Shown here: piece by piece, positions 1 through 64,000 of the stretch
Layout: every line of letters starts with the position of its first letter
Position numbering within the stretch: the stretch's first letter is position 1
Source: a virus
Virus record (IMG/VR): IMGVR_UViG_3300036760_000069
Span: 1-64,000 of that record
Strand: one strand, 5' to 3'
DNA: 64,000 bases
Position numbers and translations under genes: made by a program
The notes under the pieces: model-generated
Seen by the model: the letters and a program-made list of their open reading frames with translations, nothing else
What the model was told of the DNA's origin: nothing
Databases searched by the model: none

Positions 1-219
1 CCGACAAGAGGCAGTTAAGTCCTGCCGTCGTGACACTTTTGGCTTGGGCATTCATCACGGCCTTGACGCGCACACCTGTGGGCACCGTCAAGACTCGCGT
101 GACCGCCGCCGTCCCCGGGTTCGTCACATTCACGTCAAGGATGGCTACGTCCCAGGTAAAGTCGTCGCCCACCTGCGAGAACTTCACCCACTGGGCCGAG
201 CCGTTGGTCAGCCCAGCGC
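1..219. repeat. Direct repeat copy A (tail-tip domain DNA)
   Basis: Bases 1-219 match 59599-59817 almost perfectly; by eye I see two substitutions before about base 215, then divergence. Both copies sit on the same strand inside the C-terminal part of fibre genes. The left window edge falls inside the repeat, so its true left extent cannot be seen here. Confidence 0.9.
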
Positions 220-1321
220 CGATCCGCCTTTTGTAATCGTAGTTCGTGGGCATCGTCGGGGCCGAGGCACTGGTACTACACAGCACATCCACCACGCTCG
301 TATCCGTCCGCTTGATGACGTAGAAGTGATACCATGTGGAGTTTGCAATGGCCCCCGTATCCAGGCACCCTGCCGCCGCACCAACTGCCCATGCCGAGGT
401 CGTCTTTGCGGTCGACGCGGCGAGGGTTAAGGTATCGACGTTGCCAGAGTCTGTGGCTTGCCCAGCGGCGACGGTGAGCGTGGCAGAGGCCCCCGCCGTA
501 CTCATCGTGAGGCCCGCGAGGTACGAACGCGGGATCTGAACGGTGCTGGTAATCGTGATCGTGCCAGCCCCAGTTGAGCAATTTACCCCAGAGGAACAGG
601 ACAGCGACCCAGCAACCGGGATATTGCCAGTGCTACCGATGGCGAGTTGCCCGTTCGTCAAGGCAAGGGACGCAAGGAGCTTGTTGGTGTCGCCATACAC
701 CAACGCTTTTGCCGTCAACCCGGAGTCCGTCAGCCCTGCAAACGTCGGCGAGGCTCCGGTGTCAATGTTCTGCGGGGTCGACAGCGTGAGCGTGCCCGCC
801 CCTGGCGTCACCGTAATCTGGTTGGTCGTGCCAGCAATCGTGCAGACCGCCGGAATGGCCCCGGTCGAGCCGCAAATCATCTGCCCGTTGGTCAGCGCGG
901 CAAAAGACACCAGTGCGCCCGTCGCGTCGATATAAGGAAGCGTCTTGATCGTCAGGCCAGGAATGATCGGGTTCGAGGGAAGCGAGAGCGCGATCGTCCC
1001 AGCCCCTAACGTGACGGTGAGTTGGTTCGCCGTGCCAGCGATCGAGCCGAGAACTGGGGCAACCCCTGTCGATCCAATCAGCAATTGACCGTTTGTCGGG
1101 GATCCAGTGGACTGCAACAAGCCCGCCGCCCCCAAGTACACCATCCCGTTGACGGTCAGGCCGGCACCGCTGATCTTGAGGCCGCCCGTGAAGGTCTTGG
1201 TGCCTGTCACGGTCTGCGCGCTCTCCAGGTTCATCTGGGTCAGCGTGACGGCCTGAGCAGGGCTGACGAACAGCCCAGCTACTAAAATCGCCGCCAGTAG
1301 TTTTTGAATAGTAGTTCGCAT
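1..1321 (-). CDS. Tail-fibre-like protein with signal peptide (3' end cut by window edge)
   Basis: The frame opens at ATG 1321 and stays open to base 1, so the C-terminus lies outside the window (about 440 residues visible). Residues 1-24 form a Sec-like signal (basic start, hydrophobic core, cleavage after PAQA). Then come three spaced copies of a motif like LTNGQLxIGSTGxxPV near residues 76-94, 143-161 and 221-239, and from about residue 266 (PRSYLAGL) a tip domain shared with the fibre at 59384-60898. The start overlaps the upstream stop by one base (TGATG). It is probably a receptor-binding or surface protein; the signal peptide is odd for a virion fibre. Function is inferred from repeats and the shared tip; the family is not named with certainty. 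Confidence 0.75.
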   Translation of the reverse strand, partial: MRTTIQKLLAAILVAGLFVSPAQAVTLTQMNLESAQTVTGTKTFTGGLKISGAGLTVNGMVYLGAAGLLQSTGSPTNGQLLIGSTGVAPVLGSIAGTANQLTVTLGAGTIALSLPSNPIIPGLTIKTLPYIDATGALVSFAALTNGQMICGSTGAIPAVCTIAGTTNQITVTPGAGTLTLSTPQNIDTGASPTFAGLTDSGLTAKALVYGDTNKLLASLALTNGQLAIGSTGNIPVAGSLSCSSGVNCSTGAGTITITSTVQIPRSYLAGLTMSTAGASATLTVAAGQATDSGNVDTLTLAASTAKTTSAWAVGAAAGCLDTGAIANSTWYHFYVIKRTDTSVVDVLCSTSASAPTMPTNYDYKRRIGAGLTNGSAQWVKFSQVGDDFTWDVAILDVNVTNPGTAAVTRVLTVPTGVRVKAVMNAQAKSVTTAGLNCLLS

Positions 1322-1764
1322 CAGCTCACTCCTGCCGATCCCAGCCCGACGGTGATGGTGACGGTGCAGCCCGCGCACCCGGTAATCGGGGCCGCCATGA
1401 GGTTATAGCCAAAGACTCGGCACTCCCAGGCTCCGCTCGTAGTAGTCGACGTCACCGAGACCGTCCGATCCGCCGCGGTAAAGCACTCCTTACTCACGAA
1501 GTTCGTCCCATCCACAGAGGTCTGAAAGGTGACGGTAAAGGCGCCTGTCCCGAACACCTGGATCGTCGCGGTCGTGGCGTTCTTGACGTTCGCCACATTG
1601 CAGGTATTGACGCCAGACGGATTGCCGGAGTCCTTGCAGAGCGCGACCGCGCCCGTGTTGCTTGTCTTCACCGAGGCCAATGTGACGGTCTGGACGGTGA
1701 CAGCCGAGGCCGGTACCGCCAGTATCAACGCGAGCGCGAGCGTCAGGAGGCTAGTTCGCCACAT
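1321..1764 (-). CDS. Small secreted beta-rich protein
   Basis: 147 residues. I chose ATG 1764, preceded by GAGGAG at seven bases; the longer upstream frame has a charged, unlikely N-terminus. Residues 1-21 are a clear signal peptide (MWRTSLLTLALALILAVPASA). The mature part is Ser/Thr/Val-rich with several cysteines (for example CKDSG, NTCN, CFTA, CRVF, CAGC), which would suit disulfides in the periplasm. The start lies 14 bases inside the end of the upstream gene, and the stop overlaps the next start. It is one of four consecutive genes with signal peptides. No family recognised. Confidence 0.7.
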   Translation of the reverse strand: MWRTSLLTLALALILAVPASAVTVQTVTLASVKTSNTGAVALCKDSGNPSGVNTCNVANVKNATTATIQVFGTGAFTVTFQTSVDGTNFVSKECFTAADRTVSVTSTTTSGAWECRVFGYNLMAAPITGCAGCTVTITVGLGSAGVS

Positions 1765-2473
1765 CGGCCGCTCCTCGATAGAGTTCCACCCAGTTCGTGC
1801 CGTCGTAGACAAAGGTGATCGCCCGGCTGAAGCCGTTCGCCGGTTGTGCCCAGGCGGCCCCGAGTTTGTAGAGGGTATCCCATGTCAGTACGCCGAGTGC
1901 CCCGCCGGCGGTATTCCGCACTAGGACCGTCAGATGTTGCCCAGTCGTGGCGGCCGTCGGATTCGCCACGGTAAACGCTGTGCCGTTGGTCGCCGTGATC
2001 CTGAAGGTGTTCCCCAGCGAGGCCGTGATCGTCACGGATGCCCCGTAGGTTGGGTTGACCAACCCCGCCACCACCGCCTTGCTCGCCGTGACGTTGGCGA
2101 CCCCCAGGCTCGTCGTGAGTGTCAGGGCGTTGAAGGTAGGGCTGGCGGTCGTCCGAATGTCCTGGATGGCGTCTAGCGTGAGTGTGCCCGCCCCTACGGT
2201 GGTCGTCAGCGAGGCCAAGGCCCCGATGGCGATGGTACTGGCAACAGGGACGGCCCCCGTCGAGCCGATCAGGAACTGCCCGTTGGTGAGTTGGACGGCT
2301 GTGAGGACTTGCGTGGTGCTGAGATAGAGGGCCGATTTCGCCGTCAATCCGGTGAATTTGGGCGTGCCGCTGATGACGGAGACGGGGCCCCCCGGGTCGA
2401 ACACATCCGCCGCCCTCGCGCTGACAGGGGCAAGGAGAAAGACCGCAAGAAGCGTGGCAAGGATCGGGCGCAT
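1751..2473 (-). CDS. Tail-fibre-like secreted protein
   Basis: 240 residues starting at ATG 2473. Residues 1-22 look like a signal peptide ending ARA-A. One copy of the motif LTNGQFLIGSTGAVPV lies near residues 62-77, the same motif that occurs three times in the neighbouring partial fibre gene. The C-terminal third (AFTVANPT, FVYDGTNWVEL) resembles the beta-sandwich ends common in phage fibres and spikes. It is probably a surface or adhesion protein. No catalytic motif is visible. Confidence 0.7.
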   Translation of the reverse strand: MRPILATLLAVFLLAPVSARAADVFDPGGPVSVISGTPKFTGLTAKSALYLSTTQVLTAVQLTNGQFLIGSTGAVPVASTIAIGALASLTTTVGAGTLTLDAIQDIRTTASPTFNALTLTTSLGVANVTASKAVVAGLVNPTYGASVTITASLGNTFRITATNGTAFTVANPTAATTGQHLTVLVRNTAGGALGVLTWDTLYKLGAAWAQPANGFSRAITFVYDGTNWVELYRGAADVAN

Positions 2474-2474
2474 T

Positions 2475-3137
2475 TTATGGTTGCTGCGTCCAGGTGGCGG
2501 AAATCCCGTAGAGGCGATAGACCCCCGTGTTTTGCATGACGGCTGTGAAATCCATGCCGACTGAGGCGTTCGCCGTGTTCATAAACGCCGGTGTCCCCAC
2601 GCCGCCGGAGGTGAGATAGGGATTGCCTTGCGTGGCCGTTGGGAGCGTGATCGTGATGGCGCCCCCGTAGGCCGCCACGGCGTTCGCCACGTTATTCGCA
2701 TAGGTTGTGGTCGAAAGGGCGTTGAAGGTGTTGCTCGTCAGCGCCGCCGTGCCGATAAAATGCGAGACGCTGAACGCGGTGAGTTTATAGCCTTTGCCGC
2801 TCGTCGTGCGGGTCGGGGCCGGCAGCTCGCACCGGATATTGTACGTCTCGGCGCCGCCCGCCGTGCGCGCCAGCGCCCAATCGTTCGACGCCACGCGGGT
2901 ATTGATGAACAGTGCATTGTCGGACCGGCAAAAGATCACCGCTGAGTAGACCCGCACAATGTCGGTCGGGGCCGTCTGCCCGCTGGCCGTCCAGGTCGTG
3001 CTGTCCGGCATCGTCACCGTGCCGGTAAAAGTCGGCGAGGCGCTGGGCGCGTTCCCGGACGGCTGGGAGATGGTTTGCGCCCACACGGGCGAGCCGGAAA
3101 GCAACATCCATAAGGCAAGGAGGCGCAGGGTCTTCAT
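2475..3137 (-). CDS. Secreted fibre-like protein
   Basis: 220 residues. The start is ATG 3137, overlapping the upstream stop as ATGA; the upstream extension is arginine/glycine-rich and looks untranslated. Residues 1-20 form a signal peptide (MKTLRLLALWMLLSGSPVWA, cut before QTISQ). The segment SPTFTGTVTMPDSTTW is typical of fibre shafts. The remainder is beta-rich and Thr/Asn-rich with two cysteines (ICRS, IRCE). No enzyme motif is seen. It lies one base pair from the next gene, so the two are probably translationally coupled. Confidence 0.7.
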   Translation of the reverse strand: MKTLRLLALWMLLSGSPVWAQTISQPSGNAPSASPTFTGTVTMPDSTTWTASGQTAPTDIVRVYSAVIFCRSDNALFINTRVASNDWALARTAGGAETYNIRCELPAPTRTTSGKGYKLTAFSVSHFIGTAALTSNTFNALSTTTYANNVANAVAAYGGAITITLPTATQGNPYLTSGGVGTPAFMNTANASVGMDFTAVMQNTGVYRLYGISATWTQQP

Positions 3138-3718
3138 CCGACCACCGCCGCAGCGGCCTTCTCCGCGAGGGCCTGCGCCTTGCCGATCAGCTCGTCCAGC
3201 TTCGTCTGTCTGGATTTGATGTCCTCGTCCATGGCGTCGAGGCGACCCTGCCGGTCCCGTTGCGTGCCGGCAAAGTCCTCCTGGGCCTGCCGTGCCTGTC
3301 GGGCGAGATCCGCGAGGGCGTTCCGGGTGGCTTCCTCGGCCTCGGCCCGTTCCTTCCCCAAGGCGTCCAGTTTGTCGTCGTGGGCGCAACAGGCCGCGCT
3401 GTGCTTCTCGTCCAGCTCCGCCTTCTTATCCTCAAGGGCCTTTTCAAGGAGGGCCTTCTCACTCTTGAGTTGTTCGTCAAGGGCCTCGATCTCGCCCTGC
3501 TTGGCATCGGCCTGCGCCTGGAGGGCGTCCACCTGCGCGCTGAGAGAAGACGCTTCGTTCCGATAGGCGACGAGACGGGCTCCCGCCTGCCCCAGTACCT
3601 TGAGAACAGTCTGCAACCGCCCCAGCGTCGAATAGAACTGGAGGAGGTCGCCGAGTTGGCGCGCCGCTTCCTCGTATTCTTGCGGGGTGATGTCTTGATC
3701 TACGATGGGGTTTGCCAT
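3134..3718 (-). CDS. Coiled-coil protein
   Basis: 194 residues, ATG 3718, with an AAGGAGAGG-type ribosome site upstream. Residues from about 55 to 185 are almost continuous charged heptads rich in Ala, Glu, Lys, Leu and Gln, predicting a long coiled coil. One unusual cluster (SAACCAHD, near residue 108) interrupts it. The N-terminal 50 residues look globular. No signal peptide. A trimerising or chaperone role for the surrounding fibre-like proteins would fit, but this is only inference. Confidence 0.7.
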   Translation of the reverse strand: MANPIVDQDITPQEYEEAARQLGDLLQFYSTLGRLQTVLKVLGQAGARLVAYRNEASSLSAQVDALQAQADAKQGEIEALDEQLKSEKALLEKALEDKKAELDEKHSAACCAHDDKLDALGKERAEAEEATRNALADLARQARQAQEDFAGTQRDRQGRLDAMDEDIKSRQTKLDELIGKAQALAEKAAAAVVG

Positions 3719-3730
3719 GGTGTCCTCTCC

Positions 3731-3841
3731 TTATCGTCCCACGCCCATTAACATTCTGAACAATACGTTCGCAGTGAAGCCGCCGCTGGACGTCTTGATC
3801 GTGCTGATCGGCTGTTCAGAGATCGAATGAAAACTCAGCAT
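3731..3841 (-). CDS. Possible 36-residue protein
   Basis: A short frame, ATG 3841 to TAA 3731, fills an otherwise empty gap between the glycine-rich gene and the coiled-coil gene. It begins MLSFHSISEQPIS and ends RMLMGVGR. It has a GGTGAGG sequence just upstream, though very close to the ATG. The composition looks protein-like and the fit into the gap is good. Function unknown; it could equally be untranslated spacer. Confidence 0.4.
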   Translation of the reverse strand: MLSFHSISEQPISTIKTSSGGFTANVLFRMLMGVGR

Positions 3842-3845
3842 CGCC

Positions 3846-4775
3846 TCACCAGCAAATAATCATCACAAGGCCCGACCCACCATCGCCGCCCCGACCGCCT
3901 GTCGTGCCCCCGCCGCCTCCCCCGCCGCCCGCGCCGTAGGCCCCGGGGCCGCCGCCGCCGCCGATTCCGGCATTGGACGCCCCGCCGCCAAGCCCGCCAA
4001 AGCTGAAGAACGGTTTCCAGAGTTGCAGCCCCCCCGAGCCGTTAAACGAGCCCGCCGCAGGCGTGGCCGGACGTTGTTCAGAGAGCCAGGAGTTTGCAAT
4101 CGACGTGCAGGCCCCACCAGCGAAATCCGCCGAGGTCGTCCCGCCGCCGCCAGAACCAGCCTGACAGAGCGTGGAGGTCACCGGAATAGTGATGGCGGTC
4201 CCATTCCCGCCCGCCACCGCGCCGCCATTCACGCCAGCCTGTCCCGCGACGAATGTCACCAGCCCCGCTCCTACTAGGGCAATATCGCCAATGGCGGCAA
4301 TGGTGCTGGCCGCGCCGCCTGTTCCAACCGCACCCGCAGTCCCTGTCGTGCCCCCGACGGAGGCGACAGAACCGGACTTGGCAATGCAGTTGGCGGTTAT
4401 GCCCCCAAAACTCGGTGCAACTGAAACAAACGACAGCACGCCAGAGCCTGCGGTGCCTCCGCCAGACCCCACCCCCTGCCCCCCCGCGCCGACCGCCACA
4501 AAGAGCATATCGGGGAGAAGAAAGAGCGGAATCGTGACGCGGCAGACGCCGGACGAACCGCCTCCGCCCCCGCCCCCTCGCGCACTTGACGCGGCACCAG
4601 TAAACCCGCCCCCTCCACCCCCACCGCCGCCAATGCAGAGGATATGGGCCATCGTCTTGCCGCGAGGCTTGAGCCACGTCTTCCAGTCCAGAAAAGATGT
4701 GGACGTGCTCGCCGCAGTGAAAATCTGCACGTCCGAGCCGCTGGTTGCCGTGGGCAGATGACTGAAATCAAGCAT
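3846..4775 (-). CDS. Glycine-rich adhesin-like protein
   Basis: 309 residues from ATG 4775, eight bases inside the end of the upstream gene. The N-terminal ~50 residues are ordinary (FLDWKTWLKPRGKTMAHIL), followed by runs of glycine (GGGGGGGGG near residue 52, and again near 68 and 270-295) separated by hydrophobic segments. Proteins built this way occur as phage distal adhesins; the poly-Gly blocks of phage S16 gp38 form a polyglycine-II sandwich that presents binding loops. That structural comparison is inference. Its position among fibre-like genes supports a host-recognition role. Confidence 0.65.
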   Translation of the reverse strand: MLDFSHLPTATSGSDVQIFTAASTSTSFLDWKTWLKPRGKTMAHILCIGGGGGGGGGFTGAASSARGGGGGGGSSGVCRVTIPLFLLPDMLFVAVGAGGQGVGSGGGTAGSGVLSFVSVAPSFGGITANCIAKSGSVASVGGTTGTAGAVGTGGAASTIAAIGDIALVGAGLVTFVAGQAGVNGGAVAGGNGTAITIPVTSTLCQAGSGGGGTTSADFAGGACTSIANSWLSEQRPATPAAGSFNGSGGLQLWKPFFSFGGLGGGASNAGIGGGGGPGAYGAGGGGGGGGTTGGRGGDGGSGLVMIICW

Positions 4776-5031
4776 CGGTGGACCGCCTCTTCGCTCCCCG
4801 CCGCTCGCCAAGTGCCGCAACATCATAAGGAGCCGCCGATGCAAGGTCTTGGGCCTTCTTCATCCAATCAAGTAACGGCGGATTGCCGTCCGTGACCCTG
4901 CACCACTCAGATTCGGGAGGTTGAACAAACAACTCCACGCCGGTCCGATCAAGATACCGCTGAACGCACCCGAAAGACACTTCCTGGTACGCCTCACCAC
5001 TCTTCTCAAAGAGAACCTGAATGTAGTCCAT
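4768..5031 (-). CDS. Small hypothetical protein
   Basis: 87 residues from ATG 5031, just after the upstream TAA; a GGAGGG ribosome site lies 11 bases before it. Begins MDYIQVLFEKSGEAYQ. The protein is acidic and aromatic with a short tryptophan-containing middle (SEWCRV, LLDWMKKA) and a basic tail (GERRGAKRRS). No family recognised. It could be a chaperone or adaptor for the adjacent glycine-rich adhesin, judged only by adjacency. Confidence 0.6.
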   Translation of the reverse strand: MDYIQVLFEKSGEAYQEVSFGCVQRYLDRTGVELFVQPPESEWCRVTDGNPPLLDWMKKAQDLASAAPYDVAALGERRGAKRRSTDA

Positions 5032-5033
5032 GT

Positions 5034-5471
5034 TTAGTATTTCCCTCCAATCGCCGTACACACCCATCCGGCTGCGACTGTGGTCCCCAGGTTGAAGTAA
5101 ATGCGGAAGCCGGGGTTCAAAGCAAAGCCCAGCGGGTAATCAATCTCTCCCGTCGCCGCCGTCGCAATCAGCGTGGTCGCCGGAAGGGAGATCTCGCCGA
5201 TGAAGGAGTTATTTGTCGCCGTGCCCGGCGTCGCGCCGTTGTTGAGGAAGATACGTGCGACCGAGGCGGTGTTCGTCCCGATAGCCTTGAAACGGAGCCG
5301 CTGGATGAACCCGCCATTGGTCGCGTCCGCCGTAAAAACCAGCTTGGCGTTGGCACCGATGCCGGTGTAGTCGTTGTCCGCCGTGAGGAGTGCGGCATTC
5401 ATGCCGGTTCCGGCGTTGTTGGATACCTCTCCGGCTTTGCTGTAGAGCGGATCAATGTTGGGTGCGGCCAT
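5034..5471 (-). CDS. Beta-rich structural protein
   Basis: 145 residues, ATG 5471 preceded by AAGGAG. Short alternating hydrophobic stretches, many Ala, Thr, Gly and Asn, and no Cys-rich or catalytic motif suggest a small jelly-roll-like virion surface or tail protein. It belongs to an uninterrupted block of such genes downstream of the capsid gene. Exact role unknown. Confidence 0.6.
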   Translation of the reverse strand: MAAPNIDPLYSKAGEVSNNAGTGMNAALLTADNDYTGIGANAKLVFTADATNGGFIQRLRFKAIGTNTASVARIFLNNGATPGTATNNSFIGEISLPATTLIATAATGEIDYPLGFALNPGFRIYFNLGTTVAAGWVCTAIGGKY

Positions 5472-5480
5472 ATGTTCTCC

Positions 5481-5843
5481 TTACGGCATGGCAAGGCCGG
5501 TCAGCTTGGCCGTGACCATGCCATGCGTGTCTTCACGGTTCATCCAAAAAGCCGGAATGGTCAGAAACACGTCCTTCGTCCCGGCGCTGAAACTCACCAA
5601 AGCATCAGCATTGCTCGAATACAGCGAGGTGGTTCTGACCAGCGTCGTCGCGCCGCTCAGCACCCCGTAGCCCTCTTCCCATTCCGTGCCCGTCTGCCCG
5701 ACGATCGCGTACCAGAACGGCTCGCCCACCGCGAGACGGGACGCGAAGGATGAGAACTGCGCCACCGCCCCGGCCAGCGTGAGATCGCCCGTGCCGGTCG
5801 TCGTCGTCGTCTCATGCACCCGAGGATAGAATCGCAGCGCCAT
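5481..5843 (-). CDS. Fibre/decoration-like protein
   Basis: 120 residues. The N-terminal segment VHETTTTTGTGDLTLAGA followed by WYAIVGQTGTEWEEGYG and TTLVRTTSLYSSNAD is a pattern often seen at the start of tail-fibre and baseplate-associated proteins of many phages. The ATG (5843) overlaps the stop of a 15-codon ORF as TAATG. Probably structural; no enzymatic feature. Confidence 0.65.
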   Translation of the reverse strand: MALRFYPRVHETTTTTGTGDLTLAGAVAQFSSFASRLAVGEPFWYAIVGQTGTEWEEGYGVLSGATTLVRTTSLYSSNADALVSFSAGTKDVFLTIPAFWMNREDTHGMVTAKLTGLAMP

Positions 5844-5890
5844 TATTTACCCCCCCCCGCGCACTGGCTCAGAATGCGGATCGTCGCCAT
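5843..5890 (-). CDS. Possible 15-codon ORF coupled to the next gene
   Basis: ATG 5890 is preceded by AAGGAG at a good distance, reads MATIRILSQCAGGGK, and stops in TAATG shared with the next start. Codons 11-14 lie on a run of nine G (bases 5850-5858). It could be a leader peptide that couples translation to the 120-residue protein, or simply a ribosome-loading site. Too short to assign. Confidence 0.35.
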   Translation of the reverse strand: MATIRILSQCAGGGK

Positions 5891-5951
5891 CAGGAACTCC
5901 TTTTACACCCGCCCGCCCCGGGCCGCTCTTGAATCGCGCCCGTGTCCCGTC

Positions 5952-6458
5952 CTACACCTGGATCGTCCACGTGCCGTTCTTCTCGAACGGCGACCACTTG
6001 CCCGTCTCCTTGCAGCGGAACCGGATCGAGGAGCCCACAACAGCGGACGCTTCCAGGTATTTATTGATCGTCTGGTCGGCCGGCACGGCCGTCCCCAGCG
6101 CATTCAGGGTGCCGCTGGTAAAGTCCAGCGTGAACCGTTCCCCCGTCGCCGGGAGCACGCGGATGATCTGCGCCGCCGCGGCATAGAATTCCCCCGTCTC
6201 ATCCCCCGCCACGCCGGGCGGCAGGGTGAACGTGATCGTCCCGGCCGCGCCGCTGTTCGTCAGCAACGTGCGATAGTCCGCAATCCGCACCACCGTGTAA
6301 TCCGCCGTCTTCGCCGCCACTTTCAACATTGCGTCCGCCTCCTCTATCACCATCACCGACAGCGTGCAGGACGGATCGGCCGCCGAGTTGCCGGACAGCG
6401 CGCCCAGGTGATAGTCCAATAGCTGCTTGGCCGCGTAGCTGGTGAGATTCGCCGCCAC
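5952..6458 (-). CDS. Structural protein, hypothetical
   Basis: 168 residues from ATG 6458. It opens with an alpha-helical part (LTSYAAKQLLDYHLGAL) and continues as a beta-rich domain (FTLPPGVAGDETGEFY, RFTLDFTSGT, IRFRCKETGKWSPFEKNGTW). The last stretch resembles a small carbohydrate-binding or decoration fold, but I cannot name the family. It sits in the surface-protein block downstream of the major capsid gene. About 60 bases after its stop hold only the ribosome site of the next small ORF. Confidence 0.6.
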   Translation of the reverse strand: MAANLTSYAAKQLLDYHLGALSGNSAADPSCTLSVMVIEEADAMLKVAAKTADYTVVRIADYRTLLTNSGAAGTITFTLPPGVAGDETGEFYAAAAQIIRVLPATGERFTLDFTSGTLNALGTAVPADQTINKYLEASAVVGSSIRFRCKETGKWSPFEKNGTWTIQV

Positions 6459-6465
6459 CGTACAT

Positions 6466-6822
6466 CTACGCCTCCAAAAAGTAACTTACATGGCCACGCA
6501 GGCCGACCGCCCCCGAAAGATTGATTACCAGCGCATCCCCGACGGCCGTTTCCAGGAGCCATGACTGCGCCGGCGAGCCGACGGGAGAGGACACGCCGGA
6601 GCTGGCCACCAGCGACATCGCCCCAGATAAATCAGTGCCGGCCCCGCTTTTCCACTTCGCCGAGACCGGCGCGTCCGCCACGATCACATAATTCAGAACC
6701 TTGATCTTCCGCGTCGCGTCCGACGCAACGATCGTATTGTCCCCCGCCGCCGCGCCGCTGATCGGCGCAAAGAGAATCGTCAACCCGCGCCGGAGATCGA
6801 CGTTTTGCCCAAAGGGCGGCAC
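6466..6822 (-). CDS. Small phage structural protein
   Basis: 118 residues, ATG 6822. The core KIKVLNYVIVADAPVSAKWKS followed by LSGAMSLVASSG and LVINLSGAVGLRGHVSYF matches, by eye, a widespread small phage protein of unknown role found beside neck and tail genes. It is all-beta with no signal peptide. Its stop is seven bases before the next start. Confidence 0.65.
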   Translation of the reverse strand: MPPFGQNVDLRRGLTILFAPISGAAAGDNTIVASDATRKIKVLNYVIVADAPVSAKWKSGAGTDLSGAMSLVASSGVSSPVGSPAQSWLLETAVGDALVINLSGAVGLRGHVSYFLEA

Positions 6823-6826
6823 GAGC

Positions 6827-7624
6827 CTACCCCTTCAAACGATAATTACACCGCGCCATGTTGCCGTCCGCGGCCGAGCTGATGATGGCCGCCAGGCCGT
6901 CGCACTGCGCCGGAAATTCCACTTCGCCCAGCCCGCGCATGACGCTTTCGACGTTCCCGTCTCCCAGGGATGCCAGCGAGTACCGCGACACGCCGATGAC
7001 GACGTTACGCGCCTTCCCGGAGGCGGCTGGGCCGCTCGTCTCACGAATCCGAATCCCGTACCAGCCCGGCGCGTCCACTGGAATCCCAGTCGAGTGCCCA
7101 GCCGCCATCACCGTCCAGTCCGTCCCCGGCATGGGGAAATGCACCAGTTGCTCGCCCACCGCCGGCGTCCAGTCGGGCGCCACAAACGATCCCGTGATGG
7201 CCTGCCAGGCCGCCCCGGTGATGCTGTAGGCGAGGTCAAAGGTCGCGCCTGCCGTCGCTACTGTGGTCGTCACCACCGAGATCACGTTGAACGGGATCCG
7301 GCACATGACGATGATGCCGCTGTTGGCGTCCGCGTTCACGCCCAAGTTGAACCCGTCGGCCACATCCGCCTGCGCGTTTGCTGTATCGTCCGTAAAGACG
7401 TTGGCGCCGGTCATCCTCCCGGCCTTCCAGAGATTGACCGGCAACCGTCCGGCCGCGGCGCAGGACACCGAGCCGCCTGAGCGGTTCTGGATGTCGAAAC
7501 TCGAAATGACGAACTGGTTCAGGAACCCCGTGGCGGGACGGACCGCCAGACAGAGGTTGTCCGCCTGAGTCGTCAGGAACTTCTTCTTCCATGCCCGATC
7601 AACCGGCTGATAGGTGTACTGCAT
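6827..7624 (-). CDS. Beta-rich structural protein
   Basis: 265 residues from ATG 7624 (GGAGGGAAC upstream). Contains several Trp/Gly-rich beta segments (FVAPDWTPAVGEQLVHFPM, DAPGWYGIRI), three or four cysteines, and no catalytic signature. Together with the two genes after it, it belongs to a block whose products look like small tail or capsid-surface modules. Function unknown. Confidence 0.65.
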   Translation of the reverse strand: MQYTYQPVDRAWKKKFLTTQADNLCLAVRPATGFLNQFVISSFDIQNRSGGSVSCAAAGRLPVNLWKAGRMTGANVFTDDTANAQADVADGFNLGVNADANSGIIVMCRIPFNVISVVTTTVATAGATFDLAYSITGAAWQAITGSFVAPDWTPAVGEQLVHFPMPGTDWTVMAAGHSTGIPVDAPGWYGIRIRETSGPAASGKARNVVIGVSRYSLASLGDGNVESVMRGLGEVEFPAQCDGLAAIISSAADGNMARCNYRLKG

Positions 7625-7639
7625 CGAGTTCCCTCCTGG

Positions 7640-8368
7640 TTAGGCCTTGGCCCCTGCCAGGGCGCGTGCGCTGGTCTTGACGGGTTTCTTCTCGGCGGCC
7701 GGTTTCAGTTTCCCAGGTTTCACGCCGCCTGCGTTGGTGTCCGCACCGTCGTCTATCATCTCACCGGGAAAGAACTGCATGGCCTCGCCCGGCACCCGCA
7801 AGAGCGTTCCGCCATCCTGTTGCTCCAGTTCCGCGCCCTCGATCAACCGTTGCTCTCCGTTCGGCATGGTCAGCATGACGCCCGCGTCGACCTGCGCCAA
7901 TACGGCACCTTCTGGCACCACCGTCGAAGGCAATGAGGCCTCCTGCGGTACCCGGCTCACCGCCGGCTTCGGGTACCCACCAGGCGGCATGGCCTTCAAC
8001 GAAGCCAGATCCGCCTCAGTCAGCGTGCCGCCAAGGGCCGCCGACAAGAGCATGAACAACTTCGTCTTCACCTCATCACCCAACCGCTCCGCCATGGCGT
8101 CCAGCGAGCCCGGCGCCTCCGTCGACCGCTGTTGCATGGCCTGATCGGCCTTCTCCTGCGCCGCCTCTGCCGCGCCGTTCTTCGCCAGCCACGCCGTCAC
8201 CAGGGCCGTCACATGGTCGCCAAAGCCCTCCACCTGGTCAAGGCTCGTCACGATCTGCCGCTCCTTGCCGGAGCCAAACTGGAAATGCCCCTTCGGAGTC
8301 AGGTGCAGGTGTTGCCCGATAGCGTTGGTAAAAGTGAGGTCAATCTCGTCGTTGCCCTGTCGTTGCAT
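7640..8368 (-). CDS. Virion-associated protein, hypothetical
   Basis: 242 residues. The N-terminal 30 residues (DLTFTNAIGQHLHLTPKGHF) are beta-like; the middle has an amphipathic helix (AAEAAQEKADQAMQQRS); the C-terminal half carries a small beta domain (AGVMLTMPNGEQRLIEGAEL) and ends in a very basic Lys/Ala tail (PAAEKKPVKTSARALAGAKA). The basic tail could contact DNA or acidic capsid surfaces. No family recognised. A strong hairpin precedes the gene at 8382-8430. Confidence 0.6.
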   Translation of the reverse strand: MQRQGNDEIDLTFTNAIGQHLHLTPKGHFQFGSGKERQIVTSLDQVEGFGDHVTALVTAWLAKNGAAEAAQEKADQAMQQRSTEAPGSLDAMAERLGDEVKTKLFMLLSAALGGTLTEADLASLKAMPPGGYPKPAVSRVPQEASLPSTVVPEGAVLAQVDAGVMLTMPNGEQRLIEGAELEQQDGGTLLRVPGEAMQFFPGEMIDDGADTNAGGVKPGKLKPAAEKKPVKTSARALAGAKA

Positions 8369-8381
8369 ACCGTCCTCCTTA

Positions 8382-8430
8382 CTGCGGGAGACGGGAGACC
8401 CCCCGGAATTGAGGGGCCTCCGTCCCGCAG
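8382..8430 (-). other. Intercistronic hairpin
   Basis: Perfect eight-base arms CTGCGGGA and TCCCGCAG enclose a further partly paired GC-rich interior. It lies between two structural genes and no U-run follows on the minus strand, so it looks more like an mRNA processing or stabilising element than a terminator. Confidence 0.6.
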
Positions 8431-8444
8431 GGCTACTACCCCGC

Positions 8445-9377
8445 TTAGATGATGACTGTCACCAGCGCCCCACCCGAACCGGCCCCGACGGTGCCCTTGA
8501 AGTTGTTCGTGATATTGGCGATGGTATTGCCGCTCGCGTTCTTGACCGGGCCGGTGACGAGCGAGTTGAACAGGTTCTCCTCGATCTCGATGCCCGCCAC
8601 CTGATCCGCGCCCGTCAGGTCGATACCGACCGTCAAGGCCGTGCCGTAGCTGTGGATGCGGTTGTTGCCGATCCGCAACCCCAGACAGCCGGCGCCCGTC
8701 TGAATCCCCACGGCCCAGGAGCCCGCCGTGTTGTAGATGAAGTTCCCCTCGATCCGGCTGTGCAGGAGGGCTGTGGCGTCAATCGCCGGCCCCTGCGCGC
8801 CGTCCGCATTGAACTCGCACCCCGTAATCAGCACACCCGTCGCGGCCCCCGTCGCCACGATCCCCTTGGTGGCGATGTTCACCACCGGGGTATTCATGTC
8901 GAAGTGGCACCCTTTGACCCGGAGGTTGATGGCGGCGACCGTGAAGTCAAGAAATGACTTGGCCGTAACCGGAACGCACGTCACGCCCACCATGGTAAAG
9001 TCCGTCCCGGTGACGGTGATGCCCTTGTTGGCGGCGAAGGCCGTCAGCACCGCGCTCGGCTTGGCAGCGTCCATCCCGTAGAACGCCTCCGGGCCGTAGA
9101 TCTTCACATTGTTGGCTGTGACCGCCAAGGCCGCCGTCAGCGTATGCGCGCCAGGGAGTAGGACGATGCAATCGCCTCTCCCGCTCACTACATCGGCATA
9201 GGCGGCGTTGACATCGTTGTAGACGTACTTGTGCCGGCCCCGGACATACGCATTGTGCGTCGAGGCGGATCCGGGCAGGACGAACAGCGGCGTGCCGGGG
9301 ATCAGGTTCCCCATGCCGTTTGCTTTTTCGTCGGTGAACTGTTGCCAGGCGTATTTGTCGCGGATTGTGAGACTCAT
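8445..9377 (-). CDS. Right-handed beta-helix protein
   Basis: 310 residues, ATG 9377 with AAGGAGAT upstream. From about residue 85 the sequence shows repeating short hydrophobic turns typical of pectate-lyase-like parallel beta-helices (VKIYGPEAF, GITVTGTDFTMVGV, INLRVKGCHFDMN, GVLITGCEFNADG, SRIEGNFIYN, LRIGNNRIHSYG, IEIEENLFNS). Such folds serve as tailspikes or capsid-surface decorations, some with polysaccharide lyase activity; no catalytic residues can be assigned by eye. Its place close behind the capsid gene favours a surface role. Confidence 0.75.
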   Translation of the reverse strand: MSLTIRDKYAWQQFTDEKANGMGNLIPGTPLFVLPGSASTHNAYVRGRHKYVYNDVNAAYADVVSGRGDCIVLLPGAHTLTAALAVTANNVKIYGPEAFYGMDAAKPSAVLTAFAANKGITVTGTDFTMVGVTCVPVTAKSFLDFTVAAINLRVKGCHFDMNTPVVNIATKGIVATGAATGVLITGCEFNADGAQGPAIDATALLHSRIEGNFIYNTAGSWAVGIQTGAGCLGLRIGNNRIHSYGTALTVGIDLTGADQVAGIEIEENLFNSLVTGPVKNASGNTIANITNNFKGTVGAGSGGALVTVII

Positions 9378-9403
9378 AGCGGGATCTCCTTCCTGTCAAG
9401 TGC

Positions 9404-9431
9404 GGGGGGCCGGGCTCATTCCCGACCCCCC
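9404..9431 (-). other. Intercistronic hairpin
   Basis: On the minus strand GGGGGGTCGGG pairs with CCCGGCCCCCC around a six-base loop, with one G-U wobble. No T-run follows. It sits between the beta-helix gene and the gene before it, like similar hairpins at 8382 and 10159. Confidence 0.6.
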
Positions 9432-9458
9432 CTCTGCGCCTGAATGATTTCAGGTCGG

Positions 9459-10115
9459 TTATGCGCTGAACCCAGCCGCCAAGTTGGCGTAGGTCTCCGC
9501 TCTCGGCACCACGATGATAACCGGCACCCCAGACCCGGCCGTCGTGGTCGTGTTGACCAACGCCTGCACGGAATTTCCGGGGAGCAGGTCGATATCCAGC
9601 GTGTTGCTCAGATTCTTATACAGCACCGAGCCCACGGCCTGACTCGCCACGACCGAGGGGGCCGTGAGCGTGCCATCCGCCTGCGTGCCGGTCAGCCCTG
9701 CCGTCTTCGTCCCAATGGCATTGGGCGCGGTGTAGCTGTCAAAGAACAGGACGAGGGCCGTCACGGTGCCCGCCACCTGCCAGGCAAAGGAAATGTCCTC
9801 GACCGAACAGTAGTCCGACACCTGATGATTGAGCAGATTCGCCCCCGACGTCACGACCGGATTGGTGCCGCTGACGTTCGGAACCAAGGGTTGCCGGCTC
9901 TCCCAGCCATACCCCGCCCCGCACAGCGGACGCCCAAAGACCGACCGCGCAGCCAGCTCCGCCCAGTGGCGAGGCCCCTGCAAGAACTTCATCGCCGCCA
10001 CCGCCTGCGCTTCGTGACAGACATACGGGCCGAGATAGGTGCGCCGCACCGTTCTCCAGAACTCGTTCAGCTTCGACCGCAGGCTGAACCGTGGAATCAG
10101 AATCATCGTGTTCAT
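9459..10115 (-). CDS. Structural protein next to the major capsid gene
   Basis: 218 residues, first gene after the major capsid gene. It starts MNTMILIPRFSLRSKLNEFW, has an Ala/Trp-rich helical N-terminal third (AVAAMKFLQGPRHWAELAARS) and a beta-rich remainder (YCSVEDISFAWQV, TALVLFFDSYTAP, GVPVIIVVPRAET). No signal peptide or catalytic motif. It may be a capsid decoration or cement protein, suggested only by position. Confidence 0.6.
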   Translation of the reverse strand: MNTMILIPRFSLRSKLNEFWRTVRRTYLGPYVCHEAQAVAAMKFLQGPRHWAELAARSVFGRPLCGAGYGWESRQPLVPNVSGTNPVVTSGANLLNHQVSDYCSVEDISFAWQVAGTVTALVLFFDSYTAPNAIGTKTAGLTGTQADGTLTAPSVVASQAVGSVLYKNLSNTLDIDLLPGNSVQALVNTTTTAGSGVPVIIVVPRAETYANLAAGFSA

Positions 10116-10158
10116 GGGATCGTCCTCCCCTCCTTCAAGTTATGTCCGTGTCCCCAGA

Positions 10159-10186
10159 CCTCTCCGCCAGTCAAGGCGGCGCGAGG
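10159..10186 (-). other. Hairpin directly after the major capsid stop
   Basis: CCTC-T-CCGCC and GGCGG-CGC-GAGG pair around a six-base loop and begin one base after the capsid stop codon. No U-run follows, so 3'-end protection or processing of the capsid message is more likely than termination. Confidence 0.55.
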
Positions 10187-11131
10187 TTAGCCGGTGACGT
10201 AGATGACCCGCGCCTCCCCGTCGTTGGCCGTGTTCCAGGTCTCGCCGAACGCGAGCATCCCGAACCATCCCACTGACCGCTGGAGGCCGAAATTCCCAGG
10301 AATGGCCGCCCGCAGTTCCGGCGACAGCACTTCCGCCATCAGCACCGGCTCCTCGCCGAACACCAGCACCTCGCCCAGCACCGAGCCTGTGCCCTTGGTG
10401 TTGGAGAGGGCATTGCTGTGCGTGATCTCGATCAAGCGGATATGCTCGATCATCCCCGCTTCGCCCCGGTAGAACGCCATGTCCGGCTGAATGTACCGGC
10501 GCCAGTCCACGAACTCTGGATCGTCCTTCACCCCACGCAACGCCTTCGTGGCCGCCAGCCCGATCCAGTCGTCCCCTTCGTAGGGCTCGGCGTGGATCGT
10601 CGACGCCAGATAGTCCCGGAGCTGCTTACAGTGATAGACGTTGAAGTTCGAGGTCGCCGTCCCGCTGGTCGCGTTCGTGGTGAACGTCCCCGTGGTCGTC
10701 GACGTGGGCGCGTACCGGATCTGACAGCCCTTGAAGGTCGTGAACACCGTCGTATCCAGGACCAGCTTCATCGTCTTGATGAGCGACCGCTGGATGAAGT
10801 CCTTCGGATCGAACAGCGACAGGAGTTCCGTCTCCTCGTCGTACTCGACCGCCCGCCCGTACTTCGACACCGTGATCGTGGTCGTCGAGAGGGTCAGGCT
10901 GTCCACCGGGACTTTCTGGTTCCGGCCGATGACGGCCGAGGTCGGCTCGGAAATGTTCCGAACACGCGGAATGGTAACGGTATCGCCCTGGTGCCGGCCA
11001 TAGCCGTCCACGGGCTTGACGAATTGCAGGCCCTTCGTCTCGGCGATGCTCGCGTAGCGGAGCTTCTTCGAGAGCGCCCGGTTCCGCATCGTCCCGGATG
11101 GCATGTCCGGAATCCATTGCAATGAACTCAT
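10187..11131 (-). CDS. Major capsid protein
   Basis: 314 residues, ATG 11131 with an AGGAGG ribosome site. The order of elements fits an HK97-fold coat protein of the N4 gp56/P22-like type: N-terminal segment with RNRALSKKLRYASIAETKG, a beta-rich domain (GDTVTIPRVRNISE, ITVSKYGRAVEYDEETEL), a spine-helix region (DFIQRSLIKTMKLVLDTTVF), and a C-terminal part ending GWFGMLAFGETWN. A scaffold-like gene lies just upstream, as usual for coat proteins, and the portal and terminase lie further upstream. I cannot tell the subfamily with certainty. It is probably the most strongly expressed gene here, and hairpins flank the downstream cistrons. Confidence 0.85.
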   Translation of the reverse strand: MSSLQWIPDMPSGTMRNRALSKKLRYASIAETKGLQFVKPVDGYGRHQGDTVTIPRVRNISEPTSAVIGRNQKVPVDSLTLSTTTITVSKYGRAVEYDEETELLSLFDPKDFIQRSLIKTMKLVLDTTVFTTFKGCQIRYAPTSTTTGTFTTNATSGTATSNFNVYHCKQLRDYLASTIHAEPYEGDDWIGLAATKALRGVKDDPEFVDWRRYIQPDMAFYRGEAGMIEHIRLIEITHSNALSNTKGTGSVLGEVLVFGEEPVLMAEVLSPELRAAIPGNFGLQRSVGWFGMLAFGETWNTANDGEARVIYVTG

Positions 11132-11181
11132 GGTCGTTCCTCCTGTTGCCTACCCGTCCCCGCTCCGCGCCGACCTGAACT

Positions 11182-12132
11182 TTAGCCTCGGTGCGAGGCG
11201 ATGGTGTAGAGCGCACTGGACTTCGCAACTTGGTTCTTGCGAAGGGCTCTCATCCCATCAGCCATCGTTTCCGGGGCGTCGTCCTTGCCGCCTTTGGGGC
11301 TGGAACGTGGGCCTCGCCCGCCGCGATCGAGCTGTCCGCCCGCTTCGCGTTGGTGGGCCGCGTTGTCCTCGGTTGTCTTGTTTGTCATCTTCAGCACACG
11401 ATTAGCGATCCGAATGTACTGCTCGCCGGGCGGCACCACATCGAACCACTTGGGCTTGTCCGCGATGAGCGCGTTGACCACCCGCTCGAACAGCGGATAC
11501 GTCTTCTCGGGATCCAGCCCCACTTCCTCCAGTGCGATCTTGGCGTTGTCAATCGCATCCTTCTCAGCGGCTGTCTGTTGCTGGGACGCCGCCTGTTGCT
11601 GGGCCTGCCGCCCTTCCACCACCTGCACAGCGGTCTGGGTCGCCGCCTTCTGCAAGTCCAACAACTTCTTGGCGATGATCTTGTAGACGCCCTTCGTCCG
11701 CACATCCTGATCGTCGCTGGTGATCTTTGTCGCTTCGTTGAAGATCTCGTCTGCGAGCTTCTCCGCCGCCTCGTCAGGTGTGATCTGTGTGGCGGCCTTC
11801 AGCGCGGCCTCACGGGCATCCTCAACCGCCCGCAACCGTCCCACTTCCTTCAGGAGCTGATTGCGTTCGGTGGCGATCTCGTCCCGATCCTTCGCCTTCT
11901 GCTTGTAGCGTTCGACCCGCTTGGCAGCGTCCTCGCTCAAGCCCTCGATGTCGCCCTCCGGCGTCTCGTCATCCGTATGCTCGGTGCCGGTGTCGTCTTT
12001 GTCTTTTTTGTCGGTGCCGCCGCTGAGATCCAGCCCTTCCAGGTCAAGATCGTCTTCCTCGGCGGTCACAGCGCACAGGCCCCGGCCCTGGAATCCAGGG
12101 GAATCGGCGCCCATCAGAAAGGTATGTCGCAT
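11182..12132 (-). CDS. Scaffold-like protein
   Basis: 316 residues, ATG 12132 with GAGGAGG upstream. It is highly charged: an acidic N-terminal region (DDLDLEGLDLSGG, TDDETPEGDIEG), a long Glu/Lys/Ala/Gln helical middle (KRVERYKQKAKDRDEI, RQAQQQAASQQQTAAEKD) and a flexible basic C-terminus. This composition, about 300 residues, and position immediately before the major capsid gene are the hallmarks of internal scaffolding proteins that direct procapsid assembly and then leave or are cleaved. No protease motif visible. Confidence 0.75.
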   Translation of the reverse strand: MRHTFLMGADSPGFQGRGLCAVTAEEDDLDLEGLDLSGGTDKKDKDDTGTEHTDDETPEGDIEGLSEDAAKRVERYKQKAKDRDEIATERNQLLKEVGRLRAVEDAREAALKAATQITPDEAAEKLADEIFNEATKITSDDQDVRTKGVYKIIAKKLLDLQKAATQTAVQVVEGRQAQQQAASQQQTAAEKDAIDNAKIALEEVGLDPEKTYPLFERVVNALIADKPKWFDVVPPGEQYIRIANRVLKMTNKTTEDNAAHQREAGGQLDRGGRGPRSSPKGGKDDAPETMADGMRALRKNQVAKSSALYTIASHRG

Positions 12133-12202
12133 CCTGTCGTCCTCCTCTCCGTCAACGAAGCGGCGCTCGGCCGGGTTGCGGAGTCTGGTTCGCCCGTTTG
12201 TC

Positions 12203-12397
12203 TTAGTCCCCGCCCCCGTGCTTCATGGGGCTCGTCCAGAACGAATCCCCGAGCGGGTGCGACCCCATGGACACATACCCCTGCTCGGCCGTCCCGCCAC
12301 CGCCATTGCCGTGCCCCGGACCCGCCGGTGCTTCGGCCTGCTGATTGAGTGCCGGGCCGTCCTGCATGAGGTCGCCCGGTGCCGATGACTTCTCCAT
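12203..12397 (-). CDS. Small Gly/Pro-rich head-module protein
   Basis: 64 residues from ATG 12397, preceded by AAGGAGGG. Begins MEKSSAPGDLMQDGPAL; rich in Gly, Pro and Ala, apparently disordered, ending SPMKHGGGD. It lies just after the terminator-like hairpin at 12420-12462 and before the scaffold gene, so it is the first gene of the capsid transcription segment. Function unknown. Confidence 0.55.
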   Translation of the reverse strand: MEKSSAPGDLMQDGPALNQQAEAPAGPGHGNGGGGTAEQGYVSMGSHPLGDSFWTSPMKHGGGD

Positions 12398-12419
12398 GAT
12401 CGTGCCCTCCTTGTCCCAT

Positions 12420-12462
12420 AAAAAAATGGCGTGAGCGGGGAACCTTCCCTACTCACGCCATT
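12420..12462 (-). terminator. Rho-independent terminator or attenuator
   Basis: Minus-strand stem of 11 perfect pairs (AATGGCGTGAG with CTCACGCCATT), extended by GGGAA/TTCCC inside, then seven T (12426-12420). It has the textbook shape of an intrinsic terminator. It lies between the portal-side genes and the capsid operon, just downstream of a possible promoter (12499-12526), so it may act as an attenuator in the capsid leader. Confidence 0.8.
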
Positions 12463-12498
12463 CCGTGGAACTGCGTCCCGGATTCTGCGTCAGATTCT

Positions 12499-12526
12499 GC
12501 TATAGCACAAACCAGCCCAAAAGCAA
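12499..12526 (-). promoter_or_regulatory. Possible extended -10 promoter for the capsid operon
   Basis: On the minus strand TTGCTT (12526-12521), a 16-base spacer and TATAGC (12504-12499) with TGC directly before the -10. It precedes the terminator-like hairpin and the 64-residue gene. The surrounding 60 bases are visibly AT-rich for this genome. Judged by eye only. Confidence 0.35.
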
Positions 12527-12529
12527 AGG

Positions 12530-12706
12530 CTATTTTTTAGACGGGTCGCGGATTTCGTCCTCACCCGACACTTTGACCTTGACTGACGCCAGCCCGCCCC
12601 CAAAGTAATTCAACCGCACCTGTAAGCACGCCTCCCCGTACTGGACTTCAGGGATGGCCTCCAAGGCCCCCAAGATCTCGTTTTTGGCCCAGCTCGGGAG
12701 TGGCAT
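12530..12706 (-). CDS. Small head-module protein
   Basis: 58 residues from ATG 12706, starting MPLPSWAKNEILGALEAI and ending DEIRDPSKK. A single helix plus a beta hairpin (CLQVRLNYFGGGLASVKVKV) can be guessed. Only a weak GGTAAG ribosome site; translation may depend on the upstream gene, whose stop lies two bases away. Last gene before the capsid promoter/terminator region. No family recognised. Confidence 0.55.
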   Translation of the reverse strand: MPLPSWAKNEILGALEAIPEVQYGEACLQVRLNYFGGGLASVKVKVSGEDEIRDPSKK

Positions 12707-12707
12707 C

Positions 12708-12899
12708 TTACCGATTGACCTTCGGGTAGACCGTATCCTGGTTCGGGTTCGAGCTGGCATCCCGCTCGCCCGTCGGAGACTCCAGCAACGGGGCATCCCC
12801 CAGCCGCTTGTAGCCCTGCTTCACATCTTTGTCGCTGAACGCCGTGCGCCCGTCCAGGCCGCCCTTGTTCGTGTTCGTCGGTTCGCCGTGCTTATTCAT
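12708..12899 (-). CDS. Small hydrophilic protein
   Basis: 63 residues from ATG 12899, eight bases inside the end of the previous gene. Begins MNKHGEPTNTNKGGLDG and is Asn/Asp/Lys-rich with no hydrophobic core, so probably disordered. Located between the portal and scaffold genes. Function unknown. Confidence 0.55.
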   Translation of the reverse strand: MNKHGEPTNTNKGGLDGRTAFSDKDVKQGYKRLGDAPLLESPTGERDASSNPNQDTVYPKVNR

Positions 12900-13203
12900 C
12901 GTCGGTGCCCTCCTGTTCTGCCGCCAACCGCACCGCCTGCTTTGTCGCAAAGCCGATGGCGGTCTTGATGAGGGCATGATCGCTCTCAAGGTGTTCGATC
13001 AGCCCCAGTACCCGTTGCCGCTTCTGCCGGATCGTCTCATCGTCGAGGTCGGGGTTGAGATAGTCCGCCAAGGCCAGCTCGATCCGCGCCGTCACGCTGG
13101 CAATGATCTGCTTACCGGCGTCCGTCTTGTACGCCATCGCCAGCTTCGAGCCGGCGGCGATCTGCGCGTTCTGTCTGGCATCGGTCTTCCCGTTCTGGCT
13201 CAT
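12892..13203 (-). CDS. Hypothetical head-module protein
   Basis: 103 residues from ATG 13203 with AAAAGGAG upstream; the longer frame is an arginine-rich artefact. Almost wholly alpha-helical (KQIIASVTARIELALADYLN, RQKRQRVLGLIEHLESDHA), ending in an acidic tail. It directly follows the portal gene and could be a small connector or scaffold-assisting protein; this is inferred from position. Confidence 0.6.
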   Translation of the reverse strand: MSQNGKTDARQNAQIAAGSKLAMAYKTDAGKQIIASVTARIELALADYLNPDLDDETIRQKRQRVLGLIEHLESDHALIKTAIGFATKQAVRLAAEQEGTDDE

Positions 13204-13213
13204 AGGTCTCCTT

Positions 13214-15235
13214 TTACTGCCGTTGTGGAATCGCCGACGCAACCGGCACGGTTCTCCCGCCCGCAACCATCGGCGGGGGAGCGGGCTGAGCCGTCGGACC
13301 CGGCACGCCTTCTGGGGTGAACTCCGGCGGTGCGCCACCCTTGCCGACATGCCCATGCGTCTGCACATGAGCGTCCGTGCCCGCCTTCATCGCGTTCTCA
13401 ATGGCGGCGGAGACGGCTTGCTGGTTCTGTTCCTGTTGCTGTTGCTGAGCGTCCTGGACGATCTCCTGCTCGTCCTTGATCCCCTCCTCGACGTTCATCT
13501 TGTCGGCGATCTTGGTCAGAATGACATACGGCTTGATGTACGCGGCAAACATCTCCTCCTTGCCCAGCATCGCCAGCTCCTTCCACTTCTGGAGTTCGTC
13601 GGCGGTCTTGAACAGGCGCGAGACCCCATGAATGTCGATGTCGCAATCCAGCTCCATGTCCTGTTGCCGCTGTTGCCAGGTATAGGCCCCGCCGGCACTC
13701 TGCACCATCTGGAGGTAGAACGGATCTTGCCCCATGTACTCCGCCAGACTCGGCTCAGTGAACTGATCCTGAAAGGTGGTCAGCACCTCCTTGATGGCCC
13801 AGAGGAGGTTCGTGCCGCCCTGCTCCACATCCTTCCCGATTGAGTCGAACACGCCCAAGCTCTGTTGCATCTTGAGCTGGATCTCGGTCGCGGTGATGTC
13901 CTTGCGGGACCCCTGGTCACCCTTAAGGAGCTCCGTCACCATCGACCCATTTTCCCAGAGGTTGGTGACGAGGCCCCACATAAATTGCACATCCTGAATA
14001 TTCGAGTCGCCCTTGAGGATGGGCCGCACGGCGGGCTTGCCCTCCGCCATGCGCTTCAGGATCCACGCCTTCAGCGGGTAGATTTCAAGGTCACTGGGGT
14101 CGTCCAGGTTGTTCGGGTCGATCTCGAACATATTGTTGATGCGCCAGTTCTCGTTGTCGATGAACAGGTTCAACAGCGCGTTCTGGAATTTCCACACCGC
14201 CATCACGCCCTCGAACAGGCCGTAGCCATGGAAGCGCAGGACGTGCGGGATCGGGCTGAAGTCCACCCACGGCCAGCGCATCCGCTTGAACGGACAGGGC
14301 CGCGCCTTGCGGATGACCACCCCGTTGCAGGTCGTGAAGGTGCCGCTGGGCATGATAACATCGCCGTCCTCGTCGAGGATCGTGCCCCAGAACTCGCGTA
14401 CGAGGACGGATTTGCGGAAGCGGTTCCGGTGCAGAGTCTGCCCCTTCCGCCGGCGCTCCTGCTCCTTGTCCTCCTGGTTGTAGCCAGCCCCGTCCTTCTG
14501 GGACTTGCCGATCTTCACCTGGTCGATGTTCTGGTAGTACCCCTGCGTCTCCAGTTCCTTGAGCTGGTAGAAGTCCACCCACTCCTCATGGATGTTGTAG
14601 AGGCCCGACCAGGCCAACCGTGGTTGCCGGTCTGGATCCGGGTAGGTCTTCCACGGTTCGATCAGCGGGAGGCGCAGGCGGTAGATGCCGTTCTCGTCCG
14701 GCTTGAACATGACCTTGATGGCGGAACTCTGCCCTGTGGTAAAGCCCATCTCGGCGGCGTCGGCAAAAGTGTACGGCAGGAACGAGTCCTTGCGGCTCGT
14801 CCAGAACTTCAGGTTCTTCTCCCAGAAGGCGGCCTTGAGCTTCGTCTCCTCGTTGTCGGGGTCGGTAGCGTTGAGGCCGAAGTAGTCCGGCCGGTCCATC
14901 AGGCCCTTCCGCACAAGGGACTTGGCCTGCATGACGGTGGTGAATGGGGTGTTGAGAACGATCTTACTCTGCCAGTCTTCCTTGTCGGCCATCTCGGCCA
15001 TCTGGGTTTCGTGAGCCGCCCAGAGGGTATCATCCTTGGCCCGGCGGTCTTCGTCTGCCTCGTAGCTCTCCTTGACACACTCCTGCTGGTACACATCGAG
15101 GTGACCGTCGTTTAGGTCATCGACATCCTCCTGCATGTCGGCCGTGACGTCCGCCAACTCCTCCGGGCTGAGTTGGGCGAGCTGCGCCATCAGCTCGTCG
15201 ATCTTGCCCTTCGCTGGGGAGACGCCGAGGGCCAT
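13214..15235 (-). CDS. Portal protein
   Basis: 673 residues, ATG 15235. Podovirus-type portals form the dodecameric DNA entry vertex. Supporting features: length, position between TerL and the scaffold/coat genes, and conserved-looking portal segments such as RFHGYGLFEGVMAVWKFQNA, MFEIDPNNLDDPSDLEIYPL and DITATEIQLKMQQSLG, the last resembling the central stem/wing helices. The C-terminal 120 residues are Gln-rich (QQQQQEQNQQAV) then Pro/Gly-rich, a tail seen in long P22-type portals. The N-terminus carries an acidic helical segment (MAQLAQLSPEELADVTADMQ). I do not see frameshifts. Confidence 0.88.
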   Translation of the reverse strand: MALGVSPAKGKIDELMAQLAQLSPEELADVTADMQEDVDDLNDGHLDVYQQECVKESYEADEDRRAKDDTLWAAHETQMAEMADKEDWQSKIVLNTPFTTVMQAKSLVRKGLMDRPDYFGLNATDPDNEETKLKAAFWEKNLKFWTSRKDSFLPYTFADAAEMGFTTGQSSAIKVMFKPDENGIYRLRLPLIEPWKTYPDPDRQPRLAWSGLYNIHEEWVDFYQLKELETQGYYQNIDQVKIGKSQKDGAGYNQEDKEQERRRKGQTLHRNRFRKSVLVREFWGTILDEDGDVIMPSGTFTTCNGVVIRKARPCPFKRMRWPWVDFSPIPHVLRFHGYGLFEGVMAVWKFQNALLNLFIDNENWRINNMFEIDPNNLDDPSDLEIYPLKAWILKRMAEGKPAVRPILKGDSNIQDVQFMWGLVTNLWENGSMVTELLKGDQGSRKDITATEIQLKMQQSLGVFDSIGKDVEQGGTNLLWAIKEVLTTFQDQFTEPSLAEYMGQDPFYLQMVQSAGGAYTWQQRQQDMELDCDIDIHGVSRLFKTADELQKWKELAMLGKEEMFAAYIKPYVILTKIADKMNVEEGIKDEQEIVQDAQQQQQEQNQQAVSAAIENAMKAGTDAHVQTHGHVGKGGAPPEFTPEGVPGPTAQPAPPPMVAGGRTVPVASAIPQRQ

Positions 15236-15238
15236 GGA

Positions 15239-15448
15239 TCAGCAGGGCCTCCGTGACTGGCGTTGCTCGTCCCTGAACCGCTCCTGCTCTAGTCGCTCGA
15301 TGCTCTGCTCGAACCGCTCATTGTCACGCTCCATGGTGCCCCAGTAGCCGGGACTTCCGAGGCTGGGCTCGCCCCCGGGCGTCCAGGCGCCGGTCGTGGC
15401 GACGGTCAGCGAGATCCCGATGATGATGCCGAGGATGAGTGTTCGCAT
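15239..15448 (-). CDS. Small membrane-anchored protein
   Basis: 69 residues from ATG 15448 with a strong AAGGAGGCACC ribosome site. Residues 2-20 are one hydrophobic segment (RTLILGIIIGISLTVATTG); the rest is soluble, with a Trp/Gly/Pro part (WTPGGEPSLGSPGYWG) and a charged helix (DNERFEQSIERLEQERFRDE). An inner-membrane protein with an outward helix, or an exported protein. An inner-membrane spanin is one possibility, but it lies in the head module, so this is unproven. Confidence 0.6.
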   Translation of the reverse strand: MRTLILGIIIGISLTVATTGAWTPGGEPSLGSPGYWGTMERDNERFEQSIERLEQERFRDEQRQSRRPC

Positions 15449-15459
15449 AGGGTGCCTCC

Positions 15460-15750
15460 TTATCCGATCACGCCGGCCTGCCGTAAGAGGTCTTCGTCCG
15501 CGACCCGCTCGTCGTCTTCCAGTACCTTGCGCCGGCGCATCTCCTGCTCGGCATGGTCCTTGAGGCGGGACTCTCCGCACCGGGAGACATCGACGCCCGA
15601 CAGGCACCCCGTCACCGGGCGGTCGGCATCGCGGTCATAGAGGGGCTTGCGGCAGTTCATGCAGATCACGCCCTCGACGTTATCGGAGCCGATCTTGAGG
15701 ATCGTCTCCCTCCAGATGTGCCGGTTCGTCTCTTTGCGGATCGAGGCCAT
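15460..15750 (-). CDS. Zinc-finger-like small protein
   Basis: 96 residues. A CMNC pair near residue 30, then GCLS and RCGE near residues 49 and 58, give four cysteines that could bind one zinc. The C-terminal third is a highly charged helix (DHAEQEMRRRKVLEDDERVA). It lies upstream of the small membrane protein and portal genes. No clear Shine-Dalgarno sequence, so the start is less certain. Function unknown; nucleic-acid or protein binding is possible. Confidence 0.55.
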   Translation of the reverse strand: MASIRKETNRHIWRETILKIGSDNVEGVICMNCRKPLYDRDADRPVTGCLSGVDVSRCGESRLKDHAEQEMRRRKVLEDDERVADEDLLRQAGVIG

Positions 15751-15779
15751 CAGTCGTCGAGACCTGCCAGTTGCTTACG

Positions 15780-16067
15780 TTACTCGGTGTTCGACATGAA
15801 GCCCTGTGTCGAGGATAGGCGTCCACGGTCACTGGTACCAGGGCGGATCTGTGTACTGTTGCGTGCCGCCTTGCCCTGCTCCAACTCCTTCTTGCTCAGG
15901 TTCAGCGGGTTCTCGTCAGCGGGGATGATCCGCTCGCCCTTATGCACGGTCGCGGGTCCGGTCTCTGGCACGACATCGACGCCCTGCTCGTAGGATGGCC
16001 GCCGCTGCCGCTTCATCATGGCTTTGAGCGAGGGCATCTTCTTCGGGGGCTTGGAACGATGGGACAT
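15780..16067 (-). CDS. Basic protein with the virion HxGExxIPADENP motif
   Basis: 95 residues from ATG 16067, GGAGG at six bases. The first 25 residues are very basic (SHRSKPPKKMPSLKAMMKRQ). The middle contains VVPETGPATVHKGERIIPAD, a motif recurring in phage tape-measure and internal virion proteins; a close copy (VPRTGPAMLHQGEEVIPADE) lies in the protein at 49398-50597. The two may share a binding site in the virion. A possible promoter (16105-16133) precedes this gene. Confidence 0.6.
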   Translation of the reverse strand: MSHRSKPPKKMPSLKAMMKRQRRPSYEQGVDVVPETGPATVHKGERIIPADENPLNLSKKELEQGKAARNSTQIRPGTSDRGRLSSTQGFMSNTE

Positions 16068-16104
16068 GCTCGACCTCCGCAATCGGTTGGGGGTACTTGC
16101 TTCC

Positions 16105-16133
16105 CCTATACCACAGGTGCGCTCAGAATCCAA
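16105..16133 (-). promoter_or_regulatory. Possible extended -10 promoter
   Basis: Minus-strand TTGGAT (16133-16128), 17-base spacer, TATAGG (16110-16105) preceded by TGG. It lies 38 bases before ATG 16067 in the gap after the 269-residue gene. Its -10 area (TGTGGTATAGG) closely matches that at 12499 (TGTGCTATAGC). Confidence 0.4.
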
Positions 16134-16142
16134 TGCCTTTAT

Positions 16143-16952
16143 TTAGAACCGCCTCGACCGCCAGCCGTACCTCCCACCAAAGCCAGGCACCGGCGGACGG
16201 AACCGTTCGTCCACAACGTAGAAGATTGTGTTGTTCTTGGCGAACACGACCGTCCACTCGTCCCGCGCATTGATCGCGTCCTGCAAGGCCGTGTCGATGT
16301 AGAGGATACCGGCACTATCCACGGTCAGGACGTAGACGTTCCCACCTGGCGCCGTCAGCACGAAGCCGAACATCTGCGGAGCCGTGGCGAGATCAACCTG
16401 TGCGACCGAGAGGATGCCATTGGCGTCCACCGTCACTGTCCAGGCCGTCGTGTTGTCCTCCGAGCGGACTGTGATCGCCCCCAGCGGATTGAGCCCGGCC
16501 CCAGACTGCGGGCCGTCCACCGCGTAGATGCCGGGATCCGCGACCGAGAGGGCCCAGACGTTCGAGGCGGGATCAATCAGCCCGGGCGAGGCGATGGCCT
16601 GCACATTCCAACTACTCCCCATCGTCCGGACGGTCAGCGCGCCAGCGTTGTTCACCTGGACCGCCCACTCGCGCCCGTTGGGGCTGAAGACGAACAAGTC
16701 CTCGTAGCCTCCAAAGGCGGCCGTCGGCATGGCGGTCATCGTCACCAGCGGGAGGACCGACGCATCCAGCCCGAAGCGGTAGGCCTGCGTGCGGTCAGTC
16801 GAAACCAAGGTGAGGCGCGGGTCCACGGTCGGAGCGTCCAACGTCGTGCCAGTGGCCTGCAACACGCCGGCGGCGGTGACTTCAAGGAACCAGTTCTGTC
16901 CCGAGCTGGCCTGCCGGATGATCGGCTGGGGATACTGCGGGTAGCTGCTCAT
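16143..16952 (-). CDS. Beta-repeat structural protein
   Basis: 269 residues. Six or so irregular repeats of about 40 residues each contain a W-x-V/L-x-V core followed by a turn and a G-x-L strand (WFLEVTAAGVLQAT, WAVQVNNAGALTVR, WALSVADPGIYAV, WTVTVDANGILSV, YVLTVDSAGILYI, WTVVFAKNNTIFYV), which suggests a beta-propeller or beta-solenoid. No signal peptide. Start overlaps the upstream stop as ATGA. A virion surface or head-tail component is plausible from location. Confidence 0.65.
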   Translation of the reverse strand: MSSYPQYPQPIIRQASSGQNWFLEVTAAGVLQATGTTLDAPTVDPRLTLVSTDRTQAYRFGLDASVLPLVTMTAMPTAAFGGYEDLFVFSPNGREWAVQVNNAGALTVRTMGSSWNVQAIASPGLIDPASNVWALSVADPGIYAVDGPQSGAGLNPLGAITVRSEDNTTAWTVTVDANGILSVAQVDLATAPQMFGFVLTAPGGNVYVLTVDSAGILYIDTALQDAINARDEWTVVFAKNNTIFYVVDERFRPPVPGFGGRYGWRSRRF

Positions 16953-17209
16953 GGCGCGATGTGATCCTCAAACGGACAAGGGAGTGCCAGATGGCATTTA
17001 GGACATACGGGTGTCCCCACTTCTACCTGTGAGTAGGCCAGTACCATCGTCACCTTCAACCCGCAACTCTGAGCGACTTCTGAGAGTTTGTGGAGATCGA
17101 GCTTCGCCACGCCGTCATTGTTGGATGGCGCGATGGCATGTAGATAATCCATCACAGGTCTCGGAATCCCGCCCGGTGGAATCTCGATCTTGACGTCGAC
17201 GGCGTTCAG
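16949..17209 (-). CDS. Small CxxC protein, probable CTG start
   Basis: The protein-like frame extends upstream of the first ATG/GTG (17152/17155) without a stop, reading VDVKIEIPPGGIPRPVMDYL, and reaches a CTG at 17209 that overlaps the TGA of the JAMM gene as CTGA with AAGGGG seven bases before. I therefore propose the CTG start (86 residues); GTG 17155 is the conservative alternative. The C-terminus has CPKCHLALPC, a probable zinc knuckle. Function unknown. Confidence 0.5.
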   Translation of the reverse strand: MNAVDVKIEIPPGGIPRPVMDYLHAIAPSNNDGVAKLDLHKLSEVAQSCGLKVTMVLAYSQVEVGTPVCPKCHLALPCPFEDHIAP

Positions 17210-17619
17210 ACTCGCACCCCTTCTAGCCGGTATTTACACACCTCGATTGGCCGCTGATCCCGCTCGTCCCAACGGAAGGCCGCCACCTTCAAGTGTGGGT
17301 ACAGCGACACGATCACCATGAGCAACTTCGTCTCCATCATCAGCACCTGATCCGGCGGCGAGGGAATGGCCCGGCTTCGCGGGTGCGAGTGCCAGAGGGC
17401 CAACTCGAACCCGTCATACGCCGCCTTCTCAGCAAGGAAGTCCTTGGGGTCGATCTGGAACCCGTTCGCCGGATCCTCCGCCTCGTTCTCCAGCTCGCGC
17501 ACGGCAAAGAACACCCCGTCGAGGCCGGCCATGATGCCGCAGGCCTCCAACGGGGCACGCTTCTGGGCCGCCTCGATGATGGCGGTCTGTACCTGGGCTT
17601 TGATCTCGACCACGATCAC
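17206..17619 (-). CDS. JAB/MPN (JAMM) metallopeptidase-like protein
   Basis: 137 residues. It shows the complete JAMM zinc site: Glu25 in PLEACGIMAG, then WHSHP with His77 and His79, seven residues, Ser87, and Asp90 (HSHPRSRAIPSPPD). JAMM proteins cleave isopeptide or peptide bonds; phage members are known in lambda-type tail-assembly protein K, while stand-alone ones are of unknown target. Here it sits between TerL and the portal with no other visible prohead protease. Length is that of a single bare domain. Confidence 0.85.
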   Translation of the reverse strand: MIVVEIKAQVQTAIIEAAQKRAPLEACGIMAGLDGVFFAVRELENEAEDPANGFQIDPKDFLAEKAAYDGFELALWHSHPRSRAIPSPPDQVLMMETKLLMVIVSLYPHLKVAAFRWDERDQRPIEVCKYRLEGVRV

Positions 17620-17624
17620 CTCGG

Positions 17625-18059
17625 TTACGGGTACGGCACGCTCCCACGGTCCTGCACAATCGCCAGCTCGTCGTAGCCCACATCCAATGCGGTCGCTACG
17701 TTCTCCAGCACCTTCTGCGCGGCCGCACGGCTTGAGGACGGACGCCCCACCGGCTCGCCCACTGTGTTGCCGTCTGCGTCCTTGCGGTAGACATGGAACG
17801 GGTCTGACAGCATTCGTTGCCCGCTCGGCGTCGGCGGCTCCATGTCCTGAGCCTGCGGCGGCGGCGGGGCATCCGGCAACGCCTGCTCGATCGCTGGTAG
17901 GCCGTCGTCCACGATGAGAAACTCGCTGGTGTCGCTCGGTTTCCGGTTCGCGTCAATCTCGGCCTGCGCGTCGGCCTCCGTGGCAAAGCCCCCAGTGGTC
18001 GTTGGCGCGGGTGGCCCGCTCGGCTGTCCATCTTCCCCTTTGCGATAGATCTGAAACAT
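17625..18059 (-). CDS. Protein with an internal tandem duplication
   Basis: 144 residues, ATG 18059 with AAGGAGGG. The N-terminal half (FQIYRKGEDGQPSG ... EFLIVDDG) and C-terminal half (FHVYRKDADGNTVG ... ELAIVQDRG) are similar, separated by a proline-rich hinge (DAPPPPQAQDMEPPTPSG). Each half looks like a small alpha/beta domain. No known family. It lies in the head module between TerL and the JAMM gene. Confidence 0.6.
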   Translation of the reverse strand: MFQIYRKGEDGQPSGPPAPTTTGGFATEADAQAEIDANRKPSDTSEFLIVDDGLPAIEQALPDAPPPPQAQDMEPPTPSGQRMLSDPFHVYRKDADGNTVGEPVGRPSSSRAAAQKVLENVATALDVGYDELAIVQDRGSVPYP

Positions 18060-18075
18060 GATGCACCCTCCTTGG

Positions 18076-18285
18076 TTATTGAACCCCGTACCCTTTGGCC
18101 CGTGCCCGCCCGCTCCGTGCCGGCATCAGGAACCGGAACCGCCCGGCCTGCACCGCGTCCGTCACCCGTTGCTCCGGGTCGCACCCATGCTCGTTGCCCG
18201 TGTACACGCCCCCGCAGATGCCGCACTGGAACTTGGGCGGCTGGTGCCCCAGCAGGATCTCGGCGGCGGCGGCGAGGAGGTTCAT
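18076..18285 (-). CDS. Small zinc-ribbon protein
   Basis: 69 residues from ATG 18285. CGICGG (from residue 21) and NEHGCD (from residue 31) make a CxxC...HxC-type zinc knuckle. The first 15 residues form a hydrophobic helix (LLAAAAEILLG). The C-terminus is basic (ARSGRARAKGYG). It follows TerL directly and could contact DNA; function unknown. Confidence 0.6.
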   Translation of the reverse strand: MNLLAAAAEILLGHQPPKFQCGICGGVYTGNEHGCDPEQRVTDAVQAGRFRFLMPARSGRARAKGYGVQ

Positions 18286-18319
18286 GCGAGGCCACCTTTT
18301 CTTCCAGCTTCAACCTTGC

Positions 18320-19765
18320 TCACGATACTGAATAACCTTTGCTGCGTTGCTTCTCCCGATCCTTGCTCCGCGGCGTCGGCTTCTCCTGCGGCCGGAACAG
18401 GACGCGCCCCAGAACGTGCGTGATGGAATCGCCGACGTGCGAACTCGGCTGCTTCTTATCCGGCCCGTCCTTCAGCACTTCCCCCATGGCGTTCACCTTG
18501 TAGCTGTACCCGCCGGCAAAGGCTGCGTCGACTCGGTTGAACGGCTCGCCCTCCGTCACATGGGGCGAGACCTGCACCATCGGAATCCCGCCCGGCATCT
18601 GCGTGAAGATGAACTTCAGCGCGTTCTTCCGCGTCTGCCAGTCCGAGACACCAGGATGATACACCGTTTTCAGTAAGTCCTCAATAATTCTCGCCCCCGA
18701 GTAGTCGCTGTTACTCTGCTCGCGTGACTCCAGTGCCGGGTCGCCGCCGTCATACCACTTCTTGCACCGGGCATACCGGGGCTGGGCGAGGAGCGGCTGG
18801 AGCTTGGTGGTAATCATCTGGTGCATCCCGCCGCCAGGGAGCATGACGGAATCGAGAAAGTGCAGACGGCCCGACGGCGTGAACTGCGCCAGCACGCAGG
18901 TCGGATTCAGCCCGCCATCATACATCCGCAGGATCTGTTGCTCCGGCAATGGATCAATCCGGTGCTTGGCGAGGTGAAACTGTTGCTGGTACTCCTCGGT
19001 GATCCGCACCCCGTCATAGACGTCCGAAAACTCACCCTCATCGTACCGGGCGGCGAGATCGGGGCGGTTGCGGAAGGCCTCGACACGGGCGTCCCGGTCG
19101 GTCTGGGAGATGTGCGGGTTCTCGCCTTTGCGGATCCGGTACACCTCGGCGCCGGTCGCGGGCCGCTCGATCGCCCACTTGTACGTCCAGTGCTTGCGCT
19201 CGGCCGGGTTCATGGCGACCTGGAGACGCTTAGGCCCCGTGCCGCCGGCGGCCACCCGGCGCATCCCCATCAGGTAGACCTCCTCGCGCATCCCCTGGTT
19301 GCCGGTGTGAATGATCGGCGCGGGTTCTTCGAGGTGGATGATCTGGTACTCGGCCCCTTGGATGCGGTTCAGTGAATCTGGGGCGTCCATGCCGAACAGG
19401 TCGATGTCCATGCCGTCAGCGTAGAGCTTGTGGTAGTCGTCGTGGAACTCACAGATGTCCCCGAACGGGGACCGCTTGATCGAGTCCACGGTGATGCGCT
19501 TGAGGTTGATGTGCGTGTCCCGGATGAAGGCCCCGCGCATGTCGAACGGGTCGTCCTTCCGCCACTTGCCGGCAGGGTCGTCGTTCTGGTGGACCGGCAG
19601 GTACGGGCGTACCTCTTGGAGAAAGGCAAAGAAGGCGGCGATCGAGGCGAAGGTCTTGCCCTCGCGCTCCGGGCCAATGATCCACGGGTAGCGGGACTTC
19701 GACAGCACGAACTCAGCCTGGGTCAGCGTCAGCTCGAGGAGCAGGTCAACAGGGGTCACGCTCAC
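18320..19765 (-). CDS. terL: Terminase large subunit
   Basis: 481 residues from GTG 19765, which overlaps the upstream stop as GTGA and has AAGGAG 12 bases before. The packaging ATPase shows a P-loop GPEREGKT (31-38; a deviant Walker A) and Walker B IIHLEE (about 142-147). The C-terminal nuclease domain shows a first acidic site in MYDGGLNPTC (Asp283) and a last one in SHVGDSITHVL (near 445). It works with the portal to pump and cut DNA. Length is normal. It lies next to the tRNA pair and a few genes from TerS. Confidence 0.9.
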   Translation of the reverse strand: MSVTPVDLLLELTLTQAEFVLSKSRYPWIIGPEREGKTFASIAAFFAFLQEVRPYLPVHQNDDPAGKWRKDDPFDMRGAFIRDTHINLKRITVDSIKRSPFGDICEFHDDYHKLYADGMDIDLFGMDAPDSLNRIQGAEYQIIHLEEPAPIIHTGNQGMREEVYLMGMRRVAAGGTGPKRLQVAMNPAERKHWTYKWAIERPATGAEVYRIRKGENPHISQTDRDARVEAFRNRPDLAARYDEGEFSDVYDGVRITEEYQQQFHLAKHRIDPLPEQQILRMYDGGLNPTCVLAQFTPSGRLHFLDSVMLPGGGMHQMITTKLQPLLAQPRYARCKKWYDGGDPALESREQSNSDYSGARIIEDLLKTVYHPGVSDWQTRKNALKFIFTQMPGGIPMVQVSPHVTEGEPFNRVDAAFAGGYSYKVNAMGEVLKDGPDKKQPSSHVGDSITHVLGRVLFRPQEKPTPRSKDREKQRSKGYSVS

Positions 19766-19872
19766 AGTTCGAGGGGACTCCTTGGGCGGTTGTAAGCGTC
19801 CATGATCGCCTTGTCCATCATGCGCGTCATGGCCTTGGAGTCCCACGCCTTGGCGAAGACCTCCTCGAACAT
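19762..19872 (-). CDS. Possible small protein before TerL
   Basis: A protein-like frame precedes TerL and ends GTGA-overlapped with it. From ATG 19872 it gives 36 residues (MFEEVFAKAWDSKAMTRMMD...). The frame is open further upstream through PPLTATEIHACAA and into the tRNA-Thr, so a non-ATG start between 19873 and 19934 is possible. Helical; function unknown. Confidence 0.45.
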   Translation of the reverse strand: MFEEVFAKAWDSKAMTRMMDKAIMDAYNRPRSPLEL

Positions 19873-19934
19873 GGCGGCACAGGCATGGATCTCGGTCGCG
19901 GTGAGCGGCGGCAGGATCGGCGACTCGTAGCTGA

Positions 19935-20010
19935 TGGAGCTGGCGGCAGGAGTCGAACCCGCGGCCTGAGCTTTACGAAAGCCCTGCTCTACTGTCTGAG
20001 CTACGCCAGC
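19935..20010 (-). tRNA. tRNA-Thr (anticodon CGT)
   Basis: 76 bases. Acceptor stem GCTGGCG/CGCCAGC with seven pairs, D-arm GCTC/GAGC, anticodon stem GGGCT/AGCTC with loop TTCGTAA (anticodon CGT, codon ACG), T-arm GCGGG/CCTGC around TTCGACT, and an encoded 3' CCA. The clover-leaf is complete, so the tRNA is probably functional and supports translation of ACG codons. Confidence 0.9.
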
Positions 20011-20063
20011 CCCCAGAAAGACGAACCCCAGCAGGCCCTTGAGAATGTTGCGCCGAGACAAGT

Positions 20064-20139
20064 TGGTAGCGGGGGCTGGACTTGAACCAGCGACCTGTTG
20101 CTTATGAGGCAACCGAGCTACCATCTGCTCCACCCCGCT
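20064..20139 (-). tRNA. tRNA-Met (CAT) with initiator-like body
   Basis: 76 bases. Acceptor AGCGGGG/CCCCGCT with discriminator A and encoded CCA; D-arm GAGC/GCTC; anticodon stem GTTGC/GCAAC with loop CTCATAA; T-arm GCTGG/CCAGC around TTCAAGT. The body closely follows bacterial initiator tRNA (GCGGGGTGGAGCAG, GGTAGCTCG), yet it has a paired A1-U72 and lacks the three G-C pairs of initiators. It could be an elongator Met or, if position 34 is lysidine-modified, Ile2. Confidence 0.88.
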
Positions 20140-20150
20140 ACTTCGTTGCA

Positions 20151-20378
20151 TCAGTTTAGCACAAGCCGCCGGCCCACAAAGCCAGACAACCAGGCGCCGC
20201 GGCTCTTGGCGGCGACGTGGAAGATCGGCGGCCCGTGCGGCTTCTTGGCCCGGATGGCATAGGCCCGCTTTATCAGCTTGCTCTGCCGCTTCACCGGCAC
20301 CATGGTCCCATCCTCGCCTTCTTGAATGAAATGCACCTCGCCCTTCCAGGTCGTGTCGTCGTGGTAGCGTTTGCCCAT
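20151..20378 (-). CDS. Small basic protein
   Basis: 75 residues from ATG 20378 (GGGAGGG upstream). Starts MGKRYHDDTTWKGEVHFIQE; the second half is strongly basic (KRQSKLIKRAYAIRAKK, AAKSRGAW). It ends 11 bases before the tRNA-Met gene. The composition suggests DNA or RNA binding. No family recognised. Confidence 0.55.
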   Translation of the reverse strand: MGKRYHDDTTWKGEVHFIQEGEDGTMVPVKRQSKLIKRAYAIRAKKPHGPPIFHVAAKSRGAWLSGFVGRRLVLN

Positions 20379-20677
20379 CAGGCACGCCCTCCCAGCGTGA
20401 TAATGCGCGTGTCCTCGTTCTTGGTGGGCTTCGTGTCGCCAGCAATCACCGTCGCCGCCACGCCGAGCCCAGACCCGATCAGCCCGACCACCCCCGCCGG
20501 CGGCAGGTTGTTCGACCAGCTCAGGTACGGCGTGCCATCGCTCCCCGCCACGATCAGGATGGTCGCCATCGGCTTCACGCCCACAGGCAGGCTGTAGAGG
20601 TGGTTGAACTTCTCGCGCTCGCCCTGCACCATCGGGATCGGCGGCAGGCCGGGCTTGTCACTATCACGCAGGGCCAT
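20378..20677 (-). CDS. Small hypothetical protein with hydrophobic segment
   Basis: 99 residues from ATG 20677 with AAAGGAG. The centre (KPMATILIVAGSDGTPYLSW, then AGVVGLIGSGLGVAATVIAG) has two hydrophobic stretches, the second Gly/Ala-rich and able to insert in a membrane. Stop and next start overlap by one base. Function unknown; a holin-like role cannot be excluded. Confidence 0.55.
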   Translation of the reverse strand: MALRDSDKPGLPPIPMVQGEREKFNHLYSLPVGVKPMATILIVAGSDGTPYLSWSNNLPPAGVVGLIGSGLGVAATVIAGDTKPTKNEDTRIITLGGRA

Positions 20678-20709
20678 TGGGGTCTCCTTTCGTCGTTTGA
20701 TCTTCCAGC

Positions 20710-20961
20710 TCATCGTCGGCTCGGATCGTCCAGCATCGTCACGCGGGCCCCAAGGGCCTCGATCGCGCTCTCCAGCTCACGCACACGGGCCTCCAGCAGA
20801 ATCACCATCGGGATCTCCGGGGTCGAGGTGAACTTGCGAGCCTCGCCGTAGAACCGCAGGGCCGCCTCGTCCATCGGATGCACCACGGCAGCCCGCCAGC
20901 CGAACCAGGCGAAGATGGCGCGGAGGCGGTCAATCAGTGTCTGGGGGATTGGCTCCGCCAT
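20710..20961 (-). CDS. Small hypothetical protein
   Basis: 83 residues, starting one base inside the stop of the TerS gene. It contains an N-terminal helix (TLIDRLRAIFAWFGWRAAVV) and a C-terminal leucine-zipper-like helix (VILLEARVRELESAIEALGARV). Possibly a small dimeric packaging accessory because it lies between TerS and TerL; this is positional inference. Confidence 0.55.
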   Translation of the reverse strand: MAEPIPQTLIDRLRAIFAWFGWRAAVVHPMDEAALRFYGEARKFTSTPEIPMVILLEARVRELESAIEALGARVTMLDDPSRR

Positions 20962-21530
20962 CAGCGTCCCGCCGGCGGCACAGGCCCTGCGGGCTTCTTT
21001 ACGATGAAGGTGAAGGGCTTCGTCCTGGGCCGCGCCGTCTCGCTCTTGAGATCCACGATGGTCTGGGGCTTCTTCGATTTGCCGCCCGTGCCGATGATGA
21101 ACGTGATGTTGATGGGCGGCCGTGGCGGCGCCGGCATCTCCATCTTCGCTGGGCGCGTGCCGTAGGCGTCCATCACCCGATCCACCGCCTTGAGCTGCAC
21201 ATCGAAGTCTGGCTTGGCGATCACCTCCAGCTTCTTGTCCTCACCATGGCCCGTCGTCACGGGGAAGAACTTCTCCGCGTCGAGGCACTCGTCTAACCGC
21301 TGCGCCGCCTTGTCCACGATGCCGGGGTTGCGCCGTTCCAGCGCGTCGGTCATCAGGGACTGGACGATGGGCCGCTGAAAGACCTGGTAGCCCTTCTTCT
21401 GGGCATAACTGGCGGACCAGCCGGCTGCCTTCACCGCCTGTCGCTGAGAGGCCCCCCCCATGACGGCGGCCACGGCCTTGCGCTCCTTTTTGTTGGCGGT
21501 TTTCTGCCGGGGTGCGCGTTTGACCGCCAT
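20961..21530 (-). CDS. terS: Terminase small subunit-like protein
   Basis: 189 residues from ATG 21530; the longer frame upstream is out of composition. The N-terminus is basic (VKRAPRQKTANKKERKAVAA), followed by a helix-turn-helix of the TerS kind (GGASQRQAVKAAGWSASYAQ, near residues 26-45). The middle is helical and acidic, and the tail is Pro/Lys-rich. TerS recognises phage DNA and hands it to TerL. Three small genes and two tRNAs separate it from TerL. The call depends on the helix-turn-helix and the location. Confidence 0.65.
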   Translation of the reverse strand: MAVKRAPRQKTANKKERKAVAAVMGGASQRQAVKAAGWSASYAQKKGYQVFQRPIVQSLMTDALERRNPGIVDKAAQRLDECLDAEKFFPVTTGHGEDKKLEVIAKPDFDVQLKAVDRVMDAYGTRPAKMEMPAPPRPPINITFIIGTGGKSKKPQTIVDLKSETARPRTKPFTFIVKKPAGPVPPAGR

Positions 21531-21532
21531 GC

Positions 21533-21769
21533 CTACCTCCTGCCCACCTTCACGACGCCGCTGATCTTCAACAGCTCCTCCCGCGCACTGAACGGCAGGA
21601 ACTCCCGGACTACATCGCCCCAGACATCGCCACGCACCCACATGCGGCGGCAGAGATAGTCGGCCGCGTCCTGCCGAATGACCAACGCCACGTTCGGGCT
21701 CTGCGCGTCCTTGACGGCCTGCTCGACCACCGCACAGGCGAGGCGTAGCTCGGGCGACTCCACGACCAT
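21533..21769 (-). CDS. Small hypothetical protein
   Basis: 78 residues. Short helical protein (LACAVVEQAVKDAQ; IRQDAADYLCRRMWVRGDVW; FSAREELLKISGVVKVG). The arrangement RQDAADYLC...LLKISGV resembles a common small phage protein placed next to terminase genes that I cannot name. It ends three bases before TerS, so it is likely co-expressed with it. Confidence 0.6.
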   Translation of the reverse strand: MVVESPELRLACAVVEQAVKDAQSPNVALVIRQDAADYLCRRMWVRGDVWGDVVREFLPFSAREELLKISGVVKVGRR

Positions 21770-21772
21770 AGC

Positions 21773-21982
21773 CTACGCCCATCCCTTCTGCTTGGCGATC
21801 CAGAGCGAACAGACGAACTCGCCCGTCTTGTCCTTGCAGTCCACCTCGTTCTCGCCGTCGCAGATCTGGCTCCGCGGGATCCATTGCGGCGTGCCGTCGT
21901 CGACGTCGATCAGGATGGCCTTGCCGCTTTCAGCGGTGCAGGTCGCTTGGACACGATAGAGCGGTTCGTCGTCACGCATCAC
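21773..21982 (-). CDS. Small beta protein
   Basis: 69 residues. The sequence looks like a small SH3- or OB-like barrel (LYRVQATCTAESGKAILIDV, TPQWIPRSQICDGENEV, FVCSLWIAKQKGW), with three cysteines. The WIPRSQI strand resembles small phage proteins linked to DNA metabolism. It overlaps the upstream gene by four bases. Function unknown. Confidence 0.55.
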   Translation of the reverse strand: MMRDDEPLYRVQATCTAESGKAILIDVDDGTPQWIPRSQICDGENEVDCKDKTGEFVCSLWIAKQKGWA

Positions 21983-22572
21983 CCCTCCTTCGGCTCGCGA
22001 GAGAGTCCGTCGTCTATCGACCCAACTGCTGCCATGATTTCAAACTTCGCTTTCTCGTTGCCGTGAAGGTCGTCAAACTGAAGTTTTGACCATCCTTTCG
22101 CCACACGATAGAGCCGTTCGTAGAGCTTGACCCGCGCCTCCAGCGCGGCCTTCTCGCGCTCTAGCTCCTGATGATGGTCAAGGAATACTCCAAGGTTTTC
22201 TAGTAAATCTTTATGCTGTCGGTCGTCGTCGGTATAGTTCTTCTTTGCAAACTCAACCGATATAACTTGCTCAATTCCTGCGCGTTCCTGCATCAGCCGT
22301 TCATTCTCCACGCGGAGGGCGTCGCGCTCGACGGTCGTTCCAGATACAGCAATCTCGCACTCTTTGCCAACAGTAACGTAGCCATCATGGCGGCGCAGGA
22401 TTTCCTCGGTAAGTCCTTTTGCGCGATACGCCTCTAGTTCCGCCAGCACCGCCTCCACGTCGGCGGCTTTGTAGACCTCTATTGTCTCATCAGGAAAAGA
22501 GATGTTTGCATAGGTCGGCCCCTTATCCTGTAGGCTAAATTTATCTCGCACCCACCAGCGCGTCGGCGTCAT
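21979..22572 (-). CDS. Coiled-coil protein
   Basis: 197 residues from ATG 22572 with AAGGGG. N-terminus MTPTRWWVRDKFSLQDKG, then a helical region with charged heptads (ADVEAVLAELEAYRAKG; VERDALRVENERLMQERAG; HHQELEREKAALEARVKLYE). It resembles the long coiled-coil proteins often found in early operons, but no enzyme motif is seen. Confidence 0.6.
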   Translation of the reverse strand: MTPTRWWVRDKFSLQDKGPTYANISFPDETIEVYKAADVEAVLAELEAYRAKGLTEEILRRHDGYVTVGKECEIAVSGTTVERDALRVENERLMQERAGIEQVISVEFAKKNYTDDDRQHKDLLENLGVFLDHHQELEREKAALEARVKLYERLYRVAKGWSKLQFDDLHGNEKAKFEIMAAVGSIDDGLSREPKEG

Positions 22573-22576
22573 GGCG

Positions 22577-22771
22577 TCACCCCTTCCGTCGTACAATCTG
22601 AACGAAATTCTGGATATAATGTAGTGCGCCATCAGGACGCTTGATTACCCAACAATCACCTGTGGCGCATGGTCGTGAAACTACTTCTCCATGAAAACTC
22701 TCACCATAAGTAGTACCGATAAACAATACAACCTCTACGACATCGCCATTTTCAATCATCAGGTCACTCAT
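22577..22771 (-). CDS. Small hypothetical protein
   Basis: 64 residues, overlapping the upstream gene by eight bases. Begins MSDLMIENGDVVEVVLFIGT; a small beta fold is likely (SFHGEVVSRPCATGDCWVIK; DGALHYIQNFVQIV). Its DNA is visibly less GC-rich than its neighbours, hinting at a more recent arrival. Function unknown. Confidence 0.55.
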   Translation of the reverse strand: MSDLMIENGDVVEVVLFIGTTYGESFHGEVVSRPCATGDCWVIKRPDGALHYIQNFVQIVRRKG

Positions 22772-23156
22772 GGCGCGGCTCCTGCATCTGCGCCTTCGCC
22801 TCGGCGACGGCCAGCTTCAGTCGGAGCGTGCTGATGACCTCCGCGTGTCCTTCAGCAAGTTCCTTGATGAGCGGTTTGAATGTCTGTACAGGGCATCCGT
22901 GCATTGCAAACAGGCCGGAGATGATCTCCTCACTCTCGGCTCGGACCAGTGCCAAATCATTCGTCTCCCAATGACACATCAGACACGGAGACCCGGCGGC
23001 GTCTTGCAGGTCCACCCGATACGCCGGATGCCGGACGCAGGTGCGGGCAGTCGGGCGCGGCCACTTCACGATCACAACCCTGACCACGACGGCGAGGAAC
23101 AAGATAATCAGCCCAGCGATGGCCCCGGCGAGAAACTCCCCCTGTTCTGTATTCAT
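22764..23156 (-). CDS. Membrane protein with CxxC
   Basis: 130 residues from ATG 23156 (GGGAGG upstream). Residues 8-31 form one transmembrane helix (FLAGAIAGLIILFLAVVVRVVIV), followed by a short basic stretch and a cysteine-bearing loop (TCVRHP, SPCLMCHWETNDL) and a helical tail (KELAEGHAEVISTLRLKLAV). The CLMC pair could bind metal. Role unknown. Confidence 0.6.
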   Translation of the reverse strand: MNTEQGEFLAGAIAGLIILFLAVVVRVVIVKWPRPTARTCVRHPAYRVDLQDAAGSPCLMCHWETNDLALVRAESEEIISGLFAMHGCPVQTFKPLIKELAEGHAEVISTLRLKLAVAEAKAQMQEPRHE

Positions 23157-23341
23157 CACGATGTCCTCCCAAACGTCTCGTCGACCAGCACCTTGACCTT
23201 GATGCTCAGGTTCTTCCCGCGATACCCGACCAGCAACTCGGCGACCTGCTTGCGGAACTCCTCGCTGACCTCGAACGTGACTTTGGTGCCGCCCTCCGTG
23301 TCCGTAATCCGATCCAGGGCGGCGGTAAATTCCATCATACG
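23156..23341 (-). CDS. Small hypothetical protein
   Basis: 61 residues with GGAGG before tandem ATGs (23341 and 23338). A helix (SEEFRKQVAELLVGYRG) and a beta strand (NLSIKVKVLVDETFG) suggest a compact alpha/beta fold. It overlaps the end of the replication-initiator-like gene by seven bases, so the two are probably coupled. Confidence 0.55.
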   Translation of the reverse strand, partial: RMMEFTAALDRITDTEGGTKVTFEVSEEFRKQVAELLVGYRGKNLSIKVKVLVDETFGRTS

Positions 23342-24381
23342 GGGGCCTCCGTGCAGGTGGCGTAGATGTCGGGGAACATTTTCAGAAACTGCCCGCGCTT
23401 CACATCGAGCGAGGTGGTGGTGATGTCCCCGGCGAAAATGCCCCCGATCGCCCGAGCTGTCACCTGAATTGCGGGATGGGTGTAGGGCACCTTGCCCCCT
23501 TGCCGGTGCGCTTCGACCTCGGCCCACGCGACCGCGGCAGTCAACGTGCCGGATGTCGGAGTGGCGCGGTGCGGGGTCTCCGGGGTCAGCCAGTCCCTCC
23601 ACGGCTCGTTGCCCTTACCATCCCGCAGGAATCGCTTCGGGTCTTTCGTGGCCAGGCCCTGTGTGACGAGGTCGCTGGCGGCGTAGTGTGTAGCGGCGGT
23701 ACAGGCGGCAGCCCGATCCTCGGCGGTGAGCAAGAGGAATCGCCGGCGGGTCTCCGTCTTCTCCAGCTTCTTGCCGTTCCGTGCCGGATAGGCTTTCCAG
23801 AACTGCTCGAACAGGGTGTCCCCCTCACCAGAGGGGTGAGAGTTCTTCTGAGAACTCGATAGAGTCTTCTTCTGTTTCTGACTCTGACTCTGACTCTGAC
23901 TCTGACTCTGTATGCGTTGGCTATGCGTTCGCATATTCGTTCGCACTGCATTCGTATTACCGACATGATGCGGACGCACTCCATTCGTATCAGCCCACCG
24001 CTTCTTTGCACTCTCTCGATTTTGCTGACATTTTCGATCTTCTTCGCATTGGATACCGTGGAGTTTCATGTTCACCATGCGGTCAAGTAGGTCTGGATGG
24101 GGAACAAAACACTGGGCGACCACCCCTGCAAGGTCATCGGCATTGTACGGGCGGGCGGTCTTGGCATAGGTGTCGCTGTCGAAGGGCATGACGGACGCAA
24201 TGCGTTCGCATTGCGTGGGGATGCTCCCCTCCAGCCACTGAAAACACAGGAGCTTGATATAGATGCCCACCTGGGCATTGCTCATCATTTGGACTTTCTC
24301 ATCGAACAAGAAGTCACGGGCGTAGAGCTTGAACCACGGAAGTTTCGAGACCTTGCCGGTGCCGTTGGTGTGCCCCATCAT
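23335..24381 (-). CDS. Replication-initiation-like protein
   Basis: 348 residues. The N-terminus (LPWFKLYARDFLFDEKVQMM and NAQVGIYIKLLCFQWLEGSI) matches, by eye, the winged-helix start of DUF1376/phage replisome-organiser proteins. A low-complexity Ser-Gln linker (near residues 157-168, from a DNA hexamer repeat) separates it from a C-terminal domain starting FEQFWKAYPARNGKKLEKTE, typical of the same proteins. It probably recruits helicase to the phage origin; no separate helicase loader is seen. Four-base overlap with the KGG-type gene upstream. Confidence 0.7.
   Translation of the reverse strand: MMGHTNGTGKVSKLPWFKLYARDFLFDEKVQMMSNAQVGIYIKLLCFQWLEGSIPTQCERIASVMPFDSDTYAKTARPYNADDLAGVVAQCFVPHPDLLDRMVNMKLHGIQCEEDRKCQQNRESAKKRWADTNGVRPHHVGNTNAVRTNMRTHSQRIQSQSQSQSQSQKQKKTLSSSQKNSHPSGEGDTLFEQFWKAYPARNGKKLEKTETRRRFLLLTAEDRAAACTAATHYAASDLVTQGLATKDPKRFLRDGKGNEPWRDWLTPETPHRATPTSGTLTAAVAWAEVEAHRQGGKVPYTHPAIQVTARAIGGIFAGDITTTSLDVKRGQFLKMFPDIYATCTEAPV
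23881..23910. repeat. Hexanucleotide tandem repeat (ACTCTG x5)
   Basis: Five perfect ACTCTG units on the plus strand, preceded by one degenerate unit (TTTCTG). On the coding strand they give a Ser-Gln repeat in the linker of the replication protein. Gain or loss of units keeps the reading frame. Confidence 0.9.
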
Positions 24382-24530
24382 CGACTCCGCTTCCGCCGCG
24401 TGCCCCAGCGCGCCGCCGCCCCGGCCTTGCCGATCTGTGAGAGTTTCTGCTTGGTGTGGTTCTTGGTCCGTTGGAGACCGCCTTTGCGGCCCAGCGCGAC
24501 GGCATGGGGGTTCTTCTTTACGGGCGGCAT
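24378..24530 (-). CDS. Small basic KGG-like protein
   Basis: 50 residues, ATG 24530, stop overlapping the next start within ATGATG. It starts MPPVKKNPHAVALGRKGGLQ and repeats the Gly-Lys pattern later (IGKAGAAARWGTRRKRSR). The GRKGG and GKAG turns resemble small KGG-repeat or AT-hook-like DNA-associated proteins. The very basic C-terminus supports nucleic-acid binding. Function is otherwise unknown. Confidence 0.6.
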   Translation of the reverse strand: MPPVKKNPHAVALGRKGGLQRTKNHTKQKLSQIGKAGAAARWGTRRKRSR

Positions 24531-24573
24531 CCTGTCCTTCTATTCCTTTCGCTAGGTACTTGTCAAGCCCAAT

Positions 24574-24900
24574 TTATGCGGGCCACTTCTTGGACGCCGG
24601 ATCCGCCTCCTGCCGGTCCTCGATCGCCTTGGCGATGCGGAGCGCGCCCTGCACCTTATGATCCGGCACGCCATGGATGGCGGCCTGGTTCGCCCAGCCC
24701 CGGATGATGCGCGGCGCGAGCGGGTCGGTGCCCCGCAGGACGAAGATGATCTCGTCGTCCTTGGCGCGCTTCAGCACCTGGCAGGTGGCCTTGGTCGGAA
24801 GATCACCCGTCGTTAGCAATCCCTCGTGAACCATTTTGGATACCGCCTCGCCGTAAGTACCAGCCTCACCTGCCACCGTCTTGTTTTCTTGTTCTGCCAT
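24574..24900 (-). CDS. Hypothetical early protein
   Basis: 108 residues from ATG 24900 with AAGGAGAG. A helical N-terminal part (GEAVSKMVHEGLLTTGDL) is followed by TCQVLKRAKDDEIIFVLRGT and GALRIAKAIEDRQEADPASK. It has the look of a compact regulatory or adaptor protein; the segment DEIIFVLRGTDPLAPRIIRG resembles small proteins in early operons of other phages that carry no known role. A hairpin lies just upstream (24923-24956). Confidence 0.55.
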   Translation of the reverse strand: MAEQENKTVAGEAGTYGEAVSKMVHEGLLTTGDLPTKATCQVLKRAKDDEIIFVLRGTDPLAPRIIRGWANQAAIHGVPDHKVQGALRIAKAIEDRQEADPASKKWPA

Positions 24901-24922
24901 TGTCCTCTCTCCTTGTTGTGGG

Positions 24923-24956
24923 GGTGGGGCCGGCTCCAGCAAGACCCGGCCCCACC
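24923..24956 (-). other. Intercistronic hairpin
   Basis: Perfect 11-base arms GGTGGGGCCGG and CCGGCCCCACC around a 12-base loop, in the 134-base gap between the RusA-like gene and the next gene. No T-run follows on the minus strand. The rest of this gap holds only the ribosome site for the downstream gene. Confidence 0.65.
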
Positions 24957-25034
24957 GATCCAACCAAATCCCCCCGAGAGCCATCCCCCCAGCGCCAGCC
25001 GGGTCGGCCTCATCGGACGTCGGGGGCGCGCCCG

Positions 25035-25391
25035 TTAGAACGTCTCCAGCCTGATCGTGACCCCTGCTAGCGCCTTACACGGGGGCAGGTTGGTCTGCAC
25101 CTCCCACTGGATGATTTGGCTATCGTCCTTCACCACGCCGGCGCGTTCCAGCACATGACAGAGGGCATCCAGCATCCCCGGCACATCGCGCCGGCGCCGA
25201 TCCGCATGGGTGAACACCACCGAAATTTTCAGCAGCTCGGTGAGGGGTGTCGTAGGCGGGTGAATCTGTGTGAGCATTGCGTCCCGCCACACCGCCCAGC
25301 GCGGCAACGGGTAATGCCGCCCGGTCCGCGTGATCTGCATGTGGTTTTTCCCCGACAGGCACTGGCCTTTCAGCACATAGGTCAGGAGCAT
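25035..25391 (-). CDS. rusA: RusA-like Holliday-junction resolvase
   Basis: 118 residues from ATG 25391, one base inside the upstream stop region. RusA resolves four-way junctions in phage recombination and packaging. The fold markers are visible: N-terminal strand with a KNH turn, then the acidic cluster HADRRRRDVPGMLDALCHVL and VVKDDSQI (Asp64, Asp69, Asp75, Asp89, Asp90), matching the D..N..K..DAL...DD pattern of the family, with Asp69-Val replacing the usual Asp-Asn. Length is normal for RusA. Confidence 0.8.
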   Translation of the reverse strand: MLLTYVLKGQCLSGKNHMQITRTGRHYPLPRWAVWRDAMLTQIHPPTTPLTELLKISVVFTHADRRRRDVPGMLDALCHVLERAGVVKDDSQIIQWEVQTNLPPCKALAGVTIRLETF

Positions 25392-26122
25392 TAGGCGATC
25401 ACCGGGAGGCCGTGAACGCGCTCCTCCAAATACGCCTTGATTGCCAATACCGTCGTCATCTTCCAATGCCCCCCGTCAGCCTCGAACAGGGCGCAGACCG
25501 GGATCTGCCCCTCACCGGCAGGGCGCAGGCGGAAGACGAACTCTGAGGCGGGCTGGTCGATCTCCGGGAAGGTGCGATAAGGCGCCAGCGTCCACCGGGG
25601 ACGCACCACCACCCCCTCCTTGAGCGTTACGCCCGTCTTCACAGCGGTCTTCTGGGAGATCCCATCGTCTTGGCTGGTCGTGATGGTCTCCCCGGTCAGG
25701 TTCGAGACCAGCTTGAGCAACTCTTGACACTCTGACGTCTGCACAAAGCAGGACTGCACCCAGATGATGAACGCTTCCTGTTCCAGAAACTTCGAGAACG
25801 GAAAGGGTTGCTCACCAAGACGGGCTTTGGCCTCGATATGCAGTTCCCGCTGGCCCCACTCATCGCAGAGCGTATTGCCGACGACGACATGCCCATAGCC
25901 GCGCACGACGACGATTTCGCTCCCGACTTCTTCGTGAATCCCGTTGAGGTGGTGTCCGATCAGATCACACAGGCCGGTCAACGTCTGCACGGTCACGGGT
26001 TCCGGCAACTGCATCTTGACCGGAAAGACGGGCTTCGTCGTGTACTTGTGCCCATCAATGTCCAGCTCATCCCCATGCCCGAGCTCGACAATCTTCTCAA
26101 TCGCTTCCTTGGTTAGATCCAT
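25391..26122 (-). CDS. Hypothetical early phage protein
   Basis: 243 residues, ATG 26122. Recognisable segments are YGHVVVGNTLCDEWGQREL, FIIWVQSCFVQTSECQELL and TTSQDDGISQKTAVKTGVTL, a pattern I associate with phage proteins of the DUF2303/YfdQ kind, though I am not certain. It pairs with the next gene upstream, and such pairs are common in early operons. No catalytic residues can be assigned. It is tightly coupled to the RusA-like gene (25391). Confidence 0.6.
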   Translation of the reverse strand: MDLTKEAIEKIVELGHGDELDIDGHKYTTKPVFPVKMQLPEPVTVQTLTGLCDLIGHHLNGIHEEVGSEIVVVRGYGHVVVGNTLCDEWGQRELHIEAKARLGEQPFPFSKFLEQEAFIIWVQSCFVQTSECQELLKLVSNLTGETITTSQDDGISQKTAVKTGVTLKEGVVVRPRWTLAPYRTFPEIDQPASEFVFRLRPAGEGQIPVCALFEADGGHWKMTTVLAIKAYLEERVHGLPVIA

Positions 26123-26151
26123 GTGCGGTCTCCTTTGTGTGGTGGGGTCGA

Positions 26152-26511
26152 TTACCCCCGGATCGGGTGAACTTTGCCCTCTTTGTCGATGGCCTTCTCC
26201 TTGAACAGCTTTTCCTGCCGCTGGTCGGACGGGTAGGCGGTCACATGGCCGCCCTTGTCTGAGATGAAGATACTGGCCTTGACCGCCGGCACGGAGACCA
26301 GTTTCGAGGTACAGACAAACGAGACCTCCGCTACGCTCCGATCATTCGAGGGCGTGATGTCGAAGGTCAGCGTCACCCGGCGGGACTTTTTGGGGTCGGT
26401 GTTCACATCGGCGACGTTTTCCAGCACTTCCTGCAACACCCGACCGAAGACCTCCTCGGCCGCGCCGCCACAGATATTGCCCAGATTGAGGGTCTTGCTC
26501 TCTGCTCCCAT
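26152..26511 (-). CDS. Small protein often annotated 'replication terminator'
   Basis: 119 residues from ATG 26511, AAAGGAG upstream. The pattern LNLGNICGGAAEEVFGRVLQ, ENVADVNTDPKKSRRVTLTF and a later beta region matches, by eye, a small protein widespread in phages of Firmicutes and others. Its real function is unknown. It is followed by the 243-residue gene with which it is commonly paired. Confidence 0.6.
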   Translation of the reverse strand: MGAESKTLNLGNICGGAAEEVFGRVLQEVLENVADVNTDPKKSRRVTLTFDITPSNDRSVAEVSFVCTSKLVSVPAVKASIFISDKGGHVTAYPSDQRQEKLFKEKAIDKEGKVHPIRG

Positions 26512-26562
26512 CAGCGTTGCTCCTTTCATTCGTAATAGCCCTAGCCCGTGTGTGATGCAGCA

Positions 26563-26763
26563 TCATGCCACTGTCTTTCTCGCCCACTCCTTTGCGGCGA
26601 TCCGCATCTGGCGCGCCAGCCATTTCAGTTCGTCGTACTCCGCCATGGCGGCCCGATCAGCAGGTGTTCGCAGCACCCACTTGTTACATACGACATGGCT
26701 GGCCTTCAGCTCTTTCGCAAAGCCGTCCAACACCGCCGCGGCCCGGAGGAGGTCCGTCTTCAT
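26563..26763 (-). CDS. Small helical protein
   Basis: 66 residues from ATG 26763, overlapping the stop of a 19-codon relic. Helical and basic (MKTDLLRAAAVLDGFAKEL; YDELKWLARQMRIAAKEWAR). No family recognised. Lies between the ASCH gene and the 119-residue gene. Confidence 0.55.
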   Translation of the reverse strand: MKTDLLRAAAVLDGFAKELKASHVVCNKWVLRTPADRAAMAEYDELKWLARQMRIAAKEWARKTVA

Positions 26764-26819
26764 CGCGGCATCTCGTCCCACGTCGCGTCCGTCCACTCGA
26801 TCTTGGTGTTCGTGCCCAT
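26760..26819 (-). pseudogene. N-terminal remnant of a phage Gp37/Gp68 (DUF5131)-type gene
   Basis: A 19-codon ORF, ATG 26819 to TGA 26760, reads MGTNTKIEWTDATWDEMPR. Proteins of the phage Gp37/Gp68 (DUF5131) family begin with almost the same words, TKIEWTDATWNP, before a cysteine-rich domain. Here the frame ends at once, so this looks like the surviving start of a deleted gene. It still has coupled TAATG and ATGA junctions, so it may be translated as a micro-ORF. Confidence 0.55.
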
Positions 26820-27124
26820 TAGCTCACCTTCTTGAACTCGTGATACCAAATCGTTTGTTTGGGGTCATAGCCCTTGCGCGGATGGATTTTCTCCCAGATG
26901 GCGATGAAGGCCTCGGAAGTCTCGAACCCTTCCTGGCGGTATCGAGCCTGGGCGACAAAACCGAGAGAGTGCGGCCTGACCAGCGTGAACTCAAACTGCT
27001 GACCGAACACGTAAAAGACATCGCCAGGCTTCCCCAACGGCTTCGTCCTGCTGGTAGCTGTCTTGCGTCCAGAGCACAGCCGCTCCTCGAACTCAGGCAG
27101 GAAGCGAATCACGCTCTGCTTCAT
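26819..27124 (-). CDS. ASCH-domain-like protein
   Basis: 101 residues, ATG 27124. The phrases LPEFEERLCSGRKTATSRTK, KPGDVFYVFGQQFEFTLV and KIHPRKGYDPKQTIWYHEF match the ASCH fold, a small beta barrel proposed to bind RNA or modified nucleotides, with Lys/Arg-Thr-T lining the pocket. Full length. It overlaps the methyltransferase gene upstream by one base, which may link it to nucleotide or base-modification handling. Confidence 0.75.
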   Translation of the reverse strand: MKQSVIRFLPEFEERLCSGRKTATSRTKPLGKPGDVFYVFGQQFEFTLVRPHSLGFVAQARYRQEGFETSEAFIAIWEKIHPRKGYDPKQTIWYHEFKKVS

Positions 27125-28530
27125 CAGTTGCCTTTCCGCACGAACAACGGCGCAACGGCCGTGATGCGGGCGTCGGCCAGCGCGATGTAGTCTGGGTTCA
27201 GTTCGATGCCGACGAACTCACGGCCGAGGCGGAGGGCGACCGCCCCAACAGTTCCACTGCCCGTAAAAGGATCGAAGACCACGCAGGGCACCGGCTCGCC
27301 CGCCTTCTTGCAGGCACAGGTCGGGCGCCAGCCAGTCGTCATGGCCTGCGGGAACGCGTTATCGTGATCGTTGCCTCGCGCCCGCTTCTCTTGCCGTACC
27401 ATCGCCAGCCTGTTCGCCGTCGAGCCCTTAGGGTAGGCCGTGCCGGTTGCGCCCTTGTGCGGGATGATCTCCTTCTCGACCACCCGCGCCCACGGCGCCA
27501 TGCACTTACTACAGGCACCGCGCTCGCTGGTGCCGGCGAGGATGCACGGCTCGACCAACTTCTCAGGGAAGGTGGCGAAGTGGGCCTCTTTGAACGGCAT
27601 CGTGGGGATCGTCCAGACGGTGCGCTTGTTGCGGGTCAGCGTTGGATAAGTGTCAGCTCGATCAGGTCGATGCGTACCGACGGTCTGCCCAGGATGCACT
27701 GCTGCTCGTTTTGAGTTTTCGCGTCGAAAGTTATCTCTCGCTGATGGCTTGCTGTACGTGGTGTCGGCATGGGTGCAGGGTTCAGCGATCGCCTCTGCAT
27801 CGTAGTAGTACGTCTGGCTCTTGGTGAGCAGGAATAGGTACTCATGCGCCTTAGTTGGGCGGTCCGTCACCGACTCTGGCATGGGGTTGGGCTTGGCCCA
27901 GATAATGTCGCTCCGCAGCCACCAGCCGTCCGCTTGCAGCGCGAAGGCCACGCGCCAGGGGATGCCGACGAGGTCTTTGGACTTTAATTCCAAAAACTCT
28001 TTTTTCTCGCGGATGGACGCCCCCGATTTTTTTGCAGCGTCGTTCTTCCCGCCCGATGAGCCGCCCCATTTACCAGTAGAAGCATACGTATCTCCGAGGT
28101 TCAGCCAGAGCGTGCCGTCGCTGCGGAGGACGCGGCGCACGTCGCGGAAGACTTCGACGACATGCTCGACGTAGAGGTCGACCGAGGATTCTAAGCCGAG
28201 CGAGCCCGCCCACGCCCCACAAGCTGAACAGACGGCTCCATGGCGAATCTCCTGCCGCTTCCAGCCGACCCGTTTCTCTGGTGCGACCTGCTCGTCCCGT
28301 CCGTTGCGCGTATGTTGCCACCGCCGCTTATCGGTGTAGTTCGTCTCCGAGGTAGCCACCACATCCCGCCAGTCGTGTTCGCAACTTTGTGCCCCCCCCC
28401 AGACCTGCGGCGGGATCTTGTAGTCGCGTAGACCCCAATACGGCGGGCTCGTACACACCATCTGCACCGACTCCGCCGGCATCGTCGCCAGCTCCGTCAG
28501 CACATGGCCCTGGTGGAGGGTGTAGTTCAC
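27124..28530 (-). CDS. DNA methyltransferase (N4/N6 type)
   Basis: 468 residues. Motif IV TSPPYWGLRDY (27-37) marks an amino-methyltransferase working on N4-cytosine or N6-adenine; the SAM-binding FDPFTGSGT lies late (about 419-427) followed by REFVGIELNPDYI, so the order is the beta class. A cysteine cluster (CSACGAW, CSKCMAPW, CACKKAG) may bind zinc in the target-recognition part. It overlaps the cytosine methyltransferase gene by four bases, so the two act together, most likely protecting phage DNA from host restriction. Codons 44-47 contain a G9 run. Confidence 0.88.
   Translation of the reverse strand: MNYTLHQGHVLTELATMPAESVQMVCTSPPYWGLRDYKIPPQVWGGAQSCEHDWRDVVATSETNYTDKRRWQHTRNGRDEQVAPEKRVGWKRQEIRHGAVCSACGAWAGSLGLESSVDLYVEHVVEVFRDVRRVLRSDGTLWLNLGDTYASTGKWGGSSGGKNDAAKKSGASIREKKEFLELKSKDLVGIPWRVAFALQADGWWLRSDIIWAKPNPMPESVTDRPTKAHEYLFLLTKSQTYYYDAEAIAEPCTHADTTYSKPSARDNFRRENSKRAAVHPGQTVGTHRPDRADTYPTLTRNKRTVWTIPTMPFKEAHFATFPEKLVEPCILAGTSERGACSKCMAPWARVVEKEIIPHKGATGTAYPKGSTANRLAMVRQEKRARGNDHDNAFPQAMTTGWRPTCACKKAGEPVPCVVFDPFTGSGTVGAVALRLGREFVGIELNPDYIALADARITAVAPLFVRKGN
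28392..28400. repeat. Poly-G (coding strand) tract of nine in the methyltransferase gene
   Basis: Nine consecutive C on the plus strand, giving TGG GGG GGG GCA on the coding strand at codons 44-47. A one-base slip would truncate the enzyme near its N-terminus. Confidence 0.85.
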
Positions 28531-30107
28531 GCGATCAGCTCACGACACAGCGCCATCGCCAGGTTCACGGGAACCGCGTTCCCGATCTGTTTGACGCGCT
28601 GCTCCCGCGTCCCAGAGAATAGGTAGTCGTCGTCAAACGACATGGCCCGGGCAAGCTCGTGCGGCTGGAGCATCCGAAAGCGAATGTCGAGCGTCACCTC
28701 GTTCCCGTCCACGGTCACCAGGGCGAAGCGGTCCTTGGCCGTGATCGTGTCCAGCGGCTCACTCACTGGCTTGGCCTTCCCGGTCCCGTAGTATTTCGAG
28801 ATGAACGGTTCGACGAGTCCGCCGGCGCCGTGTGATGTAACAGTCGGTAACGGGTCGTCAACCGAGTGAACGCGAGGTAACTGACCGTCGCGCTCGCCAA
28901 AGAACGGCACAAGGAAAGGTTCGACAAGGCCGAACTGCTTGGAGCCGGTCAGGGTCGGAATAGGCTTGTCGGTAGAATGGGATCGGCGTCTGTACTGCCC
29001 AGGTCCTTCGCGCTTATCCGTACCGTGGTTGGCCGTAACGAGAAACGGCTCGACCAAGGCGTGATGCGCGCCCGTCGTCGAAAGTGTCGACAATGGCTGC
29101 TCAATCGACCGTACCTTGGATTGACCGCGCAGGATCGCTACGAACGGCTGCACCAGCGAGATCGCTCCAGCCGTGGCAATCGTCGGGAGTGGTTTATTCA
29201 CCGAACGCGGAGCCGCACAGCTCTGCTGCCCAATCACGAACGGCTCGCAGAGGCCCATGTGTTCGCCGCCGGCCGTGAGCGTAGGAAGCGGCTGATCGAC
29301 CGAGCGCCCGTTGCCATGACGGCGGAGGACCGCGATGAACGGCTCGGCATTGGCCCCCCCGAACTTCCGCAGGCCCGCCTCGATCCGGGCCAGGGTCGCC
29401 GGCGCGAGCGGGCGCTTGCGGGTGAAGATGCTCTGACTGACGAGCGACCAGTCGATGATCTCCCGCGCCGCCTTCCACTTTTCCAGCCCCATCGGCAGCC
29501 GACCGTCGGCGGCATGGGACGCATCCGGCCAGGTGATCGGCCGGCGCCCACGACGGGCGATGATGAACAACCGCTCCCGCGTCGTCGGGTCGCCGTAGTT
29601 GGCCGCGTTCAGAATCCGATCCTCGACGACGTAACCGAGTGACCGCAGGGAATTGAGAAAGGCCCGGTAGGTGTCGCCGCGCTTGGTTTTGAGCGGCCGT
29701 CCGTTCGTGCCGATCGGCCCCCAATCGCGGAACTCCCGCACGTTTTCAATCAGGATGCTGTCGATCCGGAGCGCCTCGGCCCAGCGAAGCACATGCCAGG
29801 CTGTGGACCGGGATTGATCGGACACCGGCTTGCCGCCGCGGGCGATGGAGTGATGGGTACATTCCGGGGACGCGACCAGCAGATGCAAATGGCCGGAAGG
29901 GACAACCTTGCGCGGGTCTACGCTGTCGAGCGACGTACAAAGATGCTGCGCCGTGGGATGGTTCGCCGTGTGCGTCTTGATGGCGATGTCCCAATGGTTC
30001 ACGGCAATCAGACTGAGCCCCATCCCAAGGCTTTCACAGGCCCGCGCCAGCCCGGTCGACGTGCCGCCGGCACCACAGAACAAATCAGCCGCGTGGATGA
30101 CCTTCAC
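28527..30107 (-). CDS. C5-cytosine DNA methyltransferase with repeat insertion
   Basis: 526 residues from GTG 30107. Motif I DLFCGAGG (8-15), catalytic motif IV ASPECTHHS with Cys83, motif VI ENV (121-123), motif VIII-like TTRERLFIIARR, and motif X QIGNAVPVNLA near the C-terminus. Between about 250 and 480 there are six repeats of an R-S-x-x-x-PLPT-x-T unit each followed by a V-E-P-F strand. These replace the usual compact target-recognition domain. It probably methylates several short cytosine targets. A G12 tract lies six bases upstream of the start. Confidence 0.9.
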   Translation of the reverse strand: MKVIHAADLFCGAGGTSTGLARACESLGMGLSLIAVNHWDIAIKTHTANHPTAQHLCTSLDSVDPRKVVPSGHLHLLVASPECTHHSIARGGKPVSDQSRSTAWHVLRWAEALRIDSILIENVREFRDWGPIGTNGRPLKTKRGDTYRAFLNSLRSLGYVVEDRILNAANYGDPTTRERLFIIARRGRRPITWPDASHAADGRLPMGLEKWKAAREIIDWSLVSQSIFTRKRPLAPATLARIEAGLRKFGGANAEPFIAVLRRHGNGRSVDQPLPTLTAGGEHMGLCEPFVIGQQSCAAPRSVNKPLPTIATAGAISLVQPFVAILRGQSKVRSIEQPLSTLSTTGAHHALVEPFLVTANHGTDKREGPGQYRRRSHSTDKPIPTLTGSKQFGLVEPFLVPFFGERDGQLPRVHSVDDPLPTVTSHGAGGLVEPFISKYYGTGKAKPVSEPLDTITAKDRFALVTVDGNEVTLDIRFRMLQPHELARAMSFDDDYLFSGTREQRVKQIGNAVPVNLAMALCRELIA

Positions 30108-30112
30108 CTCAG

Positions 30113-30124
30113 CCCCCCCCCCCC
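30113..30124. repeat. Poly-G (coding strand) tract of twelve before the C5-methyltransferase start
   Basis: Twelve consecutive C on the plus strand. On the coding strand the tract fills the ribosome-binding region before GTG 30107. Its length could vary by slipped-strand mispairing and change translation. Confidence 0.85.
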
Positions 30125-30204
30125 ACCTTGATTTCCCGCCGCCTATTAAAACGATCCATGCGCTCCTTCTGGCATTGCCGACAGACACGACGTTGCGGCG
30201 CGGC

Positions 30205-30519
30205 TTAGTTTCCGACATACGCGAACACCTTAATTTCACGATGATGGTTCGTGACGATCACGCTTGGCCGCCGGTCAATGACGCGCCAGTGCGGCCCACG
30301 CAACACACAGCCCCACGCATTAGGATGAGCCGGTTTAAGCCCCCACTTGTCTGCTAGGACACGGAGGTCGTCGCAACTGACGGACCCGTAGGCCAGCGCT
30401 AGCTTCACCGCAACCGTCCGCATAGTGGCAACGAAGGGCGCGTTGTGAATCTCTACCAGGTCCAGGCCAAACGCCTTCTCCTTCGCGGCGAGCTCATCGT
30501 CGAGGGTGAGTTGGCTCAT
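30205..30519 (-). CDS. Hypothetical phage protein
   Basis: 104 residues. The pattern [37 protein letters not shown] is seen in small proteins of many phages next to DNA-modification or replication genes; no function is known to me. It precedes the cytosine methyltransferase by about 100 bases. That gap holds the poly-G tract and an in-frame stretch after its stop coding a CxxC-basic segment without a start codon. Confidence 0.6.
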
Positions 30520-30821
30520 TTGTTCCCCGTCGGCTTCACATGGAAATAGGTGTGATAACCGAGAATTGCAAACTCGTTGAGGTCGATCCCTAACGCTTCA
30601 CTTTCGAGCAGGCCCGGCCACCAGCCCGTCCAGCGGGCAAAGAGCGGGTCATGCGCCTTCTCGTGGTGGTGGGGTGCCCCCCAGCACATCAGACCCTGCT
30701 TACCGCAGACGCTACAGCGTTCGACATCGCATCCGTTGTGGTGCGGCTGGCCCGGCTTCACGCCACAGTCCGGACAGGGCGTCGGGTCACGGTCAATCTT
30801 CGTATCAGTCATGGGAGCCAT
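30516..30821 (-). CDS. Zinc-ribbon phage protein
   Basis: 101 residues from ATG 30821 with GGAGG. Two cysteine pairs ([17 protein letters not shown], then [11 protein letters not shown]) and HHHEKAH suggest one or two bound zinc ions. The C-terminal half ([19 protein letters not shown]) is a pattern found in proteins of many phages and actinobacteria with no assigned function. It overlaps the next gene by four bases and follows a large hairpin. Confidence 0.65.
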
Positions 30822-30841
30822 ACTCGACCTCCTGTTTATTG

Positions 30842-30919
30842 GGCGAGCCCCGGACACCAGCGGCCCCTGCGGGACACCCCCCGGCATTTCGCAGGGGTGA
30901 AGCTGGGCCGGGACTCGCC
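30842..30919 (-). ncRNA. Long nested stem-loop (structured RNA element)
   Basis: A 78-base region folds into four stacked helices: GGCGAG/CTCGCC (30842-30847 with 30914-30919), CCCGG/CCGGG, CCAGC/GCTGG, and CCCCTGCG/CGCAGGGG (30864-30871 with 30890-30897) with an 18-base loop. It occupies almost the whole gap between the 450-residue gene and the zinc-ribbon gene. No U-run follows, so it may be an RNA processing, stability or binding element. Function unknown. Confidence 0.6.
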
Positions 30920-30924
30920 GCCTG

Positions 30925-32277
30925 TCATGCGCCGACCTTCACATGAAGACGGTCAGCGACCTCGCGCAACTCCTCCAGATAATTCTGGCGGGCTTCGTGT
31001 CCCTCTGGCAGTTGCTGGAGAGCGACATTGAAATTCCGGCGGACGCCCCAGAGGGCATCATTGCCATCGCGTGTCTCCACCAGCGCGGCGACCAGCTTGC
31101 GGATCTCCGCCTCCTGCATCGCACCTGCGTCGATGGCCTTAGCCGTATTCTTTGCACCGTGGGATGGTTTAGCGTGACCTTGCGCGGACGCGGTTGTCGT
31201 TGCAGGGGGAACATTCACCGCCGCCTCCCTTGTCATGCGTCCATTCCGGAGACCGATCTCGGCATCAAGATGCGAGAGCAGGAGCATGTTGGCATCCCGC
31301 GCCATCGCCTTGAGCGGGTCGTTCGCTTCGACCTCGATGCTCTTGAGGTACTTCACCAGATCGTCAAGCGGCACGGCAGGGTCGTCGAGATGCCGTTTCC
31401 CAAACGGCCCGTAGGCCGGGAGCTGCGGCCCCTTGAACTTGGCGGGGGCGGTCTTCTCCTTCCGGGGATCCGGTTGAATCAGCCTCGCTCCTTCGGGCAT
31501 GGGTTCATCTTCCCCCTCGCCTTCGATCTGCACATCCGCAGGGTCGAGCTTCGGGTTCTCCTCGATCGGGGCCGGGAGTTGCGGCAGTTGCTGAACGTAC
31601 CCCAGCCCCTGCTGGCGATAGGACGCCACCGCCTCCTCTTTCCCGGCAAAGGCCAGCTTGAGGGTGTAGTGGGTCTGCTTCTTCTGGTCGTGGTGCGTCT
31701 CGCGCTTCTCGCGCCAGAGCGTCAGCGGCACCATGGCAAGGCGTCCGCCCAAGAGGAGCTTCGTGTACTCCATGCCGCTGTTCAGATCGACGACTGAATG
31801 GAAGGACTTCGTCGTGAGCTGGTAGAGGCCGCCCATGTTGACCTCTGGGAGCATGAACAGGAGCGTGGCCTGTTCCGTACACTCCCCTCGCGGGTTTTCC
31901 TCGCTCTTGAGTTGCTCGCAGGGACAGGCCATCTCGCCCCAGACACCATCTTGACCGAGCCGTTCTGCCACTTCCCCGTCGCCGCGGCATTTAAGGCCTT
32001 TGCTCGACCCATACCAGGCGTAGCTCTGCGGGAAGTCGATCTCAATGTCGTCCGACAGGAGCATGATCGGGAGCGAGACGGGCTTGTCGCCGTGAATCGC
32101 TTGTACTTCAGGAGGACAGACGAAGTAGTCGGTCTCCGTCGGGTACTCCACGATGCTCTTGTCCGGGCGGGTCTTCTGGACCTTCAGGCCCAAGCGAATC
32201 TTGCCGAGGATCGGCAAGCGCCGGTGTTCACTGAACCGGCCTTTGATCTTGGTGAAGCGTCGTCGAAAGTTCTCCAT
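30925..32277 (-). CDS. Phage protein of the recombination-directionality-factor-like family
   Basis: 450 residues. The N-terminal half reads [71 protein letters not shown] and [20 protein letters not shown], a pattern of large early phage proteins sometimes annotated as phiC31 gp3-like recombination directionality factors or 'hydrolase/metal-binding' proteins. CxC...C may bind zinc. The C-terminal half is Pro/Glu-rich then helical. No integrase is visible to partner it, so a replication or recombination role is more likely here. It directly follows the exonuclease-like gene. Confidence 0.6.
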
Positions 32278-32293
32278 CGGGGGCCTCCTTGGG

Positions 32294-32914
32294 TTAATAG
32301 CCGTGGTTCGCTCGCCAGTTCAGGACGGCCGCCATCGACAGGGCGGCGATCTCCGTGGCGGCGTCCGGGTACACGATCACTTCCTTGTAGTCGGTGGTGC
32401 GCCCGTCAATGTAGAGGATCAGCAACTGGCGGGCCTTCTCGTAGCCCTCCAGAAAGCGGTACAGCATGACCTGCACCTTATGCTCCGGTTGCACCGTGCC
32501 GGTCTTGAGGTCGGGGATCGTCAGGATCTGCTTCTTCCCGTACCAGCCATCACAATCCGGCGTGCCAGCGATGCCGTAGCGGTCGTTCTTTGAGGCCTGC
32601 TCGACCCAGCGCGGCTTGAAGCCGGTGTCGTTCACCCACTTGAGCATCGCGGCGTGAGCATAGTAGAGCCGCTCGTCTTCAAAGTTGACGGCGGGGGCAT
32701 CACACAGCCCTTGCATCGAGGCTAAAAGCGTGGCGAATAATCTGTGCGCCTTGTTGCCAAACAGGATCGCGGCCTCCAGCGTGTCCTCATCCACAAAGGC
32801 GAACGGGTCGCGCCCTGTCAGCGCGTGCGTGATCGCCGACACCGGCCGGTAGATTTTTCCGGCCTCGTCTTGGTAGGCGCGGTTCTCGCGGTCTTCGTTA
32901 ATTACTGTGAGCAT
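32294..32914 (-). CDS. PD-(D/E)XK exonuclease-like protein
   Basis: 206 residues. It shows the Cas4/RecB-like order: RWVEQ with Glu105, GTPDCDGWY with Asp120, IPDLKTG with Asp135 and Lys137, then [13 protein letters not shown]. These are the metal-binding and catalytic residues of PD-(D/E)XK nucleases. Such genes act in phage recombination with an annealing protein; the 230-residue protein upstream probably partners it. An HNH gene is inserted between these two. Confidence 0.8.
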
Positions 32915-33336
32915 CTAGCGTTCTTCATTCTTTGGTCGTAATCTCTGCATCGTTGCAACGTACAAGTTCTACAGTGGCGATTTCGCCTGCCCGTCTTGCT
33001 CCAATAGGTGTTCTTTTTGTCGTAGCGATGCCCCTTCGGACAGTACGTTTTAAGAATGTTCTTTGCTCCAACACCAACGCCGCGCATAATGTTAACTTTT
33101 CTAGTGACTGGTTCTAGATGAGAGACATTAAGACAGGCTCTGTTGCGACAGAGATGGTCAAGCTCAAGTCCATCTGGAATTGGACCATGAGCCTGCTCGT
33201 AGGCGAAGCGATGAACCCGCACCATTTTCCCATTCAGTTTGAACCGCCCATATCCATTATCCAGTTTGCCTGTCCAGACGATGCACGCACCTTCGCAGCG
33301 CGTCTTCTCGTCGATTCGTTTAAGTCCGGTCAGCAT
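32902..33336 (-). CDS. HNH homing endonuclease
   Basis: 144 residues. The HNH core is [20 protein letters not shown] then [10 protein letters not shown], with Asp60-His61, Asn70 and His73, followed by a CPKGH...CRTC zinc motif. It is inserted between the exonuclease and its partner gene and overlaps the exonuclease start by 13 bases. The DNA is visibly AT-richer than around it, the usual mark of a mobile free-standing endonuclease gene. A close relative lies at 50882-51307. Confidence 0.88.
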
Positions 33337-33338
33337 CG

Positions 33339-34031
33339 CTATCCCTTGTTGGCGAGAGTCTTCACTTTACGAACCGTAATTCCTGAAATTGCACCGCCTT
33401 TGCCTGCCTTAACCAATGTTCCGATCAGCGTGGTATCAAGCATCGGCTTGGTAAAGTAGTAATCGGTAATCTCTTTGAGATCAGTGTTCGCCCTGCTAAG
33501 ATCAGCACCGGGCTGAACTTTTCCAGCAATCACTACCGGCAAACAGTCCCATGTGGTCAGCTCCACGAAAGATACGCCAGCTTCTGACTTGGCGGGGGCC
33601 TGCACGATGGGCGGCGGTGCCACAGGGCGCACCGGCAGACCCTTCGCCTCGGCCTTTTTCTCCTCCTTCTCGATCTTCTTCTGGTACTCCGCATTGAGCC
33701 GATCCTGCTCCTTACGGGCCTCGGCGTCGGCGCGTTCTTGGTAAGCGATCAGCCCCGTCTTGAGCGTCGAGACGTTGTTCGCGCAGAGCGTCAACAGGAC
33801 ATTGGCCTTCTCCGTCTCGGTCTTGATGAAGGCCTTCGCGTCCTTGATGGTCTCGTCCAGATCCGCCTTGACCTTCTTGGCGTAGGCATCGCCCTGCTTC
33901 CAGAGTTCCTTGGCGAAGGTCGCCGTCTCCGGCGTGGTGATCGTCAGGGCCTTGACTTGGGCGTCAAGCTCTTGCAGGGCGGTGGGAATTGTAGACTTTG
34001 TCGCTGGGAGTGTAGTGGGGGGCGTCTCCAT
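33339..34031 (-). CDS. Exonuclease-associated coiled-coil protein
   Basis: 230 residues from ATG 34031 with AGGAGG. The N-terminal region ([40 protein letters not shown]) is coiled-coil; then [20 protein letters not shown], a Pro-rich hinge and a C-terminal alpha/beta domain ([20 protein letters not shown]). This architecture is common in phage genes next to RecB/Cas4-like exonucleases. The precise function is unknown. Confidence 0.65.
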
Positions 34032-34197
34032 GGTCGTCGATCCTCCTGGGTTGATTGAACATGATGATGGCAAAGACAGACAGAATCACCATCGCCCATG
34101 CAAGGCCGTGTAGGAACCAGAGCATCCGAAGGCGGCTCCGCTGGCGCGAGGCATAGTAGAGGGCGAGATCGTCCTGACTGAAGCGGTTGCTTTTCAT
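33964..34197 (-). CDS. Small membrane protein
   Basis: 77 residues, ATG 34197 with GGAGGAGGG. One transmembrane helix (LWFLHGLAWAMVILSVFAIIMF, about residues 26-47) preceded by a basic stretch (SRQRSRLR). The C-terminus overlaps the start of the next gene by 68 bases. Both starts have good ribosome sites, so both genes look real. Function unknown; a superinfection-exclusion-type role cannot be excluded. Confidence 0.55.
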   Translation of the reverse strand: MKSNRFSQDDLALYYASRQRSRLRMLWFLHGLAWAMVILSVFAIIMFNQPRRIDDHGDAPHYTPSDKVYNSHRPARA

Positions 34198-34400
34198 TGG
34201 CGGCCCTCCTCCTGGTCATTCTCCCACTTGGCAATATCCGCCTCGCCCTTCTCGATGGTGGCCTCTGAGCGATACGGGGCAAAGAACCGAGGACGAAGCC
34301 TCGGGCGTTCATGGGCGGCACAAATGTAGGTGGGGATGCCCGTGGGCCCGTCCACGCGGCATCCACAGACCATGATCCGCTGGCGATCCTGCGCGTTCAT
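34194..34400 (-). CDS. Small hypothetical protein
   Basis: 68 residues from ATG 34400, overlapping the LuxR-type gene stop as ATGA. Contains CGCRVDGPTGIPTYICAAHE, a possible CxC...CxxH zinc site, then basic and acidic helical parts. No family recognised. Confidence 0.55.
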   Translation of the reverse strand: MNAQDRQRIMVCGCRVDGPTGIPTYICAAHERPRLRPRFFAPYRSEATIEKGEADIAKWENDQEEGRQ

Positions 34401-34669
34401 CGCCGCCACCTGAACGGTCTCTCAGATGTTGCGAATCTCTCCTGCACTGAGATCAGGCGGTGATTCAGTGCATGGGCGAACAGCTCAGGGAGGCTGGCGG
34501 TGTGCGTCTTGCGATAGATCGCCACGCGATGCACTTCCACCGTGCGGTTACTGATGCCGAGGTTCGTCCCGGCCTCCTTGCTCGTATAACCGAGCCAGAC
34601 CTGTTGCAGAACGTCCCGTTCCCGCTTCGTCAGGGGCGGCATCGTGCCGGTCGTCCGTGCGGCGATCAT
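34397..34669 (-). CDS. LuxR-type helix-turn-helix regulator
   Basis: 90 residues from ATG 34669 (ATGA overlap with the upstream gene). LTKRERDVLQ (13-22) followed by SKEAGTNLGISNRTVEVHR (30-48) is the GerE/LuxR DNA-binding helix-turn-helix, and nothing else is present. A bare domain of this kind probably controls phage or host promoters. It sits in a cluster with a ribbon-helix-helix gene, suggesting an early regulatory block. Confidence 0.82.
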   Translation of the reverse strand: MIAARTTGTMPPLTKRERDVLQQVWLGYTSKEAGTNLGISNRTVEVHRVAIYRKTHTASLPELFAHALNHRLISVQERFATSERPFRWRR

Positions 34670-34956
34670 CGCGTCGATCCCCCGTAGACAGAGTGAAAGC
34701 AATCGGGACAGAGGAGGGTGTAGTTGGGCTTGTCGCACCCTGGGTAGAGCGGCGTCCCGTTCTCGAAGTCGGGAAAGTCACGCTCAATTTTGTCGGTGCC
34801 GAGGGCGTAGAGTTCGCAGGCTTCTTCAGCGGCGAGCGCGATCAGATGCCCCTTCTCCGGCAGGAGTGATGTCCTCCCTTCGATGATGGCGTAGGCTTCC
34901 TTGAGGAAGTCGCGGGGCGGATCAGCTTGAACGTCTGTGGCGTGTGGTAGCGACAT
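34666..34956 (-). CDS. Small hypothetical protein
   Basis: 96 residues, GGAGG before ATG 34956. Acidic helical N-terminus (FLKEAYAIIEGRTSLL; LIALAAEEACELYALG), then GCDKPNYTLLCPDCFHS with a cysteine pair. It may bind zinc. It overlaps the LuxR-type gene by four bases; the two probably work in one operon. Confidence 0.55.
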   Translation of the reverse strand: MSLPHATDVQADPPRDFLKEAYAIIEGRTSLLPEKGHLIALAAEEACELYALGTDKIERDFPDFENGTPLYPGCDKPNYTLLCPDCFHSVYGGSTR

Positions 34957-35278
34957 GGGGGGCGTCCTCCGGTTTGAGTTTATTTTGCCTGCACCGATTT
35001 ATACGGTTGTTGCGATGGATATTCAGCGATGGGTTGAGTCGTTCAATCCAGTATCCTTCTCTGAAATAACGATCACCAAATTCGACTCGTTCTTCAAGGA
35101 TTTCAAAAACTGGTCGTAGCTTTGCTCGTTGAAGATCACGGCACCACTGATTTATTCGTTTGTTGGCTGTACGCTTTGGCCGACTCATCCACACGATTCT
35201 ACGCATCATGGGGCGGATTGTCCTACCGATGTATACAACCTTGCTGGTGCGCGGATCTCGAAGGGCGTAGATCATCAT
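34922..35278 (-). CDS. GIY-YIG endonuclease
   Basis: 118 residues. IYALRDPRTSKVVYIGRT (3-20) is the GIY-YIG nuclease signature, with Tyr4 and Tyr16-Ile-Gly, Arg residues following, and a Glu in YWIERLNPSLN (near 78-88). The DNA is AT-rich compared with neighbours, and it overlaps the next gene by 35 bases, both typical of a mobile homing endonuclease. It lacks a clear DNA-binding tail, so it is a minimal one. Confidence 0.82.
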   Translation of the reverse strand: MMIYALRDPRTSKVVYIGRTIRPMMRRIVWMSRPKRTANKRINQWCRDLQRAKLRPVFEILEERVEFGDRYFREGYWIERLNPSLNIHRNNRINRCRQNKLKPEDAPHVATTRHRRSS

Positions 35279-35282
35279 GGCA

Positions 35283-35453
35283 TTACTTTCCGTCGGTCTG
35301 GTTGCGATACTTGTCGAGCAGAGTTTCGCGCACGATTGCGGATGCTGATGTCCCGCGCCTATCTGCTTCGTCGTGGAGCTTTTTTAGGAGCGGAGCTGGG
35401 AGCTTGAACGTGAACGATGGATCGAACGGCCCATGCTTTTTTCTGTATGCCAT
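35283..35453 (-). CDS. Ribbon-helix-helix transcription regulator
   Basis: 56 residues, ATG 35453. Basic start MAYRKKHGPFDP, a strand (SFTFKLP, residues 13-19), and two helices (LLKKLHDEADRRG, TSASAIVRETLLDKYR) give the MetJ/Arc/CopG fold that dimerises on DNA through paired strands. A consensus -35 box and a perfect six-base dyad lie just upstream, the dyad overlapping the -10, which suggests autorepression. There is no room for a ribosome site before the ATG, so the mRNA may be leaderless. Confidence 0.72.
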   Translation of the reverse strand: MAYRKKHGPFDPSFTFKLPAPLLKKLHDEADRRGTSASAIVRETLLDKYRNQTDGK

Positions 35454-35456
35454 GGT

Positions 35457-35477
35457 TTGAGCCTACCATTTGCTCAA
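35457..35477. promoter_or_regulatory. Operator-like dyad
   Basis: TTGAGC and GCTCAA, perfect inverted arms with a nine-base spacer, cover the -10 and part of the spacer of the promoter at 35460-35488. It is a plausible binding site for the ribbon-helix-helix protein. Confidence 0.55.
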
Positions 35478-35488
35478 AACCGTGTCAA
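35460..35488 (-). promoter_or_regulatory. Promoter for the ribbon-helix-helix gene
   Basis: Minus-strand TTGACA (35488-35483), exact consensus, 17-base spacer, TAGGCT (35465-35460). The ATG starts six bases after the -10 hexamer, placing the likely transcription start at or beside it. The AT-rich 90-base gap after the giant gene otherwise holds nothing recognisable. Confidence 0.6.
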
Positions 35489-35546
35489 GTACAAAATAAG
35501 ATTATTTTTTACTCTATCCTTTTATGTACTGTTTCGCGTGGCACAA

Positions 35547-38500
35547 TTATGGAAAGACGCCCTCGCCAGCGGGGACGAGATCCGCCAGCAAGGGTTTAGC
35601 CGGCGTCAGCCAGTGGTGGGCTTTGAGTTTGGCGATGAAGGCGCGGCGGTCGCCCTCTGGGAGGACTTGGAGCATGGTGGTCGCGTAGTAATTCTCGGCC
35701 CGTTGCAGGATGCGCCGCTCCGCCGGCTCCAGTTGCTTGACCACGGCGTCCCGGTCATTCTTGGTCAGCCCCCAGAGGGGAGTCTTATCCCGGAGCGACT
35801 GGTGCATGGTCTTTGAGGTGCCGCCCAGCTCCTTGTACTCGGCGCGGTATTTCGCCTCGGCGGCCGTGTCTCCGTACTTGATCGAGAGCGCGATGTTCTG
35901 CAAGGCCTCGCCCTTGGGGGTGCGCCAGTAGAGCCCGCCGTCGTCCTTCCCAAGGCGTTGCTTGTACTTGGCCTCGATGTCCTGCCAGCTCTGGTAGGCC
36001 GCCTGGTCGGGGTTGATCTTTCGGATCCCGAGGAAGCCCGTCAGGTTGTCCGATCCGAGGTAGGGCTTGGTCGGCTTGCCGGCGAGGGCGCGTGCCTCCT
36101 GCCCAACGGTCGCCTGCTGGGCCAGATAGTCCCCACGGCTCTGCATCGGGCGCGGGTTAAAGACATCCGGGTAGGTGTTGATACGGCCCACCAGATCCAC
36201 CGTGTCCTTGACCAGCGGGGTGATCCCCTGCCAGACCTTGTTGATCGGGGCGTGCCACGTCTTCTGCCAGATCTCGCCCAGCGTCAGGCGCCCATGCAGG
36301 TAGTCCCCGACCAGCCCGGGGGCCTGGTCGAGGCCGAACCACGACAGGGCATCCCCCAGCGCACCCAGGCCGGTGAAGACCGGGATGCTCCCGTCCTCCC
36401 GTTTGCCACCCAGAATGACATGGATGCGGTTGGCGATCGTGGGGTCCGTGTCCTGCAATTCCCGCTCCTCGTCGTCGAAGACGAAGTTATTCCAGACCTG
36501 GAGCATCGTCCACAGGGCGGCGGCCCGGATCAGGAAGGCGGCGACCTTCTTACCAGCGACACCGGCCCCCCTCGCCCCTGCCCCGTAGTCGGCGTCCTCG
36601 AAGGCGTTCCGCAAGAGATGGGCGTACCGGCCCATATTGACCTCCTGCCAGCTCCAGAAGGGGTACCAGAACCGCCGCAGGGTCTGACCCGCCACAGAAA
36701 CCCGGTCGTAGGCGCCCAGCAGCTCGTTGGAGAGCTTAAACGCCCGATCCCGGATGTCTGGCAAGGCCATGACGGTCTCGCGCCTGGAGGCCCCCCAGTT
36801 CGCCGGGCGGCCCTCTGTGTTACCCTGCATCTGCTCCAGATAGTCGAGGTAGGCAGCGTACCGGAGCATGGCCTCGCGGTAGTCCGTCCCTAACCTCGCG
36901 GCTTTCCAGTATTTATTGAACGCTTCGACGGGCAGAGCCAGCGCGCCACCCTTGCCTTCGCGGTCGATCGTGGCCCGGAAAGCCTTGAGTTCGTTGAGAT
37001 CGCCCATCTCCTGCACCTGGAGGGTGGACCCGTAGCCCCCACGCTCTGCCCATTCCTTTGCCTCGCCGGTCAGGGGTTCATCCTTGAACATGACGGGCCA
37101 CATCTCTTTGATGGCCTGCTGGACCTTCTTGAAAGCCCCCGGGTTGCCGACGAACAGGGCATCCGAGTCGCCGGACAGGTTCCGCAGGTTGTACCCGATC
37201 ACCCGCCGCGGGGCGATCAGCATGACCTGCTTCCAGTGGGATAGGGCCGCCCGGTTGAGATCGACAAACCAGTTCGGTGCCGGCTGGGCCAGCTCGTCGA
37301 GCGTGACCGCCACCTCGTCCTTGACGACATACTGCTCGCGGGGCCCGCCCTGGGCCATCATCGTCCGGAGCATCTCCTTGGTCAGGCCCACCTCCTCCAG
37401 CGCGTGTTCGTGCAGGGCCTTGGCGAGCTGGGCGGGGATCGTGTCCGCCATGTAGAAGATGTTGCCCTCGCGGGGCTGCCAGAGCGTGTACCCGTCCGGG
37501 ACGAGATCCTGCCAGGTCTTGTACGCCTTCCCCAGCACGCCCTTGATGAACGCTTTGCGCTCGCCGATCGCCTTGAAGATCCCCAGCGCGTGCATCTGGC
37601 CGGGGGATTCCGGGTCGTTGGCGATGGCCTGAATCTGCTCCATCGTCAGCTTGTCGGCCGGTTGCAGATCGAGCGCGTCCCGGAGGCGGTGCTGGTGCAT
37701 CCCCAACCGCTGGCGGAAGTGCTTCATCTGGACGTCAATGAGGCTCACCCCGCCGGGGGCCGCCAGCTCGGCGTCGATCCGCTTTTGAAGGGTCTGCTGG
37801 TTGGCGGCCCGCGCCTCCCCCTTGAGCCGTTGCCGGATGTTATGGGCCTCGTCGACGCCCTTGATGACCTTGGCGAGCTGGGTGTCGTAGGCCATCTGGG
37901 CCATGACCTCGAACTCGGCCTGGATGTAGTTCGCGTTGATGTCGAAGGTGGACCCCTCACGCTTCTTGAGGAACCCCCGACCGGTCGGCGTCCGGAGCCG
38001 CTTGCCAGACCCAGCAATCAACCGTTGCTCACGGGCATAGTCCAGTACCTGATGCCGGAAGTAGTCCTCCTTGGTCAGCTTCTTGCTCACATCGAACCCG
38101 ATGGCGTCCATGGCCTTCTTGTAGTCGGTCGTCAGGCCCTTCCAGAGTTCCTTTCGAGCGGCCCAGGCGGCTCGAATAGCGGGATCCTTCTGGACGCGAT
38201 CATCAATCCGTTCCAGATCGTGCGTGACCGAGTCCGGCGTGTACTCGAACGGGAGTTTGTTCCCCTTCGCCGCTTCGTGCGAGAGGTCGGTCAGCAACGC
38301 CTTCCATTCGAGGTCGTCGTATTGCATTGGCGAGAGGGGCTTGACGATCCGCGCCAGTTCGCGCTCGATCCGGTCTGCCTGGATGCCCTTCTGCTTCGAG
38401 AGCTTGAGGAGGTCGTTGCGGAGCCGGCTGAACTCGGCGGTATCCGGCAGATGCTCGAACTCGCGGGAGGTCAGGCGCCAGACCTGCTTGAGATGCTCTT

Positions 38501-41500
38501 TGGCCCACTCCTTCCAAGAGATCGGTTGCAGACCCTTCTTGGCCTTGCGAACGCGAGCATCAATAGTCGGATTGGCCGATCTGAACCAGCCAGGCTTTGG
38601 CCCCTCGTTCACCTCCTTCCCGAGCGGCACGCCGCCACGCTCATTGAAGCGGCGCATCTTGGAGATACCCTCGTTCGGCACCCAGGCGAGGATGGCCTTG
38701 ACGCCCTTGTTGATCGCAGCGTACTGCCGGCGGCGGCCGTCGAGAGCTTCGCCGCCTTCGCCGTCAATGATGATCGGGTACTTCCCGGTCGGCGTCTCGG
38801 TGGTCAGCTCGAGTGTCTTAGGGTTGACCGCCTTCAGCGTCCACTTGTCGCCGTACCCGCTGATGCCGTGGAGGTCGTTATAGTCGAGCTTGCCGAAGGA
38901 GTCCTTCAGGGGGAGGGTGTCGAGGTAGTCCTCGAACTCGGCGCGGGTGAGCGTGTCGCCTTGGACAGGCTGGCCTCTCTTGGCGCGACGATCAGGTAGT
39001 GCGGCGCGGGATGATACCGCTTGGGCCGGACGCTGACGGCGGCCTGGTAGAGGGATTTGGGATTGTGCCCCGCCGCCTTCGCCTCCTTCAGGATGTGCCG
39101 CACCGAGTCCGCGTCCACGAAATCGTTCATGGCCGGTGCTAATCTTCTCAAAAACGTCATGTGATTCTTCACCCTGAAAGGGTTTGAGTGTGTCGACGTC
39201 AGCGGCAATTTGTGCAAGGAGAGTTTTGGCACCATTGGGGCCTCCCATGTCGCCCAGCATCACCTCAAGGGCGGCGGCGCTTTCCTTGATCGTGCGGGCT
39301 TGATTGTAACTGTTGATGGCGGCGAACGCTTCATTGTGCGGGCGCACGGACTGATGACTGATTTCATGCACCGCCGTCGAGATCACCATGGCGGCAAACT
39401 CTTTCGCCAGATTCTCCGGCGGAATCCGTCCGTTCAGCACATGCCCATTGACATCCTGGTAGATGTCGTAGGGGTTGATGAGAATGTAGTTGCTCTGGTC
39501 GCCCTTGAAGATCGAACTCCCGCCGATGTTCACGCCGAGGTACTTGCCGATTCCGATCCCCTGGAAGACGACCGATCCGTACTGATCTCCGTAGGGGATC
39601 AGCGCCTTCTGGAGTGGCGCAAAGGCGCGGGCCATCATCAGCGCGAGTTGCTTGACATGCGGTTGGTCCGCCATCTCCTTCAGGATCTCCGGCGGCACGG
39701 TCTGCTCGGTGTCCATGAACTGGAAGTCCGTGCCGGGGACATCCGGGGCCTCCTCGAACGCCTTGCGGAACGTCTCCCGCTCCACATCCAGCGCGTCGGT
39801 GACGAGGTCTTGGATCAGGTACTTGCGGATGACGTCCTTTACATCGCCGCGCAACTTCTCCCGGTTCGTCGTGAAGGGGTAGCCCGTCTGCCCCGGCGTG
39901 CGGCGCGACCGGATGTTGGCGAGGATGGTATGCGGGAGCTTGAGCTTGTGCCCTTTGCCGAAGCTGACGTTGATCGTGAACTGGTAGAGGCCGTTGTTCA
40001 GGATCTGCACCTTGCCTGTCTCCATCTCGGCGGTGCCTTCCGCTGCGGAGAAGTCCACCTCGCCGCCCTGGAACTCCAGCGTGCGTGTCCGGGCCACGCC
40101 CATCGCCTTCCAGTTCTTCTCGGGGTTGATCTCCAAGCCCCCGATCGAGGCCGAGAGCTTGAGCGGCATCTGGTGAAAGGCCGTGACGTTCTCCAGCCAC
40201 TTGCGAATCGCCGGCGTATCGAACTCCATCTTGTCCGGGTACTTGAGCCGGACACGGGTGCCTGGGGTCGCGTCGGGATCGGCCGCCTTGATCGTGGCGG
40301 TCAGGCCCTTCTCCTGGTTCAGCCAGTCGGCCCCGGACCCGCTTAGATGCGTCTCAACCATGCCACGGGCCGGATCGTAGGCGACCGTCTTGATGTCGAT
40401 GTTGTCGGCCCCGGCGAAGATGACCACCTTGGCGACCCCGAACATGCCGGCGGCGTCTTCAGTCTTCTTGCTCCCGCCAAAGTCCACCAGCTCCTTGAAC
40501 GCCACATCAGGGAGCATCCCGGTTCCCGTGTCGTCAATCGTGATCTTGTGATCGTCCGGGAAGACCTCGATCCGCACCATGGCCCCCGCTTTGTCGGTCA
40601 GCCCGCGGGTGCCGTCCGTGGCGTTCTGCACCAGCTCCTTGACGATGACCTTGGAGGGATGCTCGGAGTACAGGCCCTCGCCCATGGCCTTGATGCGGTT
40701 CGGGTCGATGCCGGCGGCGGCCCCGTGCCCACCCTCCTCTTTGACGACCTTGATATAGGAAACATCAGCACGCCCATATTGTGTATCTAACACGACCATC
40801 GCTGGGAACGACTTCGCCCCCAGTAACTTCAGCGCGTCGAAGCGGTGGCCGCCTTCCAACACATACGGGCCTGCCTTACTCCCATCCTCGACGACGATCA
40901 GCGGTTCGATTTCACCAGACTCCTTGATCGTGTTCGCAAGAGCTTCGACCTTGTGCTTCTCTGTCCGGGAATAGAATGAAGGCTTTCCATCGTCTTGAAA
41001 TGCGGAGATCGGCACCTCGCGTACACCGTCAAGTATTTCGTACTTCGTCAGGCTGGCCTTAATGGAGGACTGGTTGGACGCCTCGCCCACCACCCGGCGC
41101 CCATCAACCACATTACCGGCCCGCTTGAACTTTGTCTTGAACGCCTTCATGTGGCTGGTGATCTCGCCCTGCCCCATCTCGGAATCCACGATCTCGGCGA
41201 CGGGGTGGTTCGCCACGATCTTTTCAAAGGCCGAGGCCCCCTTCTCGCCCGTCGGGATGAAGATGCGCGTCTTGAACTGGATGATCTCGCGGAACGCCCC
41301 GGCGGCCTCCAGCTCCTTCCACGCCCGCTCGACCCCGTTGCCCACGATCTCGATGCGCGTCTCGCCGGCGACGGTCTTGCGCTCGAACCGCCACCCGTTG
41401 ACCAGCGCGATCTTGCTCCGCTTCTTGAGGATGGTGTCCATGGCCTGCGCGGGCGTCAGCGTCGGCAAGTCCACCGAGGCCCCCAGCCGGCGGAGAACAG

Positions 41501-44500
41501 CCGACACATCGCCCTCCCGGACCACCCGCCCCAGATACCGCTTGCCGGTGTCGTCCTGGACGCGCATGACTCGGACATGGTCCTGCGGGAGCCTGTCCCA
41601 TATCGGGAGCAAGGTGCCGGAAATCAGATGCAGGGGTTCCTCGCGGTAGGGTGGATGCGTGTCAATCGTCTTCTTCCAGAGGGCTTTGCCGGCGTCTGGA
41701 TTGATCGCCGCGTAGTGCTTGCTCAGGCCGTCCTCGTCCACATAGTAGTACGTCTCGGCGACGGGGCTGATGAGGCGGAAGTGTTTGTTGACGCCTCCCG
41801 TTTTCGGGTCCGTGCGCGTTCCGGTATAGACCGAGGCGAAGACCTTCTCGGTCTTGTTGCTCTGGACGTACCCCTGAAAGCCCTCCTTCTTCTCGACCTC
41901 CTTGGTCTGGACGAAGTTCACATCATGCTTGGTGTCCATCGAGACCATCGACGTTGTGGCGCCGCTGATCGGATCGCGGTAGACCTGTTGTTCCTTGATC
42001 GTCTTCACGCTGCGAGCCTTGTACGTTTCGAGACCCACATCGAGTTGTCCGAGCGAGGCCGCGTGGTCGATCGCCTGCTCCATGCGCTCGCTGAAAGCAT
42101 CGAACACGGCGTTTTGATCGTGGATCTCCAAGGCCAGAATCCGATTAAGAAACTGCGGGACTTTCGGGATCTTGTCCTCGTTGATGGACCCATCATCGGC
42201 GACAAGGCCCGTCAGCCCCATCTTGCCCTCGATCATCTCCTTGAAGTCCACGGTCGGGACTTCCCCGCGATGGGCGTCCAACACCAGTGCCCGCACCGCG
42301 CCTTGCGCGTATTTGTTTTCAAGGTTGTCTTTGGCGTTGATGAGGCCTGAGCTGCCCGTCTTGCGCTCGCCCTTGGTCATGGCCCCAAGCTGATCCAACC
42401 GGCGGCCGATGGTCGAGATAAACCGCTTGTGCCCTTTCAGGTTCGTCATCACCAGCACATAATGCGGGGCATTGGCCTCGTTCGTGCGGTGTGAACGGCC
42501 CAGCCCTTGAATGAACTTTTCCGCCCGCCAGCCAGGTTGCACGCCATAGTGCCAGCGTTGCCGCTGGTTCTTGATACGCCGATCCGAATGGAAGCTGCGC
42601 CCAGTGCCGCCGGCGTCTGAAAAGACAAGGATCGACTTCTTATCAGCAAGGTATTCGTCTACCTCATGGGCGGCGAGCGAGGGTGAACGAGACTGGATCA
42701 CCGTCTTCTCGCGCCCCAGATTGTCTTTGAGGCGCACCACGCGGCGGCTCCGACCCGTGACTTCCGCCACGGCGTCCGGCCCAAAAGTGTTGATGATGAA
42801 CTCCAGCGGGCCTTCGGGTACCTTCAGCGACCCGACCGAGAGAAGCATGTCCTGCTTGAGCTGGATGGCGTCCTGGTTCTGCACGGGGTTGCCATCATGG
42901 TCCAGCACGGGGCGAGACCGGATGTTCCCTTGCTCGTCCTGGTACTGCTCGTACTGTTGCGTCGGAAAGGACTTCTCCAGAAACTGCATCAGGGCATCGC
43001 GTGGCGTGAGATCGAGATTTTCCAGATCGCCGTCTTCTTGCTCGGCGTTTTGGATCTGCCGCTCCATGCCCGCCTCGTTGGTGTTGACGAGTTGAGCGAT
43101 AATGGCCTTGCCATCCTTGATCTTCGCTTCCATATCGGCGATGACGGTGGGCATCTGCATGGCCGTCAGCACCTGATTGAAGAACCGGAGTTCCGTGCCC
43201 CAGAAATTGGAGAGCAAGGTGGACTTGGCGCCCGCGTTCTTGGCCTTCCCGCCCTCGGTGACGCCCGTGAGTTCGAGGGCCTGATTGATGTTTGCCAATA
43301 CCACCTGCCATGCCCGCGCCAGTCCGTTGTAGATGTCTTCTTGTTCTGGCGTCAACACATGCTCAAGAGTGCTATATGTGACCTCTGAGAAGTCGAGCGA
43401 GCGAGCGATATAGACGCCCATGGCCTTCATGTCACGGGCGACCACTTCCATCGCACCCAAACCGCCTTCCGTGATCTTCGCCGAGAAATCATTCTGGTCA
43501 GGGAAGGCCGTACCGGGCCCCCACAGACCGAGCCGTTCAGCATACCCCAGCGTGTCTACCGAGTTCGCGCCGGTCGCCGAGGCATACACAATGCGAGCCT
43601 TCGGCACCTGCTTGCGGAGGTCAAGGGCCGCAAGAGCCTGGATGGAGGCTTGCTGGTGGATGCCACGCGCCCCCATCGACTGCGTGGTCTTTTGCATGTT
43701 ATGGGCTTCGTCGAACACGATCACGCCATCGAAGTCTTTGCCGAGCCACGCTAGGATCTGATTGACCCGCGATTGTTTGGGCTGGTTCGTTTTCTTGTCT
43801 GTAATGGGAATGACCTTGCCGGTCTTATCCGTCATTAAGTTGGAGCGGATCGTGGCATAGGTGGTGAACATAATGCCCTTGGGTTGGTCGATCGGTTCGC
43901 CGAGTTTGGTCTTGCCGAGTTCAAAAACTTGGCCCTTGTCGCCGCCAATATCCACCCAGTCGCGCTTGGCGTCGGCTATGAGCCTAGAAGACTCCGAGAC
44001 CCAGATGGCTTTCTCGCGCCCGTTGCGGAAGTTATCCAGAATGACGGCGGAGATCTGCCGGCCCTTCCCGACCCCCGTGCCATCGCCCAAGAAGAAGCCC
44101 TTGCGCGTCCCGTCTGACAGAAATAACTCATGGGCCTGTCCTGCGTACACGGGCGTCTCGAGCTGGGCCAGCGAGAGGGCGCCGGAATCAATCAGATCCT
44201 GCGGCAGGTTGGGCGTGTAGGTCGGATCGGGCGGGAGCGTGTCCGCCATGGCCGCCGACTCTACCAGTTTGCCAGGGTGCGGTTTGGCACCAGGAATCCG
44301 CACCTTGGGTGGTTGGTACTCGTCGTAGACGGCGTCGGTGAGTTCTTTGGTCGTGCTGGGGAACTTGGATTCAGGTTCGCTGGAAGCGACGACCGTTATC
44401 CCGGACTGAACGGGTATATGGGCGGGTACGTTCCCTTCATCCGCGGGTCGTCCCGCAGGCGCAGGTCGAGGGCCTCCAGTACCTTCACCGCCGCCCGCCT

Positions 44501-47500
44501 TGGGCTCATGGCCTTGGATAGGTCGCTCTCCTCCAGCAACGGGGAGTCCGGGCTCTCTGGGCTGTTGAGGAACCACTCCAGCGCCCTCTTTCCGTCCGGG
44601 TACGCGAGGAGGCCGTCCAGTTTCTGTCGCAGGATGTCGCTGTCCCCCCCCGGCGGTGTGGTCAACCGGCCGTGGTCGAGTCCCCACATCGCCAGTTGGA
44701 ACAGGTACGGCAGATCCGGGTCCGGTTTGGCCCCCGCCACCTTCAGCCACCGCTTGGCCTCCACGTTGAGCGGGTGGTCGTTGTTCGTCTGGTCGGGTCG
44801 CTTGTCCTTCAACGCTGGGGCGGTCATCGCGCACCTCCTTGAGGAGATTGAGGGCTTCATAGGGGTTCTCGGCCTTCCCTGTTACCACCTCTACTGAAGG
44901 AGAGGGGGCCACTTTATCGAAAATCAAGATGCGGTTGTCAAAATCAGTGCCGTATTTCTTGTACCCCTTGCCGGACATGACCACGCTGGCACGAAGCTGG
45001 TACTTCTTGGCGAGGGCGTCGATGGCGCGGGAGACCCCCTCGGACTGCCCCATGAACCCCTCGCCGATCAGGGCGACGAGTCGCCCATTCGGGGCCAGGA
45101 GCTTCAGGGCCTGGTCGATGTGTTTGCTGATGGCGTTGGTACTCTTGCGCTCGCCCGTGATCCGGCCGGCCGTCGAGGAAAACGGCGGGTTCATCACGAT
45201 CACCGTGGGCGTGACTTTGAGGATGTTGGCAATCTGTTCGGCGTTCTCCGTCGTCACCTTGTTGAAGACGATGGTATTGAGGAGTCCGGCCCGCCGCGGC
45301 GAAAGTTCGTTGACATCCACATCGGCCCCGAAGTTCTTGGCGAAGATCGCCAGCCCACCCAAGCCGGCACTTGGCTCCAGCATGACATCCTTGGGGGTGA
45401 TGTGCGCCGCCCAGTTCATCACGAACGCCAGATCCGGGGGGGTCGAGAACTGTTGGAACTCGACCATCTCCGGCGTGCGTCTCGTCCCCTGCGACGGGAT
45501 CTTGTCCATGATCTGCTCACGCAGGTAGTTGAGCATCTCCCGCGCTTTTATGAGGCTATAGGTGGTGGGTCTGTAGACGCCATCAGGGCCCAGCATCTCG
45601 CCGATGAAGCGGTTGATCCCCAGCTCGAGGGCATCATTCAGATCCTTGACGGTGTAGGTGCCGTCCGCCTGTGTGCCCCCAAAGTCCTCATTGGCTCGCG
45701 TGACCAGTTGATCCATGCTGAACGACAGTACACCAGGCGCCGTGTCCTCTTTCAGGCGTTCCTCGACAAAGTAGGCGATGTTCATACTCGCGCCGACGAT
45801 CTTCTGCTCCGTGGTCGCTGGAGCTTCAACCGCCGGGATCGTGGGCTCGTCGGGTAAGACCGCGCCGCGCCCGCCCTTGGTGAGCAGGTCCGCCTTCTCC
45901 TGATCGGTCATGGCGGGCTTCGGAGCGGGCAGGCTGGGGGTCGTCGGGCTGGGCGTCTTCGGTTCGCTGGCCTTGACCTGTGAATCGTAGAAGGCATCCA
46001 ACGCAGACTTCTCGCTCCCGATCGGACGATCAGGCGTCCCCGGCATGAAGCCCCATTTTGAGCCATCTGGGCGGTAGATGTTCCATTCCTTGCCGGTGCG
46101 CCGTGCAGTCCACCCTGCGGCGAGAAATTCATCCTTGGTCATGTCGGCAGGGTTGGCCGTTGGGACGGTCTTTGTCTCTGGCACCAGCCCAGGCGTCTGA
46201 GCTTCGGCCTTCTGCGGATACTCGTCAGGGTGGTGCGCGAGCTTGTACTTCGCGTCCTCGATCGCCCGCTCCCATCGTGCCCAGTCGTCCGGGTAGCCGT
46301 GCGTTTCAAAGTCGTCGAGGCCGGCTTGCGCGACTTCGATGATTCGGTATGGATCGCCAGCATTCTCGGCCTTTGTCAGGGCGCGCTTGTGCTTGCGGTA
46401 GAGATCCTGCCGGAAGTCGCCCGTGGGGGCCTTGTCCTCGTCCTTCCAGCCGCCGGGAGGGGGCTTGTCGGCGACGGTCGGACGCTCAGGAGAAGGCAGG
46501 CCAGGAGCGGCATGGTGTTCGGCCTTGGGTGCTTCCGGTTTTGGCTCCTCTGGTGTTTTCTTGGCGACAGGTCGATAGACTTGGATCCCCTCATCCCCTC
46601 GTTGAATAGCTTCGTAGAGACGGTTATTGCCATCAATCACCTCGCCCGCATGATCCAGCACAATCGGGCCATTCGTCATTGACCCTCGCGGAACAAACTC
46701 GGCGCCATCCCAGAGCATCTCGTTACCTTTACGAAGTGATTCGATCGGCACTCTTGCCTGTTCCCACTGTGAATCGGTGAGATGGGCGTCCTCGTTCTTG
46801 TTTGTTTTACGTCCCAGCTCCGTGTACCCGATAGCGTTCTGAGCGGACTCTGGGAGTTCCTTAAAAGCCAGCGTCTTTATCGATTTGATTTCCTGTTTGG
46901 GGATTGGGAATCCTGGTGCGGCAGGGCGTTCGGCTTTGACTTCTGGTTTTGGCTCCTCTTTTGAGGGCGCAGAACCGGAACCTGCCGGCATCGTCAGCGC
47001 ATCCTGCACCTGCTTCTTCTGCTCATCGCTCAGGCCGTTGTACGGGCGCCCGAACAAACCACGTGCTGCCTCGTTCGGCGTGGCATACTTCTTGGGCGAG
47101 AGGGCCTCATTCGCCGTCTGCCCCTTCCCGACCGTGAAGTTCGCCTCGGCGGCGGCGGCGGCCTCCTCCATCGACGGGTAGGTGCCAAGCGTGTCCTTAC
47201 CGCGAATGTCCCACGCCTCAAACTGCCCGTCGTCGCGCTCAATGACCATGGCCTTCGGCTTCTCAGGATTGCCGCCGGCCCAGATGTAGGTCGATTCGCC
47301 AGGTACGGCCCCATGTTCCCACCCCGCCGGCAAGCCTGTCGTTGGTTCATTCGCCGGAGCCACACCTTGCTCAGTTTGGGGGGCTGGCAGGCCAGGAACA
47401 GGGGTAGGTTGAATGTCGGAGACCCTATCCGCACGCTTCTTCAGGAACGGTTCGCGTTGAACTGGAGCCAATTCTGGCGGAATGGCGGCTACTTCGGCCT

Positions 47501-49394
47501 TGGCCCGCGCATTGACCTGATCGCCCACCCTGGGTGGACGGGCTTCGGGGCCAGCGGCAGGGGGTGGGGCTTCGATGCCGGGGACGGTTCCCGTAATCTG
47601 CTTCACTGAACCAGAATCTGTCTCAGCGCGCCGCCCACTTTCTGCGGGGTTAGGCGGTTCTTGTCCTTCAGGTTGTCCTGGCGGTTGGACCGTCCGCCCG
47701 CCCTTCTGGGCCGCTTTGAGGGCGGTATTGTACGCCTCGGTCAGGTCCATGAAGGCCTTTGTCTTGGCGGCCTGCGCCTTTGGGTCTGGGTCTACAAGGT
47801 CCGGGCGCATGGACTTAACCGCGTTTCGGTACGCGGCCTTCACATCGGCATCCGTCGCCGTGTCAGGGTCCAGCCCAAAGAACTCGAACGCCTTGGCATT
47901 GTATTGCTTGGTGGGTTCGCCGGCCTGGCTCTCCCATCTGGCCCGCACCCCCTCCATGGCGGCCGTCGGGATGCCGAACATCGCCGCCATCGAGACCACA
48001 TCCTTCCAGTCGTCCCCAAAGGCAGCTCCGTAGGCGGCCCCCGTGGCGGTCTGGGCGGCAACATGGACGGCCTTTCCGAGTGGGCGTGTGACTTGTCCCA
48101 CTACGCCTGGTACCGTAAAGAGCGCGGCGGTTTTAGCCGCTTCGGCGGGAGACTCCTCGGCACCCTTGGTGAATCCCACGATCCCAGGAGCGACGGTTGC
48201 GGCGGTCTTTCCGACCATCCCGAGAGCGGTCAGTCCTTTGGTGACGGCGGACAACGGGATGCCATATTCAGCCGCGAATCCAGCCAGACCCGAGGCAACC
48301 CGATCTGCAATGTCGAGAGCATCCTGTGTGCTGGTGGTGGCTCCACTCTGCCGATTCGTCTTAGCAGGCAGGTACTTTTCGAGACCATCGGCATAGGAGT
48401 TCAAAATCTGGCTGAACTCCGGGATGCGCGGATCCTCTGCCATCCGCCGTCGAGTGGCTTCAGGAAGACGGGTCAGGATGTCAGGGAGTGGACCTTCACC
48501 GGCTTCCTGTCGGCTCATGGTGATGGCGTCGAGTTGTGCGCTGAGTGACCGCAGGAGATTCGCCCCACCCGAATTAACGGCCTGGGCAACTGAGAATGTG
48601 AAATTCTCAAGGCTTTGTGGAGAGGCTGGCCCTTGGCGTTGCGGGGTTGGCAGTCCTGGTACTTGGACGGTCGGACGCAGAACCTCCGGTTGCTCAATCG
48701 CCTGTCCGGTAACACGGGTGGTCGGGATTGCGTTTTTGTCAATCGTGGGCGCGGGTTCTTCAACCGGGTTGCCGGTGATCGTGTCGATCATCTGCCCGCT
48801 CTGGGTGACAAAGCGGTTGGGATGCTCCGGGAGCTTGAACCGCGACGGCCAATGCCCGCTGGCGTCCGGGGTGGCGCCGGCGGTGTAGGCTCCACGGTAG
48901 TCGTAGAAGTGTTGCGGGTCGTCCGGGTTGGGGTTCAGGCCCTGCGTGGCGGCGTGCCCCCCGTACCACTCCTGGAAGGCGGGTTCGTTGAAGGCGGGCT
49001 TGGCGGCAACGGGCGCGGGCGTCGGAGCCGGGCGTGGCTGCGGCACCAGATCCCCGTAGAAGGAGCCGACCTCCTTGGCGGTCTCAATCGGCGAGGTGAT
49101 GACGTCGACCGCACTCTTGCCGAGGCTGGCGGCGCCGGTCTTGATGTCCTGCCAGAACCCTTGCGGCTGGGGCGTGGTCTCCAGCCCCTGCACCTGTTGC
49201 AGCTCGGCACGCCGTTTCTGGATATAGGCGTCGAAATCTGGTTTGGGGGCGGTCTGGAGGTGCTTGAGCCACCGCTCATCGCCGGGCAGAGACCCGACCT
49301 TCAGCTCGGCGATCGCCGCCTCGCGGGTCGAGGTGGGGACGAAGTCCCGGAGCCAGGTCGCCGTCTCGTCGTCTTCGAGGAGCGGCCGGGCCAC
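35547..49394 (-). CDS. Giant polyvalent protein: methyltransferase, helicase, GHKL ATPase, ParB-like, zincin
   Basis: 4615 residues from GTG 49394. In order: Pro-rich N-terminus; J-domain-like segment (about 497-565) with RPD for HPD near 529; ParB-like domain near 909-928 (VIDGNNRLYEA); N6-adenine methyltransferase with LEPSAGLGGL (~1339) and NPPF (~1402); Strawberry-notch-type helicase with GDGTGVGKG (~1769), DEAH (~1894) and GLGRSHRTN (~2296); ParB-like domain near 2830-2867 (VLEGGHRFDAL); GHKL ATPase with KELVQNATDG (~2918), DDTGTGM (~2953), GMFGVAK (~2984); HEISH with His at the metzincin position (3343-3353); third ParB-like domain (~3540-3573, ALDGRRRQYAA); long helical C-terminus with a polyvalent-protein LPD38-like stretch (~4062). 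Methyltransferase-helicase order recalls phage P1 DarB, an injected antirestriction protein. It lies among virion genes, so injection is likely but inferred. Confidence 0.88.
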   Translation of the reverse strand: MARPLLEDDETATWLRDFVPTSTREAAIAELKVGSLPGDERWLKHLQTAPKPDFDAYIQKRRAELQQVQGLETTPQPQGFWQDIKTGAASLGKSAVDVITSPIETAKEVGSFYGDLVPQPRPAPTPAPVAAKPAFNEPAFQEWYGGHAATQGLNPNPDDPQHFYDYRGAYTAGATPDASGHWPSRFKLPEHPNRFVTQSGQMIDTITGNPVEEPAPTIDKNAIPTTRVTGQAIEQPEVLRPTVQVPGLPTPQRQGPASPQSLENFTFSVAQAVNSGGANLLRSLSAQLDAITMSRQEAGEGPLPDILTRLPEATRRRMAEDPRIPEFSQILNSYADGLEKYLPAKTNRQSGATTSTQDALDIADRVASGLAGFAAEYGIPLSAVTKGLTALGMVGKTAATVAPGIVGFTKGAEESPAEAAKTAALFTVPGVVGQVTRPLGKAVHVAAQTATGAAYGAAFGDDWKDVVSMAAMFGIPTAAMEGVRARWESQAGEPTKQYNAKAFEFFGLDPDTATDADVKAAYRNAVKSMRPDLVDPDPKAQAAKTKAFMDLTEAYNTALKAAQKGGRTVQPPGQPEGQEPPNPAESGRRAETDSGSVKQITGTVPGIEAPPPAAGPEARPPRVGDQVNARAKAEVAAIPPELAPVQREPFLKKRADRVSDIQPTPVPGLPAPQTEQGVAPANEPTTGLPAGWEHGAVPGESTYIWAGGNPEKPKAMVIERDDGQFEAWDIRGKDTLGTYPSMEEAAAAAEANFTVGKGQTANEALSPKKYATPNEAARGLFGRPYNGLSDEQKKQVQDALTMPAGSGSAPSKEEPKPEVKAERPAAPGFPIPKQEIKSIKTLAFKELPESAQNAIGYTELGRKTNKNEDAHLTDSQWEQARVPIESLRKGNEMLWDGAEFVPRGSMTNGPIVLDHAGEVIDGNNRLYEAIQRGDEGIQVYRPVAKKTPEEPKPEAPKAEHHAAPGLPSPERPTVADKPPPGGWKDEDKAPTGDFRQDLYRKHKRALTKAENAGDPYRIIEVAQAGLDDFETHGYPDDWARWERAIEDAKYKLAHHPDEYPQKAEAQTPGLVPETKTVPTANPADMTKDEFLAAGWTARRTGKEWNIYRPDGSKWGFMPGTPDRPIGSEKSALDAFYDSQVKASEPKTPSPTTPSLPAPKPAMTDQEKADLLTKGGRGAVLPDEPTIPAVEAPATTEQKIVGASMNIAYFVEERLKEDTAPGVLSFSMDQLVTRANEDFGGTQADGTYTVKDLNDALELGINRFIGEMLGPDGVYRPTTYSLIKAREMLNYLREQIMDKIPSQGTRRTPEMVEFQQFSTPPDLAFVMNWAAHITPKDVMLEPSAGLGGLAIFAKNFGADVDVNELSPRRAGLLNTIVFNKVTTENAEQIANILKVTPTVIVMNPPFSSTAGRITGERKSTNAISKHIDQALKLLAPNGRLVALIGEGFMGQSEGVSRAIDALAKKYQLRASVVMSGKGYKKYGTDFDNRILIFDKVAPSPSVEVVTGKAENPYEALNLLKEVRDDRPSVEGQATRPDEQRPPAQRGGQAVAEGGGGQTGPGSAVPVPTGDVGTRPRPVDHTAGGGQRHPATETGRPPRVPGRKEGAGVVPQQPREPGLPVAGGERPIQGHEPKAGGGEGTGGPRPAPAGRPADEGNVPAHIPVQSGITVVASSEPESKFPSTTKELTDAVYDEYQPPKVRIPGAKPHPGKLVESAAMADTLPPDPTYTPNLPQDLIDSGALSLAQLETPVYAGQAHELFLSDGTRKGFFLGDGTGVGKGRQISAVILDNFRNGREKAIWVSESSRLIADAKRDWVDIGGDKGQVFELGKTKLGEPIDQPKGIMFTTYATIRSNLMTDKTGKVIPITDKKTNQPKQSRVNQILAWLGKDFDGVIVFDEAHNMQKTTQSMGARGIHQQASIQALAALDLRKQVPKARIVYASATGANSVDTLGYAERLGLWGPGTAFPDQNDFSAKITEGGLGAMEVVARDMKAMGVYIARSLDFSEVTYSTLEHVLTPEQEDIYNGLARAWQVVLANINQALELTGVTEGGKAKNAGAKSTLLSNFWGTELRFFNQVLTAMQMPTVIADMEAKIKDGKAIIAQLVNTNEAGMERQIQNAEQEDGDLENLDLTPRDALMQFLEKSFPTQQYEQYQDEQGNIRSRPVLDHDGNPVQNQDAIQLKQDMLLSVGSLKVPEGPLEFIINTFGPDAVAEVTGRSRRVVRLKDNLGREKTVIQSRSPSLAAHEVDEYLADKKSILVFSDAGGTGRSFHSDRRIKNQRQRWHYGVQPGWRAEKFIQGLGRSHRTNEANAPHYVLVMTNLKGHKRFISTIGRRLDQLGAMTKGERKTGSSGLINAKDNLENKYAQGAVRALVLDAHRGEVPTVDFKEMIEGKMGLTGLVADDGSINEDKIPKVPQFLNRILALEIHDQNAVFDAFSERMEQAIDHAASLGQLDVGLETYKARSVKTIKEQQVYRDPISGATTSMVSMDTKHDVNFVQTKEVEKKEGFQGYVQSNKTEKVFASVYTGTRTDPKTGGVNKHFRLISPVAETYYYVDEDGLSKHYAAINPDAGKALWKKTIDTHPPYREEPLHLISGTLLPIWDRLPQDHVRVMRVQDDTGKRYLGRVVREGDVSAVLRRLGASVDLPTLTPAQAMDTILKKRSKIALVNGWRFERKTVAGETRIEIVGNGVERAWKELEAAGAFREIIQFKTRIFIPTGEKGASAFEKIVANHPVAEIVDSEMGQGEITSHMKAFKTKFKRAGNVVDGRRVVGEASNQSSIKASLTKYEILDGVREVPISAFQDDGKPSFYSRTEKHKVEALANTIKESGEIEPLIVVEDGSKAGPYVLEGGHRFDALKLLGAKSFPAMVVLDTQYGRADVSYIKVVKEEGGHGAAAGIDPNRIKAMGEGLYSEHPSKVIVKELVQNATDGTRGLTDKAGAMVRIEVFPDDHKITIDDTGTGMLPDVAFKELVDFGGSKKTEDAAGMFGVAKVVIFAGADNIDIKTVAYDPARGMVETHLSGSGADWLNQEKGLTATIKAADPDATPGTRVRLKYPDKMEFDTPAIRKWLENVTAFHQMPLKLSASIGGLEINPEKNWKAMGVARTRTLEFQGGEVDFSAAEGTAEMETGKVQILNNGLYQFTINVSFGKGHKLKLPHTILANIRSRRTPGQTGYPFTTNREKLRGDVKDVIRKYLIQDLVTDALDVERETFRKAFEEAPDVPGTDFQFMDTEQTVPPEILKEMADQPHVKQLALMMARAFAPLQKALIPYGDQYGSVVFQGIGIGKYLGVNIGGSSIFKGDQSNYILINPYDIYQDVNGHVLNGRIPPENLAKEFAAMVISTAVHEISHQSVRPHNEAFAAINSYNQARTIKESAAALEVMLGDMGGPNGAKTLLAQIAADVDTLKPFQGEESHDVFEKISTGHERFRGRGLGAAHPEGGEGGGAQSQIPLPGRRQRPAQAVSSRAALPDRRAKRGQPVQGDTLTRAEFEDYLDTLPLKDSFGKLDYNDLHGISGYGDKWTLKAVNPKTLELTTETPTGKYPIIIDGEGGEALDGRRRQYAAINKGVKAILAWVPNEGISKMRRFNERGGVPLGKEVNEGPKPGWFRSANPTIDARVRKAKKGLQPISWKEWAKEHLKQVWRLTSREFEHLPDTAEFSRLRNDLLKLSKQKGIQADRIERELARIVKPLSPMQYDDLEWKALLTDLSHEAAKGNKLPFEYTPDSVTHDLERIDDRVQKDPAIRAAWAARKELWKGLTTDYKKAMDAIGFDVSKKLTKEDYFRHQVLDYAREQRLIAGSGKRLRTPTGRGFLKKREGSTFDINANYIQAEFEVMAQMAYDTQLAKVIKGVDEAHNIRQRLKGEARAANQQTLQKRIDAELAAPGGVSLIDVQMKHFRQRLGMHQHRLRDALDLQPADKLTMEQIQAIANDPESPGQMHALGIFKAIGERKAFIKGVLGKAYKTWQDLVPDGYTLWQPREGNIFYMADTIPAQLAKALHEHALEEVGLTKEMLRTMMAQGGPREQYVVKDEVAVTLDELAQPAPNWFVDLNRAALSHWKQVMLIAPRRVIGYNLRNLSGDSDALFVGNPGAFKKVQQAIKEMWPVMFKDEPLTGEAKEWAERGGYGSTLQVQEMGDLNELKAFRATIDREGKGGALALPVEAFNKYWKAARLGTDYREAMLRYAAYLDYLEQMQGNTEGRPANWGASRRETVMALPDIRDRAFKLSNELLGAYDRVSVAGQTLRRFWYPFWSWQEVNMGRYAHLLRNAFEDADYGAGARGAGVAGKKVAAFLIRAAALWTMLQVWNNFVFDDEERELQDTDPTIANRIHVILGGKREDGSIPVFTGLGALGDALSWFGLDQAPGLVGDYLHGRLTLGEIWQKTWHAPINKVWQGITPLVKDTVDLVGRINTYPDVFNPRPMQSRGDYLAQQATVGQEARALAGKPTKPYLGSDNLTGFLGIRKINPDQAAYQSWQDIEAKYKQRLGKDDGGLYWRTPKGEALQNIALSIKYGDTAAEAKYRAEYKELGGTSKTMHQSLRDKTPLWGLTKNDRDAVVKQLEPAERRILQRAENYYATTMLQVLPEGDRRAFIAKLKAHHWLTPAKPLLADLVPAGEGVFP
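38906..39160 (-). CDS. Protein-like second reading frame inside the giant gene
   Basis: In another frame from ATG 39160 (or ATG 39130) the DNA reads NDFVDADSVRHILKEAKAAG, then YQAAVSVRPKRYHPAPHYLI, which looks like a true folded protein. Over the same bases the giant frame reads low-complexity Arg/Gly/Ala/Gln (RGRGLGAAHPEGGEGGGAQS). It may be a small overlapping gene, or a piece displaced by two compensating frameshifts. The ribosome site (GGTGAAG) is weak. Confidence 0.4.
   Translation of the reverse strand: MTFLRRLAPAMNDFVDADSVRHILKEAKAAGHNPKSLYQAAVSVRPKRYHPAPHYLIVAPREASLSKATRSPAPSSRTTSTPSP
44396..44827 (-). CDS. Overlapping gene embedded in the giant gene
   Basis: 143 residues, ATG 44827, in the +1 frame relative to the giant gene and wholly inside it (giant residues about 1523-1667). 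It has AAGGAGGT five bases before the ATG, the strongest Shine-Dalgarno sequence in the area. The product starts MTAPALKDKRPDQTNNDHPL, contains YLFQLAMWGLDHGRLTTPPG and KRALEWFLNSPESPDSPLLE, and ends PPIYPFSPG; it looks like a normal globular helical protein. Over the same bases the giant protein is a Gly/Pro/Arg-rich linker between the methyltransferase and the helicase. Function unknown. Confidence 0.7.
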   Translation of the reverse strand: MTAPALKDKRPDQTNNDHPLNVEAKRWLKVAGAKPDPDLPYLFQLAMWGLDHGRLTTPPGGDSDILRQKLDGLLAYPDGKRALEWFLNSPESPDSPLLEESDLSKAMSPRRAAVKVLEALDLRLRDDPRMKGTYPPIYPFSPG

Positions 49395-49397
49395 GGC

Positions 49398-50597
49398 CTA
49401 CCCTTGACGGCTACCGAGAATCGCCGGACTCACCAAGTCGGACTGGCGGCGCGCACGGGGAATACCAGACCCCCCGCCAGGAGCCGCTCGGAATCCACGC
49501 GGCTTGTGCGTGAAGTTCTGCTCAAGGACAGCGCGTTCGCCGCGGGTCGTCCCCTTGTCCAGCCAATGCGTCAAGCCAGCATGCAGATCCTTGTCGGTGA
49601 TCTGCCCGTTCTCGTCCATGGCGAGCCCCAGCACGTTCTGGCGGAAGTCCGCCAGTTGCTTTTCGTAATACTGTTGCGTGCCCTGCATCTCCAAGAGCTT
49701 CGCCTCGATCCCTGGCACCTTCTCTGGATCGGCGTTCTTGGCAATGTCGAGTTGCTGTTTGAGGTGCCGCGCCTGATAGACATGCTGGGCAAGGCTCGAC
49801 TCCAACCCCTTATAGCCCGCCATCTCCTCCTTGAGCTGGAGCATGAAGTTGTCCCGCGCCTTGGCTTGCTGGCCCATCTGCCGGTACTTGCTGATCGTGG
49901 CAGGGTCAGCTTTGTCCGGGAACTCCTCGGCCTGTTGGAGCGGTCCACCGCCAGCCAGGGTGGCCTCGGCGCCGCCCGTCGGTCCCTGCATCGCCAGCGT
50001 CTGCGGTTTCGCCGCCAGCACATCCGCTCGCGGGGGCGGCTCCATCGCCTGCGCCGCCTCCACGCCAGGGTTGTTGGGGTTCTCGTCCGCCGGAATCACT
50101 TCCTCGCCTTGATGAAGCATGGCCGGGCCGGTGCGCGGCACCAACGGCGTGCCCTGCGCGTAGGCAGGCATGTTTGACATGCCACCCATTTGCTCCGACG
50201 CCGTATTGTCAGGAGTCAGAGGGGCACCATCTCGATTCAACGTAAACTGAAACGGATCTTGGGGGGGCAACTGTGCGGGGCCCTCATCAACCTTTTCTGT
50301 CACAGGAGCGTCCGGCACGCCGCCCATGGACGTTGCATCCGGTGCGCTGGTCGCCGGTTTAGGTCGGTACGTCTTTGACGGAGCTTGCGGATCTCGTCCG
50401 CCCGCCTCGAAATCAAACTTGTCGCGGGCCAGCTTGTCCGCACTTTCACCCCGCGCTTTCAAGTCGTCAATGTGTTTCTGGTAGGCCTGGTTCCGCTTGT
50501 GCGCGAGGTAGAACTGCATGATCTGTGGAACGGCGTGCGCGATCCCGCCGGCGATGGCATCCGCACGCGGCGGCTTTTTAAGCTGATACGGGGGCAT
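49398..50597 (-). CDS. Probable internal virion protein
   Basis: 399 residues, ATG 50597 with GAGGAGG. A helical basic N-terminus (MQFYLAHKRNQAYQKHIDDL), Pro/Ala-rich disordered middle, the motif VPRTGPAMLHQGEEVIPADE (near 148-167; shared with the protein at 15780-16067), a long helical segment (LAQHVYQARHLKQQLDIAK) and a basic tail. It ends three bases before the giant polyvalent gene and is probably co-translated with it. Tape-measure-like or ejection-protein role is likely but unproven. Confidence 0.6.
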   Translation of the reverse strand: MPPYQLKKPPRADAIAGGIAHAVPQIMQFYLAHKRNQAYQKHIDDLKARGESADKLARDKFDFEAGGRDPQAPSKTYRPKPATSAPDATSMGGVPDAPVTEKVDEGPAQLPPQDPFQFTLNRDGAPLTPDNTASEQMGGMSNMPAYAQGTPLVPRTGPAMLHQGEEVIPADENPNNPGVEAAQAMEPPPRADVLAAKPQTLAMQGPTGGAEATLAGGGPLQQAEEFPDKADPATISKYRQMGQQAKARDNFMLQLKEEMAGYKGLESSLAQHVYQARHLKQQLDIAKNADPEKVPGIEAKLLEMQGTQQYYEKQLADFRQNVLGLAMDENGQITDKDLHAGLTHWLDKGTTRGERAVLEQNFTHKPRGFRAAPGGGSGIPRARRQSDLVSPAILGSRQG

Positions 50598-50889
50598 GGC
50601 TCACCTCCTCACGTTGCTCGACCTGAATAAACCGATACCCACATTCCGGCACCGTCGCAATTCCCACCGGCACCTGTGGAAAGATCCGACAGAGATCCGG
50701 GCGCGTCTCGTAGATGCGGCACTTCGCCATCCCGTTCTCCCAGATCAGTTCCGAACACTCACCGCTCCCGTCCGCCTTGAGGGCGGGAAACACCACCGAC
50801 ACCTGCGGGTTGCCTTGAAAGGCCGCCAGACTGCAGCAGCGCCCGCAGAAGCGTGAGCATGATCCGGTGCGCGTGAGCGGTTCAGGCAT
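50578..50889 (-). CDS. YkgJ-like cysteine-cluster protein
   Basis: 103 residues. The spacing CSRFCGRCCSLAAFQ near the N-terminus, GECSEL, AKCRIYETRPDLCRIFP and PECGYRF fits the YkgJ/UPF0153 family, whose eight or so cysteines hold a zinc or iron ion; its biochemical role is unknown. Complete. It lies between a virion-protein gene and an HNH gene, overlapping both slightly. Confidence 0.75.
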   Translation of the reverse strand: MPEPLTRTGSCSRFCGRCCSLAAFQGNPQVSVVFPALKADGSGECSELIWENGMAKCRIYETRPDLCRIFPQVPVGIATVPECGYRFIQVEQREEVSHAPVSA

Positions 50890-51307
50890 TGGCCGCCCTC
50901 GATATTTGATGTCTATTCCGGTCGCACATTCGACATCGACGCCTCACTCCTTGATGGATAGCCGTATTGGCTTTGTCGTAAACGTGACCTTTCGGACACG
51001 CTTTTTTCGCTGCATTCATAGCCGCAATCGTATCGCCTCGGAGGACGTTTACTTTTCCTGTCACAACCTCTAGATGATCTGGATTGACACAGCGGATGTT
51101 CCGACATAGATGGTCGATCTGTAGGCCGTCAGGTATCGGCCCGTGCGCCAGTTCGTAAGCGAAGCGATGCGCGTATACCTGTCGCGTGCCGTTCCAAAAT
51201 ACGCCGTACCGGTTGCCATTGGCAGCGCCTGTCCAGACATCGCAGTCCCTGATACTTTGTACGAACAAGGCAAAACGCTCTGCTGCTGGTTTATGTGGTC
51301 TGCTCAC
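50882..51307 (-). CDS. HNH homing endonuclease
   Basis: 141 residues. HNH core [20 protein letters not shown] then CVNPDHLEVVTGKVN, followed by CPKGHVYDKANT and CRMCDRNR as zinc ligands. It is clearly related along its whole length to the HNH protein at 32902-33336. It overlaps the 3' end of the PAPS-reductase-like gene by 17 bases. Local AT-richness supports a recent insertion. Confidence 0.88.
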   Translation of the reverse strand: MSRPHKPAAERFALFVQSIRDCDVWTGAANGNRYGVFWNGTRQVYAHRFAYELAHGPIPDGLQIDHLCRNIRCVNPDHLEVVTGKVNVLRGDTIAAMNAAKKACPKGHVYDKANTAIHQGVRRRCRMCDRNRHQISRAANA

Positions 51308-52136
51308 GCATTCCTTCTCCGACTGGGGTACAGTATTTCAGCGTCTTAAACAGAGCTGCACGGGTCGCTTCGTGCTCCTCAAAGGAGCGGGCAATGTTCG
51401 GAATCAGCGCCCCGTCGCGTTTGGGGCAGGATACTTGCTCACCACGATGGTTGGAATTTAAACAATTGTAGCATGTGACCATGCGATCAGGATTGACACT
51501 TTCGATATTATCTACATACCTGCGCCGATCGAATGGAAGATCGTAATGAGCGATATAGGCCCACACATCATCATCAGTCCAATCACTTAGCGGGAAGGCG
51601 ACCATCGTGGTCGCGTACTGCACGCAGGGCATCATCGGCCCCGACCGATCCGCCAAATGAAACGGGTCGCCTTCCTTCGATCCCATGATCGTCAAATCCC
51701 ATGGGTAGTCGGTGGCGAGGGCCTTGGGGCGGAGCAGGAAATCGTCAATGGCGCAGAAGTACCGCTCGCCGTCCGACGGCTTGTACGCCCGGATGCCGTC
51801 CACCATGATGATGTTGTCGCTCAGGCCACACCGATAGAAGTCCAGAATCTCAAAGTAGTCCCCTTGCTGGTATTCGATGGTCGCCGACGGCATCAGGTCG
51901 AACACCTCCAGATCCCACTCGCGGGCCACTTGGTAGGCATGTTCAAACTGCGCCTGAAACTTGGCGTGGCGAAAGAACAGCACCGGCACCTTCTTTTTGA
52001 TCCGCAAGGCGAGATGCAGGGCGACAATGGAGTCCTTGCCGAAACTACAACAGACCACAGGCCGCGCCGACGTCGACAGATGGGCCGCCATCCGTGCGAG
52101 GGTCCGAGATTCCATCTCTTTCATCATCGTGTCCAT
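51291..52136 (-). CDS. PAPS reductase/DndC-like PP-loop protein
   Basis: 281 residues. The PP-loop SFGKDS lies at residues 31-36 and binds ATP or PAPS in this superfamily. A second conserved part is LTIMGSKEGDPFHLADRSG, then FPLSDWTDDDVWAYIAHYDL, typical of PAPS-reductase/DndC-like enzymes. The C-terminus has CYNCLN...VSCPKR, which could hold zinc or an iron-sulfur cluster. It could make sulfide or take part in nucleic-acid sulfur modification; the neighbours are virion genes, and no dnd partners are visible. Confidence 0.78.
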   Translation of the reverse strand: MDTMMKEMESRTLARMAAHLSTSARPVVCCSFGKDSIVALHLALRIKKKVPVLFFRHAKFQAQFEHAYQVAREWDLEVFDLMPSATIEYQQGDYFEILDFYRCGLSDNIIMVDGIRAYKPSDGERYFCAIDDFLLRPKALATDYPWDLTIMGSKEGDPFHLADRSGPMMPCVQYATTMVAFPLSDWTDDDVWAYIAHYDLPFDRRRYVDNIESVNPDRMVTCYNCLNSNHRGEQVSCPKRDGALIPNIARSFEEHEATRAALFKTLKYCTPVGEGMREQTT

Positions 52137-52138
52137 GG

Positions 52139-53026
52139 TTATATCGCAATAATGCCCGCGCCGATGATTGCCCCGCCCGCGCCGATCCCGGCCCCCATCA
52201 ACCCACTACTCCGACCAGACGCGGCCGAACTCAGCCCCGCATTGGTGTTATACATACCCATATTGAATTGGTCCTGCTGCCAGCGATCCTGTTGCCGCTG
52301 TTGAATCGCATTGCCCGTGATGTTGGCCGCGTTGGCGGTCAAAGCCGCCCCGCCTGTGTACTGTGCCGAGGTCACATTCGCGTTCCGTGCCAGCCGGTTC
52401 GTGAGTTCCATCTGGCGGTTGTTGACAATCGCTTCGGCGCCGGTGATCCGGCCCTCTCGGACGGCGTCCTCGGTACTGGTACGGGCCCGCCTGAACTCCG
52501 CCATGGCCCGCGATCCACCCGTCGAGTTCTCCCATCCTGGCCCGAACTGTTCGGTCAGCCGGCTGATGAGTTGCTGTTCGCCGCGATCCCAGTCATTCGT
52601 GACGGCATCACCCACCGGGAGTCGGCCTTCCAGCCCCGCGATGGAGCGCGCATTCGCCAGCCGCCCGACCTTGAGAGTGTCTTGCACATCCTGCGGGAGT
52701 TCGGCTTCAGGAATGTCCTCAAAGGTGATGGCGCCGGTTGTGGGGTCCACCACTTTACGAATCCCTTGGTTCGCATAGTAACGTCCAGCGAACGCTTCCT
52801 GTTCTTTGCCCTGCGTAGCGGCTAGCTCATTCGACCGGCGCGCCTCGATCAGTTGCTCATGCTGAAGATCCAGCTCGTCCTGCGTCTTGGGGGTTGGTTG
52901 CGGTGTCGGTGGCGGATCATCCCCTCCCCCGGCGCCGCACAGGATCGGCCACCAGCGGCCCGTGGACACCTCGACAAACCCGTCCAATCCGCGCCGGGTG
53001 GTCTGAATGAACGTAATGAGCGGCAT
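52139..53026 (-). CDS. Internal virion or neck protein with C-terminal glycine zipper
   Basis: 295 residues. Pro/Asp-rich N-terminus (GGGDDPPPTPQPTPKTQDEL), then long Gln/Asn/Ala-rich helical stretches (LIEARRSNELAATQGKEQEA; TNRLARNANVTSAQYTGGAA; QQRQQDRWQQDQFNMGM) and a hydrophobic Gly/Ala tail (LMGAGIGAGGAIIGAGIIAI). The tail could insert into membrane, as for DNA-ejection proteins of podoviruses. Overlaps the upstream stop by one base. No family named. Confidence 0.6.
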   Translation of the reverse strand: MPLITFIQTTRRGLDGFVEVSTGRWWPILCGAGGGDDPPPTPQPTPKTQDELDLQHEQLIEARRSNELAATQGKEQEAFAGRYYANQGIRKVVDPTTGAITFEDIPEAELPQDVQDTLKVGRLANARSIAGLEGRLPVGDAVTNDWDRGEQQLISRLTEQFGPGWENSTGGSRAMAEFRRARTSTEDAVREGRITGAEAIVNNRQMELTNRLARNANVTSAQYTGGAALTANAANITGNAIQQRQQDRWQQDQFNMGMYNTNAGLSSAASGRSSGLMGAGIGAGGAIIGAGIIAI

Positions 53027-53352
53027 CAGCGTCCCCCCCCACGAATCCGATCCACCATCTCCGCCAACGTCGGACAGACGGCCGGCGGGGCCTTGGTGAT
53101 CGCCTTCATAAAAAACTGCTCCGTCTTGTTCTCACCGTACTGATGCGCTCCCAGTGCCGGATAGATGCGGAGCATCCGGTGGTTCGTCTTGTCGGTACTC
53201 GCCATCCAGCCGATCTTGCCTGACTTCCAGATTTCCCATTCCATCCTCCACCAGTCCTCGACCAGTGCCCGCATCTGGCTCATCCGGTTCCGGAGCGGCG
53301 GCATCTCCCGGATAACGTACCAACTCCGCAGGCCATCCAGCCGTTCATGCAC
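53026..53352 (-). CDS. Hypothetical protein, GTG start
   Basis: 108 residues if started at GTG 53352, which has GGAGGG eight bases upstream; the longer frame would overlap its neighbour. Contains LRNRMSQMRALVEDWWRMEW, then IGWMASTDKTNHRMLRIYPA, Trp/Met-rich and helical. Similar small proteins sit between neck genes in other phages. Function unknown. It ends in a coding G8 run. Confidence 0.55.
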   Translation of the reverse strand: MHERLDGLRSWYVIREMPPLRNRMSQMRALVEDWWRMEWEIWKSGKIGWMASTDKTNHRMLRIYPALGAHQYGENKTEQFFMKAITKAPPAVCPTLAEMVDRIRGGGR

Positions 53353-53389
53353 CGAAAACACCCTCCGGCGGTCACGGTGGATGACGCTT

Positions 53390-54193
53390 TTAGAGCTTCT
53401 CGATAAAGCCGGTACGGGTAGCATGAGCGCGCCATCCCATCGGAACCGTCTCGCCGCCAAACTCCACGATGACCCCCTTGGGCATCAGGGCCCGACGGGC
53501 CGCATCCTGGTCGAGTATATACCCGGCAGCCGTGATTAACTCACCAGCAGCGGGTATTTTCTGGTGTGCGTCCATGATGTCCTCCGGTCGCACCTTTCCC
53601 ACCAGATCGACTTGGCTCCAGCGGTACAGGTAGGTCGCCCAGCGTGACGGATGAAGATGCTGGGCCATGTTGTTGTTCCAGGCCGTCTGCAAGATGCCAT
53701 CCACGCCGGCCCACTGGCAGGCCAGCACATCCAGCGCATCCTCCGTACGGATCTCACAGTCCGCGCAGTGCAGGGCGTTCATCGCCACGGTCTGCTTGAT
53801 GAGCGGCAAGCGGTACAGAAAGGGGGTCGTCCGTAGATGCGGGAGCGGCAGGAGCGTGAAGGCCGTCGCCTCACCGAGCCCATCCTTGGAGGGCAACGTC
53901 ACCCGGTTCCCCTCACCATCAAGCATCATGCGCCACGCCTTCAGTGGGCGGTTGCATTTCCAGCAACCAACATGGGCGAGGATATGCCCGTCGTAGCGGT
54001 GGTGATCGGCCGGATACCAGGGCTTGCCGTCGGCATCATCCTGCGCCTGCGCCTGCTTCGAGATCGTCCGCGGCAGAGCGCGCCAGCGTTCCCGCTTGCG
54101 GGTTTCGGTGACCATCGGCAGACCCGTCAAAGAGTCCACCTCCGACCCGCTCAGGCCGCCGCCACTAGGCACCTTTCTCAACTCCTCGCTCAT
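53390..54193 (-). CDS. Hypothetical protein with two CxxC pairs
   Basis: 267 residues from ATG 54193 with GGGAGAG. A CWKCNRPLK pair and HCADCEIR pair, 60-odd residues apart, could bind one zinc. The middle (EATAFTLLPLPHLRTTPFLY) is beta-like and the rest mixed (LACQWAGVDGILQTAWNNNM). No match to a named family. It is separated from the next upstream minus-strand gene by the plus-strand HNH gene, so it may be the first gene of a new transcription unit. Confidence 0.55.
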   Translation of the reverse strand: MSEELRKVPSGGGLSGSEVDSLTGLPMVTETRKRERWRALPRTISKQAQAQDDADGKPWYPADHHRYDGHILAHVGCWKCNRPLKAWRMMLDGEGNRVTLPSKDGLGEATAFTLLPLPHLRTTPFLYRLPLIKQTVAMNALHCADCEIRTEDALDVLACQWAGVDGILQTAWNNNMAQHLHPSRWATYLYRWSQVDLVGKVRPEDIMDAHQKIPAAGELITAAGYILDQDAARRALMPKGVIVEFGGETVPMGWRAHATRTGFIEKL

Positions 54194-54205
54194 GCCGCTC
54201 TCCCG

Positions 54206-54234
54206 TTGACGGTCAGAAATTTGCATAGTATAAT
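54206..54234 (+). promoter_or_regulatory. Plus-strand promoter of the HNH gene
   Basis: TTGACG (54206-54211), 17-base spacer, TATAAT (54229-54234), then six bases to ATG 54241. Both hexamers are near-perfect for a sigma-70-type factor. The spacing places the transcript start at or near the ATG, so the message may be leaderless. Confidence 0.75.
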
Positions 54235-54240
54235 AAAATT

Positions 54241-54777
54241 ATGGTAAAAATCTGTACAAAATGTAAACGAAAACTCACACTGAAGTCGTTTAATAAATCC
54301 TCCGGCAAACGCTTTGGCCGGCATAATCTTTGTAGAGTCTGTCATCGTATTGATTCTCAAAGGCGGTATATTCCACGCCCACGAATTAAGAAAACGCACT
54401 GCAAGCAGTGCGCTGTTCGCCTTACAAACGAGAACTGGGCTCCGTCTTGCAGGGATAGCCGTAGCTATTCGTGTAGAACGTGCCATAACGCGATGTGCAG
54501 GCAACGCAACCTTCGCATGAGACTTGAGGTGTTGAGCGCTTACGGAGCTATATGCGTCTGTTGTGGAGAGACTCGGCAACAGTTCCTTGGGTTTGATCAT
54601 ATCAATGGGGGTGGTACTCAGCACCGCAGAGAAGTTGGAGATGGCGACCAATTCTATAGGTGGTTGAGGCGTGAAGATTACCCTCTTGGCATTGTTCAGG
54701 TGATGTGCCACAACTGTAACATGGCAAAAGGCTTCTATGGCCAGTGCCCGCACGTTCTTGAACAGAAAACACATTAA
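54241..54777 (+). CDS. HNH endonuclease, the only plus-strand gene
   Basis: 178 residues. Three CxxC pairs in the N-terminal half (CTKCKRK, CRVCHRID, CKQC, CRTCHNA) form zinc knuckles, followed by an HNH core CVCCGETRQQFLGFDHINGG and VMCHNCNMAKG. AT-rich compared with its surroundings. It has its own promoter and runs opposite to all other genes; its stop overlaps the stop of the converging gene. It is a mobile endonuclease that probably arrived as a unit. Confidence 0.88.
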   Translation: MVKICTKCKRKLTLKSFNKSSGKRFGRHNLCRVCHRIDSQRRYIPRPRIKKTHCKQCAVRLTNENWAPSCRDSRSYSCRTCHNAMCRQRNLRMRLEVLSAYGAICVCCGETRQQFLGFDHINGGGTQHRREVGDGDQFYRWLRREDYPLGIVQVMCHNCNMAKGFYGQCPHVLEQKTH

Positions 54778-56357
54778 GCAGCCCTTCCTGGAGTATATCG
54801 TATAGCCGTGTCCATCACCGCGAAATTCTGCCCCGCTCCGCTGTTATACCCAATCAGTTTAGTGAAGATCGCCTCGCCAGTCAATTCATGTTTCACGGTC
54901 GAGACGGTCTTGCCGGCCATCACATCAGCGTCCAGCGACATCGACCCGACCGCCCCACCAGGGGTATTCATCGAATAGGCCAGCGTCTGACTCAGCACGC
55001 CATCCCGATGTACCTCCATCGTCAGATCCCAATTCCCTTGCGGGTCCATGGTGAGCTGCAACTCATGCAGGTTCGAGAACTGCCCGACCCCACTGGGCGC
55101 GACCGGCGGACACTCGTACTGTCCGTTGTACCCCGCCCCATTCTTGCTCCGTGTAGCCTGATCCATGTCGTAGAGATTCCCCGAGCTGTCGCCGAAGCAG
55201 GGTTTGAGGATCGCCGTGGTGGTCGCCCGACGCATCCCCAGCGCAGGGCAGGTGTCCCGGCTCGACCAGAAGAACTTCGGCGCGCCTGGCATGTGCAGGT
55301 CGAGGATGATCCGCGCATCGCAGACGGTGCTGGTGCCGGACGGCACGGCGAAGTGCAATTGCCGTTTGGATCCATACCAGCGTCCACGGACAAGATCCAG
55401 CCGGCTCAGGTTCAGCTTTTCCTTGATGAACTGCGCGGTCTCCATCGGGAGGAAGGGTGGCACCGAGACCTGCCCCTGCGTCTGAATCTGCGAGAGCGAA
55501 TAGAGAAAGCCGTCCGTGGCGAGCATGACAATATCGTCCTCGATCACCACCGCACTCTCGGGGCTGGCCACCCCGATGGCCTCGGTGATCTTCGGCACGC
55601 TCCAGTTGGCGATCGAGGGGTCCGTATCGTTCAGGACAAAAATGCCACGAGGGAACTTCCACAGGTAGAGGATTTCCCGCCAGGAGGCCCCGGCGACCAA
55701 CCGTTCCCCTGAACCAGGATAGACGGGCTGGACAAACGATTCGCCTCCGTTATAATCGTTCTCGGAGCCGGGGACCGTGCCGTAGATGTTATGGGGAAAG
55801 TTGGCGTTGCCGAACCCGATCATGCGTGCCCGGTGTGAGACCGGCGTGGTCGGCCAGTTGGCTACCGTCCAGTCCAGCGGGAGTTGTCCGGGCCCGCCGC
55901 CACCCGTCAGTACCGTGGCCGTGGCCCCACCCGTGTACGACATAGGATTGTCGAGGTTGCTGAAAATGTAGAGCGTCTTAGTGGTGCCGTTCCATCCCTC
56001 GGAAAAGGTGATGTAGCTCCCCGTCGTCAAGCCGGAGATCAGCGTCTTCACAACCGCCCCCGATGCGGGCACGACCACGATGCTGACCGAGATGCCGTTG
56101 TCGATGGCGGTAATGTCCTCCTGCACACCTGCCCCAGAGATGAACTGCCAATGCGCCTTGACCGCCCAGGTGCCAGCCCCGCCCGAGAGAGGCGTGGTGT
56201 TGACCAACGCCGCACCGGGCTCCTTCTCGATGAGGTCACGCTCCACTGTCACAGTGTCGGCATAGGTCAGGTCGGAGGTTGGCATCCTGGTCAAGGCCTT
56301 GCTCCGATTGATCCCCCCGGCACCGCCAGGAATCGTGATGGTTTGCAGATCACGCAT
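54774..56357 (-). CDS. P22 gp10-like tail hub/packaged-DNA stabilisation protein
   Basis: 527 residues. The beginning ITIPGGAGGINRSKAL and the repeating beta segments (ERLVAGASWREILYLWKFPR, IEDDIVMLATDGFLYSLSQI, RDTCPALGMRRATTTAIL) fit the beta-propeller tail-hub proteins of podoviruses. It lies next to the gp4-like protein, the usual partner. These proteins plug and stabilise packaged DNA. Assignment is by architecture and synteny, so moderate confidence. Confidence 0.65.
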   Translation of the reverse strand: MRDLQTITIPGGAGGINRSKALTRMPTSDLTYADTVTVERDLIEKEPGAALVNTTPLSGGAGTWAVKAHWQFISGAGVQEDITAIDNGISVSIVVVPASGAVVKTLISGLTTGSYITFSEGWNGTTKTLYIFSNLDNPMSYTGGATATVLTGGGGPGQLPLDWTVANWPTTPVSHRARMIGFGNANFPHNIYGTVPGSENDYNGGESFVQPVYPGSGERLVAGASWREILYLWKFPRGIFVLNDTDPSIANWSVPKITEAIGVASPESAVVIEDDIVMLATDGFLYSLSQIQTQGQVSVPPFLPMETAQFIKEKLNLSRLDLVRGRWYGSKRQLHFAVPSGTSTVCDARIILDLHMPGAPKFFWSSRDTCPALGMRRATTTAILKPCFGDSSGNLYDMDQATRSKNGAGYNGQYECPPVAPSGVGQFSNLHELQLTMDPQGNWDLTMEVHRDGVLSQTLAYSMNTPGGAVGSMSLDADVMAGKTVSTVKHELTGEAIFTKLIGYNSGAGQNFAVMDTAIRYTPGRAA

Positions 56358-56360
56358 AAA

Positions 56361-57269
56361 TCAGACCCCCAACCCGAATCGCGGACGGAACCAGAGCCGT
56401 TGCTTCGAGGTCGGCTTGAGGTAGGTGTCGACCATCTGGGCAATCTTCTGGTCGGCGCGGATCCACGCCGAGTCCGCAAGGTTGTCGTTCTTCCCCCGCC
56501 AGAGATGCCACTTGGCCCGCTCGGCGATCACCCACCGATCTTGGAGCGGGAGGACCGGCGTATCCGTCCCTGCCACCCCGTCATAGGTCAACGTCTGGAA
56601 CTTTGTAAACTCGTATTCCATATTGACCTGCAACTCCGTCCAGGGGGCAATCTGGATCTGGATAGACTTCGCCGCCCCGCCGCCTGGATCGTAGTCGCGG
56701 ATGATCGTTGCCACTTCCGTCAGACCTACGGCCGCGACCCGTGCCCAACCGTACTTGGCCTTAAACTCGTTTTCGTTGATGAGCGCGACTTCCCCCTCAT
56801 ACTGCCCGCGCAGATAGAGCGGCCCCCAGACCTTCATGGCCGACGAGTCCAGCGCGTATTCGTCCTGATAGATGACCCCCGCCCCGGATGCCTGTGTCTC
56901 TACATAGGTCGCGTCCAGCGTCAGCACCGCCGTCCCCGCTGTGTGCGCGCTGATGCGGTACATGGCCTGGTTCGCCGTGACGTAGAACTTTCTCCCGGCC
57001 TGCGAGGTCGCAATCACGGCCGACAGCGTGACCGTCGTTCCGACAATGCTGGAGACGGTGACATTCTGGCTGGCAACCGTCGTCACCACCTTGGGGGGGT
57101 GCCCCAGCGCGAACCGCCACTTGTTCAGGCACAGGATCTCCCAGTAGTTGAGATTGAGGGCCGCTTTGGCGCGGGTCGCATAATCGTCTGAGGTGGACGT
57201 ACTCTGTCCCACATCCTTCATCAGGTACTGAAAGAGGTCAAGCCCGGTGGCGAGGTCGTCGAGGGCCAT
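56361..57269 (-). CDS. P22 gp4-like head-tail adaptor
   Basis: 302 residues. N-terminal helices (RAKAALNLNYWEILCLNKW) and C-terminal helices (RWVIAERAKWHLWRGKNDN, DSAWIRADQKIAQMVDTYLK) surround a beta-rich insertion (residues ~60-170) containing VTVSSIVGTTVTLSAVIAT. The helical ends match the first ring that binds the portal in podoviruses. The beta insertion is larger than in P22 gp4. It precedes the gp10-like gene by three bases. Confidence 0.65.
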   Translation of the reverse strand: MALDDLATGLDLFQYLMKDVGQSTSTSDDYATRAKAALNLNYWEILCLNKWRFALGHPPKVVTTVASQNVTVSSIVGTTVTLSAVIATSQAGRKFYVTANQAMYRISAHTAGTAVLTLDATYVETQASGAGVIYQDEYALDSSAMKVWGPLYLRGQYEGEVALINENEFKAKYGWARVAAVGLTEVATIIRDYDPGGGAAKSIQIQIAPWTELQVNMEYEFTKFQTLTYDGVAGTDTPVLPLQDRWVIAERAKWHLWRGKNDNLADSAWIRADQKIAQMVDTYLKPTSKQRLWFRPRFGLGV

Positions 57270-57592
57270 CAGTCAAGCTGCAGCCCCTTCTCGGCCTTAT
57301 CAGCCGTGCGGCTTTCCTTGGCCTCCTCCAGATCCCCCTCGATGCCGTGATCGCACTCGCAGGAGTTGACCTCCATGGAGATATTCGCCGGCCCGTACTG
57401 GTCGCTGGCGCGCACGCTCTTGATCCGCCCCGTCAGCGTCACCGTGACCTTCTTGCCGACGTGGATGGCGGGCAATGTCGTGCCGTCCGGGAAGTCAATG
57501 TTCGCGCTCGGTTTAGACTTCATCGGCATCGAGGCCATCGCCCCGCCGCCGCTCCGATGCTCCACGATCACCCGACGAGTTTTTTCTGCCAT
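57269..57592 (-). CDS. Hypothetical protein
   Basis: 107 residues. Basic start (MAEKTRRVIVEHRSGGGAMA), a beta segment (KKVTVTLTGRIKSVRASDQY), ISMEVNSCECDHG and an acidic helical tail (GDLEEAKESRTADKAEKGL). An OB-like fold with a CxC pair is possible. It overlaps the lipoprotein gene upstream by about 24 bases. Role unknown. Confidence 0.5.
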   Translation of the reverse strand: MAEKTRRVIVEHRSGGGAMASMPMKSKPSANIDFPDGTTLPAIHVGKKVTVTLTGRIKSVRASDQYGPANISMEVNSCECDHGIEGDLEEAKESRTADKAEKGLQLD

Positions 57593-57906
57593 GCTGGCGA
57601 CTCCTCTTTATGAGACGGCTCCATGCCGCAGTAGACACGATCTCCCGTTAAGGTAAAACAAGCCGCCTTCATCCACTTGATGAGATAGAGCTGGTCGGCC
57701 TTCCGAATGACCAGGCACCGCTCCGTGCCGCACGGAATCTCGATCGGGGCCATCTCGTACTCAGGGAACGCGGGGAGCAAGGCCGGGTCCAGCTTCGACA
57801 CGGCGTTCTGGGGCGCGCACCCGCAGATCACCCCCAGCATCGCCGCTCTCAGCCATCCACTTGCCTGCCTCCGCCACCCGCCGGAGTCCTGCGTTTTCCA
57901 GTTCAC
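57568..57906 (-). CDS. Putative outer-membrane spanin-like lipoprotein
   Basis: 112 residues from GTG 57906 (AAGGAG ten bases upstream), overlapping the preceding gene in a different frame. The N-terminus has a twin-Arg basic part and LRAAMLGVICGCAPQN, a probable lipobox with Cys about residue 30. The rest contains cysteines and proline. A lipoprotein gene embedded in the end of an inner-membrane protein gene is the classic Rz/Rz1 layout. It is long for Rz1, so the call is tentative. Confidence 0.5.
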   Translation of the reverse strand: MNWKTQDSGGWRRQASGWLRAAMLGVICGCAPQNAVSKLDPALLPAFPEYEMAPIEIPCGTERCLVIRKADQLYLIKWMKAACFTLTGDRVYCGMEPSHKEESPAWQKKLVG

Positions 57907-58012
57907 GCTCGACCAGCTCCTTAAAGTCCGCCCGTCCCTGATAATACTGCACCGTGGCGACCGCCAGCCGGATCAGGAGGGCTTGTACGGCCGCCCACGC
58001 TGCCGCCCCCAC
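57761..58012 (-). CDS. Putative inner-membrane lysis-associated protein
   Basis: 83 residues from GTG 58012, next to the holin-like stop. An N-terminal hydrophobic helix (AAVQALLIRLAVATVQYY) with one Arg, then a charged helical segment (GRADFKELVERELENAGLR). The lipoprotein gene overlaps its 3' part, as in Rz/Rz1 pairs. The helix is shorter than in typical Rz. Confidence 0.5.
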   Translation of the reverse strand: MGAAAWAAVQALLIRLAVATVQYYQGRADFKELVERELENAGLRRVAEAGKWMAESGDAGGDLRVRAPERRVEAGPGLAPRVP

Positions 58013-58225
58013 TTAGCCGACCTTGGTGGCCTCGCCCGGCTTCTGCGCGTTGCTCACGTTGCCGTCCTTGGCCGCGATCAGCCCAAAAGCAATGGCGAGA
58101 GCGCATAGCGAGTGGAGCAGAACATTGTACTTCTCCGGCAACACGCCCGAGAGTTCGGTGCCGGAACAGACCAGCACGACTACCCCGGCGAGGGTCGTCC
58201 AGATGTTGGTAAAGATCGTTTTCAT
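58013..58225 (-). CDS. Holin-like protein
   Basis: 70 residues from ATG 58225 with AAGGAG. Two hydrophobic helices (IWTTLAGVVVLVCSGTEL, about 8-25, and VLLHSLCALAIAFGLIAAKD, about 35-54) and a short polar tail. Size, topology and the following spanin-like pair suggest a class II holin. The endolysin is not visible in this window. Confidence 0.6.
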   Translation of the reverse strand: MKTIFTNIWTTLAGVVVLVCSGTELSGVLPEKYNVLLHSLCALAIAFGLIAAKDGNVSNAQKPGEATKVG

Positions 58226-58246
58226 AATGTTCTCCTTGGGTTATTT

Positions 58247-58268
58247 GGGAATTATCCCTTTAACTCCC
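58247..58268. repeat. 22-base quasi-palindromic element, copy 1
   Basis: Arms GGGAATTA and TAACTCCC around a six-base centre. It begins one base after the stop of the 93-residue gene and precedes the holin-like start. A second copy in the opposite orientation lies at 58580-58601. Confidence 0.65.
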
Positions 58269-58550
58269 TTACTCAAGAATTGCGCCAAGATTCTCGATCT
58301 TTAGGCTGTGCGTGCTGATACGCAATGGATCGGGAACACCATTCGGCGCGTATTGGCTACCGGACGCCTCAACCCTCACGATTTGGTTGTCAGGATAGAC
58401 AGCCAATGTCGCCGCGATGGTCGCCGCAGCGTTGTTCTTGGCAAGTTGTTCAGGATTTTCCATGTTCATCCGATCAATATTCGCTAAATCAGCCGCCAGT
58501 TTCACCGCTACTGCCTTGGGCTTTCCTAATGCGCTTACACTCCAACTCAT
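58269..58550 (-). CDS. Small hypothetical protein
   Basis: 93 residues from ATG 58550 with AGGAGG. Helical N-terminus (AVAVKLAADLANIDRMNMEN; LAKNNAAATIAATLAVY), then a beta segment (NQIVRVEASGSQY). It lies between two copies of the same dyad element and just upstream of the holin-like gene. A comparable small gene is found in many podovirus late regions, but I cannot name it. Confidence 0.55.
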   Translation of the reverse strand: MSWSVSALGKPKAVAVKLAADLANIDRMNMENPEQLAKNNAAATIAATLAVYPDNQIVRVEASGSQYAPNGVPDPLRISTHSLKIENLGAILE

Positions 58551-58579
58551 TTTGTACCTCCTGGTTGCCCCTCGCTTGA

Positions 58580-58601
58580 GGGAGTTAACGATATAATTCC
58601 C
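58580..58601. repeat. 22-base quasi-palindromic element, copy 2
   Basis: Arms GGGAGTTA and TAATTCCC around a six-base centre; the inverse of copy 1 at 58247. Sits between the TTG-start membrane gene and the 93-residue gene, directly before the latter's ribosome site. Confidence 0.65.
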
Positions 58602-58603
58602 GG

Positions 58604-58873
58604 TTATTTCCGTTGCCGCAATTTCTCGATGCCCCGTGGCTCCTTTGTCCAGAGATCCTTCGCCTTCTCTGGGTTGGCATGAACGTAGGTGAGCGCGTCC
58701 ATGCTGTCAATCATCTCCTCATGCTGAACATAGCTGAAATACGTCATCGCGGCCAACAAGAGCATGACCATCAGCATCATCATGCCGCGCATCCCGCGAG
58801 CTTCCATCTGGAGCTTACCGAACTTGACCCCAAAACTCTGCCCGCCATGAATGTCGACCGTCTTCTCAGCCAA
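58604..58873 (-). CDS. Small membrane protein, TTG start
   Basis: 89 residues. TTG 58873 is chosen because it has GGAGG seven bases upstream and follows the previous stop by two bases. After a polar 29-residue N-terminus comes a Met-rich transmembrane helix (GMMMLMVMLLLAAMTYFSYV, about 31-50), then a charged helical tail. A structural or lysis accessory role is possible; unknown. Confidence 0.5.
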   Translation of the reverse strand: MAEKTVDIHGGQSFGVKFGKLQMEARGMRGMMMLMVMLLLAAMTYFSYVQHEEMIDSMDALTYVHANPEKAKDLWTKEPRGIEKLRQRK

Positions 58874-58875
58874 AG

Positions 58876-59361
58876 TTAGACCTCCACGACCTTGATGTTG
58901 GACAATGTGGCGCATTCCAAATGGCACTTGGGGAGACCGCCCTCCTCCCACAGCACCACGACGATCACCCCTTCACGTTGATAACTCTCGATCGCCTCTC
59001 GCACCTGCGCGTTGACGGATGATGGTTGGAGATCCACGCAGGGGCACGGCAGTAAAAGATGGTGCGAAATAGCCCTCGCCAACTCAGGGTTCAGCGTCAT
59101 CGCCTGAAACAACTCCTCGCCGATCCGCTCCACCGTCACCCATTCCGGGTGGGCGTCAACCAGCGCCTGCAACGCCTGTCCATGCCGGTAGGTCTTGCCG
59201 ATAAAGTTGCGCCGTTGCACCACATTGACCGCCATGGCTCGCGCCTGCCCCGCCACGCTCCGGTGCCCACTGGTCGGCACCGCTCCCAGGCGTACCAAGT
59301 CGGCACAAACCGATTCGGCGTCGGTGGTAAGACTCATTTCGTCGCCGTCTTGCGTGAGCAT
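58876..59361 (-). CDS. Hypothetical protein
   Basis: 161 residues from ATG 59361. The region VPTSGHRSVAGQARAMAVNV, VVQRRNFIGKTYRHGQALQA, DAHPEWVTVERIGEELFQAM is helical; later LLLPCPCVDLQP and GGLPKCHLECAT carry cysteines. A second ATG (59337) is possible. No family recognised. It follows the tail-fibre gene. Confidence 0.55.
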   Translation of the reverse strand: MLTQDGDEMSLTTDAESVCADLVRLGAVPTSGHRSVAGQARAMAVNVVQRRNFIGKTYRHGQALQALVDAHPEWVTVERIGEELFQAMTLNPELARAISHHLLLPCPCVDLQPSSVNAQVREAIESYQREGVIVVVLWEEGGLPKCHLECATLSNIKVVEV

Positions 59362-59383
59362 GGGGTCACCCTGCCAACAGCAT

Positions 59384-60898
59384 TTAGTCGTCCCTCCCGC
59401 GCCGATCAATCCAGCCGGTTGTAGCAATCACCAAGGCATCGGAGCCTGCACTCGCACTAAATCGAGACCGAATAGACGCACTGGTGTCTGTCCATATCCC
59501 CAGTTGTGCGAACGGGCCTCCCGTGAGATTCCCCCCGTATCCCATATTCCCTAATGGAGCCACCGTGAGACTGGCGGCGGCATCCGTAATAGCCAAATCC
59601 GACAAGAGGCAGTTAAGTCCTGCCGTCGTGACACTTTTGGCTTGGGCATTCATCACGGCCTTGACGCGCACACCTGTGGGCACCGTCAAGACTCGCGTGA
59701 CCGCCGCCGTCCCTGGGTTCGTCACATTCACGTCAAGGATGGCTACGTCCCAGGTAAAGTCGTCGCTCACCTGCGAGAACTTCACCCACTGGGCCGAGCC
59801 GTTGGTCAGCCCCGAGCCGATCCGACGCTTGTAATCGTAGTTGGCGGGCATCGTCGGCGCGGTCGCACTCAACGAGATCAGCACGTCAGTCACGCCTGTA
59901 TTGCTGCGCAGAATGGCCCAGAAGTGATACCAGGTCGAGTTCGCAATCGCGCCGGTGTCGAGGCCCCCCGCTGCCGTGCCGACAGACCACGCCGAGGTCG
60001 TTTTCGCAATCGCGGCGACCGTGATATTCTTGGCGTTCGTGCTGTCCAGACAGGTTCCAGCGGCAATGGACATGGTGGCAGAACTGCCCGCCGTCGACAT
60101 GCCCAACCCGGCGAGATAGGAGCGCGGCAGCGACACAATGTCCGACACCAGCGTCTTCTTCTTTTTGTTTGAGTCTGAGACATCGGCGATGGCGACATAA
60201 TCACCTGATGCCGCTATTACCGTCGTCAGATCGTTGACCACCGAATCATTCAGCATCGCGCCGGTAATGGCCCCCGCCACGACGCCCACCGCGTTCTCGC
60301 TCGTCCCCAATGCCCCCAACGTCGCCCGCGCCGCCGCCGCCGTGGTGTCGTCCAGCACCGTCGTCATAAACGCCGTCACGGGCGGGCTGGTCAGGCCCCC
60401 GCTACTGGCAATCGGATTGCCGGAGGCGTCGAACGCCAGGAACTTGCTCGCCCGATCCGTCGCCGACGGCAGGGTCGTCTTCGCCGCTGTCCCCACCTCC
60501 GTCTCCGGCAGATGCAACGAGCGGTTCACCATATCCTCGATCTGCTGGACCATCCGCACGCTCTGATCGAACGTGTCCTCGATCGTCTCCAGGTTGAACG
60601 CGCCCTGGTTGCGAAGGTCCGCGCTCTGCTGCGTGGTGCGCTTGAAGCGCAGCGTCAACAGGTAGTTCAACGTGAGATTGCCCGCGACCAGGGTAATGGT
60701 CCCGCCGTTCGGGTTGTTGATGTCCGCCGCCGGGATTGTAAAGTCCGTGGTGTAGACGAGCGTCGTCTCCACGCCAGCCGTATCGGCCTTCGTGACCAGC
60801 AGGTCCGTTGCGGCAAAGATTTTAAAGCCAAAGGCATAGGCCGCCAGGGCGCCCGTGCCGATGTAGTCGTTGCGGGGAGGGGTCGTGGAGAAGGACAT
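59384..60898 (-). CDS. Tail fibre protein (T7 gp17-type N-terminus)
   Basis: 504 residues, ATG 60898. The first ~130 residues carry the phage T7 tail-fibre anchor pattern (YAFGFKIFAATDLLVTKADT, NPNGGTITLVAG, LRNQGAFNLETIEDTFDQSV, NRSLHLPETEVG), which attaches to the podovirus tail. A linker (TTVLDDTTAAAARATLGALG) follows, then from PRSYLAGL (~260) a tip domain shared with the gene at 1-1321. The product should trimerise and recognise the host surface. Confidence 0.88.
   Translation of the reverse strand: MSFSTTPPRNDYIGTGALAAYAFGFKIFAATDLLVTKADTAGVETTLVYTTDFTIPAADINNPNGGTITLVAGNLTLNYLLTLRFKRTTQQSADLRNQGAFNLETIEDTFDQSVRMVQQIEDMVNRSLHLPETEVGTAAKTTLPSATDRASKFLAFDASGNPIASSGGLTSPPVTAFMTTVLDDTTAAAARATLGALGTSENAVGVVAGAITGAMLNDSVVNDLTTVIAASGDYVAIADVSDSNKKKKTLVSDIVSLPRSYLAGLGMSTAGSSATMSIAAGTCLDSTNAKNITVAAIAKTTSAWSVGTAAGGLDTGAIANSTWYHFWAILRSNTGVTDVLISLSATAPTMPANYDYKRRIGSGLTNGSAQWVKFSQVSDDFTWDVAILDVNVTNPGTAAVTRVLTVPTGVRVKAVMNAQAKSVTTAGLNCLLSDLAITDAAASLTVAPLGNMGYGGNLTGGPFAQLGIWTDTSASIRSRFSASAGSDALVIATTGWIDRRGRDD
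59599..59817. repeat. Direct repeat copy B (tail-tip domain DNA)
   Basis: Near-identical to bases 1-219 (two substitutions by eye before about base 215). The similarity continues at lower identity towards 60120 at protein level. Confidence 0.9.
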
Positions 60899-60939
60899 GG
60901 GTTACCTCTCGTCTTTCGGTCGTTTGTAGAGCATTTCTT

Positions 60940-63900
60940 TCACGGGTGCGGCATCCCTCGCTTGGGGACTGGCCCCAGCCGACTAGAGGAGGGCCGCTCC
61001 CCTGTCAGATTTTCGCGGGTCGTTCCCAGCTTCTCTAAATATCGCTTGGTAAAGTCTTGATGTGAGTCCATGAACAACTTAAAAGCTTGCTGGCGATAGA
61101 GCGTGGACAGATCCTCGATCAGTGTCTTTTTTCCGGTTCCGCCCGTGGCGCTATCCGTGCGGGCTGTATAGGTCGGCCCCATCTGATCGTCGAATAAGGC
61201 CTTCATGCCGTCATGGAGCGTCAGGCCCTTGATGGTTGCTTCCTTCCCGAAGATATGCACGAGATCGTGATACTCGTCCGAGGTCAACCGAATGCCATCA
61301 ATCACGTGCGGCGGCATCGACGGCGAGGCTTTCTGTTTCACCATTTCCTCGGCCACTGGATCAGTCTTGGCACGCTTGAGAAAGACCGGCGAGACGAGAT
61401 CAACGGGCCAGCCTTCCGTCAGAATCGGGTCGCCGAAGAAGTCCAGTTTTGGCTTGAGGGTGGCGCTGACGCTGGGAATGCGCGACTCGACACTCTCCAG
61501 AGCCGTGTTGACTTCTCGCTGCTGCGTTTCAAAGAAGGCCTTATTGATACCTGAGACGATACCGGGAATCAGCACCGACGCATGTTCCTTCTCGCGCTTG
61601 GCGATGATCTGGCCGGTCTGATCCGGATTACGGGCCGCTTCCTCGATGGCGTCAATGTACTTCGCAATGCCCTGCACGTAGGTTTTGGATGTGATGATCC
61701 GCGCATTCGCCACGATCAGGACCGACGGGACGGACTCCCATGCAGATTGATCCGTCGCCTCTTGCATCAACATCACCGCGTCGGCCGCTTCGCCCAAACT
61801 CATGGCAATCGGATCGAGGCGGTTATAGCCCACCCACTGATCCCCGATCTTGACGGCATAGGGCTGGTGGGTCTGCAACCAGAGCTTGCGCGTGTCGGGA
61901 TCGCTCGGCCCTTTGCCGGTGATATAACCTCCGGATGCCAATGTGGCGCCGATGCCGGCCAGCCCAGCCCCCATGACGATCTTAGCTTGGGCGAGTTGAG
62001 CGCGTGTCCCGCCAGCGGTCAGATCATCCCGGAGGCTTTTTGCGGCTAGGTTGAGAATGGGCGTCCGTTCCCAGTAGTAATGGGCGATGTTGACCGGCGT
62101 TTTCACGAACGGGGCCACGCTGATTTTCAGCAGCGGATGCTCTTGCAGAAACGACTGAAGGCCCTGCCCGCCCCGGCTGAGTTCATCGGTAAACGTCTGC
62201 ACGGCACCAAACTGCTGCGCGGAGAGCTGAGCCTTGACTGACGGGCGCATAGTGAGATCAGCAATAGAGGAATTGATGGTGGCGGCATCGGTCAAGCTTT
62301 TTGCCGCCGTTTCCCGCACGGCCTGCGCCGCTATTTCCATGTTGTAGTTGATGCCGCGCATGAGGGCATCTTCGGTCTGGAGGGCCTTCGTCGGCACACG
62401 CAGCAGCATGCCAACACCTTGGGCGACACTGCCCAACCATCCAGCCCGGAGCGATTCAGGCACGTTCTGTCTGGCAAAGGCCGGCATGATGCCGCGATCG
62501 AGCTTGCTCTGCTGCCCTTGGGTCACACGATCCAGTAACTCCATGACGCCTGCTTTACCGTCCGTGCGGTAGGAATCGGCCACGGCCCGCCAGGCATTCT
62601 GCATGGTGCTGACCCAGGCCCGCCCCATCGCCAGCGCCTCCGTGGCCCGCACGCCTTCTCCGGGCAGCAAGCCAGCGATCTGGCGTTCCATGATGGCCTG
62701 CAACGGCGTCAGAAAGACCGAGCCGGTCAGGTTGACCGCATGGGTCGCCGGGTTCGAGAGATAGGAGAAATACACATACTCCTGCAGGAAGTCCGTCCAG
62801 TGCGGTTTGCTCAGGACTTCCGCGACGACGTTCTTGTCCACGTTCAGCATGATGTCGGCCAAGGCTTCCATTTCGCCGTCTTTGCCGACCGCTACGCCCG
62901 CTTTCTCCAGATCCCGCATCGCGGCGCGGTAGCGTTTCAACGGGTGCTGAATGGCGTCCTCGCGCATGATCCGAAGGGTTTGAGCCGCGTCCGTGCCCTT
63001 GCCGGCCGTGGCCTTGCCGATGGCCTGGTAGCGCGTCACGGCATCCAGGAATCCATCCTGCGACAACGTGCCCGCCTTGAACGCTGCGGCGGCCGTCTCG
63101 GCCTCCCGTTCTGACGCCTCTAGGAACAGCGCGTTCTTGTAGATTTCCTCCATCTTGACCTGCTGGCCGCGTAGCTCGGCGAGTAGATCGTCCGGCGTGG
63201 TCCGGCTCCAGGCGGCCATGAGCTTGGCGTCCTCAATCGGAATCGGCTTGGTGCCGCGTTCGAGTTCTCCCATCGTTTTCGTGCCGAATTGGGCCTTTTT
63301 CGTCTCCCACAGTGTTTGCTTGGCCTGCTCGATGGCCTCCGGCGTGGTGAGCGCATTGAAATCGATCTTCACCTGCTTGGTGCCCATCGGCACGGCTTGC
63401 GGATCGGCGGGAGACTTAGCCGAGATCGGCGTGACGGTGACGGCTGGATAGCGTTTCTCAATGTCGGCGAGTTGCGCCTGAAGTGCAGATTTCTGTGCAG
63501 GATCATTCGTCGCCTCAAGTTGCTGCTGGAGCGTGGCCCGCTGTTCGTTGGCACCTTGGCGTTCCAGTTTACTGATTTCGCTTTGCAACACAGTCTTGGC
63601 TGCATCATCCGGCGCGGCGGCCATCTGCTCGCGTAGGCTCTTGAGTTCAAGGTCACGGCCTTGCGTGATAATGTCCTGAGAGACAGACCCTTCTCCGGTG
63701 ATCCCTTTGGTGAAGGCAGAAGAAAACTGCTCGTTCAACGGACCCATATCTTTCTGCACGCTGGAGGTATAGGGTCGGGTCAGTGTTTCCGGTTGAACGT
63801 CACCGGAAATCCGATCCCACACCAGTTGCTCCTTGGGCGTAGATGGTGCTGTCCCTTCGGCAAACTTGTTTAAGGCGGCATCCACATCCTTGCGCGTCAA

Positions 63901-64000
63901 TCGAATGGCTTCCGCACCTTTCGGCAGTGGTCCCGTGAGGTCCTTATACCACTCCGGAGCTGTAGACTTGAATCCGGTCACATCGGGCGCTCCACCTTTG
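60940..64000 (-). CDS. Large internal virion protein (5' end outside window)
   Basis: At least 1019 residues visible; the frame is open to the right edge upstream of GTG 63981 (reading KGGAPDV), so the true start is probably outside. A long helical N-terminal half (KSLREQMAAAPDDAAKTVLQ; RATLQQQLEATNDPAQKSAL) is followed by APFVKTPVNIAHYYWERTPI, KIVMGAGLAGIGATLASGGY and ITGKGPSDPDTRKLWLQTHQ with hydrophobic stretches, a pattern seen in large DNA-ejection or core proteins of podoviruses. No catalytic motif is visible. It precedes the tail-fibre gene. Confidence 0.7.
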   Translation of the reverse strand, partial: KGGAPDVTGFKSTAPEWYKDLTGPLPKGAEAIRLTRKDVDAALNKFAEGTAPSTPKEQLVWDRISGDVQPETLTRPYTSSVQKDMGPLNEQFSSAFTKGITGEGSVSQDIITQGRDLELKSLREQMAAAPDDAAKTVLQSEISKLERQGANEQRATLQQQLEATNDPAQKSALQAQLADIEKRYPAVTVTPISAKSPADPQAVPMGTKQVKIDFNALTTPEAIEQAKQTLWETKKAQFGTKTMGELERGTKPIPIEDAKLMAAWSRTTPDDLLAELRGQQVKMEEIYKNALFLEASEREAETAAAAFKAGTLSQDGFLDAVTRYQAIGKATAGKGTDAAQTLRIMREDAIQHPLKRYRAAMRDLEKAGVAVGKDGEMEALADIMLNVDKNVVAEVLSKPHWTDFLQEYVYFSYLSNPATHAVNLTGSVFLTPLQAIMERQIAGLLPGEGVRATEALAMGRAWVSTMQNAWRAVADSYRTDGKAGVMELLDRVTQGQQSKLDRGIMPAFARQNVPESLRAGWLGSVAQGVGMLLRVPTKALQTEDALMRGINYNMEIAAQAVRETAAKSLTDAATINSSIADLTMRPSVKAQLSAQQFGAVQTFTDELSRGGQGLQSFLQEHPLLKISVAPFVKTPVNIAHYYWERTPILNLAAKSLRDDLTAGGTRAQLAQAKIVMGAGLAGIGATLASGGYITGKGPSDPDTRKLWLQTHQPYAVKIGDQWVGYNRLDPIAMSLGEAADAVMLMQEATDQSAWESVPSVLIVANARIITSKTYVQGIAKYIDAIEEAARNPDQTGQIIAKREKEHASVLIPGIVSGINKAFFETQQREVNTALESVESRIPSVSATLKPKLDFFGDPILTEGWPVDLVSPVFLKRAKTDPVAEEMVKQKASPSMPPHVIDGIRLTSDEYHDLVHIFGKEATIKGLTLHDGMKALFDDQMGPTYTARTDSATGGTGKKTLIEDLSTLYRQQAFKLFMDSHQDFTKRYLEKLGTTRENLTGERPSSSRLGPVPKRGMPHP

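Follow-up and report, generated by a model that had tools for sequence, protein, structure and literature searches.

Tip exchange between phages is a known kind of event. The Alteromonas phages A5, V22 and P24 have a receptor-binding module in common on unrelated virions, with the mosaic boundary inside the fibre genes (PMC10579305); fibre exchange in P2 and other phages is reported by Haggard-Ljungquist 1992, as cited in the same paper. Other described systems are close to the locus considered here. In the Bcep22-like phages (Lessievirus) and in Parlo (JC1, PMC9144972; MK618715), with genomes of ~60 kb, the gene order is portal, capsid, several fibre genes, a tail closure (nozzle) protein, a protein of ~400-510 aa and a giant DarB; JC1 is circularly permuted (PMC9144972). 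The T7-like podoviruses of 40-48 kb (Pseudomonas phage AF; IMG/VR contigs L024 and L051) carry tail tubular proteins A and B, a phrog_212 capsid, a phrog_332 portal and the T7-type fibre N-terminus. The MAT (mosaic adhesive trimer) fibres of Bdellovibrio are exported proteins with a signal peptide, a conserved ~130-aa beta-domain and then a varied, phage-like trimeric tip at the C-terminus (PMC10769870).

The window analysed here is bases 1-64000 of an 87,117-base linear IMG/VR record. Window base 1 is the contig edge, and the contig runs on to 87117. Two genes of the window carry the same type of tip domain on different anchors, and the features that concern them are as follows.

2..1321, minus strand: left-edge gene, 440 aa to the contig edge, with a signal peptide, NGQLLIGSTG-type shaft-like repeats and a C-terminal tip domain
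1250..1321, minus strand: signal-peptide-like residues 1-24 of the left-edge protein (heuristic score only)
2..535, minus strand: tip domain of the left-edge protein (residues 263-440), lacking its final ~72 residues, which fall past the contig edge
1321-1764, 1751-2473 and 2475-3138, minus strand: three consecutive genes with signal-peptide-like N-termini, fibre-like or beta-rich; the third was recognised by eye (MKTLRLLALWMLLSGSPVWAQ)
59384..60898, minus strand: T7-type tail fibre gene, 504 aa
60506..60898, minus strand: T7-type N-terminal anchor of the fibre, residues 1-131 (phrog_1640, Dpo31/36)
59384..60130, minus strand: tip domain of the fibre, 248 aa; in the model preferred below, 59384-59598 would be the end of the signal-peptide gene of phage A
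116..214, no strand: informative near-identical stretch, compared with 59714-59812; mismatches at 116 and 169, identity dropping sharply past 214

The left-edge gene starts with an ATG at 1321 and its frame runs off the contig edge; it is truncated because base 1 is that edge. The signal-peptide anchor named in the original prediction is borne out by our own heuristic predictor, which finds Sec-export features (n-region, hydrophobic core and AXA cleavage site) in the N-terminus MRTTIQKLLAAILVAGLFVSPAQA/VT. The other anchor was also named correctly as that of a T7-type fibre: residues 1-131 match phrog_1640 (E 1.3e-23) and residues 3-133 match Dpo31/36 in the PDB (E 3.5e-14), while no Pfam model matched the gene 59384-60898 at E 0.01. 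What the two proteins have in common is ~180 C-terminal tip residues, up to the contig edge. We also observe that 1-3138 (minus strand) holds four signal-peptide-like, fibre-like or beta-rich genes in a row within a phage late module, which is unusual for virion proteins.

At the DNA level, 1-423 and 59599-60018 align with 86% identity, and the mismatches fall at positions 116, 169, 215, 217, 227, 229, 230 and 245 and then become ever denser. It had been claimed that the two copies differ at about two sites before base 215 and then lose identity quickly; the counts agree, with 2 mismatches between bases 1-214 and 59599-59812 and 57 over the 210 aligned columns that follow. By a maximum chi-square scan the breakpoint falls at column 214, and the observed value was reached in 0 of 2000 shuffles. 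Comparison with related phages supports the same picture. Over tip residues 1-106 the nearest relative of the left protein is L117 (77%) and that of the fibre L113/L114 (73%), the identity between the two proteins being 71%; over tip residues 106-176 they are 99% identical, against 62% for the next-best relative. Recent recombination within the tip gene is shown by these results, and we hold with very high confidence that the mosaic is real and not a matter of chance. It differs from the case of the Alteromonas phages in that the near-identity of the DNA is limited to the C-terminal part of the tip and one of the carriers has a signal peptide.

Both edges of the contig lie in repeats, designated T and R. 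In the plus orientation its layout is T-a-R-x-T-b-R, where the parts are as follows.

1..115, no strand: tract T, left copy, at the contig edge; exactly equal to 59599-59713, and probably the same locus traversed again, or else sequence common to two phages
116-27844: segment a, 27.7 kb
27124-28530, minus strand: DNA methyltransferase gene containing R
27845..27971, no strand: tract R, internal copy, within the DNA methyltransferase gene; equal to 86991-87117
27972-59598: segment x, 31.6 kb
59599..59713, no strand: tract T, internal copy
59714-86990: segment b, 27.3 kb

The last 172 bases of the contig (to 87117) match window 27800-27971 with 1 mismatch, and the final 127 (86991-87117) are identical to window 27845-27971. 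Contigs broken by a repeat or by genome-shared sequence are known to keep end overlaps of exactly maxK, for which 127 is a common setting in metaSPAdes (PMC10914622). The right-end overlap is thus as expected of a metaSPAdes break at k=127, provided that this was the assembler. At the left end the exact overlap is 115 bases, not 127, which leaves 12 bases unaccounted for. If the left edge joins 59598, as we argue below, bases 1-115 and 59599-59713 may be one and the same locus, so that 1-115 should not be counted as an independent copy. What speaks for exchange is the comparison of bases 116-214 with 59714-59812, together with the sharp break. A search of the virus collection with an exact 29-mer from T returned no other contig that carries T. 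Open antisense frames on the plus strand of T were also considered and are put down to a by-product of codon bias.

Two unrelated capsid-portal sets are encoded on the contig, one of them in segment a, whose carrier we call phage A, and the other in segment b. The features of module a are the following.

5853..5893, minus strand: 41-bp tract, 97.6% against contig 73222-73262 in module b
8445..9377, minus strand: 310-aa gene of module a, 39% against contig 76114-77049 of module b
10187..11131, minus strand: major capsid protein of module a (phage A); phrog_1357/544, L104 (75%) and L111
13214..15235, minus strand: portal protein of module a (SU10-type); PF23899, phrog_1216, L104/L111/L112

Module a is syntenic over at least 7 genes with the 15-kb contig L111, in which a matching terminase was found. 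A single-sequence search with its portal gave no relatives; a search by alignment with L104 found L111 and L112, and among named isolates the matches were weak and confined to CRP/HTVC115P-type phages. Neither the portal nor the capsid matched Parlo or 45A6, and we do not file phage A as a member of the Bcep22/Parlo type. No recognisable nozzle of its own was seen in module a. Its JAB-domain peptidase gene (PF14464; 17206-17619, minus strand) has a counterpart at the same place in L111. Module b (59-85 kb) encodes a terminase, a phrog_332 portal, a phrog_212 capsid, tail tubular proteins A and B, an internal virion protein, the T7-type fibre and a spanin pair, and has its own adaptor and nozzle. 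For nozzle and adaptor, no sequence match was obtained in the PDB. Its relatives are tens of syntenic T7-like contigs and isolates, mostly of 40-48 kb, whereas this contig has the late 27 kb only.

Modules a and b have four collinear tracts in common, in the same order and orientation: T, R, the 41-bp tract and the 310-aa gene. In b the 41-bp tract opens a 79-aa gene, whereas in a it is a remnant of 15 codons immediately ahead of the next gene; the idea that it is a shared promoter is therefore rejected. As to the 310-aa gene, the A-type contig L111 is nearer to the b copy than to the a copy; both homologous copies adjoin capsid genes, and the two capsid genes are unrelated. Given these four common tracts and the T and R boundaries on either side of each, a and b could be allelic modules of a single shared backbone instead of belonging to two independent phages. 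Oligonucleotide and codon statistics give no separation of a, x and b, codon use being similar along the contig.

In segment x, the following genes are relevant to the closure of phage A.

35547..49394, minus strand: DarB-like protein, 4615 aa; in Bcep22/Parlo-type phages it follows the fibre genes
54774..56357, minus strand: probable tail nozzle ("phage stabilization protein") of phage A, from a match at E 2e-3 and from gene order
56361..57269, minus strand: gene paired with the nozzle; homologue at the same place in MW202601 (phmmer, 8e-5)

The nozzle pair is followed by a 399-aa gene and then by the gene for the DarB-like protein, in which strawberry-notch helicase (AAA_34, Helicase_C_4), ParB and weak DnaJ matches are found. 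The giant gene lies on the same side of the late genes in Ruegeria phage 45A6. In MW202601 the order is capsid, fibre, a 312-aa gene and "phage stabilization protein", and the last two match 56361-57269 and 54774-56357, respectively, both weakly (E-values as above). The order portal, capsid, fibres, nozzle, DarB appears in phage A only if its genome closes at T. Since a has no recognisable nozzle, x has one and b has its own tail, x should follow a, and base 1 most likely joins 59598; on this reasoning 1-59598 is probably the closed genome of phage A, a circle of 59,598 bases (~59.6 kb). The frame joined from 1321-1 to 59598-59384 is open and would encode a 511-aa signal-peptide protein ending GWIDRRGRDD; an open joined frame is expected anyway, because the left gene is homologous to the fibre. 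Phage A differs from the Bcep22-like phages and Parlo in that its proteins, save a few, are too diverged for a direct match, and in that its genes at 1-3.1 kb have signal peptides. Segment x also contains a homologous (55%) pair of HNH-like genes (32902-33336 and 50882-51307, minus strand) and a PAPS reductase-type gene (PF01507; 51291-52136, minus strand).

We put at about 0.8 the probability that the contig combines two phages or variants. We know of no single phage with two complete unrelated particle modules, and a composite contig is therefore the better reading. The contig would be a path T-a-R-x-T-b-R through the assembly graph of two or more phages that occurred together. Phage A would be a short-tailed phage with a Bcep22/Parlo/SU10-like gene order and a genome that closes on itself at T; its left-edge gene would encode, after a signal peptide, a shaft of repeats and a tip of the receptor-binding type, whose missing end is 59598-59384. 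Phage B would supply the T7-like virion module (59714-87117), including the N-terminal anchor of the fibre. Recombination within the conserved tip gene would recently have exchanged the C-terminal ~70 or more residues of the tip between these lineages, with the breakpoint near base 214-230, and near-identical tip ends would thus stand on two different anchors. The narrower proposal that phage A is a circle closing at T, with b foreign to it, is the one to which we incline on the basis of gene order. There are points against this account: the left overlap has the wrong length, the oligonucleotide and codon statistics do not tell a, x and b apart, the tracts common to a and b would also suit allelic modules, several homologies to x are weak (E 8e-5 and 2e-3), and the 29-mer search gave no second contig with T.

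The tracts common to a and b permit another arrangement, which we consider unlikely, namely that two phages share the 31.6-kb backbone x and differ in a virion module of ~27 kb, either a or b, having crossed over at R, within the methyltransferase gene, and at T, within the tip gene; the near-identity of the tips would then be the rim of a much larger exchange. In agreement with this, a (27.7 kb) and b (27.3 kb) are each flanked by T and R, in matching order and orientation, and have two more collinear tracts in common; if both modules ran into x in the assembly graph, the contig would be expected to break off at both its ends. However, b has its own adaptor, nozzle and spanins, while x carries the A-type tail pair and DarB, and the genes of x are absent from the T7-like relatives tested, save for one weak match. 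It is still less probable that one real genome, or a pair of tandem prophages, exceeding 87 kb carries both genes and that the tip was copied by gene conversion between the fibre and the exported protein of one phage: both genes do lie on one assembled contig with similar codon use along it, but the two capsid and two portal genes are of unrelated types, both contig ends lie in repeats, one of exactly 127 bases, and gene order explains the left edge as joining 59598. The original prediction spoke of gene conversion or domain shuffling of the tip between a tail fibre and an exported protein. We retain recent recombination in the tip, and its shuffling on many anchors, including signal-peptide ones; for the reasons just given (the two portal/capsid sets, the repeat-bounded ends and the gene order that places the left-edge gene before 59598) we do not retain the placement of both copies in one phage.

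The concern that the left copy is an artefact caused by the repeat is justified for bases 1-115, as noted above. That the assembler put fibre sequence onto the end of an unrelated gene is nevertheless very improbable; bases 1-115 are indeed exact and at the contig edge, but 116-214 carry 2 differences, and beyond base 115 the longest exact runs common to the left gene and the fibre are 52 and 45 bases. At k of 53 or more, a de Bruijn assembler could not cross over on runs of this length, so that bases 116-535 of the left gene are real, separate sequence, and the left copy as a pure artefact is rejected. Besides, the N-terminal part of its tip is nearest to L117, which also has a signal-peptide anchor, and not to the fibre. 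Ancient paralogy under strong constraint on the DNA, with no recent exchange, is hardly credible. We found no point in its support; the 71 near-identical codons show 1 synonymous and 1 non-synonymous difference, whereas the 24 codons next to them have 5 of each, and within this block no other family member exceeds 62% identity. Recent exchange of the C-terminal part of the tip between two phages is the most likely reading.

The tip domain is predicted, at high confidence, to be all-beta (mean pLDDT 91.7) and matches phage tail-fibre proteins, such as that of Rhizobium phage Palo (E 1.6e-15). Its best PDB fold match is Bd2133, an exported fibre of Bdellovibrio, although the match is weak (E 9.2e-4, TM 0.30). 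At least 358 virus contigs carry the domain, as do 13 genome contigs, mostly of Rhizobiales and Burkholderiales. Anchors vary widely among the 111 tip proteins examined, with ~9 distinct T7-type N-termini and with signal-peptide anchors at five distinct loci other than the present one (L117, L120, L127/L128, L131 and L141). At L141 there is an adjacent second signal-peptide gene with tail-fibre homology. N-terminal fibre domains of the GPKPQF... type are found both with and without a signal peptide.

We presume that the tip of the fibre binds the host receptor. Provided that it is made as predicted, the exported protein would bring the same type of tip to the periplasm or to the cell surface, where by analogy it could occupy the receptor. 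In T5 superinfection exclusion, the receptor is occupied by another kind of protein. Alternatively, the exported protein could serve as an adhesin, like the MAT fibres of Bdellovibrio (PMC10769870), which differ in being encoded by the bacterium.

The locus is probably an instance of a receptor tip recently exchanged between phages whose virions are unrelated, and its breakpoint is mapped. Such an exchange can yield a composite contig in a public virus collection; the 87-kb record would be annotated as a two-capsid phage. If segment x is shared, the event would be a swap of the whole particle on a constant backbone: the backbone would comprise the methyltransferases, the DarB-like giant protein and lysis, and the virion modules would be Bcep22/SU10-like in one case and T7-like in the other, with the tip end, and possibly the receptor too, kept when the particle was swapped. 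The recurrence of signal peptides on tip proteins, here and at the five other loci, raises the question of the role of an exported phage fibre.

Follow-up and report, generated by a model that had tools for sequence, protein, structure and literature searches.

By the usual account, tailed phages are assembled in the cytoplasm. Llp of T5 and Cor of phi80 and N15, small lipoproteins targeted to the envelope, act on receptors and provide superinfection exclusion; masking by exported fibres would be comparable to a soluble version of T5 Llp. The described proteins closest to those analysed here are gp19 of the cultured Burkholderia phage BcepC6B, encoded between tail fibre and holins, and orf035 of the cultured Xanthomonas phage PBR31, encoded between tailspike and holin. 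Both combine a signal peptide and a fibre shaft with a known tail-fibre tip; Pectobacterium, Klebsiella and Enterobacter phages carry this tip on tail fibres that have no signal peptide. They are annotated as 'tail fiber protein' and 'putative structural protein' in records that make no mention of export, and a term search found gp35/orf035 unmentioned in the searchable text of the PBR31 paper (PMC10975493). Likewise, a narrow search of accessible open-access text returned no report of signal peptides on tail fibres, and phage DGR proteins have no detectable signal peptides according to one study (PMC6199706).

The window studied here is the whole 64,000-nucleotide stretch analysed, positions 1 to 64,000 of the 87,117-base IMG/VR record IMGVR_UViG_3300036760_000069. 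Four of its genes, D, E2, E1 and F, resemble gp19 and orf035 in their make-up, yet in the two cultured phages there is a single gene and another tip; neither protein matches F, E1 or E2 at E 1, and D gives a short shaft match (E 0.003). With podovirus tail fibres and P22-type tailspikes the likeness lies in the F tip, which is found on gene 72 of the same record and on dozens of fibres, and in the virion-binding N-terminus present on relatives in genomes G002 and G003; those fibres and tailspikes that were read lack a signal peptide, whereas the window proteins lack the binding domain. Taken as a circle, record bases 1-59598 resemble Bcep22-like phages such as BcepIL02 and JC1 in gene order (terminase, portal, head, fibre cassette, PAPS reductase, very large DarB-like gene), with a PAPS-reductase match (E 6.7e-4) and no other protein match by phmmer. 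Unlike the window genes, the fibres of BcepIL02 and JC1 have no convincing signal peptide.

Four neighbouring genes and their signal peptides

The four genes follow one another on the minus strand, overlapping or almost abutting, and all are present at the starts originally predicted (3137, 2473, 1764 and 1321). Gene D (2475..3137, 220 aa) encodes a signal peptide (3078-3137), a shaft-like stretch and a domain; E2 (1751..2473, 240 aa) a signal peptide (2411-2473), a shaft repeat that it has in common with F, and a C-terminal tip of ~100 aa; E1 (1321..1764, 147 aa) a signal peptide (1702-1764) and a short six-cysteine domain; and F (2..1321, 440 aa seen) a signal peptide (1250-1321), a shaft and, from about residue 260 on, a receptor-tip domain. 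F is incomplete, cut off at base 1 of the record, where the window begins too. In the same minus-strand run, a coiled-coil-like protein (3134-3718) directly precedes the four genes and a Gly-rich fibre-like protein (3846-4775) also lies before them, both without signal peptide. The major head protein of the phage that probably owns the four genes is encoded at 10187..11131, minus strand (phrog_1357; 23% to Vibrio phage D65). D, E2, E1 and most of F form a single unbroken run with overlapping stops and starts, which led us to reject an assembly artefact as the source of this part of the cluster.

Signal peptides were scored in 102 called genes with a heuristic of our own (charged n-region, hydrophobic h-region, small residues at -3/-1, cut at 15-38), a score of 3.5 or more being a pass. 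Eight genes pass, and the top four scores (5.19, 5.09, 4.83 and 4.43) belong to the four neighbours, all of which have the sequence features of Sec/SPase I substrates by this heuristic. The predicted signal peptides and cuts are MKTLRLLALWMLLSGSPVWA/Q for D, MRPILATLLAVFLLAPVSARA/A for E2, MWRTSLLTLALALILAVPASA/V for E1 and MRTTIQKLLAAILVAGLFVSPAQA/V for F, each with an A-X-A-type c-region. No Cys stands at +1 of the cut in any of the four and none has a lipobox, which assigns them to the SPase I rather than the lipoprotein (SPase II) type; in this, and in being made of fibre parts, they differ from Llp and Cor. When N-termini were shuffled, 91 of 10,200 trials scored a pass. For the four genes, shuffling each protein's own N-terminus gave a pass in 6.8% (F), 18.7% (E1), 7.3% (E2) and 1.1% (D) of cases, so that composition alone is least excluded as a cause for E1. 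By chance, the four top scorers would be four neighbours with a probability of ~2e-5, and a four-long run would arise among 8 passing genes in 102 with a probability of ~0.0016. The same heuristic gave 3.83 for BcepIL02 gp62 and 3.54 for JC1 gp59, both judged false. By sequence criteria, then, the four signal peptides are real, and the original prediction of a clear signal peptide on each gene is borne out.

Relatives, shared tips and a probably composite record

The four proteins had also been called fibre-like, a description that fares differently from gene to gene. It holds for F and E2, which share a shaft and whose tips occur on annotated or canonical-position tail fibres. For D it is plausible: its relatives (34%), found in two of 13 candidate stretches (L008 and L009) and lacking a signal peptide in both, directly follow the major head protein gene, D thus sharing a protein of the head-tail block and not a known tip. 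For E1, which has no such tip and no relative in the IMG/VR search, it was not shown. E2 has 28 related viral loci, 26 of them via the tip, with a signal peptide in one and none in 27, as well as a weak match to phrog_3904 tail fiber (E 0.0087); a genome-contig search with E2 gave three loci in MAGs, none pointing to a useful host. Neither D nor E2 has a relative among 50,697 phage records, and the portal and the protein at 8445-9377 have none in the IMG/VR searches. The nearest tip relatives of F in IMG/VR, L056 (71%; good ribosome-binding site) and L057 (62%), both bear signal peptides, as do L068/L071, and 36 of 40 distinct tips lack one. A further flagged locus, L106, was dropped as false, its start lying 302 residues into the frame without a ribosome-binding site. 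No PHROG or Pfam match to an N-terminal virion-binding domain was obtained in F, E1, E2 or D, a missing match being weak evidence. AlphaFold models of F (mean pLDDT 33.5, 6-sequence alignment) and D (50.1, 3 sequences) were too poor for geometry and nothing was inferred from them.

Gene 72 (59384..60898, minus strand) encodes a tail fibre that lacks a signal peptide and has the N-terminus of podovirus tail fibres (phrog_1640); alignment of its C-terminal part with F gives 72% identity over 207 aa. Across tip codons 310-375 the two differ with dS 0.99 and dN 0.19; the tip has therefore been kept functional. The record starts (1..115) with an exact 115-nt repeat of 59599-59713, and 27845..27971 exactly repeats its last 127 bases (86991-87117), each a likely assembly break. 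F probably continues elsewhere, its end being uncertain, and gene 72 is probably part of a second phage that assembly fused to the first. What speaks for one phage in bases 1-59598 is the order of the genes, the duplication of head genes and the repeats at the ends; tail-gene sequence does not contribute. Portal, head, adaptor and closure profiles of other phages gave no match to the record's genes, and the matches of single-sequence searches were limited to the D65 head protein and D's homologue in L008. F and gene 72 are the only within-record pair of a signal-bearing protein and a signal-less copy of its tip, none being found in six other records, several of them examined in part. Since this sole pair probably spans two phages, the suggestion that the exported proteins are decoys carrying the phage's own tip is weakened.

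Recurrence and the cysteine pair

Predicted signal-bearing fibre-like genes are not a one-off and recur in unrelated phages. Beside those of PBR31 and BcepC6B, where a signal-less tailspike or fibre adjoins the signal-bearing protein, clusters occur at the fibre or fibre/lysis position in G001, G003, L054 and L052/L053. In G003, a complete 41-kb circle, four such genes are adjacent, and no fibre lacking a signal peptide was seen. The spike of G002 has an N-terminal domain (residues 16-137) 45% identical to the PBR31 tailspike, and the G003 spike is 50% identical to the G002 spike over the whole protein; both have a signal peptide in front. The PBR31 domain is, in the relevant text of its authors, "apparently" virion-binding (PMC10975493). 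This arrangement suggests that an exported fibre may serve as the fibre of the virion, although a signal peptide is missing from all ten database phage proteins with the G002-type tailspike domain that were read in frame.

Of the tips compared, 3 of the 4 with a signal peptide but none of the 36 without one had cysteines close to each of two sites (Fisher p 4e-4); once relatives were collapsed, the counts were 2 of 3 against 0 of 29 (p 0.006). The signal-bearing L057 lacks the pair. The enrichment is not general, the mature parts of E2, a 315-aa G001 protein and a 226-aa L054 protein being cysteine-free. Such a pair would fit folding in the periplasm, as expected of exported tips. Taken together, the signal peptides, their recurrence in unrelated phages and the cysteine pair make export of the four proteins likely, so that this part of the original proposal, export of the fibre-like proteins, is supported. 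The same combination in unrelated phages, two of them lab-grown, suggests that some phages deliberately place fibre proteins outside the cytoplasm.

Candidate roles of probably exported fibres

We favour a reading in which exported fibres act at or after lysis. The four genes would be late, virion-linked genes of a short-tailed phage with, we infer, a diderm (Gram-negative-type) host; small fibre modules would cross the inner membrane by the host Sec pathway, signal peptidase I would remove the N-terminus, and disulphides could form at least in F and perhaps in E1. The modules would collect in the periplasm, presumably to be freed at lysis, and then have one of two roles at the cell surface: attachment to progeny virions outside the cytoplasm, which G002 and G003 suggest, or occupation of receptors on the dying cell and its debris, which would spare progeny from loss and shut out later phages. 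To this explanation as a whole, with either role, we give slightly better than even odds (about 55%). If true, a recurrent exported fibre class would mean an extracytoplasmic assembly step or an unnoticed receptor masking with fibre parts, and 'tail fiber' annotations may conceal proteins that never enter the virion; the presence of such a gene in the cultured phages BcepC6B and PBR31 already puts the question within reach of experiment.

Narrower accounts confine the proteins to one role. They may be decoys or maskers only, never present in virions, that bind receptors on the infected cell or debris and so provide exclusion or protect progeny. This is possible but rather unlikely as the sole role: the four proteins have no recognised virion-binding domain, which speaks weakly against the virion role in this phage, and PBR31 and BcepC6B have their signal-less neighbours, yet the only own-tip pair probably lies across two phages, and in G003, a complete circle with no other fibre, the virion would be left with none. 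In the JC1 virion mass-spectrometry table, as far as that source was available (PMC9144972), gp56 alone appears of the three annotated tail fibre proteins; fibre-cassette proteins can therefore be absent from virions, but JC1 fibres have no convincing signal peptide and the precedent is for virion absence, not export.

Alternatively, the virion's own fibre would be made outside the cytoplasm and attach to particles when the cell lyses or later. In vitro, P22 tailspikes add to heads, and the signal-bearing spikes of G002 and G003, the latter without a signal-less fibre in sight, are consistent with such assembly; the ten signal-less database proteins argue against it, as does the absence of the tailspike-type domain from the window proteins, and we rate it about as likely as the account with decoys or maskers only. 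A fuller version is slightly less likely still: some tailed phages would export their receptor-binding fibres by Sec, the fibres would be oxidised in the periplasm and would not attach to virions before the cell lyses, making the last step of virion assembly extracytoplasmic, and the surplus would mask receptors.

That the proteins are not exported, the hydrophobic N-terminus being kept as a virion or membrane anchor or translation beginning after it, is improbable: cleavage is backed by sequence heuristics alone, and the E2 start was put at 2473 by hand where the gene caller preferred 2404, past the signal, but strong ribosome-binding sites precede the signal-bearing starts of F and E1, and n-, h- and A-X-A-type c-regions are present in all four neighbours. 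Least probable are host-surface adhesins of a lysogen (lysogenic conversion), aiding attachment of the bacterium and not the phage, since despite the integrases in the PBR31 and BcepC6B records the genes lie within late virion or fibre-lysis gene runs and are not set apart.

Four adjoining genes with predicted signal peptides

Four genes on the minus strand, overlapping or almost touching, lie at the left end of the 87,117-base IMG/VR virus record, whose bases 1-64000 form the window: D (3137-2475), E2 (2473-1751), E1 (1764-1321) and F (from 1321, running off the record's base 1). Each N-terminus has a few charged residues, then a hydrophobic core, and closes with an A-X-A-type motif; the predicted cuts fall after VWA, ARA, ASA and AQA, and Cys directly follows the predicted cut in none of the four. 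Under our own rule on n-, h- and c-regions, passed by 8 of the 102 genes called in the record, they hold the top four scores, in line with the original prediction of a signal peptide on each; the probability that the top four scorers are neighbours is ~2e-5. Shuffled N-termini passed the rule in 91 of 10,200 trials, and own-composition shuffles of the four genes in 1.1 to 18.7%. Strong ribosome-binding sites mark the signal-bearing starts of F and E1, and D and E2 each appear to be coupled to the preceding gene. We put the probability that D, E2, E1 and F are exported at about 0.85.

We see here familiar fibre parts at an unexpected location; a limited literature search found no report of exported tail fibres. 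F and E2 have a common shaft repeat (51% identity over 82 aa). The C-terminal tip domain of F shares 72% identity over 207 aa with the C-terminal region of gene 72 (59384-60898, minus strand), which encodes a tail fibre that lacks a signal peptide and whose N-terminus is of the podovirus tail-fibre type (phrog_1640, E 1e-23). Over codons 310-375 dS is 0.99 and dN 0.19 between the two; the final 65 codons differ by just one synonymous and one other change, a near-identity that points to recent exchange. Viral loci related to E2 number 28; in 26 the relation runs through its C-terminal tip. D has a relative (34% identity), without signal peptide, in the protein after the major head protein gene of loci L008 and L009; for E1, with six cysteines, a relative was sought and none found.

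Signal-bearing fibres in other records

A signal-bearing fibre of F's kind is not a one-off. A tip search with F retrieved 50 viral loci, several already found in an earlier F search, among whose 7 loci there was no signal peptide. A signal scan of the 50 and of three genome loci flagged five: L056 and L057, with the nearest and second-nearest tips to F (71% and 62% identity), L068 and L071, with tips identical to each other, and L106, judged false and dropped. In L056 the signal peptide is followed by a domain with 45% identity to the N-terminal region of the Xanthomonas phage PBR31 tailspike, and then by an F-type tip; that N-terminal region is apparently virion-binding, according to the PBR31 authors (PMC10975493). 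The domain is matched in 33 phage records, of which 12 were fetched; PAE2 (out of frame) and one record without an annotated gene at the site were left out, and none of the 10 read in frame has a signal peptide. In records G002 (19.7 kb) and G003 (41 kb; its two ends match over 126 bases, indicating a complete circle), a signal-bearing spike stands immediately after genes resembling ejection proteins. Four adjoining genes of G003 bear signal peptides: the spike gene and genes for proteins of 115, 325 and 93 aa. The signal peptide of the 325-aa protein was missed by our rule and recognised by eye. The four precede apparent lysis genes (judged by eye), and no signal-less fibre was seen in this record.

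For the tip alignment, 43 rows less 3 duplicates gave 40 distinct F-type tips, 16 further loci of two F tip searches (re-finds, near-copies or fragments) being left out. A cysteine pair, defined as Cys within 3 columns of both C319 and C348 of F, occurs in 3/4 signal-bearing tips (F, L056, L068) versus 0/36 signal-less tips (Fisher p 4e-4, or 0.006 counting F/L056 once and a near-alike signal-less group once; the rows are not independent). The pair may be a sign of an oxidising compartment; the C319-C348 distance was not readable from the predicted structure models, which were too poor, and raised cysteine content is not universal in signal-bearing proteins, E2 having none.

Further occurrences have, at the sequence level, no or almost no relation to F's kind. 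The single signal-bearing locus among the 28 related to E2 leads to G001, a contig on which some genes look, by eye, like those of a contractile tail and a run of signal-bearing fibre-like genes lies downstream of baseplate-like genes; three signal-bearing fibre-like genes lie in L054 and two in L052/L053. Adjoining those of G001 is a gene for a 429-aa signal-bearing protein (L049:1037-2326) without Pfam match, whose H, D and GDSG motifs we take to recall a trypsin-like protease. In cultured phages, signal peptides are found on PBR31 orf035 and Burkholderia phage BcepC6B gp19, each between spike or fibre and holin; their C-terminal tip is also present on Pectobacterium, Klebsiella and Enterobacter phage tail fibres, with no signal peptide on the three read.

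Possible fates of the fibres after probable export

After export, two readings carry about equal weight. Exported fibres may join virions outside the cytoplasm, as the signal-bearing spikes of G002 and G003 favour, or they may remain unattached and take up receptors when the cell lyses, a reading favoured by the window proteins, which lack a binding domain, and by PBR31 and BcepC6B, each of which has a separate spike with no signal peptide. By analogy, the Bcep22-like phage JC1 offers a precedent for proteins of the fibre cassette being absent from virions: of its three proteins annotated as tail fibres, only one is present in the part of the virion mass-spectrometry table covered (PMC9144972). 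JC1 tail fibres have no convincing signal peptide. The original prediction also proposed decoys carrying the phage's own receptor-binding tip. This is a possible reading, with the pair of F and gene 72 as its sole support; six other records, several of them partial, have no such pair.

Probably two phages in one record

With its two head-gene sets and exact end repeats, the 87-kb record probably combines two co-occurring short-tailed phages as a chimera. The first set comprises head protein and portal (10187-15235) with a weak large-terminase match (18320-19765); the second has head protein, portal and terminase between 77931 and 84266. The last 127 bases of the record exactly repeat 27845-27971, and the first 115 bases 59599-59713, as would be expected if a k=127 assembly graph broke at repeats. 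If the record is two phages, F would lie in one and gene 72 in the other, with F's end past the break. Taken as a circle, bases 1-59598 resemble Bcep22-like phages in the similar order of terminase, portal, head, fibre cassette and PAPS reductase, and a 4615-aa open frame (35547-49394) occupies the place of their giant protein DarB, but there is only one sequence match, a weak one.

Outside the fibre genes, the presumed phages have in common a 41-nt stretch, 97.6% identical (window 5853-5893, record 73222-73262), either a shared regulatory site or a recent exchange. Each also encodes, close to its head protein gene, one of a pair of paralogous proteins (window 8445-9377 and record 76114-77049; 39% over 309 aa), and imperfect direct repeats (74-92% identity) lie between tail genes at record 70777-71037. 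A 99-aa protein (window 19762-20061, minus strand, TTG start) begins with MSRRNILKGLLGFVFLGAG, presumably a twin-arginine (Tat)-like signal, which is unusual for a phage gene.
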